Source of the DNA: a virus | Virus record (IMG/VR): IMGVR_UViG_3300046515_000156 | Span: 1-27,278 of that record | Strand: one strand, 5' to 3' | DNA: 27,278 bases | In this document: positions 1-27,278 of the stretch, piece after piece | Layout of the letters: each line of letters starts with the position of its first letter | Numbering within the stretch: the first letter of the stretch is position 1 | Program-made: the position numbers and the translations under genes | The notes under the pieces: generated by a model | Told to the model about the DNA's origin: nothing | Seen by the model: only the letters and a program-made list of their open reading frames with translations | Database searches by the model: none

Positions 1-75
1 GGAGTAATAGACACCCATCCTGAGTTCGCTGGTAATGCTCAGACCTTCCCAGCGCTTACTTGATTGCTCGGTCAT
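1..75 (-). CDS. Tail assembly protein, Mu gp41-like (5' part only)
   Basis: Only the first 25 codons are in the window; the gene runs off the left edge. The start ATG at 75 follows a GGAG Shine-Dalgarno about 8 nt upstream that overlaps the end of the tube-protein gene, so translation is probably coupled. The visible residues (beginning MTEQSSKRWEGL) are too few for a homology call. The assignment rests on synteny: in Mu, gene 41, which encodes a tail assembly chaperone, directly follows the tube gene M. Confidence 0.5.
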   Translation of the reverse strand, partial: MTEQSSKRWEGLSITSELRMGVYYS

Positions 76-79
76 TACG

Positions 80-451
80 TTACTCCGCGTAGTAGTTGAG
101 AGCAGCAATGGTCAAGTCGCGGGTGGCTTCACCTTCCACCTGGTACTTACTGCCGAGGTCGATCAATGAGCAACCAGTCCAGGTCTCACGCTTACCGCCG
201 CCGTCCTGGGGATAGATCGTCAGCTTGGCATCCAGCAGGGCGCGCCAGTCCGGTTCACCATTTTTAGGAATAGCCACCGAGACTTTCAGCTCGTGATCTT
301 CAATTCCCTTTGCCGTGCCGGCTGGGCGGCCGGTGCGATTCATTGTCTTGACGACCTTGCGCCCGGTCTTGAGGCTCGGCTCGACGCTCACCACCTCATA
401 GTCGGTGCCGTTGATCTCCAGGACGATCTGCCCTACATAGTTATCAGCCAT
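80..451 (-). CDS. M: Phage tail tube protein (Mu gpM family)
   Basis: A 123-residue protein of the size and character of Mu gpM, which polymerises into the inner tube of the contractile tail. It begins MADNYVGQIVLEINGTDYEVV and has the mixed beta-rich composition typical of tube proteins. It sits 14 bp downstream of the sheath gene and just before a gp41-like start, the same L-M-41 order as Mu. The ATG at 451 is preceded by AGAGGTGATTTTAG, a good ribosome-binding site. Nothing looks truncated. The family call rests on recognised sequence character plus synteny. Confidence 0.85.
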   Translation of the reverse strand: MADNYVGQIVLEINGTDYEVVSVEPSLKTGRKVVKTMNRTGRPAGTAKGIEDHELKVSVAIPKNGEPDWRALLDAKLTIYPQDGGGKRETWTGCSLIDLGSKYQVEGEATRDLTIAALNYYAE

Positions 452-464
452 CTAAAATCACCTC

Positions 465-1565
465 TTACAGGAGCAGGTCGATGCGACCGGCGAACACATG
501 CAGGCCGTTGACGACATCAGTGGGAATGGTTGCATTGAGGCGGTTTGCGTCTTGGGCCGAACGTTCGACCACCAGCCCGGCCGCATTGGCCTCGACTTCT
601 TCGACGATCTCCAGCTCCTGCGCCTTTAGCAGCACGTCCAGCAGCTCGCCGCGCACTGCTGTCGGGGTTTTTTTCGACAACTTGGAGCGCGGGAAGCGCA
701 AGCGGATGCGATCACGGCATGCCATACGGATGTAATACAGGGTTCGGATGGTGGTCAGGTCCAACAGCGACACGTCCGTGGCACCTGCCGCAGACTTGGT
801 ATAAGTGGTCACGGCACGGACAATCTGGATGACATCACCGGCCGCGACTTCCAGCGGAGTGACACCGTTAGCCAGGGCGGTTTCCTGCTCGGTTCGGCCG
901 AGGCGTTGGGCGATAGGTGGAACCTTAATCCCGGACAGCACTAAGGTATTCAACGGCCGCGCTGGATCTTCTTCCGACGCGATCATGGCGGCATAAGCTG
1001 CGGCCACCTGGCGCGCACTGGATGCCGTGCCTGGCAACACCGCCAGGCTGATCGCGCCGGAGTTCAGCGACGTAGCCAGGGTGGTCGCAGCGGACAGCGT
1101 ACTGGTCACGGCTGCTACGCCGATGATGCTTTGCTGCTCCATCGAGTTGGTGTAGACCTTGATATGTTCGCGCAACGCGGTCAGCGCGGTGCTGCTGAAC
1201 CAGGCAGTCACCAGGATGGTAAATCCACCCAATGCGGTCGCATCCAGGGCGGCCTTGATATCCGGTTCGGCGTCACCCTCAACCGCCACCCCCACGGCCG
1301 AGACAGCAGCGTAGCGATAGGCAGTAATAAAGGCGTCGGCCATTTCCTCGGCGACAGTTCCGCCGAACAACGCTTTGGCCTCGGGCGCGCTGTAGAACGG
1401 TGTGGGCACGTTGGCCGCAACCGTTGCACCTTCGCCCAGGGGAACGATCAGGCACACGCTCTGCTTGTTGGTCGGCAGGTTCCGTACTGCCAGGCTGGTG
1501 TTGAACTCCATGTAAACGCCCGGCTTGCGAATCGACGCCGGGATTGTTTCAAATTCGATGCTCAT
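465..1565 (-). CDS. L: Contractile tail sheath protein (Mu gpL family)
   Basis: A 366-residue sheath protein. The N-terminus (IPASIRKPGVYMEFNTS, residues about 8-24) is the typical start of Mu-type sheath subunits, in which the first strand joins neighbouring subunits. The C-terminal part contains TIRTLYYIRMACRDR followed by a basic stretch, a usual sheath feature. At 366 residues it is shorter than Mu gpL (about 495), so a peripheral domain is probably missing rather than the core. The start overlaps the end of the DUF2635 gene (ATGA), indicating translational coupling. The sheath wraps the tube and contracts on infection, so this phage should be a myovirus. Confidence 0.92.
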   Translation of the reverse strand: MSIEFETIPASIRKPGVYMEFNTSLAVRNLPTNKQSVCLIVPLGEGATVAANVPTPFYSAPEAKALFGGTVAEEMADAFITAYRYAAVSAVGVAVEGDAEPDIKAALDATALGGFTILVTAWFSSTALTALREHIKVYTNSMEQQSIIGVAAVTSTLSAATTLATSLNSGAISLAVLPGTASSARQVAAAYAAMIASEEDPARPLNTLVLSGIKVPPIAQRLGRTEQETALANGVTPLEVAAGDVIQIVRAVTTYTKSAAGATDVSLLDLTTIRTLYYIRMACRDRIRLRFPRSKLSKKTPTAVRGELLDVLLKAQELEIVEEVEANAAGLVVERSAQDANRLNATIPTDVVNGLHVFAGRIDLLL

Positions 1566-1756
1566 TCAGCGGATTCCTTTGCAGGTTGTTTGGCACCAGC
1601 ACCCAGTTTGTCGGCGAGCATCAATTCACACGCTGCCAACCGGCGCCGGTAGTAGGAGGTATCCGGCACATCAACAGCCTTGGCGGTTTCGATGTACTTG
1701 TACGGATCGTCTTCCAAGGGCACCCGATGACCAGGTGCAGCTTTAACGCGCATCAC
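1562..1756 (-). CDS. DUF2635 family protein (Mu gp38-like)
   Basis: A 64-residue protein starting MMRVKAAPGHRVPLEDDPY, matching the DUF2635 pattern of a short beta-rich N-terminus with K-A-x-G-x-x-V-P. A Tyr-x-R-R-L segment follows, then a low-complexity basic tail. In Mu-like phages this small gene lies directly upstream of the sheath gene, as here. It overlaps both neighbours by 4 bp (ATGA type), so it belongs to the same translationally coupled late operon. Its molecular role is not established. Confidence 0.82.
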   Translation of the reverse strand: MMRVKAAPGHRVPLEDDPYKYIETAKAVDVPDTSYYRRRLAACELMLADKLGAGAKQPAKESAE

Positions 1757-2307
1757 ACGTCCCTCAGTTCGATGTTGTCGGTGGCCACCGGGTTGGGGTT
1801 GTCCGATGGGGTGTGGTATTCCAGGTCAACGCCTTTAAAGTCCGGCCAGGCCGACTCAGGGATCAGCCAATCCAGTTCAACGGCGAAGGACTGGCCCAGG
1901 ACAGAAAGGTGCTGCGCCTGAAACTTGCCGTTGACCAGGTTGTTAAACTCCGTAGGCCTGACCATGGCGCCATCGAGCTTGTGCTGCCAGTTAGTGAGCA
2001 AAGCCATGCACTCCCCCCAAAGCCAGTAACTACCGGGGTCGCTGGCCTTGGGCGTGTTCCTGCGCTCGCTCCCGGACGAAACGACCAGGCGAAAGACTAT
2101 GGCGGCCGAGTAGCGGCGGTGTGAGCGTGGTTTGAAGCTGATTTTGGGCGTGGTGATCAGGATTGAAGGGCCACCAGCAATCAGACTGACCATCAAGTCT
2201 GGGTCACTCAGTTCGCCACCATAAGTCTCCAGGCGCAGGCGCGGCACTGCCTTTTTCAGCTCTTTCAACCGTTCTAAAACGCCGTCCTCCAGTTCACCCA
2301 ACATCAC
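1753..2307 (-). CDS. Mu gp37-like protein (DUF1834 family)
   Basis: A 184-residue protein placed exactly where Mu gp37 lies, between gp36 and gp38. It opens with LGELEDGVLERLKEL and contains conserved-looking segments around PSILITTPK and the C-terminal WLIPESAWPDFKGVDLEYH, consistent with the DUF1834/gp37 family. The family is thought to act at the head-tail junction or tail terminus, but that is known only by position and structural analogy. It overlaps gp36 and gp38 by 4 bp at each end. The C-terminal NPNPVATDNIELRDV is a plausible complete end. Confidence 0.85.
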   Translation of the reverse strand: MMLGELEDGVLERLKELKKAVPRLRLETYGGELSDPDLMVSLIAGGPSILITTPKISFKPRSHRRYSAAIVFRLVVSSGSERRNTPKASDPGSYWLWGECMALLTNWQHKLDGAMVRPTEFNNLVNGKFQAQHLSVLGQSFAVELDWLIPESAWPDFKGVDLEYHTPSDNPNPVATDNIELRDV

Positions 2308-2792
2308 AGATGCCTCAAGGTGTTACGCGAGAACAGCCGAGGTTGGTGGGCGATCTTCAATCCAGCATCGCCCGCCTCGGACGCGCCCCTTGCCTCATCC
2401 TCGGTCGCCAGTTTTTCCAGGCGTTTGATGATGTCGCGATACCGCAGGCGCATGGTTGAGTCTTCTACAGCCGTCCCTTGCAGGTGATACCGCGCCAACT
2501 CGGGCAGGTCATCCGCGACCCATTCCGGCGCATCCACGCCGGTCTTGCGAAAGCGCAGGTAGAACGAGACCTCGCTACGAGCGCGGCTGACGGCATCAGC
2601 GATTCTTGCCAGTGCGTCGACGGCGGTTTCCACTTCCTCGGGCGACCAGTCGTCCAGAGGTTTACCCTCGGCAGCCGCAAGCAGCAGGTCCGATTCGATG
2701 GGATTGCGCGGCGGCTTGACGGCCAAAACGGTGATTTCTTCTTCACCAAATCGGTGCATCAACTGAGCGGCGCTCGGTAGCGAGATGTTCAT
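2304..2792 (-). CDS. Mu gp36-like protein (DUF1320 family)
   Basis: A 162-residue, largely helical protein. The N-terminal LPSAAQLMHRFGEEEI and the later helical block around ARIADAVSRARSEVSFYLR match the DUF1320 (Mu gp36) family, whose members are structurally akin to head-completion/adaptor proteins that join portal and tail. It lies between the gp35-like and gp37-like genes, as in Mu, with 4-bp overlaps on both sides. The adaptor role is inferred from the family and position. Confidence 0.88.
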   Translation of the reverse strand: MNISLPSAAQLMHRFGEEEITVLAVKPPRNPIESDLLLAAAEGKPLDDWSPEEVETAVDALARIADAVSRARSEVSFYLRFRKTGVDAPEWVADDLPELARYHLQGTAVEDSTMRLRYRDIIKRLEKLATEDEARGASEAGDAGLKIAHQPRLFSRNTLRHL

Positions 2793-3337
2793 TTACCTTC
2801 GCCCTCGACCTTAGTTGCCTTCGGTTTACGAGGTTTCGCAGACGTTTCCGCTGCCAGATCCTTGGTCTCTTCACGCGCCAAGTCTTCCTGGAGGGCCTCT
2901 TCCCAGAGCTTTTCGACTTCGATATCGGTCGCGGTCAACTGCCCTTTGTCCTGCTCGATCACAAGGTGGTTTGCCCCTGGCCCTGGACCATTGGTTACAA
3001 TCCGGCCTCCGACAACGGGCACGGCGCCGGATGTAACCACTGCATCACCCAGAGCTGTAGGGCTTGTTTCAGGCGCCTGCGACTGGGCGTTTTGTAAGGT
3101 GTTGGCCGCTTCCGGTAGCGGCCCTGCACTGGCCTTAGTGCTTTCATCGCGTTGCTCCGATGCCTGATAAAGACTGGTTTCCTTAACCGCGACAATCAAT
3201 TGAGGCTCCGCAAGCAACGCCTCCCATTGATCGACAGTGAAAGCATTTACAGGCCAGTCTTTGGGCTTGTCGGAGTGGGCCACGCCACAGCGACGGAAGC
3301 CGTTACGTTTGGAGATGATCGTAATTACGGTTGCCAT
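2789..3337 (-). CDS. Mu gp35-like protein (HI1506-related)
   Basis: A 182-residue protein with two parts. The first (residues about 1-55) is a compact domain beginning MATVITIISKRNGFRRCGVAH with a WEALLAEPQLIV segment, typical of the gp35/HI1506-related family. The second (about 60-182) is a long, low-complexity, charged and Ala/Pro-rich tail ending in a basic KPRKPKATKVEGEGK. It follows the major capsid gene by 9 bp and overlaps gp36 by 4 bp. Function is unknown in the family. Confidence 0.75.
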   Translation of the reverse strand: MATVITIISKRNGFRRCGVAHSDKPKDWPVNAFTVDQWEALLAEPQLIVAVKETSLYQASEQRDESTKASAGPLPEAANTLQNAQSQAPETSPTALGDAVVTSGAVPVVGGRIVTNGPGPGANHLVIEQDKGQLTATDIEVEKLWEEALQEDLAREETKDLAAETSAKPRKPKATKVEGEGK

Positions 3338-3346
3338 AACGCCCCC

Positions 3347-4252
3347 TTACGCTTCGCCAGTCGAGCCGAACGCAAGCTGCCAGAAGCCATAACCACCGGC
3401 CGCCCGTGCTTCTGCACCGAACTTGAATTTCTTGCGGCTGAACACTTCGTCCGACTGTGGGTCGGTCTGTTGGACGAAGTCCGGGGCCTTGCGCTCCTGA
3501 TAGATGAAAGGCCGAACGGGCTTACTGGTATCCAGGAGAAACCAGGCAGTGTCGGAGGTGATGCGGGTAGAAACCACCAGTTCGGCGGTGCCCTTGTACA
3601 GGTTGACCTTACCGTCTTCCAGGCGATCACTGGTCAGCAAGGCTTTTGCGGTGTCTTCCAGACCAGGGCCAACCAGAAGAATCGTCGGGCGCACATCCAG
3701 TGGTCGACCTTCATCGTCCTTGAACTTACCCATGGCGGTACGTGCAGCACCGTAACTAGCCTTCGCCGCTGCCTGGGTTTCGATGGAAAGTGCAGCAGTG
3801 CCCTTGTTGCTGACGCTGCCATTGCCGACGACGTGGTCGGTGTCGAAGAAGTACTGGCCGTCGTAGCACTGATTGCCAAAGCCACCGTTCACCAGCTCGT
3901 ACACGATTTCATCGGGCAACCGCTTGGCCGAGAAGCCCGCCATCTGTGCCTGGGGCGCATAGATGCCCAACTGATCATCTTCGATGTGGTTACGGTCCAC
4001 TTCGACAGTTGCTTCAAAGTCTTCGTTTTCTACTGTGTAGCTGAACGCTTTCAGGCTCTTGACATGCTTCTCGCCAACCCAACGGCGCATTTTTGGAAAC
4101 GCCGACAACCACGCATACATATTGCTGCCGGTTGAGCTGGGCACCTTCATGGCAATCTTTTCCCAGGAACTGGGAGCAGCCGCAAAGGCGTTGTTGAAAA
4201 GCGTTTTCATGGCAACGAACGCTGCCTGAATGGAGGATTTATTAACCAACAT
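3347..4252 (-). CDS. T: Major capsid protein (Mu gpT family)
   Basis: A 301-residue protein using the ATG at 4252, preceded by AGGAG at a 10-nt spacing; a TTG six bases upstream is also in frame but sits too close to that site. It contains the Mu-T hallmarks: SSIQAAFVAMKTLFNNAF near the N-terminus, PSSTGSNMYAWLSAFPKMRRW around residues 40-60, and an EATVEVDRNHIEDDQLG segment. It forms the icosahedral shell of the head. The gp33-like gene ends 29 bp upstream and the gp35-like gene follows, as in Mu. Confidence 0.95.
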   Translation of the reverse strand: MLVNKSSIQAAFVAMKTLFNNAFAAAPSSWEKIAMKVPSSTGSNMYAWLSAFPKMRRWVGEKHVKSLKAFSYTVENEDFEATVEVDRNHIEDDQLGIYAPQAQMAGFSAKRLPDEIVYELVNGGFGNQCYDGQYFFDTDHVVGNGSVSNKGTAALSIETQAAAKASYGAARTAMGKFKDDEGRPLDVRPTILLVGPGLEDTAKALLTSDRLEDGKVNLYKGTAELVVSTRITSDTAWFLLDTSKPVRPFIYQERKAPDFVQQTDPQSDEVFSRKKFKFGAEARAAGGYGFWQLAFGSTGEA

Positions 4253-4281
4253 GCGCAATGCGCTCCTATATATAGAGGGAG

Positions 4282-4677
4282 TTACTCAACCCATACGCCG
4301 TCGGCATCAATACCGACGATGCGTCCAGCAGCGGATCGGGTGCCGCCTGCATCAGCAGCCGCCACGGTTTCGTCATCGACGATGTAGGCGGGCTTGAACA
4401 GATGCGCCTGGGTGACGGTGCCGTCATTGGCCCAAAGGAATGCCTTGCCGTGGCGGATCTCGGCCAGCGCAGCACCCGCTGCACCGCCTCGGTTGTCGAC
4501 TGACGCCTCGAAACGGCCCAGGTAAGACAGGCCCAGAGCGGTTGAACCGGGTGCAGCAAAGCCGGTGGCGGTGGCGACTGCCAGAGAGCCAGCGAAGATG
4601 CGAACGTTGGCGGCGACGGGGATCACCAGCACTTCGGTGGACTTCATGGGCGTGTTGCGATCTTGAGTCAGCGGCAC
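4282..4677 (-). CDS. Mu gp33-like head decoration/fibre protein (DUF2190-like)
   Basis: A 131-residue protein lying between protease I and major capsid T, the place of Mu gene 33. The start is taken as GTG at 4677, preceded by GAGGG overlapping the end of gene I; this gives the N-terminus MPLTQDRNTP, typical of DUF2190-like phage proteins. An internal ATG at 4647 is a weaker alternative. The body is rich in small residues (AGSLAVATATGFAAPGS) and beta-prone, as in trimeric head decoration proteins. The decoration role is inferred from family and position. Confidence 0.75.
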   Translation of the reverse strand: MPLTQDRNTPMKSTEVLVIPVAANVRIFAGSLAVATATGFAAPGSTALGLSYLGRFEASVDNRGGAAGAALAEIRHGKAFLWANDGTVTQAHLFKPAYIVDDETVAAADAGGTRSAAGRIVGIDADGVWVE

Positions 4678-4680
4678 GGG

Positions 4681-5667
4681 TTAACCCTCGCTCTGTTTGT
4701 TTTTGGCGAACTCAGCCGGATCAACACCCAGTTGCAGGCACATGGCGCGCTCTTCTGAGTTGAGCGCGGTGGTGGTTTTGTCGGGCTGGCGTTCGCCTAG
4801 GCTAGTTGGATCACCAACGATGGGCGCTGCCTCGACGAAAGCTTTGAAGCGCGTCAGTCCGGCTTCGTCCTGGCACATGGCACGGTGATAATCCGCAGTA
4901 GCTGGGGTGATCTTTCCGGCTTGGGTGGCCTGAGTGATAACCGTGTCCACTGCCTTGTTGTGTTCTGCCGCTTTAAAAACGGTGAGGGCCTGCTCGGCAT
5001 TCAATGCGCGGGACTCCAGCGCGTTGTAGTCGGCGCGAGGTACGAACCGCTCCAGGTTGCCCGACTCGGTGTTGAGTGCCTGGGTAGCGGCATTGAGTTT
5101 GGCGGTGGTTGCGGTAAAGACCTGCTCTGCGGTCGCCGTATCAGGCAACCCGAGCAGCTTTAAAAGCTCTGGTGAGGGTTTCACAGGGGCGTTCTCCATT
5201 TGCTCTTGGTTGAGTGCTGTCATTACGAGGTTGGGGATGTTGGTAAGGGCGGCGCTGACCATGCGCACAATGCGTTTGGTCTCATCGTCGTAATCAAAAA
5301 CCGGGGAAAGGAAGCGGTACTCTTTGTCTTCAACCTGGAGTTTGCCGCGTGGAGTCCAGTCGACCTGTCCCCACAACGCGCCGTTGCGTATTTCCAGTTT
5401 CTTGATCCATGCACCGGCCGGGGCGGGCTCGCCCTGAGGGGCACGGCGCTGGGTGGCATGCTCCCAGTCGATAGGCAAATCTATTGCCCGACTGGAGAAG
5501 TTGGTCTGTACAAACTGAGAGGCGGTATCGTCGAACAGCCAGGCGCGGCCGTCGCGGCCAACAACGCTGGGGCCGGCGGGGATTAGCTCTACCCACTCGG
5601 GTGCCTTCCCATCGGAAAGCTCGACGGAGCTGTATATTTCAGAGTTAACGGCGAGTTGAGTTTTCAT
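4681..5667 (-). CDS. I: Head maturation protease/scaffold (Mu gpI family)
   Basis: A 328-residue protein. The N-terminal half (about residues 1-150) is the protease-like part, with the conserved-looking LPIDWEHATQ and YRFLSPVFDYDD segments seen in gpI proteins. The C-terminal half (about 160-328) is helical and Ala/Glu-rich, as expected of the scaffold; in Mu a shorter product (Z) of this region is the scaffold proper. I did not locate a separate Z start with confidence. Unlike its neighbours, the ATG at 5667 has no clear Shine-Dalgarno and its first two bases pair in a perfect 8-bp hairpin. This gene begins the second late transcription unit. Confidence 0.9.
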   Translation of the reverse strand: MKTQLAVNSEIYSSVELSDGKAPEWVELIPAGPSVVGRDGRAWLFDDTASQFVQTNFSSRAIDLPIDWEHATQRRAPQGEPAPAGAWIKKLEIRNGALWGQVDWTPRGKLQVEDKEYRFLSPVFDYDDETKRIVRMVSAALTNIPNLVMTALNQEQMENAPVKPSPELLKLLGLPDTATAEQVFTATTAKLNAATQALNTESGNLERFVPRADYNALESRALNAEQALTVFKAAEHNKAVDTVITQATQAGKITPATADYHRAMCQDEAGLTRFKAFVEAAPIVGDPTSLGERQPDKTTTALNSEERAMCLQLGVDPAEFAKNKQSEG

Positions 5668-5687
5668 GCCGCCATTGTTGGCGGCAT
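5666..5687 (-). promoter_or_regulatory. Leader hairpin overlapping the gene I start codon
   Basis: On the minus strand ATGCCGCC, loop AACAAT and GGCGGCAT form a perfect 8-bp stem. The A and T of the gene I start codon are the last two paired bases. No T-tract follows, so it is not a standard terminator. It could stabilise the 5' end of the late mRNA or restrain translation of gene I. Confidence 0.6.
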
Positions 5688-5701
5688 CTTAAGGAGGAGA
5701 T

Positions 5702-5723
5702 ATTTCAGGAAGGTTTAAGGTTT
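5702..5723 (-). promoter_or_regulatory. Candidate late promoter/activator site upstream of gene I (PI-like)
   Basis: The minus strand reads AAACCTTAAACC then TTCCTGAAAT. The same 22 bp with two changes recurs at 15146-15167, upstream of the lysis operon. Mu has C-activated late promoters at precisely these two places (PI and Plys), and this prophage encodes a Mor/C-type activator. The site lies 35 nt upstream of the gene I ATG and directly after the accessory HEPN gene. Its promoter role is inferred from the repeat and its position. Confidence 0.6.
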
Positions 5724-5745
5724 TTGCATTGATAGGGGGGGCTGT

Positions 5746-6696
5746 TCAGAAGGCGGAGGGGTGTTTGATATCGAATTCGCTCTCTAGATCCTGAGCAAAA
5801 CTCCGAACACGATCTACAACGTTGCGCACTTCCTCTGCTGAAACAGCAATCGCGACTCCGTCAGTGTTTTTTCCACCCCGATGCACAATGTCGTGCCTAG
5901 TCAGGATGTCCCCTTTCAACGCGTTCGTGTTCGGAAATTCGATACTGAAGCATTTTTCATATGTTTTTTTAGCTTCGTTTAACTGGTGCCAATTGGTTTT
6001 TTGAAGGTGGGCAAATACTTGCTTTTTGAGACCATCCATTCTCTTAAATATTTCTGGCATTTTGATGTTCTCAGCACCCAACTCAGTACCAGCACTGTTC
6101 TCAATGAAAGCTCTTAGCGAATCTTGGCTGCCCAACGCCCGCCATAAAGCCACCTCAAGAAGATACGCTTCTAGCGCAGTAATAACTGCGCTATGAGCTA
6201 ACTGCGTAACCATCACCTGTATATGCGGAGTCCCGCCTACCTCTAGAACATCTTCAATATCTGAAAGCTTCTTAAGTAACAGCCGGAATGCAGTTTTCCC
6301 GTCATCAAAAAATGATAGTGCCTCATCATATTCCCAGTCTTCGTAGTCTTGCCCTTGCGGTGTGGGCGCCCACTCATCTCCTACGGTGCCAATTAAATCA
6401 TTTATAAGCTCACTCAATACTTCATAGTCCACTATAGAGCCAAAGCGGTTCTGAATTTCATCGTCTGGAGAGTAAGGCCCTCCATGAATAAATTGGTATC
6501 CACCTTCACGCCCATTGTATGGAGTGTCGTTTGCGGGATCTTGGAAGCGTGAGCAAAACCATTGCCTCACTGCTGCAATCTGCAAATCACGCGGAGCGTC
6601 TGCTAACCATTTCTCATCAGGATTGAATCCTTCAGCCGTCCAAAAACCAGCTTCCTCTGGAAGCTCTGGCTGCTCGTCAAAATCCATATCGCTCAT
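5746..6696 (-). CDS. HEPN-motif accessory protein, candidate anti-phage ribonuclease
   Basis: A protein of 316 residues not found in the Mu G-to-I interval. Near the C-terminus the sequence RHDIVHRGG (Arg about 267, His about 272) fits the R-x4-6-H catalytic signature of HEPN ribonucleases, and the preceding 150 residues look helical as in a HEPN bundle. The N-terminal part contains NDTPYNGREGGYQFIHGGPY, which I associate with predicted HEPN proteins, though without certainty. The gene is clearly AT-richer than its neighbours (6001-6060 has 22 G/C in 60; 8581-8640 in gene F has 43), a sign of recent acquisition. The start is uncertain: GTG at 6699, ATG at 6696 or ATG at 6687, none with a strong ribosome-binding site. 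A role in excluding other phages or in toxin-like abortive infection is inference. Confidence 0.75.
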   Translation of the reverse strand: MSDMDFDEQPELPEEAGFWTAEGFNPDEKWLADAPRDLQIAAVRQWFCSRFQDPANDTPYNGREGGYQFIHGGPYSPDDEIQNRFGSIVDYEVLSELINDLIGTVGDEWAPTPQGQDYEDWEYDEALSFFDDGKTAFRLLLKKLSDIEDVLEVGGTPHIQVMVTQLAHSAVITALEAYLLEVALWRALGSQDSLRAFIENSAGTELGAENIKMPEIFKRMDGLKKQVFAHLQKTNWHQLNEAKKTYEKCFSIEFPNTNALKGDILTRHDIVHRGGKNTDGVAIAVSAEEVRNVVDRVRSFAQDLESEFDIKHPSAF

Positions 6697-6916
6697 CACT
6701 AGTCTCGTTCAATCGTCTGAAGGTTGGATGAACATAGGCGGTATTAGACATCCTCATCAAGTGCTGAATCGGAGCTTTGATCCTGATAGCGGTGGACCCA
6801 GTCTTTTAGTGAGCAGTTCAAGAGCATCTAACGCATGTCTAACGGTGTTATGGAGCCAGGGGGGCGACAGACGTACCCGCAAGACTCGACAAGCGTACCT
6901 GTGCGATTCTGCGCGG
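6697..6916. other. 220-bp non-coding gap between gene G and the HEPN gene
   Basis: No convincing gene, tRNA or terminator is visible. Elsewhere in the late region genes overlap or are a few bases apart, so this gap is unusual and probably carries the accessory gene's own promoter. I found no −35/−10 pair good enough to name. An 8-bp inverted pair, TTAGACAT (6744-6751) and ATGTCTAA (6835-6842), flanks the middle of the gap. Confidence 0.5.
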
Positions 6917-7480
6917 TCACTCCGAAACCGACTCCAGAAGGTAACCCTGAATGATCGCCAGTATCTCGATGTCATCCTCTGACGACAGCCCCAGATAAGG
7001 TCGGGCCTTGATCTCGCTGTCATGCGCCCCACGTGTGGCCCACTGTGCAAAGTTGGACTTGCTCTTCTTCACAAAGCGATTGCCCACTGATCCATCTTTA
7101 CCCTGGCGGAAGTAGACCTGCTGTGATCTTGCGGCGTGTTTGACCTTGCCACCAAACTGGTGGATGGCGCCATACGGGCGGTCTGTACCGAATGACAGTT
7201 CATTGTTGCTGACGTTATGCCGCAATGTGTCCTGGAGCGAGCCCTTTTCGCGCAGGATACGACCTCCCTTCTTGCGCGCCAGAGTCGAGGGGGCAAGCGG
7301 CGCCCAGGGCGAGCCATCCGGGGCGACCTGTTGACGAAAGCGATCATCAGTAGATTGGTGCAGGTATTCCGCAATGTCATTGAGCGGTGTTGTAAGGTCG
7401 CCCAGCCGCTCGACAAGCTCGTCTAGGGCTTTGCCAACCAGACTTGTATCAACGGAAACCTCTAGCATTGAACCGGCCAT
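6917..7480 (-). CDS. G: Virion morphogenesis protein (Mu gpG family)
   Basis: A 187-residue protein starting MAGSMLEVSVDTSLVG. The open frame extends further upstream into gene F, but the ATG at 7480 has GGGAG six bases before it and follows the gene F stop closely, so it is the likely start. The central segment (RFRQQVAPDGSPWAPLAPSTLARKKGGRIL, about residues 45-75, with the typical P-D-G-x-x-W) and the later YGAIHQFGG are hallmarks of the phage virion morphogenesis family. Mu gpG is needed for tail completion and head-tail joining. In Mu, gene I follows directly; here an accessory gene intervenes. Confidence 0.92.
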   Translation of the reverse strand: MAGSMLEVSVDTSLVGKALDELVERLGDLTTPLNDIAEYLHQSTDDRFRQQVAPDGSPWAPLAPSTLARKKGGRILREKGSLQDTLRHNVSNNELSFGTDRPYGAIHQFGGKVKHAARSQQVYFRQGKDGSVGNRFVKKSKSNFAQWATRGAHDSEIKARPYLGLSSEDDIEILAIIQGYLLESVSE

Positions 7481-7490
7481 GTGATGCTCC

Positions 7491-8753
7491 CTACTCGACG
7501 CGTCGATAAAGCAGAACGCCCAGGCGCAATGCCTCAAGGTACTGCTCACTGTCATCCACAAACCCGGTGACGCCGGTCCAGTCATCTGCACCCTGGTCGA
7601 ATACCGCAATGGCGGGGTCGGCCTTACCCTTCACCAGGACGTGAGCCAGGTAACGACGGCGTAATACCGCTTTGCCCTGGTCGGGCTGCCATTCCAAGCG
7701 CCCCCAGATCTCATCTGGCGTCTTAATGGCTTCAACTAATAGGGGCAACTCGCGAGCTTTGACCTGTTGGGCCAATGCTATTGCGCCGGTTTTGGCATTA
7801 CTGAACATCTCCCGCCCTATGACCAGGGCGTCACCGGTCACGTCACGAAACACTGCTGGGGCAACATCGGTGGCACCGAACTCGCTCAAGAACTGGGTCA
7901 CTGCCTGAGGGGCAGATACTTTGGCCGGGAGCAAGCGCTTTGCCGGGACCGGCCGAGGTTGCGGCAAAGGCCCGCTCGGCTGGCTGTTGGGTAAACCTGT
8001 TGTCGGCGCTGGAGCTACTGACGGTGCAGGTATCAAGTCGCGGGTGTGCAGCTGGGGCACGTAGTTGGTCAAGCGTGATTGACCAGGTGCATATTCAAAG
8101 CCCGGATCGATCCCTTTGGGTACTCGCACAGTGCGGGAGCCACTGGGGCTATTCTTGCCGATGACCCGATCTTCCCACTCAGTGACTGGCGCAGGACCAA
8201 TAGTCAGCCCCTGGCGCTCAACGTCCCTAGCCGAGAGCATGAACTTTTTGCACTTACAGCCCCAGCCGTTTTGCGGGGTATGAGTTGCCCACCATGGGTC
8301 ATCGAGGGGCAAGGTGATGCCGTTCCAGGACAGGTGCATTGGCCGTGGATGCGCACTGTCGCCGTGACGATAGACTGCGTAGGGACGGCGTTTGCGTAAC
8401 TCTGGGTCGGCCATCTGGGCTTCGCGCCCAGCGTTATAAGACTGGCGCAGGTTGGTTTCCCAAATGACATTGGTACGCCAGCCGCGTTCGCCCTGGTACT
8501 GCCAGCCATGTTTGCCGACAACTTGGTCAAAGTCTTTGCGGAACTGTTCTAGGGTGGTGCCGCTGGCGATGGACTTTTCCACGGCGCCCCGCAAGTCGAC
8601 GAGCAGATCCCGTTTCGCGGCACCCGCCACGACGAAGGCGTAGTCGTGTTCAGCGGCGTAAGCATCAGTCCAGGCGCGGGTTGGCAGGTTGACCTTGCCA
8701 CGGAAGTAGTCGATCTGTTCCTTGAATGGCAGTGAGCCGTGAGAGACTGCCAT
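7491..8753 (-). CDS. F: Minor head protein (Mu gpF family) with C-terminal nuclease-like domain
   Basis: A 420-residue protein. Residues about 1-180 form the Mu F/SPP1 gp7-like head morphogenesis domain, with WRTNVIWETNLRQSYNAGR (92-110) and the C-x-C of NGWGCKCKKF (162-171). A Pro-rich linker (about 241-275) follows. The last 140 residues (about 280-420), with DEIWGRLEW and RRRYLAHV, resemble the PBECR (phage Barnase-EndoU-ColicinE5/RelE-like) nuclease-type domains often fused to gpF and portal proteins. Such minor head proteins may enter the cell with the DNA. The gene starts directly after the portal gene (3-bp spacing) and ends 10 bp before gene G. Confidence 0.9.
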   Translation of the reverse strand: MAVSHGSLPFKEQIDYFRGKVNLPTRAWTDAYAAEHDYAFVVAGAAKRDLLVDLRGAVEKSIASGTTLEQFRKDFDQVVGKHGWQYQGERGWRTNVIWETNLRQSYNAGREAQMADPELRKRRPYAVYRHGDSAHPRPMHLSWNGITLPLDDPWWATHTPQNGWGCKCKKFMLSARDVERQGLTIGPAPVTEWEDRVIGKNSPSGSRTVRVPKGIDPGFEYAPGQSRLTNYVPQLHTRDLIPAPSVAPAPTTGLPNSQPSGPLPQPRPVPAKRLLPAKVSAPQAVTQFLSEFGATDVAPAVFRDVTGDALVIGREMFSNAKTGAIALAQQVKARELPLLVEAIKTPDEIWGRLEWQPDQGKAVLRRRYLAHVLVKGKADPAIAVFDQGADDWTGVTGFVDDSEQYLEALRLGVLLYRRVE

Positions 8754-8755
8754 GG

Positions 8756-10312
8756 TTACAACCCTCTCAGGATGTCGTCGCGCCCAGCCAGGCTGGCGGC
8801 TGCCAAGCCATCGGCAATAGCATCCGCCAACCCACTTGTGGTCATTGTCGGATAGGTTTCAATCAGCCGATCTCGGAACTCTTCCAGGCTGCTGACTGAG
8901 TCGAGCAGTTCCTTGATCTGCTCGACCATGTCATCCATATACCCCCCAACAGCACGCTCCATTGTTCGCACCTGGTTATCCACGATGTCTGGAATTACCA
9001 CCGGTTTAGTTGGTACTTGCTCGCTGTTGATCGCCTGGGCCAACACAGGAGTGGCTACTGGCGCCGGGATGCCCAATAGCTCGGCACCCTCGGCCGGAGC
9101 CGGGATATTGAGCTTGTCGCGGATAACCGACTGCTCGACCTTTAACCCCAGCGGCACAAGCTTTTCGAGTGCCTCGATCAAGATCTTGGTGTTTTCAGGT
9201 TTTGGAACGTCGATGATCAGCCGCGGATATGGCCGACCAGGTGCAAAGTTTAGATCGCACCAGGGCCGAACAAAGTAGCGGTTCAAGGTGTTCGATTCGG
9301 CCTTGGCATCAGCTTGCAACAGATCCAGACGCACTTCGTTATGGATCGTTGCCTGGGCTTGGCTGGAGCCGTCGTCAGTAGACATCGTCTGACCGACCAC
9401 AGCTTTACTGACCTGCTTGTCCCACCACTCGGCCAGGCCTTTGAAGAAGTCACCTGCGCCGGTCACGTTCGCCGCCTGGGTGAAGTCGATTTTCATGCTG
9501 TCCGGGATTACTGCCGCCGCATCGCTGCCAAGGTTGGCTACAGCTGACATCAGGGTGTTGATATCGTCTTTGCTCGCGCCTGGCCCGTAGCGACCAACAC
9601 GCATGGGCATGCCGAAGATGTCAGCGAAACCCATCCAGTCCTTCCAGGTCCAGGCCTTGCACATGTAACCAACGGCCGCCAGACGTGCCAGGCCACCCCG
9701 GATCGGCAGGCCGGAACGGATGCGCGGTAGGTGGACGATGAACTTGTATGGCACCAAAGGAATGCCGTTGACCATGTCGGCCTCATCGAGCAGGCGCAGC
9801 TCGCGCCCAGTTTCGCGGTCGAACTGGAAGAAACGCTGGTCCCTCGGTTCAAAGCGCGACGGATTCCAGGTCTTACCGCTACGGTCCCACATGATTTCGG
9901 AGACGGCATAGCCCTTGCCCATGGCGTCGGTGAGGTCAGCTTGCAGTTCGCCGAACTCGGGTGAGTCCACGACTTCCTTGAGTTGATCGGCGCGGCGCAC
10001 GTCCTCAGGGTCGTCGCTGGCGGCTTCGACTCGGATTGCCAGGCCAGACACTGCCAGCTTGCGGGTGCCCAACACCGAGGCGTAATGCAGATCCCGCTCT
10101 TCCATTTCCTCTGCAAGGGTCAGGTAGTCATGCGCAGTACCTTCGGCAGCGGCTTGCAGAATGCTGGCGAGACGACCAGGTGTCAGGCCGCTGGCCACTG
10201 ACTGGTGCCAAACCTGGCGAATGCCGGTGGTGCGAGCAGCGGCCTGCTCTTCGGTGAGCTTGTCGTACTGGATCGGGCGACCATACTGGTCGACGATTTT
10301 GGATTGAGCCAT
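8756..10312 (-). CDS. Portal protein (Mu gp29 family, DUF935)
   Basis: A 518-residue protein of the DUF935 portal family. It forms the dodecameric ring at the head vertex through which DNA is packaged. The N-terminal MAQSKIVDQYGRPIQ, the AEEMEERDLHYASVLGTRK block (about residues 67-85) and the DRETGRELRLL/KFIVH segments are typical of Mu gp29. The ATG at 10312 shares one base with the terminase stop (TAATG), so the two genes are coupled; a longer in-frame start 27 bp upstream is not needed. The gene F start follows 2 bp after its stop. Confidence 0.95.
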   Translation of the reverse strand: MAQSKIVDQYGRPIQYDKLTEEQAAARTTGIRQVWHQSVASGLTPGRLASILQAAAEGTAHDYLTLAEEMEERDLHYASVLGTRKLAVSGLAIRVEAASDDPEDVRRADQLKEVVDSPEFGELQADLTDAMGKGYAVSEIMWDRSGKTWNPSRFEPRDQRFFQFDRETGRELRLLDEADMVNGIPLVPYKFIVHLPRIRSGLPIRGGLARLAAVGYMCKAWTWKDWMGFADIFGMPMRVGRYGPGASKDDINTLMSAVANLGSDAAAVIPDSMKIDFTQAANVTGAGDFFKGLAEWWDKQVSKAVVGQTMSTDDGSSQAQATIHNEVRLDLLQADAKAESNTLNRYFVRPWCDLNFAPGRPYPRLIIDVPKPENTKILIEALEKLVPLGLKVEQSVIRDKLNIPAPAEGAELLGIPAPVATPVLAQAINSEQVPTKPVVIPDIVDNQVRTMERAVGGYMDDMVEQIKELLDSVSSLEEFRDRLIETYPTMTTSGLADAIADGLAAASLAGRDDILRGL

Positions 10313-11865
10313 TACCAAATGCCTTTTTTGGAGCGCCAACCGGCGCCGATCTGGATCTCGCGATCATGCTGGGACGCGGGCTGGACTCGGTGATATTCGA
10401 TGATCTCGATTTCCAGGCGGGATGCGTAGTCAGCCAGGACGGCGGCGATACCGGCGTCGCCGTGGCGCTTTGGCCCGGACTTTTCGCCTTTCTCGTTGGT
10501 GCGTTTTTCCGGGATGCGGGCCACGCCCTTGACCATCCGAAAGGCGCGCACGTCGCTAACCACGTCCTTGTCGGCCGGGATGTCGTAGAAGGTGTCGTCT
10601 TCCAGAGCAGCCTTGAACGGCGGCATGTTGTCGCGATACCAGCCCTCGGTGAGCATCACCCGTTCAATACGGTTAAAACCGAACTCAACGGCAGTGTCTT
10701 CCGATAATTGCGAGCCGTTGCCTCTGGCGTCATCGGCGCCCTTGAGGAAATTGGGTAAGCGACGAATGATGTAGAACTTGATTTGCAGTTGCTGCTTGAA
10801 TGGGACGTTACGCAGCTCGACCACAAAGGGCGTGCGTTTGCGCAGGTTCTGTTCTTTGAGCAGCGGCCAGAATACTGAGAGGTCGCCAGAGCGGCCGAAG
10901 TCCATCCCGTAAAAACTCTGCACGTCCAGCGGGATTGCCGAGAGCAACGGGAGCAGATGCTCTTCGCACCATTCCAAGGACTCGGCCAGGCGCAGGTGTT
11001 CCGCGATGGTTTCATAACCCTGCGGGTAGGCCAGGCGCAGAACCGGCACATTGCGATTACTGCGCTGTTCGACCAGGGCCATACTGAGAAAGGCACCGCC
11101 GCCCTGGGATGGAACACAGTCCAGTTCCTCGTCGGCTGCATCGCCGTAGAAGCCGTATACATCCTTCACCCAGGCGAGTTCGTCCTCAAGCCTGTACTCA
11201 ATTCCCTTACGCAAGCAGACACGTTTGTACAGCCCGTCAGCTACTGCTTCACCGAACGTGCAGCGGAAAACTTCGCCATTGCGCTTGCCTGCCCGGATCT
11301 CATTGATCAGGTCATTAAAGGGATTTTCGGTGCCATCGTGGGTGCTGATCACATGGACTTCACCGCCCCAAATCAGAAGTGCCATGGCCGCTTTCAGCAA
11401 CTCGGCCAAGTCCGCATGGAATGCAGCTTCGTCGATCACGACAACGCCCTGACGGCCCCGCAGGTTGGAAGGTCGACTGGTCAACGCGACGATGCGGTGT
11501 CCGCTGGGGAATGCGATGGTGTAGGTCTTGATGTGCTTGTCAGGATCGCTATCAGGCCAGATGCCTTCTTCGATTTGTTCGGCCGCGTAGTTGTATGCTC
11601 GCGCCCACATCGCGCATGCCTGGATATATTCCACGGTCATGTCCTGGTTGTAGCCCAGGTAATAGACCGTCTGGCCGCCCGCCGATTTTTCGGAAGCTGC
11701 CACCAGGACATTGTCTGCCGCTTCGGCCCAGGTGAGGCCAATACGCCGGGACTTCTCGCCCACTTTGAGAGGGGCGCGGATGCCGATCCATTCCTTCTGA
11801 TAGTCAAGTAGCACGGCCGGTGCGAGCAAGGTGGCGGTGCTGTCCAGGATAAGGGGGAGGCTCAC
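10312..11865 (-). CDS. Terminase large subunit (Mu gp28 family)
   Basis: A 517-residue DNA-packaging motor. Visible elements are a Walker A-like EKSRRIGLTW (37-46), Walker B VVVIDEAAF (141-149), a coupling motif VISTHDG (172-178), and the start of an RNase H-like nuclease domain at YGMDFGRSGD (319-328) with Asp322 as a likely metal ligand. Mu-type terminases cut host DNA flanking the integrated phage for headful packaging. The start overlaps the small-subunit gene by 4 bp and the stop overlaps the portal start by one base. Confidence 0.96.
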   Translation of the reverse strand: MSLPLILDSTATLLAPAVLLDYQKEWIGIRAPLKVGEKSRRIGLTWAEAADNVLVAASEKSAGGQTVYYLGYNQDMTVEYIQACAMWARAYNYAAEQIEEGIWPDSDPDKHIKTYTIAFPSGHRIVALTSRPSNLRGRQGVVVIDEAAFHADLAELLKAAMALLIWGGEVHVISTHDGTENPFNDLINEIRAGKRNGEVFRCTFGEAVADGLYKRVCLRKGIEYRLEDELAWVKDVYGFYGDAADEELDCVPSQGGGAFLSMALVEQRSNRNVPVLRLAYPQGYETIAEHLRLAESLEWCEEHLLPLLSAIPLDVQSFYGMDFGRSGDLSVFWPLLKEQNLRKRTPFVVELRNVPFKQQLQIKFYIIRRLPNFLKGADDARGNGSQLSEDTAVEFGFNRIERVMLTEGWYRDNMPPFKAALEDDTFYDIPADKDVVSDVRAFRMVKGVARIPEKRTNEKGEKSGPKRHGDAGIAAVLADYASRLEIEIIEYHRVQPASQHDREIQIGAGWRSKKGIW

Positions 11866-12374
11866 GATGCCATCCCCAAAATCTCGCGCCGGATTTCGTC
11901 GGCCGTTGCCTGAGTCATCCCACCTTTCTTGGCAATTTTATCAACGCGAGCCGCTGCCGTTTCGACCTTCTCCCGCCACTCGGCTTGCCATTTCTTCTGC
12001 ACAACCGAAGCCTTGCCCAGCTCGGCCACAGCTTTGGCTACCTTCGGCAAGTCCATCTGATCACCATCAGTCATCAGCAATTTGAATAGGTGTTCTTGGA
12101 CCAGCCGCATCAACGCTTCGTTGACCGCGCCTTCCTCATCCGGCGCAGCAGCGACCACAGCACGCGCCTGCTCGCTCGCCATCTTCAAGGCCGAGAGCTT
12201 GGACTCGAAGTCCTGACCATAACGATGCAGCGCAGACTTGCTGATTGAAAAACCCTGGGTCGACAGCTCGTTAGCTAGGGCTTCGTAATCGCTGAAGTTG
12301 TTTTCGGCCAAGGCTTTGTCGAGCCAGTTTTTAACTGACTTGGGCAGACTGGCGACTTTGCTGCGCGGGGGCAT
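11862..12374 (-). CDS. Terminase small subunit-like protein (Mu gp27, DUF3486)
   Basis: A 170-residue protein from the ATG at 12374, which has GGAG 9 nt upstream; the open frame reaches 12449 but those residues overlap the preceding gene. The sequence begins MPPRSKVASLPKSVKNWLDKAL, the DUF3486 signature (basic start, then a helical 'SLP..vr..Ld' segment), followed by SKSALHRYGQDFE, which looks like a DNA-binding helix-turn-helix, and then coiled helices. Position next to the large terminase supports a small-terminase role. It is followed by a 4-bp overlap with the large subunit. Confidence 0.87.
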   Translation of the reverse strand: MPPRSKVASLPKSVKNWLDKALAENNFSDYEALANELSTQGFSISKSALHRYGQDFESKLSALKMASEQARAVVAAAPDEEGAVNEALMRLVQEHLFKLLMTDGDQMDLPKVAKAVAELGKASVVQKKWQAEWREKVETAAARVDKIAKKGGMTQATADEIRREILGMAS

Positions 12375-12378
12375 GGCG

Positions 12379-12690
12379 TCAGCTCCAGTATTTTTCTGGG
12401 CGAGCAATACCGGGATTGCAGTCAATGGTGTACTCGGCCACGTCGACACCGTAGTGGGTCAATCCGCAGATCCACGCACCGCTAGACTGTTTCTTCAGGG
12501 TCGCCAAGCTGCGGTCAGCCAGGTAGTCCAGCTCGCGCCGTAGCTCCAGACTGGTGGCGTCGGGGAAGATGCCCTGGATGGTCGACAGCACCACCGCTTC
12601 GTGGGGGTCAACGGGGCGCGATGTGTTGAGGGTAAGGATGATGTACCAACGCAGGGATTCCCGGCGGGCCTTGGCTGGATCAATGTTCAT
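12379..12690 (-). CDS. Mu gp26-like protein
   Basis: A 103-residue protein in the position of Mu gene 26, between gp25 and gp27. The N-terminal RRESLRWYIILTLNTSRP and the ELRRELDYLADRSL segment suggest a small winged-helix fold, matching other gp26-like proteins. No biochemical role is established. The start overlaps the gp25 stop (ATGA), and the gp27 ATG lies 4 bp after its stop. Confidence 0.7.
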   Translation of the reverse strand: MNIDPAKARRESLRWYIILTLNTSRPVDPHEAVVLSTIQGIFPDATSLELRRELDYLADRSLATLKKQSSGAWICGLTHYGVDVAEYTIDCNPGIARPEKYWS

Positions 12691-12998
12691 GGGCGTAATC
12701 CTTTGAGCTGAACGTTTTCTAACTTGAGTGCCAGGCCGTCGAGCTTGGCTTCGATAATGGATTGATTGCGTGCCCAGTCTTCTCGGCGGACGTAGTGCAA
12801 AGGCATCTCGCCACGCAGGCGCTCCATGCCGATCTCCATCTCGCGCAGGCGCTCACTGTCCTTGTCCACCACGGCAAAGCGTTGATCCAGGCGCCGTTCC
12901 ATTTGCACCAGGAGCATTTTCATAACGCCGACAAATGCGCCGAGGATGGTCACGGCGATACTGATCATTTGCCACACCGGCATTTCGAGTGTCGCCAT
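12687..12998 (-). CDS. Mu gp25-like membrane/coiled-coil protein (DUF2730)
   Basis: A 103-residue protein starting at the ATG at 12998, with AAAGGAG 9 nt upstream; the TAATG overlap with the zinc-finger gene fixes this start. An N-terminal membrane segment (about residues 10-30, ISIAVTILGAFVGVMKMLLV) is followed by a long charged coiled coil (QMERRLDQRFAVVDKDSERL). This matches DUF2730 (Mu gp25). Function is unknown; it separates the lysis cassette from the packaging genes as in Mu. Confidence 0.82.
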   Translation of the reverse strand: MATLEMPVWQMISIAVTILGAFVGVMKMLLVQMERRLDQRFAVVDKDSERLREMEIGMERLRGEMPLHYVRREDWARNQSIIEAKLDGLALKLENVQLKGLRP

Positions 12999-13216
12999 TA
13001 GTGCTTGCTCCTTTCGCGACGGGTTTGGCACTGCGCGCAACGCTGCACACCGGGGATGGCTTGGCGCCGTTCTTCGGGTATCGGCATGTCGCAATCAGCC
13101 ACCTGGCAGAACTCGGCCGAGGGGCCGATCAAAATTTCTTGCTGTGCCAAATGAGTCGCTAAAGCGCTTTCGTTGTGCAGGGCTTCCAGGACGCTGGCGT
13201 AGTCACTTGCTTTCAT
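12998..13216 (-). CDS. TraR/DksA-type zinc-finger protein
   Basis: A 72-residue protein with a C-terminal TraR/DksA-type finger: Cys37, Cys42, Cys60, Cys63, with the family signature IPEERRQAIPGVQRCAQCQ (46-64). TraR-like proteins bind the RNA polymerase secondary channel and mimic DksA plus ppGpp, and many phages carry one. The first Cys pair here is spaced C-x4-C instead of the canonical C-x2-C. The gene overlaps the end of Rz by 14 bp and shares a base with the gp25 start. Confidence 0.85.
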   Translation of the reverse strand: MKASDYASVLEALHNESALATHLAQQEILIGPSAEFCQVADCDMPIPEERRQAIPGVQRCAQCQTRRERSKH

Positions 13217-13823
13217 TGCGGGTCCAATTGATCAGGTCTTTGAGCTGCGCCCGGCAGATTCCATACAGCTCGCCATTGCGTACCTGGTTGGTCAGGAGTT
13301 GTTCCTGGGTGACGCCTGAGTCGAGGTCGTCAGCGGTTCCGGTTCCGCTGGCAGGCGCAGAAGTTCGGCCGGAGCCGTTCGCGGTTGGCATTGCGGAACC
13401 GGGGGTAATACCGTTTGCGGCGTTCCACACGCGGACAAAACCAGTAGTGAACACAGCAGCAGGCAGCGGCTCGGGCTGCGTATTGAGGGCGCGGCGATAG
13501 AGTTTGGTAACACGGGCAATATCCCCTGTGAGTCGGTCAGTGGTCTGGCGCAGGGTTTCTTTGGTGTCCGCAAGCTGGCTAGCCAGTTGATTGTTTTTGC
13601 CTTGCTCGATGCGTAGCCGCGCCAGATCTGCATCGGCGGCGAGCTGCTTTTCCACGGCGTGTTCTTTACGCAGAAGCTCGACAGCGGTTTCCCCTTCGGA
13701 CTTAGCCAGGCTGTAGCCTTCGTCGTAGCCGTCCTGGCGATTCAAGTGAAAGCCGTACACCACGACACCGATCACAGCCACGTACCAGAGCAGTGGCTTG
13801 ACCAGGTCAAACAGGCTTTTCAT
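13203..13823 (-). CDS. Rz: Inner-membrane spanin (Rz-like)
   Basis: A 206-residue protein with a single N-terminal membrane anchor (about residues 9-25, KPLLWYVAVIGVVVYGF) followed by a long periplasmic helical region (about 45-105). This is the layout of an i-spanin. It lies directly after the lysin gene (ATGA overlap) and contains, in another frame, an outer-membrane lipoprotein gene of Rz1 type, which supports the call. The C-terminal part (about 125-165) is Gly/Ser/Thr-rich, partly because it is constrained by coding Rz1. Together the pair fuses inner and outer membranes in the last lysis step. Confidence 0.87.
   Translation of the reverse strand: MKSLFDLVKPLLWYVAVIGVVVYGFHLNRQDGYDEGYSLAKSEGETAVELLRKEHAVEKQLAADADLARLRIEQGKNNQLASQLADTKETLRQTTDRLTGDIARVTKLYRRALNTQPEPLPAAVFTTGFVRVWNAANGITPGSAMPTANGSGRTSAPASGTGTADDLDSGVTQEQLLTNQVRNGELYGICRAQLKDLINWTRNESK
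13292..13513 (-). CDS. Rz1: Outer-membrane lipoprotein spanin (Rz1-like), nested in Rz
   Basis: A 73-residue product encoded entirely within Rz in a different frame. It has a signal peptide ending in the lipobox VLSAC (CLLLCSLLVLSAC) and a short Pro-rich mature part (VLPPVPQCQP, LPAEPEPL), exactly the Rz1 type. The proposed start is GTG at 13513, with AGGGG about 9 nt upstream; no suitably placed ATG exists. The lipobox Cys would be lipidated and the protein sorted to the outer membrane to bind Rz. Confidence 0.85.
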   Translation of the reverse strand: MLPNSIAAPSIRSPSRCLLLCSLLVLSACGTPQTVLPPVPQCQPRTAPAELLRLPAEPEPLTTSTQASPRNNS

Positions 13824-14458
13824 TGGCAGACCCCTTGGCCCCAGCCATCAGCGACATACAGGGCTTCCCAGCGCAGCAGGATCAGGCGCGGGTATTGGCG
13901 GTTTTCCTTGAATGCAGCGGCCGAGCGGCCGTTGTTGAACCGCTCGACGGAGTTGAACCAGGTCAGCGGATCGGCCCCTTTAGCCGATGCCAACTTGCGA
14001 TCTTTGATGACCCAGCCCAAACCGCCGTTGTAGGCAGAAAGGATCAGCGCCCCTTGTTCGCAGGGGCCACGCGCCTGGATGCGGTTCGCCAGCCAACGGT
14101 CATAACTGACCAGCGCTTGCATGGACCAAACCGGGTTATACGGCTCGACCTTGCCAAGGGCCTTGGGGAACAGCGCGGCAAGCCAGGTGGCCGTCGAGGG
14201 CATCACCTGGCCCAAGCCTTGCGCACCAACCGGCGACCTGGCGTCGAACTTCCAACGGCTTTCCTGGTGGATCTGCGCGGCGAAGGTGGCGACCGGAGCA
14301 TCCAGTCCCCATTCGGCCTGGGCGATACGGGTCAGGTCACGGCGGTAGCGCTCGGCCTGGTTTGGGATTTCGGCCTTGGCCGGTGGGCTTGCGACCAGGC
14401 CCACCAACAGGCCAATACCGGCCGCAGCTATATATAGAAAGGAACGAGAGCGCCGCAT
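13820..14458 (-). CDS. Endolysin, lytic transglycosylase (SLT domain)
   Basis: A 212-residue protein with an N-terminal hydrophobic segment (about residues 7-24) and a plausible signal-peptidase site after AKA (27-29). The SLT domain follows, with catalytic Glu66 in QESRW, the GAQGLGQVMPSTA motif (78-90) and LSAYNGG (140-146). It cleaves peptidoglycan glycan strands with formation of anhydro-muramic acid. The signal sequence suggests Sec export, so the partner holin may act as a pinholin or timer. The stop overlaps the Rz start (ATGA); the holin gene ends 2 bp before its start. Confidence 0.93.
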   Translation of the reverse strand: MRRSRSFLYIAAAGIGLLVGLVASPPAKAEIPNQAERYRRDLTRIAQAEWGLDAPVATFAAQIHQESRWKFDARSPVGAQGLGQVMPSTATWLAALFPKALGKVEPYNPVWSMQALVSYDRWLANRIQARGPCEQGALILSAYNGGLGWVIKDRKLASAKGADPLTWFNSVERFNNGRSAAAFKENRQYPRLILLRWEALYVADGWGQGVCQ

Positions 14459-14459
14459 G

Positions 14460-14753
14460 TCAGAGCCCCAACGTCAGGCCGAGAACGCAGCCCAGCACGA
14501 CCAGGGCGCGACGAATGCCCGCCAGGGAGCGGTCGCAGGCTGGAACCGCGTCTGGCCGTGCATAGGGAAACAGTGCCCGGTCGAGCCAGTAGCCCAACAC
14601 GCAGCCGAGTGTGACCAGGCCGCACTTGTAGAGGACAACAGGCAATTTGGTTGGGGCGACAATTGCCAGACAGAACAGCAAGGCGATGGTGATCAACGCC
14701 CAGAAGGTCATGCGAGGCGTGCGGGGTTGCCGCTTCGGTGTGGTGGTTGTCAT
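14460..14753 (-). CDS. Putative holin
   Basis: A 97-residue membrane protein starting MTTTTPKRQPRTPR, with about three hydrophobic stretches: 16-33 (FWALITIALLFCLAIVA), 37-53 (around VVLYKCGLVTLGCVLGY) and 82-97 (around ALVVLGCVLGLTLGL). The basic N-terminus, small size and position directly before the lysin fit the putative 2/3-transmembrane holin family. The ATG at 14753 overlaps the stop of the preceding gene (ATGA), so it is probably translated by coupling, as its own ribosome site is weak. Confidence 0.8.
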   Translation of the reverse strand: MTTTTPKRQPRTPRMTFWALITIALLFCLAIVAPTKLPVVLYKCGLVTLGCVLGYWLDRALFPYARPDAVPACDRSLAGIRRALVVLGCVLGLTLGL

Positions 14754-15085
14754 TGGGATACTCGCGGTGAGTTCATGGTGGCGCGCAGTGCGGCCAGTTG
14801 TTGAGCGGCCACAGAGGCATTGCCGCGCACGTAGGTAGGGGCTTGGTATTCGGCGAAGGTTGGCGTGATGGTTCTTACAGGGGGGCGTAACTTTTCCTGT
14901 TCGCGGACGTATTGCTCGGTGCGGGCTTCGGCTTGTGAGATATGCGATTGCACCAACTCCCGCCAGTCGGCCGGAACCTTGGCCCATAGCACCGCACGCG
15001 CTGCATCATCACCTGCGGCTTGAATAAGCTGGGCGAACTGGCGCGGCCGTTGGGGCCGGGAGACTTTGGGGGGAGCGGAATGCAT
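14750..15085 (-). CDS. Hypothetical protein, first gene of the lysis operon
   Basis: A 111-residue soluble protein, basic at the N-terminus (KVSRPQRPRQFAQLIQ). A middle segment reads AKVPADWRELVQSHISQAEART, and the C-terminus is Ala/Gln-rich (ASVAAQQLAALRATM). No membrane segment or signal peptide is visible. I do not recognise the family. It is the first gene after the candidate late promoter at 15146-15167 and overlaps the holin start by 4 bp. The start codon sits 3 nt after a strong leader hairpin, and its Shine-Dalgarno is poor. Confidence 0.75.
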   Translation of the reverse strand: MHSAPPKVSRPQRPRQFAQLIQAAGDDAARAVLWAKVPADWRELVQSHISQAEARTEQYVREQEKLRPPVRTITPTFAEYQAPTYVRGNASVAAQQLAALRATMNSPRVSQ

Positions 15086-15088
15086 AGC

Positions 15089-15125
15089 GCGAACCTGCCG
15101 TTTGAATGAACGGATGTAGGTTCGC
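15089..15125 (-). promoter_or_regulatory. Leader hairpin abutting the first lysis-operon start codon
   Basis: A nested inverted repeat: GCGAACCT pairs with AGGTTCGC (8 bp), and inside it CCGTT pairs with AACGG (5 bp) around a TGAATG/CATTCA loop. It lies between the candidate late promoter and the ATG at 15085, ending 3 nt before that codon. There is no T-tract. The parallel with the hairpin at the gene I start suggests a common role in late mRNA leaders. Confidence 0.6.
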
Positions 15126-15145
15126 GCACGGGGGGAGAAGTTGTA

Positions 15146-15167
15146 ATTTCAGGGGGGTTTAAGGTTT
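15146..15167 (-). promoter_or_regulatory. Candidate late promoter/activator site upstream of the lysis operon (Plys-like)
   Basis: The minus strand reads AAACCTTAAACC then CCCCTGAAAT, matching 20 of 22 bases of the element upstream of gene I (5702-5723). It lies in the only sizeable gap between the early/middle genes and the lysis cassette, 61 nt upstream of the first lysis-operon ATG, directly against a GC-rich hairpin. Position and repetition suggest the Mor/C-dependent late promoter. Confidence 0.6.
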
Positions 15168-15189
15168 AGCCCCGCTCGGTGGCGGGGCT
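15168..15189 (-). terminator. GC-rich hairpin after the secreted accessory gene
   Basis: AGCCCCGC pairs perfectly with GCGGGGCT (8 bp, 6-nt loop), starting 7 nt after the stop of the secreted-protein gene. On the minus strand it is followed by AAACC, not a T-run, so intrinsic termination would be weak. It directly abuts the candidate late promoter and may separate middle from late transcription. Confidence 0.45.
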
Positions 15190-15195
15190 TGGGCT

Positions 15196-15738
15196 TTACA
15201 GTAACTTCATTGAGTAAATTGCCATCATGCCCTTGGGCGTGCTCACAAGTTCAAGGCTAACTTGCGATGTACCCTTGCCAATTTTCTTAGTACCGGCTTT
15301 AGGCTTGCCGCCAGCTCTGATAATTGGCTGCTGACGATCTAGCTCCTGTACAAAAAAATCATTCACCAGGTCGAAAGCAGCGCCCCTACCAACAAGACCC
15401 TGGAAGAGTACGTCTCTGAGTGCTTCTGCATTTCGATAGTCACTCACAGAGGTTGAATCATTTGAAAGAAGCATCACTGTTAGCCCAGTAATAGCGTCTT
15501 TCGCTTTGCCACTTATTTGCACAATTGATGCGGCGCTACCTACGGGAACTGTTCCTCCCCAGCGCTTCAGTCCGTCTGCGTCAGTTTCAGTCAGTTGACT
15601 GCGGACATTTGGAAGCTCTTCCAGCATCTCGTCATATGATTTTTTGAAGGCGTGTTTGGGGCTGTCGATGGCTGCGTGGGCAGATAAAGAAACAGCCAAG
15701 CAGAGAAACAAACTGATTAAACCATTCGCTAATTTCAT
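15196..15738 (-). CDS. Secreted/periplasmic accessory protein of unknown function
   Basis: A 180-residue protein with a clear Sec signal peptide: MKLANG start, hydrophobic core LISLFLCLAVSL (about residues 7-18), and cleavage after SAHA (about 19-22). The mature part is charged, mixed helical and ends in a beta-rich segment (SQVSLELVSTPKGMMAIYSMKLL). The ATG at 15738 has AGGAGAG about 7 nt upstream; the open frame extends further but overlaps the Mor gene. No family recognised. It is AT-richer than the flanking phage genes and is placed between Mor and the lysis promoter, where Mu has no such gene. It is therefore a probable lysogenic-conversion gene ('moron'), possibly acting in the envelope, for example in exclusion. 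Confidence 0.7.
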   Translation of the reverse strand: MKLANGLISLFLCLAVSLSAHAAIDSPKHAFKKSYDEMLEELPNVRSQLTETDADGLKRWGGTVPVGSAASIVQISGKAKDAITGLTVMLLSNDSTSVSDYRNAEALRDVLFQGLVGRGAAFDLVNDFFVQELDRQQPIIRAGGKPKAGTKKIGKGTSQVSLELVSTPKGMMAIYSMKLL

Positions 15739-15760
15739 ACCCACTCTCCTTTGAGCAACT

Positions 15761-16198
15761 CTAATGAACTGTCCCGTCATCAAAGCCGAATAAGTCGGGC
15801 TCGCTCTTACGGTGGAGCGCCCGTTGACGGGCAATGATGTCATAAATCGTTTGGCTCGACAGGTCGTACTTGCTGACCATATCGGCGGGTTTGACCCCAC
15901 GGTCTCGCCAATCCTGATAGATCGCCGCGTCGCGCATGGCTCGCTTTAGGATTGTGCCCCGTGGCAGATACATCACTGTACCGCCCTGGTGTTCACAGAT
16001 CGAATAGACCACACGGCGGGCCAATTCAGGGGCACCGTCTGGGTTATTAAGCGCCTTACGCAGCTCGACTTCTGCGACCCTGACCATCTCGCCCAGGGTG
16101 CCCTCCCAGCGTGCAAGGACGGTGGGTGACTCCATGTGAGCTAGAACCTTATCAGGGTCGAGTTTATCGCTGTCGTCCGGGAATAGTTCTTCGTTCAT
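15761..16198 (-). CDS. mor: Mor/C-family transcription activator
   Basis: A 145-residue protein of the Mu Mor/C family, which activates middle or late phage promoters by binding dyad sites as a dimer. Recognisable parts are the dimerisation region (about 55-100, with ELARRVVYSICEHQGGTVMYLPRG, whose 'GG..vYiP.g' is the family signature) and the C-terminal helix-turn-helix (about 110-135, VSKYDLSSQTIYDII). Only one Mor/C homologue is present in the window, so it may do the work of both Mor and C. It overlaps the gemA stop by 4 bp and is the last gene of the early operon before the secreted protein. Confidence 0.93.
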   Translation of the reverse strand: MNEELFPDDSDKLDPDKVLAHMESPTVLARWEGTLGEMVRVAEVELRKALNNPDGAPELARRVVYSICEHQGGTVMYLPRGTILKRAMRDAAIYQDWRDRGVKPADMVSKYDLSSQTIYDIIARQRALHRKSEPDLFGFDDGTVH

Positions 16199-16611
16199 CG
16201 TTCAGGCCTCCCATGTCGGCGGGCATCGTAGGTCAATGCCGCAACCAATTTTTGCAGTTGCCCAGGGTCGAGCCATTCCACGCGCTCGACCTTGAACATG
16301 CGCAAGGCCATACCATCAGCATACGCCCAGGAGCGTTTCGCTTCGGCGAGAAAGGCCTCAATCTTACCCACCAGTTTCTCCCGGTCTGGCGCAGGTGTCG
16401 GCGCTTTGCGGCCATGCTTTTTAGCCGGTGCCGACGCCCAGCCCAATCGGGCGAACTCGGCCAATACTGCGCCGGTCTGGCGGGGGGTCAGGTCTTTGGC
16501 CGAACGCACACCGGCCACACGGACCAGTAAGGCGCGGTAGGTATCGTCATCCAGTCCCAGCTCCTTCTTGGCGATATGGATTTTGCTCAGTTGCAAGTTT
16601 CGCGTGCTCAT
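16195..16611 (-). CDS. gemA: GemA-like regulatory protein (Mu gp16, DUF1018)
   Basis: A 138-residue protein. The N-terminal LSKIHIAKKELGLDDDTYRALL (about 8-29) and the VRSAKDLTPRQTGAVLAEFARLGW segment are diagnostic of the GemA/DUF1018 family. In Mu, GemA modulates host gene expression and DNA topology late in early transcription, and gemA directly precedes mor, as here (4-bp overlap). The C-terminal half (AFLAEAKRSWAYADGMALRMF, VEWLDPGQLQKLVAAL) is also typical. Confidence 0.92.
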   Translation of the reverse strand: MSTRNLQLSKIHIAKKELGLDDDTYRALLVRVAGVRSAKDLTPRQTGAVLAEFARLGWASAPAKKHGRKAPTPAPDREKLVGKIEAFLAEAKRSWAYADGMALRMFKVERVEWLDPGQLQKLVAALTYDARRHGRPER

Positions 16612-16886
16612 TGTCTTCCTCCTTTGATAAGGGCCTGGAACGCGGCTGGGTCGTTTCGGGACAGTGCGGCGACACCATGAATAGTCATGGTGAGCGCGTG
16701 TTCTGTTTCATCGAACGCCCCGGCGCTGCGGATCTGTTCCACTTCGCTCCTGGTGCCGCTATAGATTTCCATCTTGAGTTTGCTAGCGCCCATAGCCAGG
16801 CGCTTGTCCTTGTCGCGCTTGCGCTGGGCGCGTTTACGCTCGCGAGCCAGGCGGGTTTTGCGCTGTGTGGGTGATTCGTCTGTCAT
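16608..16886 (-). CDS. Hypothetical basic protein of the early operon
   Basis: A 92-residue protein from the ATG at 16886, or 101 residues if a TTG at 16913 is used. The TTG lies inside the loop of a structured repeat, so the ATG is preferred, although its ribosome site is weak. Residues about 8-35 are extremely basic (RKTRLARERKRAQRKRDKDK), suggesting nucleic-acid binding or a charged coil. The remainder (EVEQIRSAGAFDETEHALTM) is helical. Family not recognised. The stop overlaps gemA by 4 bp. Confidence 0.7.
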   Translation of the reverse strand: MTDESPTQRKTRLARERKRAQRKRDKDKRLAMGASKLKMEIYSGTRSEVEQIRSAGAFDETEHALTMTIHGVAALSRNDPAAFQALIKGGRQ

Positions 16887-16890
16887 GGGT

Positions 16891-16958
16891 GGCTGCTCAT
16901 CAGTACCGGACAACCACGTCCGGCAGACCGCCCCAGCAAGCCGGGACGGTTTCGCTTA
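16891..16958 (-). ncRNA. Two-hairpin structured RNA element, copy A
   Basis: A 68-bp element, 57/68 identical to copy B at 17637-17704 with no gaps. On the minus strand it begins with the TAA of the DUF2786 gene (TAAGCGAAACCG). Hairpin 1 is CCGTCCCGG/CTGGGGCGG with loop CTTG. After a 4-nt spacer, hairpin 2 is CCGGAC, loop GTGGTT, GTCCGG (16906-16923). The element ends in the constant GTACTGATGAGCAGCC just before the next gene. Compared with copy B, hairpin 2 has two compensatory pair swaps and an unchanged loop, so the structure appears to be conserved. Function unknown. Confidence 0.7.
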
Positions 16959-17627
16959 GTGCAGGGCAAGCTGTTCCTGACCGTTAACCCCATGGTTTAA
17001 GCGCACATCGCCCGCCGCAAGAATGCCGTGCAGGGCGTCAGTCATGGCACGCACACCATTTCCCTGGTTGGCGTTACGGTCGCGGCAGGCGAGCTTTTCC
17101 GTCTCTGTGTGGTGCTTGAGCATGTACGCCGAAGTCGCCGGGGATGGTTCATCATTGCCAGCAAAGGCCATGACCTGCTTTCGCACGGCCGATACCCAGG
17201 CCGCACAGAACACGTCGGCGCGTTTGGTCTTGGTCGCTGTCTTGCAACGCTTCAACTGAGTGTTGATAAAGTCGCGTCGAGACTGCCGAACCTGGCGCAG
17301 CAATAGGGTCATGGTGTAGCTGGCCAACTCCGCTAGTTCACCGATAAAGCGCCATTCGCCGATACCGGCCATGAACAGGACTTTGCAGGCATAGGCTTGA
17401 GTAACGGCTCCAACCAGGTTGGCTTCCCATTGCGGCGGGGTCATTTTTGAACCACTACGGGCGGCACATTCGTACACTTCGGATAGCTGGATATCCGATT
17501 CTTCTAAACGATACTTTTCCATCAAGGCACGGGCCTGGCGCATTGCAGCGGCGGCTTCGTGCGGGTTGTCGCTTGCTGCCAGGCGCAACAGTTTTTTGAT
17601 CTTTTCTAAGGCTTTGCTGTGATCCAT
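16956..17627 (-). CDS. DUF2786 domain protein
   Basis: A 223-residue protein. Residues 1-40 (ALEKIKKLLRLAASDNPHEAAAAMRQARALMEKYRL) match the DUF2786 domain closely. The rest, with a FIGELAELASYTMTLLLRQVRQ helix, the DVFCAAWVSAVRKQV segment (about 140-155) and a C-terminal stretch of unknown fold, resembles the region that usually accompanies DUF2786 in phage proteins. The biochemical role is unknown; the family is frequent in Mu-like early regions. The ATG has a GAGGAAG ribosome site located immediately after structured RNA copy B, and the stop is the first triplet of copy A. Confidence 0.85.
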   Translation of the reverse strand: MDHSKALEKIKKLLRLAASDNPHEAAAAMRQARALMEKYRLEESDIQLSEVYECAARSGSKMTPPQWEANLVGAVTQAYACKVLFMAGIGEWRFIGELAELASYTMTLLLRQVRQSRRDFINTQLKRCKTATKTKRADVFCAAWVSAVRKQVMAFAGNDEPSPATSAYMLKHHTETEKLACRDRNANQGNGVRAMTDALHGILAAGDVRLNHGVNGQEQLALH

Positions 17628-17636
17628 ATCTTCCTC

Positions 17637-17704
17637 GGCTGCTCATCAGTACCAGGCAACCACGCCTGACAGACCGTCCCGGATGGCCGGGGCGGTTTCG
17701 CTTA
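17637..17704 (-). ncRNA. Two-hairpin structured RNA element, copy B
   Basis: Second copy of the 68-bp element. It again starts at a stop codon (TAA of the 73-residue protein gene) and ends in the constant tail before the next ribosome-binding site. Hairpin 1 is CCGCCCCGG/CCGGGACGG with loop CCAT and one C-A mismatch. Hairpin 2 is TCAGGC, loop GTGGTT, GCCTGG (17652-17669). Relative to copy A, a G-C pair has become A-U, an A-U pair has become G-C, and the outer C-G has become U-G. The U-G is a pair only on the minus (transcribed) strand. Confidence 0.7.
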
Positions 17705-17923
17705 TTGAAGGGTCATGGTGGTGGGTTGCCAGCGGCAGGCAGGAATGGCACCCAACATCTTTTCGCTGGCGACCAGGTCGAATACCTTGTTGGAAAGTCG
17801 CACAGCTTCCGTCTGCCGGGGTGTTCCCAGGGAGCTGGTCGGTACGCCTGTCATATCAACGGTGACGGAGGGCTTGCCGTTGCCTTCGGCGCGGTCCTCC
17901 AGGGTGATTGTGATCTTTGCCAT
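17702..17923 (-). CDS. Hypothetical 73-residue protein of the early operon
   Basis: A small protein beginning MAKITITLEDRAEGNGKPSV, with a beta-prone start and a later helical segment (TEAVRLSNKVFDLVASEKML). The ATG at 17923 has AGGAAG 6 nt upstream, a good site. No family recognised. Its stop codon begins structured RNA copy B, so translation ends exactly where the RNA fold starts. Confidence 0.72.
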   Translation of the reverse strand: MAKITITLEDRAEGNGKPSVTVDMTGVPTSSLGTPRQTEAVRLSNKVFDLVASEKMLGAIPACRWQPTTMTLQ

Positions 17924-17931
17924 GGGGCTTC

Positions 17932-18339
17932 CTATCGTTGAGTGTGGAAAGTAATGCGGTAATCGCGGGCAACCTGGCGCACGTACTTTTCGGTCATGTG
18001 GTGCTTACGTGCGACCCACCTAGGGGAGTTGCCCAAGGCTGCATCTGCCATGATCAACGTGGCGTGCTTGCGGGTGTCCGGTGCGACTTCCTCAAGCTCG
18101 GCAGATACCGAGGGCGGATCAGCGGCCACAGAGACAAACAAGTGGGCATAGACTGGCGACCGTTCCGGGTTAATCGTGAAGGTCGCTGGTGCGCTGCTCA
18201 TCTGGTGGCCGACCTTCTGGATTTGTCCGCCACGATCCAAGAACTGCTCAGTCAGGCGGTCTAGGTTGGCGCGTTCAACGTCGTGTTGCGGCGAGTGGAT
18301 GGGCAACGGATCGCTGCGGGTGTCGTGATAACGCTGCAT
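17932..18339 (-). CDS. Hypothetical protein with a possible C-terminal helix-turn-helix
   Basis: A 135-residue protein. The C-terminal third (about 95-135, MADAALGNSPRWVARKHHMTEKYVRQVARDYRI) has the pattern of a helix-turn-helix, with WVARKHHMTEKYVRQVA as the likely core. The N-terminal part is hydrophilic and contains a short MSSAPATFTINPERSPVYAHLFVSV segment. No family recognised. The start follows the DUF3164 stop by 2 bp, with GGGGGTC upstream. Confidence 0.7.
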   Translation of the reverse strand: MQRYHDTRSDPLPIHSPQHDVERANLDRLTEQFLDRGGQIQKVGHQMSSAPATFTINPERSPVYAHLFVSVAADPPSVSAELEEVAPDTRKHATLIMADAALGNSPRWVARKHHMTEKYVRQVARDYRITFHTQR

Positions 18340-18341
18340 GA

Positions 18342-18962
18342 TCAGACCCCCGCGATATCAAGGCTGATAGGTTCGTACTGCTCCGTATCACCTACACGCT
18401 GATACACACGGATGTAGGACTTTGAGCCAACCACCTGGCAGGCATCACCAATGGCCTGCATGGCGCGCTGCCAGCGCTCATCGGTAATTTCCATCCGGCG
18501 CAATGCCAAGACGCGGGCTGTGCGGATGTCGCCTTTCTGGTCAGTCCGAAAGGCGTCATTCACAAGCGTGACCACTTCGGGGCGTGCCCCGGTGGTCCAG
18601 TCGCGCAGGCATTCATCAATCAATGCCCGCGCTGCCTGGAGGCGTTCGTCGAAGGCGATGCTTTCCTGGACGGCGCGCATGATCTTGAAGCGCCCATCGA
18701 AGCTGATCAGGCTGACATTGCCTTTCTTGCCGCCGATCTGCGCGCCGTACTGCTCGGCGCTTAGTTCCACAAAGGCTTCGATATCACCGAATGCCGAGGC
18801 CTTGAACTTCGCCAGAACCTCGTTGGCAGCGCGGGCTTTTTCAACCAGGCCAAGCACCAGGGTGTCTCGCTCCAGGTCGATAGGTTTGATCATGCTTTCC
18901 GGGATCAGCCGCTTTTGAGCGTCGACGCGGTAGCCTTCGGGAATGGTTTGTTGTTGTGTCAT
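18342..18962 (-). CDS. DUF3164 family protein
   Basis: A 206-residue protein matching the DUF3164 family found in Mu-like early regions. Visible hallmarks are PEGYRVDAQKRLIPESMIKPIDLERDTLV at the N-terminus (about 9-37), GGKKGNVSLISFDGRFKIMRAVQE (about 77-100) and a C-terminal MQAIGDACQVVGSKSYIRVYQR. Function is not established. The ATG at 18962 has GAGGAAAC about 8 nt upstream. Confidence 0.88.
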   Translation of the reverse strand: MTQQQTIPEGYRVDAQKRLIPESMIKPIDLERDTLVLGLVEKARAANEVLAKFKASAFGDIEAFVELSAEQYGAQIGGKKGNVSLISFDGRFKIMRAVQESIAFDERLQAARALIDECLRDWTTGARPEVVTLVNDAFRTDQKGDIRTARVLALRRMEITDERWQRAMQAIGDACQVVGSKSYIRVYQRVGDTEQYEPISLDIAGV

Positions 18963-18973
18963 TGCAAGTTTCC

Positions 18974-19297
18974 TCAGTGGAGAGTCAGTCGCGACCAGTC
19001 AGCAGGACGGGAAGCGCTAATGGGCTCGCGCCATTCCAGGGTCACGCCCTGGAACTGCACGTTGAAACGGGTGCTACCGGCCGTGGGGTAGCGCTTGTAG
19101 CCCTCGGTGTGGCCGAGGTTGAGCAGGCGCTGACCAGACTCGGGAGTGATCACCAGGAGATTGTTTGTAGGGTGAAAGGCCTGCACGCGGATGCCATGGG
19201 CCTGCAAGTTGCGGGCAGCGGCGTTAAACACCCGCAGACGGTCTGCCAGGGTCGGGGTCAGGATTTTCAATGACGTGCGGTTAGTGGAGGCGAGCAT
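18974..19297 (-). CDS. Hypothetical early protein
   Basis: A 107-residue protein from the ATG at 19297 (AGGAG 9 nt upstream); longer in-frame starts run back into the preceding gene and are unlikely. The sequence MLASTNRTSLKILTPTLADRL is followed by FNAAARNLQAHGIRVQAFHPTNN and a basic C-terminus. No family recognised. It overlaps the 3' end of the HTH/Cys protein gene by 17 bp and precedes DUF3164. Confidence 0.72.
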   Translation of the reverse strand: MLASTNRTSLKILTPTLADRLRVFNAAARNLQAHGIRVQAFHPTNNLLVITPESGQRLLNLGHTEGYKRYPTAGSTRFNVQFQGVTLEWREPISASRPADWSRLTLH

Positions 19298-19661
19298 GGG
19301 CGTTCTCCTGGTTGCAGCAGTCGGGGTTAATTGGGCAGTGTTGGCAGGCGCGCCAGTGCTGCATCGCCTGGGGGTTGTGAGTCGGTGCCGGTTTTTCGCG
19401 GTAGCTTTGGCACTGGTCAGAGGTGACAGTCTCGTCCAGGGCGACACATTCAATGCGGCCCAGGGTTTCCATCACGCGCCGCTCCACGCCCGCCGTGCTG
19501 GGGGATGCGTAGCGGTTGGATAGAATCAGGCTGACGGCCGTGCGGCTCATGCCAATGCGCTGGCTGGCCTTGGTTTTGTTGCTGGCGGCTACCTCAGCGG
19601 CAAGCAAGCGCACGAACAACGGCACTTCGTTGCCCCAGGCGGACAGGTTTACCTGGTTCAT
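19281..19661 (-). CDS. HTH protein with C-terminal cysteine cluster
   Basis: A 126-residue protein. Residues about 28-52 (NKTKASQRIGMSRTAVSLILSNRY) form a LacI/Cro-like helix-turn-helix. The remainder carries six cysteines (72, 84, 106, 109, 115, 116), the last four in RACQHCPINPDCC, suggesting a bound metal or Fe-S cluster. A similar layout, an HTH followed by a CP-like spaced-Cys region, occurs in small phage regulators. The ATG at 19661 has a strong AGGAGG site and overlaps the upstream gene stop. A redox- or metal-responsive regulator is possible but unproven. Confidence 0.75.
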   Translation of the reverse strand: MNQVNLSAWGNEVPLFVRLLAAEVAASNKTKASQRIGMSRTAVSLILSNRYASPSTAGVERRVMETLGRIECVALDETVTSDQCQSYREKPAPTHNPQAMQHWRACQHCPINPDCCNQENAHARLH

Positions 19662-20266
19662 TCGGCCACCTCCTGGTCAGCTTTGCGCCACACGACCTGA
19701 TCTAGGTTCGGGTCATAGACCTGGTGAAAGTCGCGCTGATAGATCGGATGTTTGGGGCCGGTGTAGCGGGACGGAACCAGGCTGAAACGGGTTTTAACAC
19801 CAGGCGTTCCGCCTCGACGTGTCACATAGCCAGCCTTTGCCAGGCCTGACAAATACACATGAGCGCCAAATTCACTAATGGACACGCCGTTGACGCTGGC
19901 GGCGACGGCGGCCTCGGCGGCGCTAAACTCGCCCAGGATGCGCAATGCCCGCCAGACGTTCTCGGCACCGGCTGCATACTTGGAAACTTTGCCGCTACGG
20001 GTAATGCGCGGGGCTTCAACGCCTTCGTCTTTAAGGAGTTCCCACTCGGCATCGAAGCGCCCGACGTTGCGAACTTTGCTGACAATGCCGGCCTTTTCCA
20101 TGTCTCGAAAATAGCCACGTACGGTTTGGTCGTCCTGGTTCGACTTTCGAGCAACAGCGTAAGTCGTCAGCTCTTTAGGGCTGGCGTTGATGGCACGAAT
20201 GGCTTCCCAAATATGTTGGCGTGGGGGCTTTCCTCCCACCATCACCAGATCGGCTCTGATTCCCAT
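19658..20266 (-). CDS. Hypothetical protein with winged-helix-like segments
   Basis: A 202-residue protein that appears to contain two similar helical modules. The first (about 15-70) includes KELTTYAVARKSNQDDQTVRGYFRDMEKAGIVSKV, a likely winged helix. The second (about 98-160) includes FSAAEAAVAASVNGVSISEFGAHVYLSGLAKAGYVTR, which follows the same helix-helix-wing pattern. DNA binding is therefore plausible. It lies directly after ATPase B (3-bp gap, GGAGGG site), where Mu-like phages of Pseudomonas carry unnamed early genes. Confidence 0.75.
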   Translation of the reverse strand: MGIRADLVMVGGKPPRQHIWEAIRAINASPKELTTYAVARKSNQDDQTVRGYFRDMEKAGIVSKVRNVGRFDAEWELLKDEGVEAPRITRSGKVSKYAAGAENVWRALRILGEFSAAEAAVAASVNGVSISEFGAHVYLSGLAKAGYVTRRGGTPGVKTRFSLVPSRYTGPKHPIYQRDFHQVYDPNLDQVVWRKADQEVAE

Positions 20267-20269
20267 GGC

Positions 20270-20989
20270 TCAAGCCCTCCGCGACGGCGCTTCGCCGGTA
20301 AACCAACCGCGTGAGCCCCAACCGGCGAGGTCGATGCTGTCGATGGCCAGGGCTTGGGTTTCGCTGTAGACCCGATATAGGTTGACGGCGATACGGCGAA
20401 GGCACCCACCGACCTTGGTCCGCAGATCCTCCAACAGGTCATCGGCAAAGCGCAGTGATGGATAACTGGCCTTACTCAAGGCGCGCAGATCATCGAGGGT
20501 GGCGCGTTGTGCAGGCACCCACTCCAGCACACGGTTATGCAGGCGCTCCAACTTAGCCAAACTACCGGGCACACGCTCTTCGCCGATCAGGACGATAGTT
20601 CCCTGGCTGGCGTTGTAGATGTCGGTCAGGACGTTGGCGACGGCCTTTTCCAGCAGGTACTGCACGTCGTCAATTAGCAGTGGGCGACCACTGCGGGATA
20701 GCTGCTCGGCGATCTGGTCAACCATCTGTGACAAGGTGCGCTCTGGCTGGATGCTCATTTCGCGCAGGATGGCGAGCAGGAAAGCTTTCTTGCTCCAGGT
20801 ATCGCGACACTCCACGTAGTAGGCGCGATGTTGGTTGGCGGCGAAGGCAGCGCCCACGCTTTTACCCAGCCCGCTTGCGCCGTACATCACCACCAAACCA
20901 GGCAGGCCGGCTGGGCGGGCATGGGCTCGGGCGATGGCGGCTGACAAGAGGCCGACATTGGTCAGGGGAACGATCTTGGTAACACTCAT
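20270..20989 (-). CDS. B: Transposition ATPase, target-DNA activator (MuB-like)
   Basis: A 239-residue AAA+ ATPase. Walker A is GASGLGKS (37-44) and Walker B is PLLIDDVQ (103-110); an arginine-rich region follows in the last third. MuB-type proteins form filaments on target DNA, give target immunity and stimulate the transposase. At 239 residues it is shorter than MuB (about 312), lacking most of the N-terminal DNA-binding extension, as in related Pseudomonas transposable phages. It starts 24 bp after the transposase stop with AGGAG upstream. Confidence 0.93.
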   Translation of the reverse strand: MSVTKIVPLTNVGLLSAAIARAHARPAGLPGLVVMYGASGLGKSVGAAFAANQHRAYYVECRDTWSKKAFLLAILREMSIQPERTLSQMVDQIAEQLSRSGRPLLIDDVQYLLEKAVANVLTDIYNASQGTIVLIGEERVPGSLAKLERLHNRVLEWVPAQRATLDDLRALSKASYPSLRFADDLLEDLRTKVGGCLRRIAVNLYRVYSETQALAIDSIDLAGWGSRGWFTGEAPSRRA

Positions 20990-21013
20990 AATGCGACTCC
21001 TAAAGGTCTTGGG

Positions 21014-23065
21014 TTAAGCGCGGGCCTTGTCGGCGAACGCGAACATTTGCTGAATAGATTTGAAGTCCGGGTGTTGCGGGTAGCGGGCATGCCATTGCGT
21101 TTCCTCGGCCGTCAGCGACTCGCCGCTGGTGATGCGGCCGTCGATCTGGAGCCAGAGGCGGTATCGGGCGGTTGGGTCGGTGGGCAATTCGAAGGCCGAG
21201 GCCTGCGGTGCAGCCAGTTGGGCGAAGCGCTGGGCCTCGGCAAGTTGTTCAGGCGACAGGTCGTACTGGCTCGACTGCGAAGCAATGACGCGCATTTCCA
21301 CGTCTTGCCCGGTAATGGTTTTGGCTTTTTTGACCAGGCGGGACAGCTGGCCGCGTTCGCGTTTCTCGCTGGCTTTTTCCAGCATGGTTTTCGGCATGGC
21401 TGGACTGGCGTTCCCGTCGAGCAGCGCCTCGCCGATCAGATCGCCCTCTAGGGAGTGGACCCAAACACGGCTAGCGTCGCGGAAGTCATAGGCCACGCGG
21501 ACCTGTTCCCCGTGGAAGCCGTCCAGGTCTTTAAGGAAGTAGGTGCCGCTGTTCCATTGCACCTGGCAACGGTGGACGGTGCGCTCGACCTGTGGCCGGG
21601 TCAGGCTCTCGACGATGTTGCTGTCAGCCAGCAATGGTTCCCAGCCCTCGGCCTCTGCCGACTTCCAAGACTCCATTGGGCTTTGGTGGCGCTTGCGCAT
21701 GGTCGCAAGGTCGCGGAACTTCGGCAGGCCACGATGTGGGCGACGGTTGTAGTCATCGAGTGCTTCTTGCAGGGCCGCGAAGAACACCGAAAATTCAGGT
21801 ACGACTGTCGGCGCGATGCCCAGGGCAAGCTGTTTACGGGACAGTTTGTGGGTCTTGGTAGCGGCCTCTTTATCCATATCGGCGCCGATATAACTGTCGA
21901 ACGTCTTGGCGAGCCGAACCAGGATGGTTTTATGGGGGCGCTCAATTACGCCGCGAGCCTGAGAGTTGTAGGGCAATGAGTGCGTGATAGTGCCGCCCAG
22001 GCGGTCGTTGACCTCGTAAACAACGGAGTTGTCAAAACCGCTGCCGTTGTCGACGTAAAACACCTTGTACATGCCGCAACGACTTACGCCGTCACGTAAG
22101 GTGTCCAGTGTGGCTAGGGTTGACTCCGCCAGGTTGACGGAGAAACCGACGATACGGCGGGTGCCCCAATCAATGACCATGGTGATTTCTGGGCGGAAAA
22201 TCTGCCCCGTCAATGGATTGATCACTTCGGCGTCAAAGGTGTGGCCGTCGGCCACCCACACGTCATTCGGCCAGAGCATGTCGGCCTGACGGCGGTTATA
22301 GGCTTTTAAGGCGTTCAGTTCGTGCGGACCCATGCGCCCTTGCTCACGTACCGACGGGCTGAGTTTTTTCAGCCAACGGCGCACCGCATGAATGCTCGGG
22401 CAAACACTGGAATTGATGTCCTGGTGCAATTGCTTGAACTGCTCATACGCAGCTTCAACACTCGGTTTCTGCGGTCGCTGGTAGTGCTTGAGGAATGCTT
22501 GCGCCCAGGTCGGGACGCTCATATCTTTTTGACGACGGGCCGGAGCTAGGCCTATTTCGCCGTGGGCGCGGTAGTCCGCCAGCCAACGCTTGAGGGTGCG
22601 CTCAGACAGGGTGCGGTCTTCGGTCTTGCGGTCGTTGGCGCGGATTACTCGCTCATTCAGATACGGACTGAGGTCGCCGGTTTTAGCCAACCCAACCAGA
22701 GTAAGGATGGCGCGGTTTTGGCTGACTACCTTGCTCATGCGTTCGATTTCACGCACGAACGCAAGGCGCGCAGTCATTACAGAAGACTGTGCATCGTTCA
22801 AGCGTGACGCTTTTTCTGAGTCACGCCCGGCTGTTACTACGTGTTTTTCAGCGACTGGTTCAACGGCGTTTTCTACGAGCGTTGCTGTCAAAAGCGCTGC
22901 CTGGGTTTCCTTTGGCAGGACCGAAAGGGTGTACTCAATGGCCTTACTGCCAAGACGCTGCTGGCCTTCCCAACGCTCACGCTTGGCGCGTATTTGAATG
23001 GCGCGCTCTGTTCCTGGCATTCCAGGCAAGCCAGCCAGCTCGCCGGCTGAATACCAATTACGCAT
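21014..23065 (-). CDS. A: DDE transposase (MuA-like)
   Basis: A 683-residue protein, close to MuA (663). The N-terminal WYSAGELAGLPGMPGTERAIQIRAKRE (about 4-30) is the Mu-type DNA-binding domain. Further DNA-binding helices occupy about 90-245. The catalytic core has Asp273 (VADGHTF), Asp339 (FYVDNGSG) and Glu375 (RGVIERPH), the DDE triad; these compare with 269, 336 and 392 in MuA. A basic C-terminal region follows. The start is the ATG at 23065, overlapping the preceding gene by 8 bp with GGGTGA upstream; the open frame extends 108 bp further but lacks family sequence. It catalyses integration and replicative transposition. Confidence 0.97.
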   Translation of the reverse strand: MRNWYSAGELAGLPGMPGTERAIQIRAKRERWEGQQRLGSKAIEYTLSVLPKETQAALLTATLVENAVEPVAEKHVVTAGRDSEKASRLNDAQSSVMTARLAFVREIERMSKVVSQNRAILTLVGLAKTGDLSPYLNERVIRANDRKTEDRTLSERTLKRWLADYRAHGEIGLAPARRQKDMSVPTWAQAFLKHYQRPQKPSVEAAYEQFKQLHQDINSSVCPSIHAVRRWLKKLSPSVREQGRMGPHELNALKAYNRRQADMLWPNDVWVADGHTFDAEVINPLTGQIFRPEITMVIDWGTRRIVGFSVNLAESTLATLDTLRDGVSRCGMYKVFYVDNGSGFDNSVVYEVNDRLGGTITHSLPYNSQARGVIERPHKTILVRLAKTFDSYIGADMDKEAATKTHKLSRKQLALGIAPTVVPEFSVFFAALQEALDDYNRRPHRGLPKFRDLATMRKRHQSPMESWKSAEAEGWEPLLADSNIVESLTRPQVERTVHRCQVQWNSGTYFLKDLDGFHGEQVRVAYDFRDASRVWVHSLEGDLIGEALLDGNASPAMPKTMLEKASEKRERGQLSRLVKKAKTITGQDVEMRVIASQSSQYDLSPEQLAEAQRFAQLAAPQASAFELPTDPTARYRLWLQIDGRITSGESLTAEETQWHARYPQHPDFKSIQQMFAFADKARA

Positions 23066-23498
23066 GGCTGTCACCCAATGCACGCTTGAGTTCGCGTGCC
23101 TTACGTCCGGCATCATCGCGCAGGCGTTCCAGCCGCCCCAGTTCCGCATTGAGTGCGTCACGACCGTAAGCAATACGCCCGCCGCGCTGTTCGGCCAGCC
23201 AGTTGGTCAGTGCGTGGCAACTGCATACTTCTTCTAACAGGGGGGCTCTGTAGAACGGCAGGTTGTGATCTGTCCGGGCCGGACTCGACCATGCATCAAG
23301 CATGTGCTTGCTTACATCGTCACCCGAGAGTCGAGACATACGAGCTGCAATTTCATAGCGGTCTAGATCTGAACCTTTAAGGATCTCGCCGATCAGTTCA
23401 CTTACCTGGGCTGCATTGTTGCCGTTACCAGGTATAGCTAGAACCGGCTGTGGGACGGAGAAGATGTCTAACGTCCGGTCGTCTTTGACTTTGCGCAT
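23058..23498 (-). CDS. Hypothetical protein between Ner and transposase
   Basis: A 146-residue protein, hydrophilic and largely helical. The first half contains AAQVSELIGEILKGSDLDRYEIAARMSRLSG. The C-terminal 45 residues look like a coiled coil (AYGRDALNAELGRLERLRDDAGRKARELKRAL). I do not recognise the family. Transposable phages of Pseudomonas often have an unnamed gene at this spot between the Ner-type regulator and transposase A. The stop overlaps the transposase start by 8 bp, so the two are probably co-translated. Confidence 0.75.
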   Translation of the reverse strand: MRKVKDDRTLDIFSVPQPVLAIPGNGNNAAQVSELIGEILKGSDLDRYEIAARMSRLSGDDVSKHMLDAWSSPARTDHNLPFYRAPLLEEVCSCHALTNWLAEQRGGRIAYGRDALNAELGRLERLRDDAGRKARELKRALGDSHA

Positions 23499-23500
23499 GT

Positions 23501-23839
23501 TTATCCCTCCGTACCTGTTTTACGGTGCCGAAGGTCATAAGCTGGGTTATGCTCTTGGCTATAAGTTGCGTTCTTCTCGGCACGTTGTGACCTGATCCGA
23601 TATGGGGTGCCGTTGGCGTTCCAACGGTCCGGCCACAAGTCGATTGGCTGAAGGCCCAGAGCCTTGGCTATCGCTCGTTCCATACGCGGGTAAGCTGTGC
23701 GTTTAGCGTTTTTAACGGCAGTGTCAGAGACGTTGAGTTCACGCGCCAACATCGCCAGCGAAGTGCCTTTGGCACGTAGCTGGTACTTGATCCATTCCCA
23801 GCGTTGGGTCGGATTCAAAGGGATTTCGGTTTTGTTCAT
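23501..23839 (-). CDS. ner: Ner/Nlp-like early repressor
   Basis: A 112-residue protein of the Ner/Nlp family. The core (about 10-75) holds a helix-turn-helix, SLAMLARELNVSDTAVKNAKR, and the diagnostic AIAKALGLQPIDLWPDRWNANG. In Mu, Ner shuts down early and repressor transcription by binding between the two promoters; this gene has the same first-in-operon place. It carries about 35 extra hydrophilic residues after the Ner core. The ATG at 23839 follows a leader of roughly 60 nt from the proposed early promoter. The next gene begins 2 bp after its stop. Confidence 0.92.
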   Translation of the reverse strand: MNKTEIPLNPTQRWEWIKYQLRAKGTSLAMLARELNVSDTAVKNAKRTAYPRMERAIAKALGLQPIDLWPDRWNANGTPYRIRSQRAEKNATYSQEHNPAYDLRHRKTGTEG

Positions 23840-23856
23840 GCCATACGTCCAGTTTT

Positions 23857-23881
23857 AACCACCGGGAAGGGTGGTTTTTTT
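23857..23881 (+). terminator. Rho-independent terminator facing the repressor gene
   Basis: AACCACC, loop GGGAAG, GGTGGTT, followed directly by a T-run on the plus strand. This is a textbook intrinsic terminator in the plus direction. No plus-strand gene precedes it, so it would stop antisense transcripts from entering the control region. In the minus (early) transcript the same hairpin lies in the Ner leader. Confidence 0.75.
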
Positions 23882-23902
23882 GGGGTGTCTAACGTCACTT
23901 AC

Positions 23903-24081
23903 GGCATAAACATAGCCGCTTTGTTCTTGGCGGTAAAGCGAAAAGCGGCATTTCGCTTTGCCGGAACCGGCATTTTTATAAGCGGTGAAGCTATGCCATT
24001 GTTTTTAAAGGCTTTAATTGGAATGCGAAATTTCGTTTTCTTTTGCGGCAGGGTTTCGTTTTCTCCTTTGGAGAAAGCGAA
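23903..24081. promoter_or_regulatory. Divergent control region with operator-like repeats
   Basis: Between ner and the repressor. GGTAAAGCGAAA (23932-23943) and TTTCGCTTTGCC (23951-23962) form a near-perfect inverted repeat. GCGAAA-like units recur at 24024-24033 (GCGAAATTTCG), about 24053-24060 and 24074-24082, the last at the repressor start codon. A longer imperfect dyad pairs GGCATAAACATAGCCGCTT (23903-23921) with AAGCGGTGAAGCTATGCC (23980-23997). These are probable binding sites for the repressor and for Ner. Confidence 0.6.
23909..23937 (-). promoter_or_regulatory. Candidate early promoter (Pe) for ner and the transposase operon
   Basis: On the minus strand TTTACC (23937-23932) and TATGTT (23914-23909) are separated by 17 bp and match the sigma-70 boxes at 4/6 each. 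The −35 box overlaps the GCGAAA-containing palindrome, where a repressor could block it. This is the best pair in the region upstream of ner, but it is a sequence guess. Confidence 0.45.
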
Positions 24082-24738
24082 ATGAGTGAGGGGCTAGCGG
24101 CGCGCATCCGAGAATGCGCTGAGATAGCCGGAAGCGGCGACGAACTTTCGCGCCTAACGGCTATACCTCGACGAACTCTGGAGTACTACCTGACGGGACA
24201 TAGGGAACCAAAGGTTGCCCGTTGCGTTGATATTGCAAAGGCCGTAGGTGTGGATATTGGGTGGCTTGCGTCAGGAGAGGGGGATAGACAGAGGGGCATG
24301 GTTGCTGCGGCACCTGACGAGAGTGCGTATGTCTACGTGCCTCTGTACGACGCCTATTGCAGCGGTGGGCATGGATCGTGGAACGATGGGGCGAAGGTAC
24401 TGACTATGCTCGCTTTTACGGCCTACTCGCTTCGTAAGAAGGGCTTGGAGCCATCCAGGCTTTCTGCTATCCGAGTAGACGGCGACTCGATGCTCGGGCT
24501 TTTGAACGACGGCGATACGGTTGTCATTGACCACGGCCGCAACACCCTTGAGGGTGAGGCTGTCTACGTCATCCAGTTGGATGACCATCTCTACGCCAAG
24601 AGGCTTCAACGCCAGTTCGACGGCTCGATCCACATCATCAGCGAGAACAAGGCCTACAGAGATATGATCGTGCCCAAGGAAAAGCTGAATGATCTGCGGA
24701 TCATTGGCCGCGTTGTATGGGCTGGTGGCTGGATCTAG
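24082..24738 (+). CDS. c: Prophage repressor with LexA/S24 peptidase domain
   Basis: A 218-residue protein. Residues about 5-62 form an N-terminal helix-turn-helix (DELSRLTAIPRRTLEYYLTGH, 20-40). The C-terminal half is an S24 peptidase domain with Ser136 (VDGDSM) and Lys173 (YAKRLQR) as the likely catalytic pair, so RecA-stimulated self-cleavage and SOS induction are expected. Self-cleavage would fall near residues 89-98 (YDAYCSGGHG). The ATG at 24082 is preceded by GGAGAAAG; 13 upstream in-frame codons are probably untranslated. It is the only plus-strand prophage gene and points toward the prophage end, as Mu c does. Confidence 0.93.
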   Translation: MSEGLAARIRECAEIAGSGDELSRLTAIPRRTLEYYLTGHREPKVARCVDIAKAVGVDIGWLASGEGDRQRGMVAAAPDESAYVYVPLYDAYCSGGHGSWNDGAKVLTMLAFTAYSLRKKGLEPSRLSAIRVDGDSMLGLLNDGDTVVIDHGRNTLEGEAVYVIQLDDHLYAKRLQRQFDGSIHIISENKAYRDMIVPKEKLNDLRIIGRVVWAGGWI

Positions 24739-24957
24739 TCACACCGCTATCGGTGCCAAAGAGCCTGTTAAATTGGGGCGCACTGCTCAAGACTGATTGA
24801 TTTTGGTCTTGCAGCTCTTTGGCATCGTTCTTGAGCCGCCCCGTAGTGGATGCTCCCCGCAACGCCCCGTCTTGTCGGGCTCATCACGAATTGTCCTGCT
24901 TAATCCAGCTTCTTCCCACCAGATCCTCCCCAGTGCCAAAGCTGCCACTAACCCACA
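24739..24957. repeat. Prophage genetic left end with three transposase-binding-like repeats
   Basis: A 219-bp non-coding end. A GTGCCAAAGAGC-type unit occurs at 24753-24764 (plus), 24814-24825 (inverted, ATGCCAAAGAGC) and 24933-24943 (plus, GTGCCAAAGCT), the last 14 bp from the inferred terminus. Mu-type ends carry three transposase sites, so these are likely L3, L2 and L1 analogues. The terminus is set at 24957, reading TGTGGGTTAG inward. The 5-bp target duplication, if present, would be GATCA (24958-24962); the opposite end is not in the window to confirm it. Confidence 0.7.
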
Positions 24958-25491
24958 GATCAGACGCTGGTCGTCGAGGCGCTGGCGTGTCATCACGGTG
25001 AGCGATTGCGGGGTTTCCCGTGGGGTCAGGTTCAGGCGCGTCGAGCTGCTGGACGATTGCGTGGTGTAGGAACCGGTGCCCTCGGTGGTCGAACCCGGCG
25101 CCTTGCCGGAGATGGACACGGTGCTCAGTTGCAAGGCGCCGCCCGCCGGGCGTGGTTCCAGCGAATAGTTATTGCCGCTGCCACGCACGGCTTGCAGGTC
25201 GCTGCTGCTGAGCAGGATTGCCAGGCCGCTGTCCAGGTCATGGCGCCCATGCAGGCCGGGGCTGGTCTTGCCGTCGGTGAGCGCCGCCGGGTAGGACAGC
25301 AGGATCTGGCTGGCCTGGCCGAACCGGTTGAGTGCGCCGGCCAGCGAACCAGCCGGGATGTCGAAGTCGATCTGCGGCGCGGCCTGCACCCAGGCCGACG
25401 CCAGCAGCAACGGCGTGGCGAGCGTGAGCGTGGCGATGCCTTGCATGACCGCAAGGGCCAGTGATGTTTTCAACGTTGTGCGTGGCTGCAT
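24787..25491 (-). pseudogene. TonB-dependent siderophore receptor (FecA/FpvA-like), disrupted by the prophage
   Basis: Codons 1-178 (25491-24958) encode the start of a transducer-type receptor. They comprise a signal peptide (about 1-38, cleaved after VQAA), an N-terminal signalling (STN) domain (about 40-115, FDIPAGSLAGALNRFGQASQ), a TonB-box-like segment near 122-128, and the first plug residues ending MTRQRLDDQRL. At TGT (24957) the frame enters prophage DNA exactly on a codon boundary and continues 56 codons to a stop at 24787. The beta-barrel is lost; the remaining receptor sequence should lie beyond the other prophage end. The truncated product could be exported but cannot transport. 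The ATG at 25491 follows GGGGAAACAGGC. Confidence 0.9.
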
Positions 25492-25573
25492 GCCTGTTTC
25501 CCCAGTGAAGGTAGTGTCTGGGAATACAAGTCTCGTGAGATCGGCAAACGGCTCACTTTGCCGCAAAATAAAT

Positions 25574-26524
25574 TCACACGAGGTGCTGGCGCGGCTTGAG
25601 GGTGACCCAGAACCGCGTGAAATGCTGCACATCCAATTGCAGGGTCTGCGCCAGGGCGGCGAGGATGCGGTCGGTGTCGGCCAGCGGGTAGGTGCCCGAC
25701 ACCCGCAGGCCGCGCACCGCCGGATCACAGGCCAGGCGCCCGCGCCGATAGCGGCTCAATTCTTCAAGGAAGTCCTCCAGGCGCATGCCCTGGGCGACGA
25801 TCATGCCGCCGCGCCAGGCCAGCTCGCCGTCCCGTTGTGGGCGACGGGCGAGCACGGTGTGGGCATCGAAGCTGATCAGTTCGCTGGGCTGCAACACCAG
25901 GCTGCGCGACGGGATCTGCACCGACAATGCGCCCTGGTCTGCGCCCAGCTGGGTGAAGCCGTCACGCTGACGCACGCTGAAACGTCCGCTGACCGCGCGG
26001 GTCAGGCCTTCGGCGGTCTGCACCCACAGCGGGCGGCTGTCGGCGGGGTTGGGGTCCACGAGGATTTCGCCGCGCAACAGGTGGATCTGGCGCCGCTCGT
26101 GGGTGTATTGCACGTCGATGGCGCTGTCGGTGTTCAGTTGCACCTGGGTGTTGTCCGCCAGATCGATGCGCCAGCGCTCGCCGACGGTGGTGCTGTAGTC
26201 GCTGGTCCAGTGTTGCAGCAGTTCGCTGTCTTTGGCGCTCCACGCCGTGGCGCCCGCCACCATCAGCACGGCGAGGTGCTTGACCACCTGGCGACGAGAC
26301 AAGGCCGGCCGCAATGCAGCGCTGACCAGGGCCTGATGCGCCGGCGCGCGCACGTCTTGCATGCGCTGGAAAAAGCGTTGGGAATGCTGCCAGGCCAGTT
26401 CGTGGGCCGGGTCTTGTTCGCGCCAGCGCTGGCATTGCGCACGGGTTTGCTCACTGACGTCGGGCGCCTGCAATTCCAGTTGCCAATGCATCGCCTGCTC
26501 GGCGGCTTCCAGGGACAGCGTCAT
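25574..26524 (-). CDS. FecR-like anti-sigma/sigma regulator
   Basis: A 316-residue inner-membrane regulator, the usual length. The N-terminal cytoplasmic part (about 1-75) has the FecR anti-sigma pattern (QAMHWQLELQAPDVS, CQRWREQDPAHELAW). A membrane segment lies about 82-97 (VVKHLAVLMVAGATAW). The periplasmic FecR domain (about 110-215) contains GERWRIDLADNTQVQLNTDSA and IHLLRGEILVD; the C-terminal STN-like part (about 235-316) would contact the receptor's signalling domain. It overlaps the sigma gene by 4 bp (ATGA) and its partner receptor directly downstream is broken, so it has probably lost its signal input. Confidence 0.93.
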   Translation of the reverse strand: MTLSLEAAEQAMHWQLELQAPDVSEQTRAQCQRWREQDPAHELAWQHSQRFFQRMQDVRAPAHQALVSAALRPALSRRQVVKHLAVLMVAGATAWSAKDSELLQHWTSDYSTTVGERWRIDLADNTQVQLNTDSAIDVQYTHERRQIHLLRGEILVDPNPADSRPLWVQTAEGLTRAVSGRFSVRQRDGFTQLGADQGALSVQIPSRSLVLQPSELISFDAHTVLARRPQRDGELAWRGGMIVAQGMRLEDFLEELSRYRRGRLACDPAVRGLRVSGTYPLADTDRILAALAQTLQLDVQHFTRFWVTLKPRQHLV

Positions 26525-27036
26525 GGTTGCTGGCTGTCCAGCAGGATGCATTGCGCGCCGGCCTTGATGATGTAGCGCTTGACCGTGGCGATGCTGGCGC
26601 CGAGGCGCTCGGCAATCTCGCCATGGCTGAGGCCATCGAGCTGCGACCACAGGAACGCCTGACGCACCGGCAAGGCCAGGCGGCTGAGCACTTCGTCGAG
26701 GGCGGTGAGGGTTTCCAGCAGGATCCATTGGGTTTCGGCGCTGGGGGCGGATTCTTCCGGCAACAGGGCCAGGGCCTGCAAGTAGGCGCGCTCCAGCTTT
26801 TGCCGACGGAAGTGGTTGGACAGCACGCTCTGCGCCACCTTCGCCAGAAAACTGCGCGGCGCCTGCACCTCGATCGCCTGATTCTTCGCCAGCAGCCGCA
26901 GGAAGGTGTCCTGGGCCAGGTCCGCGGCACTCTGCGAGCAATTCAGGCGACGCCACAGCCACTGCTGCAACCAACGGTGTTGCTGCTGGTACAGGGTGGC
27001 CAGGTCAGTAGGGCTTACCGCAGGAGTCGAAGACAT
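26521..27036 (-). CDS. FecI-like ECF sigma factor
   Basis: A 171-residue sigma factor from the ATG at 27036 (or 176 residues from a TTG at 27051; neither has a clear ribosome site). Region 2 covers about 15-80 (DLATLYQQQHRWLQQWLWRRL, DLAQDTFLRLLAKN, PRSFLAKVAQSVLSNHFRR). Region 4 covers about 110-165 (LDEVLSRLALPVRQAFLWSQLDGLSHGEIAERLG), with the helix-turn-helix HGEIAERLGASIATVKRYI. It would direct RNA polymerase to the siderophore receptor gene when FecR signals. A Fur box over its promoter implies iron repression. Confidence 0.94.
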   Translation of the reverse strand: MSSTPAVSPTDLATLYQQQHRWLQQWLWRRLNCSQSAADLAQDTFLRLLAKNQAIEVQAPRSFLAKVAQSVLSNHFRRQKLERAYLQALALLPEESAPSAETQWILLETLTALDEVLSRLALPVRQAFLWSQLDGLSHGEIAERLGASIATVKRYIIKAGAQCILLDSQQP

Positions 27037-27065
27037 GGGAGGCGCGCACAAAGAATGATGCGCAA

Positions 27066-27093
27066 ATGATAACGGTTATCATATGTTTCGCAA
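27066..27093 (-). promoter_or_regulatory. Fur box overlapping the sigma-gene promoter
   Basis: ATGATAACGGTTATCAT (27066-27082) is a perfect 17-bp palindrome of Fur-box type (GATAAT-like half sites). On the minus strand a −35-like TTGCGA (27093-27088) and −10-like TATCAT (27071-27066) are 16 bp apart, so the palindrome covers the −10 box. It lies 30 bp upstream of the sigma-factor ATG. Confidence 0.85.
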
Positions 27094-27105
27094 GGTGTCT
27101 GCGGT

Positions 27106-27128
27106 AGGAGCCGGGGGAGCCGGCTCCT
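27106..27128. repeat. Perfect stem-loop, REP-like or terminator
   Basis: AGGAGCCGG, loop GGGAG, CCGGCTCCT forms a perfect 9-bp stem 8 bp after the stop of the partial gene on the right. There is no T-run on either strand. Such GGAGCCGG hairpins are common between Pseudomonas genes and may act as terminators or as REP-type repeats. Confidence 0.6.
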
Positions 27129-27136
27129 GGTGTGGA

Positions 27137-27278
27137 TCAATCGTCCAGTTGTTGCGGCGCAGGCTTGCTGCCGGCCTTGGCCGGTTTGGCGCCTTTGGCG
27201 GGCGCGGGGGCCGCCGGCTCGGGTTCTGCGGCGGCGGCGGTTTCTTTTTCCGCCATGGGCATCTGGTCGATGGTGCTG
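27137..27278 (-). CDS. C-terminal end of an unidentified protein
   Basis: The last 46 codons of a gene that begins beyond the right edge. The visible residues include STIDQMPMAEKE, then a stretch rich in Ala, Pro and Lys (EPEPAAPAPAKGAKPAKA), ending QQLDD before TGA at 27137. This is a disordered tail and does not identify the protein. It belongs to the host chromosome and points toward the sigma-factor gene. Confidence 0.7.
   Translation of the reverse strand, partial: STIDQMPMAEKETAAAAEPEPAAPAPAKGAKPAKAGSKPAPQQLDD

Follow-up and report, generated by a model that had tools for sequence, protein, structure and literature searches.

The DNA considered here, referred to below as the window, is the whole stretch of 27,278 nucleotides of IMG/VR virus record IMGVR_UViG_3300046515_000156 (positions 1 to 27,278). 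The gene content is that of a Mu-like early/middle region, with genes on the minus strand in the order MuB-like, DUF3164, a 73-aa gene, element A, DUF2786/DUF7168, element B, phrog_4093, GemA and Mor. The two elements, assigned below to the type II hammerhead ribozymes, are copies of one repeat. The closest cellular relatives of the DUF2786 protein occur in Pseudomonas (98% identity, P. proteolytica), and the DNA relatives include the P. aeruginosa phages D3112, DMS3 and JBD24; by these similarities the source is probably a Mu-like Pseudomonas phage. A search for plasmid carriage of the region gave no match. The features are as follows.

20270-20989, minus strand: gene for the MuB-like transposition protein
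18342-18962, minus strand: DUF3164 gene
17702-17923, minus strand: 73-aa gene, left border of the variable slot, kept beside ribozyme A in relatives
17702-17704, minus strand: TAA stop of the 73-aa gene, adjoining the 5' edge of ribozyme A (TAA-GC-GAAA), as read from the sequence
17633-17703, minus strand: copy A, upstream type II hammerhead ribozyme, between the 73-aa gene and the DUF2786 gene
17696-17701, minus strand: copy A, 5' strand of stem II (GC) and GAAA (G12 A13 A14 A15.1), invariant in 81/81 aligned ribozymes
17673-17696, minus strand: copy A, stem III hairpin (A15.1-U16.1 to the loop), the first hairpin of the first-pass annotation
17671-17672, minus strand: copy A, predicted self-cleavage site GUC^U, H17 = C at 17672, from hammerhead core geometry
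17650-17671, minus strand: copy A, stem I hairpin with loop GUGGUU (17658-17663), from covariation, the second hairpin of the first-pass annotation
17641-17649, minus strand: copy A, CUGAUGA core (17643-17649) and 3' strand of stem II, GC (17641-17642)
17636-17640, minus strand: copy A, 3' tail AGCCG, pseudoknot partner of loop I
17632-17636, minus strand: Shine-Dalgarno-like GAGGA of the DUF2786 gene, starting on the last base of the copy A tail
16956-17627, minus strand: DUF2786 + DUF7168 gene, 223 aa, phrog_421 (Pfam PF10979, PF23771)
16887-16957, minus strand: copy B, downstream type II hammerhead ribozyme, between the DUF2786 gene and the phrog_4093 gene
16950-16958, minus strand: TAA of the DUF2786 gene (16956-16958), with stem II GC (16954-16955) and GAAA (16950-16953) of copy B
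16927-16950, minus strand: copy B, stem III hairpin
16925-16926, minus strand: copy B, predicted self-cleavage site GUC^U, H17 = C at 16926
16904-16925, minus strand: copy B, stem I hairpin with loop GUGGUU (16912-16917)
16890-16903, minus strand: copy B, CUGAUGA (16897-16903), stem II GC (16895-16896) and pseudoknot tail AGCCA (16890-16894)
16608-16886, minus strand: phrog_4093 gene, 92 aa, right border of the slot
16195-16611 and 15761-16198, minus strand: GemA and then Mor, downstream of the phrog_4093 gene

A further early protein of 135 aa (phrog_5249; 17932-18339, minus strand) resembles the SutA RNA-polymerase-binding domain (PF20661) at a level below threshold (E 5.2e-6; 26.2 bits, cut-off 29.3), a hint that this phage protein may contact the host RNA polymerase.

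The two copies form the largest direct-repeat family of the window. A recount of the ungapped 68-nt alignment (16891-16958 and 17637-17704) gave 11 differences, i.e. 57/68 or 84% identity, in agreement with the first-pass annotation, and its other descriptive statements also stand: on the minus strand each copy runs from the TAA of the preceding gene to just short of the next start codon, the stem of the second hairpin differs by three changes that keep pairing (G-C/A-U, A-U/G-C and C-G/U-G) around an invariant GUGGUU loop, and the U-G versus C-A change in the first hairpin is uncompensated. Read along the minus strand, each copy has the order TAAGC-GAAA-(stem III hairpin)-C^-(stem I hairpin)-CUGAUGA-GC-AGCC, in which the hairpin 'linkers' GCGAAA and CUGAUGAGC correspond to the hammerhead catalytic core. 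With the Rfam model RF02276 (type II hammerhead ribozyme; curated gathering cut-off 37 bits), copy A scored 67.1 bits (17703-17633; E 3.8e-12) and copy B 66.3 bits (16957-16887; E 6.4e-12), the E values being for the whole window and both matches spanning positions 1-66 of the 66 of the model. A search across the whole virus record returned only the same two matches, 14 control genomes gave no RF02276 match, and no competing RNA family was found above chance at the locus. Both copies have the type II permutation, with stems I and III closed by loops and stem II, of 2 bp, open. The core is complete in both (C3 U4 G5 A6 N7 G8 A9 / G12 A13 A14 / A15.1-U16.1 / H17 not G), each carrying CUGAUGA, GAAA, U16.1 and C17. 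Sequence and covariation together leave hardly any doubt that both copies should be classed as type II hammerhead ribozymes.

This assignment bears directly on the likeness to the put antitermination RNAs of HK022 that had been proposed earlier. Like these, the element belongs to an early transcript and consists of two hairpins side by side, about 65 nt in all, but its single-stranded parts match the hammerhead core and the element as a whole matches RF02276. Furthermore, the copies lie several genes into the operon, past the MuB-like gene (20270-20989), and are paired around a gene, whereas HK022 put sites are located close to early promoters. A put-like antitermination element is therefore very improbable. 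Of the roles that the first-pass annotation had considered, mRNA processing is retained, as self-cleavage by a member of RF02276, and this reading replaces antitermination.

The idea of a structured RNA that acts in the transcribed strand and is under selection for pairing is borne out by covariation among relatives. The test comprised 81 distinct aligned ribozymes and a 23-pair structure including the pseudoknot, with 500 shuffles and slid structures as controls; kinship was handled by redundancy filters and by these controls. Stem changes that break pairing as often as they keep it, which the earlier annotation had named as evidence against its proposal, were not what was found: 95.9% of the pair cells were kept as compared to 88.5% in shuffled alignments, and 134 cells were double-changed against 32.7, although such cell counts overstate the number of events because the sequences are related. 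The covariation score was 0.288, against 0.139 +/- 0.005 for shuffled alignments and at most 0.086 for slid structures, and double changes occurred at 16 of the 23 pairs (8.0 in shuffles). Stem I is most variable, with double changes at 7/8 pairs, and stem III has them at 6/8, which makes 13/16 for the two stems together. The pseudoknot of loop I (GUGGUU) with the tail AGCC(A/G) comprises 5 pairs, with 94% of the cells paired and double changes at 3, the clearest case being a G-C to A-U double change in relatives L015, L023 and L026 (loop GUAGUG, tail AGCUA); its support is weaker than that of the stems because 2 of the 5 pairs never vary or vary one-sidedly.

Stem II (GC/GC) showed no variation in the 81 aligned ribozymes, and the core elements GC-GAAA, U16.1, H17 = C and CUGA-N-GA were invariant, N7 being the only core position that varies. 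Position 7 of the hammerhead tolerates any base. The Rfam model and the search pattern select for the core, without selecting for stem sequence. An intact core (GAAA and CUGANGA) was present in 97 of the 98 Rfam matches examined in the fetched loci, the exception being L115, which has lost the 5' half. The comparison among relatives thus supports the view that the element would be a working ribozyme. A longer stem II was rejected, with a third pair formed in 14% and a fourth in 4% of the sequences, and a third regular-expression match in L071 (6458) was omitted as a false positive without a GC stem II. Locus L116 contains a hammerhead (4832-4899) with wholly different, more A+U-rich stems and the tail GCAACCACA, but the same core; its loop/tail pseudoknot is fully paired (GUGGU/ACCAC), and the gene next to it is distantly related (31%) to the 138-aa cargo gene described below.

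A similarity of 84% between the copies would also agree with a plain recent duplication of an inert repeat, in which any structure has arisen by chance. However, the A and B copies keep separate stem I and tail signatures across many phages, as expected of distinguishable, conserved paralogues, and the covariation lies far above that of shuffles. Plain duplication, which the first-pass annotation had itself named as a point to be checked, can for these reasons be regarded as practically ruled out.

The explanation that we favour for the locus as a whole, with a probability of about 85%, is that paired type II hammerheads cut the early transcript around an exchangeable gene. When transcribed as part of the early operon, each copy would cleave the RNA that contains it at GUC^U, where stem III gives way to stem I, with formation of a 2',3'-cyclic phosphate and a 5'-OH, and pseudoknot pairing of loop I (GUGGUU) with the AGCC(A/G) tail would stabilise the ribozyme. 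From the intact core and the activity published for other members of the family, cutting in the cell is predicted with good confidence at 17672^17671 and 16926^16925. The upstream mRNA would then have a 3' end consisting of the stem III hairpin and the cyclic phosphate, right after the upstream stop codon, and the downstream mRNA would carry a 5'-OH and have the stem I hairpin at its 5' end, 39-44 nt ahead of the start codon. Two cuts would thus leave the early transcript in three pieces, including a 746-nt single-gene DUF2786 mRNA (17671 to 16926) with a hairpin at each end. Such end hairpins could give each gene a message that decays independently of the others, an arrangement that would be fitting for an exchangeable gene. 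We give an even chance to the proposal that the benefit is separate expression or decay control of this gene; in the literature found, no benefit of cleavage has been shown for any bacterial hammerhead.

Thermodynamic folding indicated that the isolated elements mostly form stems III and I, and that with 100 nt of flanking sequence stem I of copy A is out-competed. Native flanks disrupted stem I in 18/88 cases as compared to 25/88 for shuffled flanks. Since disruption was no commoner with native than with shuffled flanks, an upstream-encoded anti-ribozyme fold at copy A was rejected.

The 746-nt RNA could in principle react further, by circularisation or splicing. The 5' part of the excised RNA (stem I of copy A, CUGAUGA and GC) and its 3' part (GC, GAAA and stem III of copy B) make up one complete hammerhead, and these parts fit, since either copy could supply stem II, the core and the partners of the loop I/tail pairing, whose columns are invariant. 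Circular or spliced products were held possible in earlier work on tandem hammerheads (PMC3088659), but the same study sought them and detected none, and a 2-bp stem II that has to close across about 700 nt is weak. Ligation of the excised RNA into a circular DUF2786 mRNA is therefore improbable, and the cutting of the transcript into linear pieces by the paired hammerheads remains our preferred reading.

The position of the ribozymes with respect to the reading frames is a recurrent feature. For 75 of 95 ribozymes, the stop codon of an upstream open reading frame of 40 or more codons coincides exactly with the TRA of TRA-GC-GAAA, the stop being TAA in some and TGA in others, and among the 37 ribozymes with upstream genes less than 70% identical there are 23 with exact stop overlap and 6 more in which the stop is one base earlier. 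Downstream start codons are usually 10 or 15 nt past the core, and in the copy A types the Shine-Dalgarno-like GAGGA begins on the last base of the pseudoknot. Because the stop codon abuts the core and the start codon is nearby, a ribosome that terminates or initiates there would be expected to collide with the folded ribozyme, and this overlap suggests that cleavage may be coupled to translation.

The content of the slot between the 73-aa gene and phrog_4093 differs among relatives: it can be DUF2786 alone, a 138-aa gene (phrog_5671) with DUF2786, a 69-aa gene (phrog_10154) with DUF2786, the 138-aa gene alone (L049), or nothing. No Pfam domain was found in the 138-aa and 69-aa cargo proteins, which both belong to PHROGs of unknown function. 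Occupied slots mostly have a ribozyme at each end and empty slots have one (L047, L056, L061, L066, L067 and L073); D3112 has one ribozyme and lacks the DUF2786 gene, and JBD24 has one, located before its DUF2786 gene. This distribution suggests that the paired ribozymes mark the borders of a slot in which genes would have been exchanged. In L011, L035 and L039, DUF2786 is followed by GemA, without a second ribozyme or a recognisable phrog_4093, which constitutes an alternative right border.

The empty sites are informative about how genes may have entered or left. Locus L047 is close to the window (amino acid identity of DUF3164 99%, phrog_4093 98% and Mor 99%), yet its slot is empty and it has a single ribozyme, which matches the left flank of copy A of the window up to TAAGCGAAACCGCCCCGGC and from there on copy B, the switch lying before the stem III loop. 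In L056 and L061 an A-like stem III is joined to a B-like stem I and tail, and L073 combines an A-like stem III with a B-like tail, with a later switch than in L056 and L061. For single copies, some of these A-like or B-like assignments are not clear-cut, because stem III is short and G+C-rich and few bases are involved; L066 is ambiguous in stem III and L067 in stem I. From these sequences, the ribozyme looks like the joint at which the gain or loss of genes took place; the chimeric empty sites would be accounted for best by homologous recombination between two ribozymes, or by insertion at a single one.

These observations raise the possibility that the ribozymes persist chiefly as recombination joints, i.e. 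as selfish or neutral cassette borders, and that RNA cleavage is secondary. The different slot content of close relatives and the chimeric-looking ribozymes at the empty sites of L056, L061, L073 and L047 are in line with this, although the ambiguity of L066 (stem III) and L067 (stem I) makes some of the A-like/B-like calls uncertain. On the other hand, pairing is kept despite sequence change (double changes at 7/8 pairs of stem I) and the core is present in 97/98 matches. Pure DNA homology would not act in this way, and catalysis is therefore likely to be under selection too. We consider a role mainly as joints rather unlikely, and continue to prefer cleavage of the transcript around the exchangeable gene. 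A combined scheme can also be envisaged, in which one and the same 70-nt element of a ribozyme-bounded cassette would act as mRNA cutter and as DNA joint, the excised RNA becoming circular and the outer pieces being spliced to a product resembling the empty site, but this is quite improbable.

The distribution of the element was examined in records that were fetched mainly via the DUF2786 protein, independent of the RNA. A ribozyme was present in 40 of these 47 records, usually in two copies that are about 750 to 1170 nt apart; the seven records without one comprise L039, in which the contig ends beside the gene, and six with a DUF2786 protein that is 30-41% identical. When records were fetched by DUF3164, 23 of 50 had the ribozyme. 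Many relatives without hammerheads have DUF3164 and DUF2786 homologues and no Rfam ribozyme nearby, so that this gene order does not depend on the ribozymes. Within the genus Pseudomonas, an RF02276 match was found in 16 of 299 species genomes, 6 of which have two. Four Pseudomonas genomes (G261, G269, G301 and G393) have a single weak type II hammerhead match of 38-44 bits, barely above the cut-off. A more distant DUF3164 phage (L113) carries three type II hammerheads, at 4613, 5637 and 6006, one before and two after GemA.

The first-pass annotation knew of no description of the element, but the class to which it belongs is RF02276, published in 2011: type II hammerheads, their pseudoknot between loop I and the 3' tail, and pairs flanking prophage genes were all described then (Perreault et al., PMC3088659). 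In that work, tandem hammerheads from other bacteria cut in vitro, and those of Agrobacterium also in E. coli; segmentation into gene-length mRNAs was proposed, and 4 of 18 consensus-matching hammerheads gave no in vitro cutting. Among the gene associations of bacterial hammerheads and twisters, those with Mu-like phage genes are the strongest (PMC10085705), and the function of bacterial and phage hammerheads is still called an open question (PMC6155905, PMC10085705). Stop-codon overlap, chimeric empty sites and the variable slot were not found in the literature searched, which included few subscription papers and no supplements, and they may be known already.

The locus recurs, with one or two ribozymes, in the well-studied P. 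aeruginosa phages D3112 and JBD24, and in DMS3 by DNA similarity. Slot content is all that sets close relatives apart, so laboratory lysogens lend themselves to a test of what the cuts do. The stop overlap and the chimeric empty sites lead to the hypotheses that cleavage may be coupled to translation and that the ribozymes may serve as joints of exchangeable cassettes.

Among known systems, HK022 put RNA has two adjacent hairpins and an early phage transcript in common with the element, but differs in sequence logic and position. The tandem hammerheads flanking ardA in Agrobacterium tumefaciens (PMC3088659) are alike in that several are arranged around short phage-type genes, with a different cargo. 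The Mu-like phage loci of PMC10085705 share an early/middle region with Mor, GemA and DUF3164 beside hammerheads; twisters also occur there, whereas neither a twister nor another self-cleaving class was detected at gathering thresholds in the 20 hammerhead-less DUF3164 loci scanned here. With RF02276 as described (PMC3088659) the agreement extends to the permutation, core, 2-bp stem II, pseudoknot, prophage setting and occurrence in pairs around single genes, with no structural difference; the stop overlap, variable slot and chimeric empty sites are extra details of the present locus. Both the class and the kind of place in which it occurs have been described before, and the element adds a further example.

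Follow-up and report, generated by a model that had tools for sequence, protein, structure and literature searches.

A Mu-like prophage within a TonB-dependent receptor gene of Pseudomonas and the recurrent insertion sites of its phage group

The stretch of DNA that we analyzed (hereafter, the window) is the 27,278-nucleotide viral record IMGVR_UViG_3300046515_000156, which consists of a Mu-like prophage followed by host Pseudomonas DNA (positions 24958-27278) with the genes of a fecI-fecR-receptor operon (Table 1). The record starts inside the tail genes of the prophage, so that the right part of the phage lies off the window. Portal and terminase genes were also recognized in the prophage. 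The host side aligns with Pseudomonas sp. KBW05 (L002) at 99.57% identity over 2321 bp, and the alignment ends exactly at 24958. The insertion point follows codon 178 of an FpvA/FecA-type receptor gene: read on the minus strand, the receptor sequence ...CGT CTG ATC passes directly into the phage terminus. Translation confirmed that the receptor frame enters phage DNA at TGT (24957) and stays open, as the preliminary description of this DNA had stated, yielding a product of 234 amino acids that comprises 178 receptor codons and 56 phage codons. The product retains the STN signaling domain (PF07660, E 1.6e-08) and stops 56 codons past the junction; the plug and barrel are absent from it.

Table 1. 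Features of the prophage, its left junction and the adjoining host operon (window coordinates).
Feature	Position	Strand	Evidence or remarks
Mu-like prophage, left (repressor) end at 24957	1..24957	-	phage genes, phage-host junction
Tail sheath	465..1565		profile match
Small protein directly behind B	19658..20266	-	weak matches, winged-helix DNA-binding families
B-type ATPase (DNA transposition protein)	20270..20989	-	phrog_296, AAA_22, TniB
Transposase A	21014..23173	-	Mu-transpos_C 6.1e-15, HTH_Tnp_Mu_1 6.3e-14, phrog_310 1.6e-174
Repressor (HTH + Peptidase_S24), pointing to the left end	24043..24738	+
Left-end region, repressor stop to terminus	24739..24957		end motif GTGCCAA at 24753 and 24933
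Left terminal sequence TGTGGGTTAGTGGCAGC	24941..24957	-	motif TTTGGCAC next, same register as at the right end
Receptor fragment joined in frame to 56 codons of the phage end	24787..25491	-	signal sequence, STN, TonB-box region, plug start
Target duplication TGATC, 5 bp	24958..24962	-	also at the far phage end in L020
fecR-receptor intergenic region	25492..25573	-	conserved in 14 relatives; presumed sigma-dependent receptor promoter site
FecR anti-sigma/pro-sigma regulator, intact, open	25574..26524	-	profile matches
FecI-type ECF sigma factor, intact, open	26521..27051	-	profile matches
Fur-box-like 19-mer upstream of fecI	27062..27080	+	14/19; 0/2000 shuffles reach the score

The far end of the prophage was found in a second viral contig (L020, IMGVR_UViG_3300046515_000102), the sole locus returned when the viral contigs were searched with the receptor remainder of KBW05. 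In this contig, ...GCGCGCTTACA is followed directly by TGATCAACCTC and then by the rest of the receptor to the contig end; the match covers 243 residues, begins at residue 1 of the query and is 100% identical to KBW05. The sequence TGATC adjoins both phage ends, indicating that a 5-bp target was duplicated in the manner of Mu transposition. Although they are two separate records, the window and L020 very likely share one origin, given the identical insertion point. A related contig (MT835710) spans both, which gives an estimated distance of about 82 bp between their first bases and a computed prophage length of about 34.7 kb. That the window and the far end are separate contigs would also suit an assembly chimera with no real insertion behind it, yet this explanation is hardly credible, because both junctions carry the phage termini of the relatives together with the matching 5-bp duplication and because the same structure recurs in related prophages (12 of the 20 tried). 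Thus, the earlier proposal of a siderophore receptor truncated by a prophage, with signal peptide, STN domain and TonB-box region kept and the barrel lost, was borne out by the STN profile match, both junctions, the duplication and the receptor remainder at the other prophage end. In L020, the open frame of the remainder has a start codon in the phage end or at its border; because the remainder lacks a signal sequence, it is not expected to arrive at the outer membrane. At the right junction (L020 9662-9690), the phage ends in an A that, followed by the TG of the duplication, creates an ATG in the reading frame of the receptor remainder; a GTG start lies just upstream of this ATG.

We compared the locus with its uninterrupted counterparts in related Pseudomonas genomes. 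The receptor was unbroken, without internal stops, in 13/13 genomes searched (72-99% identity) and is complete in KBW05; a second complete copy at the locus was not found in any of the relatives examined. In the intact gene of the relatives, the STN domain stands N-terminal to the plug and barrel, and the gene lies beside the sigma and anti-sigma genes. This particular FecR was found at 15 loci among the genome contigs. By sequence, the intact receptor is nearest to FpvA (5odw, E 7.7e-168) and its signaling domain to that of PupB (6ovk, E 2.4e-21), and it scored below every cut-off listed among the NCBIfam equivalogs. The FecR and FecI genes had been described as intact and Fur-controlled, and both are indeed open and complete. 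Fur control is predicted from the Fur-box-like site before fecI, the only match of at least 14/19 in the window, which has a counterpart of 14-15/19 in 14/14 relatives examined. The ten differences from KBW05 over the 2321 bp (nine silent, one amino-acid change) are all in fecI and fecR, and the receptor part shows 0 nucleotide differences in 534 host bp and 178 identical residues in the alignment. Such an undecayed receptor fragment would fit a recent insertion and, equally, a kept function. The 13 related genomes carry 2-16 receptors each (E 1e-60 or better), so that the receptor lost in the lysogen is one of several. The expected loss of an iron-uptake route is seen at the level of the gene, which is cut, and the loss of uptake itself would follow from it.

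The 56-codon extension of the receptor frame could be traced to the phage. The left terminus is the same in four other loci (L017, L018, L019 and L034) and differs by one base in another (L033), and the right end of the phage is TGTAAGCGCGCGCCGGATTTGGCACC. Both termini are of the TGT/ACA type (TGTGGG... on the left, TGTAAG... on the right) and are accompanied by TTTGGCAC in one register. Read inward from the left end, this frame likewise runs for 56 codons without a stop in L017, L018, L033 and L035, and elsewhere it extends for 50 (L039), 28 (L036), 18 (L019 and L034) or 20 codons (phages DMS3 and MP38). The two other frames at the end of the window's phage are closed by stops, one after 2 codons and the other after 23. 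The 56 open codons are thus a fixed property of the phage end, and landing in that frame is a one-in-three accident. We rejected a designed in-frame fusion on these grounds, the frame being set by the phage end. An AlphaFold model of the fusion (alignment A1) had a mean pLDDT of 35. Two side observations concern related left ends. Around position 1527 of L039, such an end joins in frame, with 50 phage codons open, to a gene end that by eye resembles a RelE/ParE-type toxin, and a human faecal contig (L017, positions 3917-4018) carries two left-type termini 60 bp apart, as if one phage had landed near another's end.

The explanation that we favor, with a probability of roughly 0.87, is that a Mu-like phage transposed into a TonB-dependent receptor gene, with loss of the importer and ligand sensor and only a minor effect of the fusion. 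According to this model, a transposable phage of the Pseudomonas fluorescens group would have inserted after receptor codon 178, duplicating TGATC and parting the signal sequence, signaling domain and TonB box from the plug and barrel. The lysogen would lose the receptor both as an importer and as a sensor of its ligand. The short fusion may still be produced from the receptor's own promoter and exported and, if stable, would be expected to keep FecR in its protected, off state. This off effect should add little, because the sigma factor cannot be switched on without the receptor anyway, and the level of the fusion should be low, because its promoter would depend on the same sigma factor. Most likely, the main effect is that one siderophore receptor and its signal input are lost through a null mutation, an ordinary insertional inactivation. 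A search of the open-access literature yielded no description of a siderophore receptor interrupted by a Mu-like prophage.

The preliminary description had also suggested that the free STN fragment might bind FecR without ligand control. Binding is plausible, and published work points to repression as the likely direction. In one study, overproduction of a separate signaling domain prevented activation of each of four Pseudomonas systems (Fox, Fiu, Iut and Hxu) and blocked anti-sigma proteolysis in the two of them in which this was assayed (PMC11637429). Similarly, a review relates that surplus FecA signaling domain inhibits fec induction (PMC9249621). A gain of function, in which the free domain turns the sigma factor on without ligand, could draw on the intact STN and FecR and on the open fusion frame, but is very unlikely given the inhibition seen with free domains in those same systems (PMC11637429; PMC9249621). 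Repression by the free domain would itself be largely redundant, because the ligand-sensing receptor is also gone. The same redundancy weighs against the fragment being a selected dominant inhibitor that the phage makes to silence iron signaling. Free domains do inhibit in the published work cited above, and the fragment is identical to that of KBW05; however, the frame is one of three chance outcomes and relatives inserted elsewhere form no such fusion, which makes selection of this kind extremely unlikely.

An iron-controlled phage program was also considered. The receptor, the fusion frame and the early phage genes are on one strand, and no terminator-like sites were identified in 24739-25491 by a scan that finds about as many sites as in shuffled sequence. 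Hence, transcription from the receptor promoter could cross the left end, run antisense to the repressor and enter the transposase operon, placing the early genes under iron control. We regard this as very doubtful, however, because the promoter should be off without the receptor. A promoter scan of the junction gave no useful signal, and no RNA families were detected around it. The simple inactivation of the receptor thus remains our preferred reading, and the locus is a cleanly mapped natural case of a prophage inactivating an iron-uptake route, in which the action of a free signaling domain could be studied in a natural lysogen.

The site preference of the phage group is the part worth following, the broken receptor being ordinary. 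The usual description of transposable phages is one of nearly random insertion. We collected insertions by their right terminus, TGTRAGCGCGCGCCGGATTTGGCAC(CG), which was present in six viral contigs and, without mismatch, in 8/398 Pseudomonas genomes; allowing up to 3 mismatches, it was found at 25 places in 24/368 genomes, a set that overlaps the 398. For 12 of the 20 prophages tried, a matching left end was recovered together with a 5-bp duplication (left ends were not found for the other 8), indicating that the sampled insertions are transposition products. A search at E 1e-60 detected no transposase in 11/16 genomes, so some of the right ends are remnants or chance matches, which were kept in the counts. 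A second set was drawn from viral contigs with a more tolerant pattern: it returned 33 stretches, 27 of them new, and 24 remained once two duplicates and one previously encountered flank had been taken out. Right flanks were assigned to three classes: a tRNA gene 30-200 bp away with its 3' end towards the phage; a FecI-like frame within 400 bp that points away from the phage; or a repeat motif within 150 bp of the right end. The background was measured on 800,000 position-orientation pairs from 20 stretches of 20 kb in seven genomes.

Half of the right flanks in the first set (16/32) fell in a class (7 tRNA, 5 sigma, 4 repeat), as did 10/24 in the second (4 tRNA, 1 sigma, 5 repeat), while the same rules match 0.26% of the random pairs. 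The tRNA and sigma classes were first noticed on the first set, making the second the fairer test, and the repeat motif was written after the flanks of both sets had been viewed, which biases that class upward. With sites treated as independent, the chance of 10/24 is about 3e-20 with the upward-biased repeat class included, and that of the tRNA class alone (4/24) is about 1e-7. Orientation was fixed: with both strands scanned, the tRNA genes in the flanks had their 3' end towards the phage in 11/11 cases and the FecI-like frames pointed away from it in 5/5. The right ends at tRNA sites (L054, L055, L057, L070, L078, L084, L086, L116, L117, L128 and L130) lie 48-158 bp from the gene, and a tRNA-Pro(GGG) gene is the target in five different automatically called flanks (L054, L055, L078, L084 and L128). 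The right end is turned towards the gene at the FecI sites (L042, L043, L045, L056, L059, L073, L080 and L127; L042 and L043 assigned by eye). At the repeat sites (L041, L052, L053, L083, L108, L115, L122, L131 and L132), 63-136 bp separate the right end from a repeated intergenic element; the element has a core such as GGCCGAACGCAGG and, as scanned, was in one orientation throughout.

Several flanks were judged by eye, outside these counts. L042 and L043 lie upstream of one FecI-type gene that is followed by fecR in the intact genome L163, L109 and L118 resemble L056, and L075 (whose flank is the same as that of L126) abuts a tRNA-Pro fragment. The right flanks of L120, L123 and L124 share host sequence around TCTTTACTCTAAAA, apparently another recurrent site.

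The class of target is partly linked to the transposition module. When 20 transposases were placed in a tree, all six phages labeled as FecI-site fell within a single clade of seven members (SH-aLRT 100). The label requires 2 changes on this tree against a shuffled mean of 5.3, with 2/500 shuffles as low, and the tree of the B protein agrees on the clustering (1/500 shuffles); two of the labels (L042 and L043, in G406 and G407) were assigned by eye, and the presence of near-copies (G172 and G408) favors clustering. In the one exception within the clade (G052), neither the right flank nor the retrieved left region showed a FecI-like frame. In 12 genomes, between 3 and 52 FecI-like genes were counted per genome. 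The small winged-helix-like protein encoded behind B has a counterpart in a FecI-site phage and is a candidate for target choice. The window's phage belongs to another transposase clade, with mixed sites, and the right flank of its own insertion falls in none of the three classes. A bias of the phage towards receptor genes was rejected: in 31 flanks searched with the KBW05 receptor, no other receptor was recognized.

Taken together, we lean towards a model in which this group of Mu-like phages selects its targets in fixed orientation (upstream of FecI-type iron sigma genes in one transposase clade, 6/7; on the 3' side of tRNA genes; and at a single repeated element). The window's insertion would then be a relaxed or off-target product, and the transposition module a naturally occurring system for target-directed integration that does not belong to the Tn7 family. 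A possible alternative is that the pattern reflects survivorship or nearby REP elements. REP-like DNA was seen by eye in some flanks. As for survivorship in non-coding DNA, 10/24 would still have a probability of about 4e-11 were just 12% of the genome hittable, a round figure for its non-coding share. The recurrent sites in one orientation suggest target selection in Mu-like phages. In the P. aeruginosa phage Ab30, hotspots 55-61 bp from a REP-like motif take 5% of events and the rest are spread; these are REP/BIME hotspots, and the text examined names sigma genes 0 times (PMC5977238). The share at tRNA, FecI-type and repeat sites in the group studied here (16/32 and 10/24 prophages) contrasts with the 5% of events described for the REP/BIME hotspots of Ab30. 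For Leptospira prophages, integration has been called random (PMC8705779). No report of a tRNA or FecI-site preference of transposable phages was found in the open-access literature.

The operon in the window resembles the fec, fpv, pup and fox systems of cell-surface signaling in its FecI-type sigma factor, FecR, STN-bearing TonB-dependent receptor and Fur-box-like site, but its receptor is naturally cut by a prophage and lies below every listed NCBIfam equivalog cut-off. Like the free signaling-domain constructs (FoxA-SD and others), the fusion combines a signal sequence and signaling domain without the barrel; unlike them, it would be natural and single-copy, with the TonB-box region and a 56-residue phage tail predicted from the sequence. 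The phage shares with the D3112/DMS3-type transposable phages of Pseudomonas (Casadabanvirus; saltoviruses Ab30, 2P1 and HW12) the layout of repressor, left end, transposase and B and a Mu-type transposase, and the TGTGGG left terminus is common to it, DMS3 and MP38. However, DNA identity to this type is only about 68% even in the repressor region, and the window's phage has a contractile tail sheath. The sheath, combined with a repressor region related to the D3112 group, suggests a mosaic phage. Like the Tn7-like target-selecting transposons, the phage group recurs at defined features in one orientation. It differs from them in its variable spacing from the feature (about 24-320 bp by the site rules), and a scan of six early-region frames from one phage found no TniQ/TnsD.
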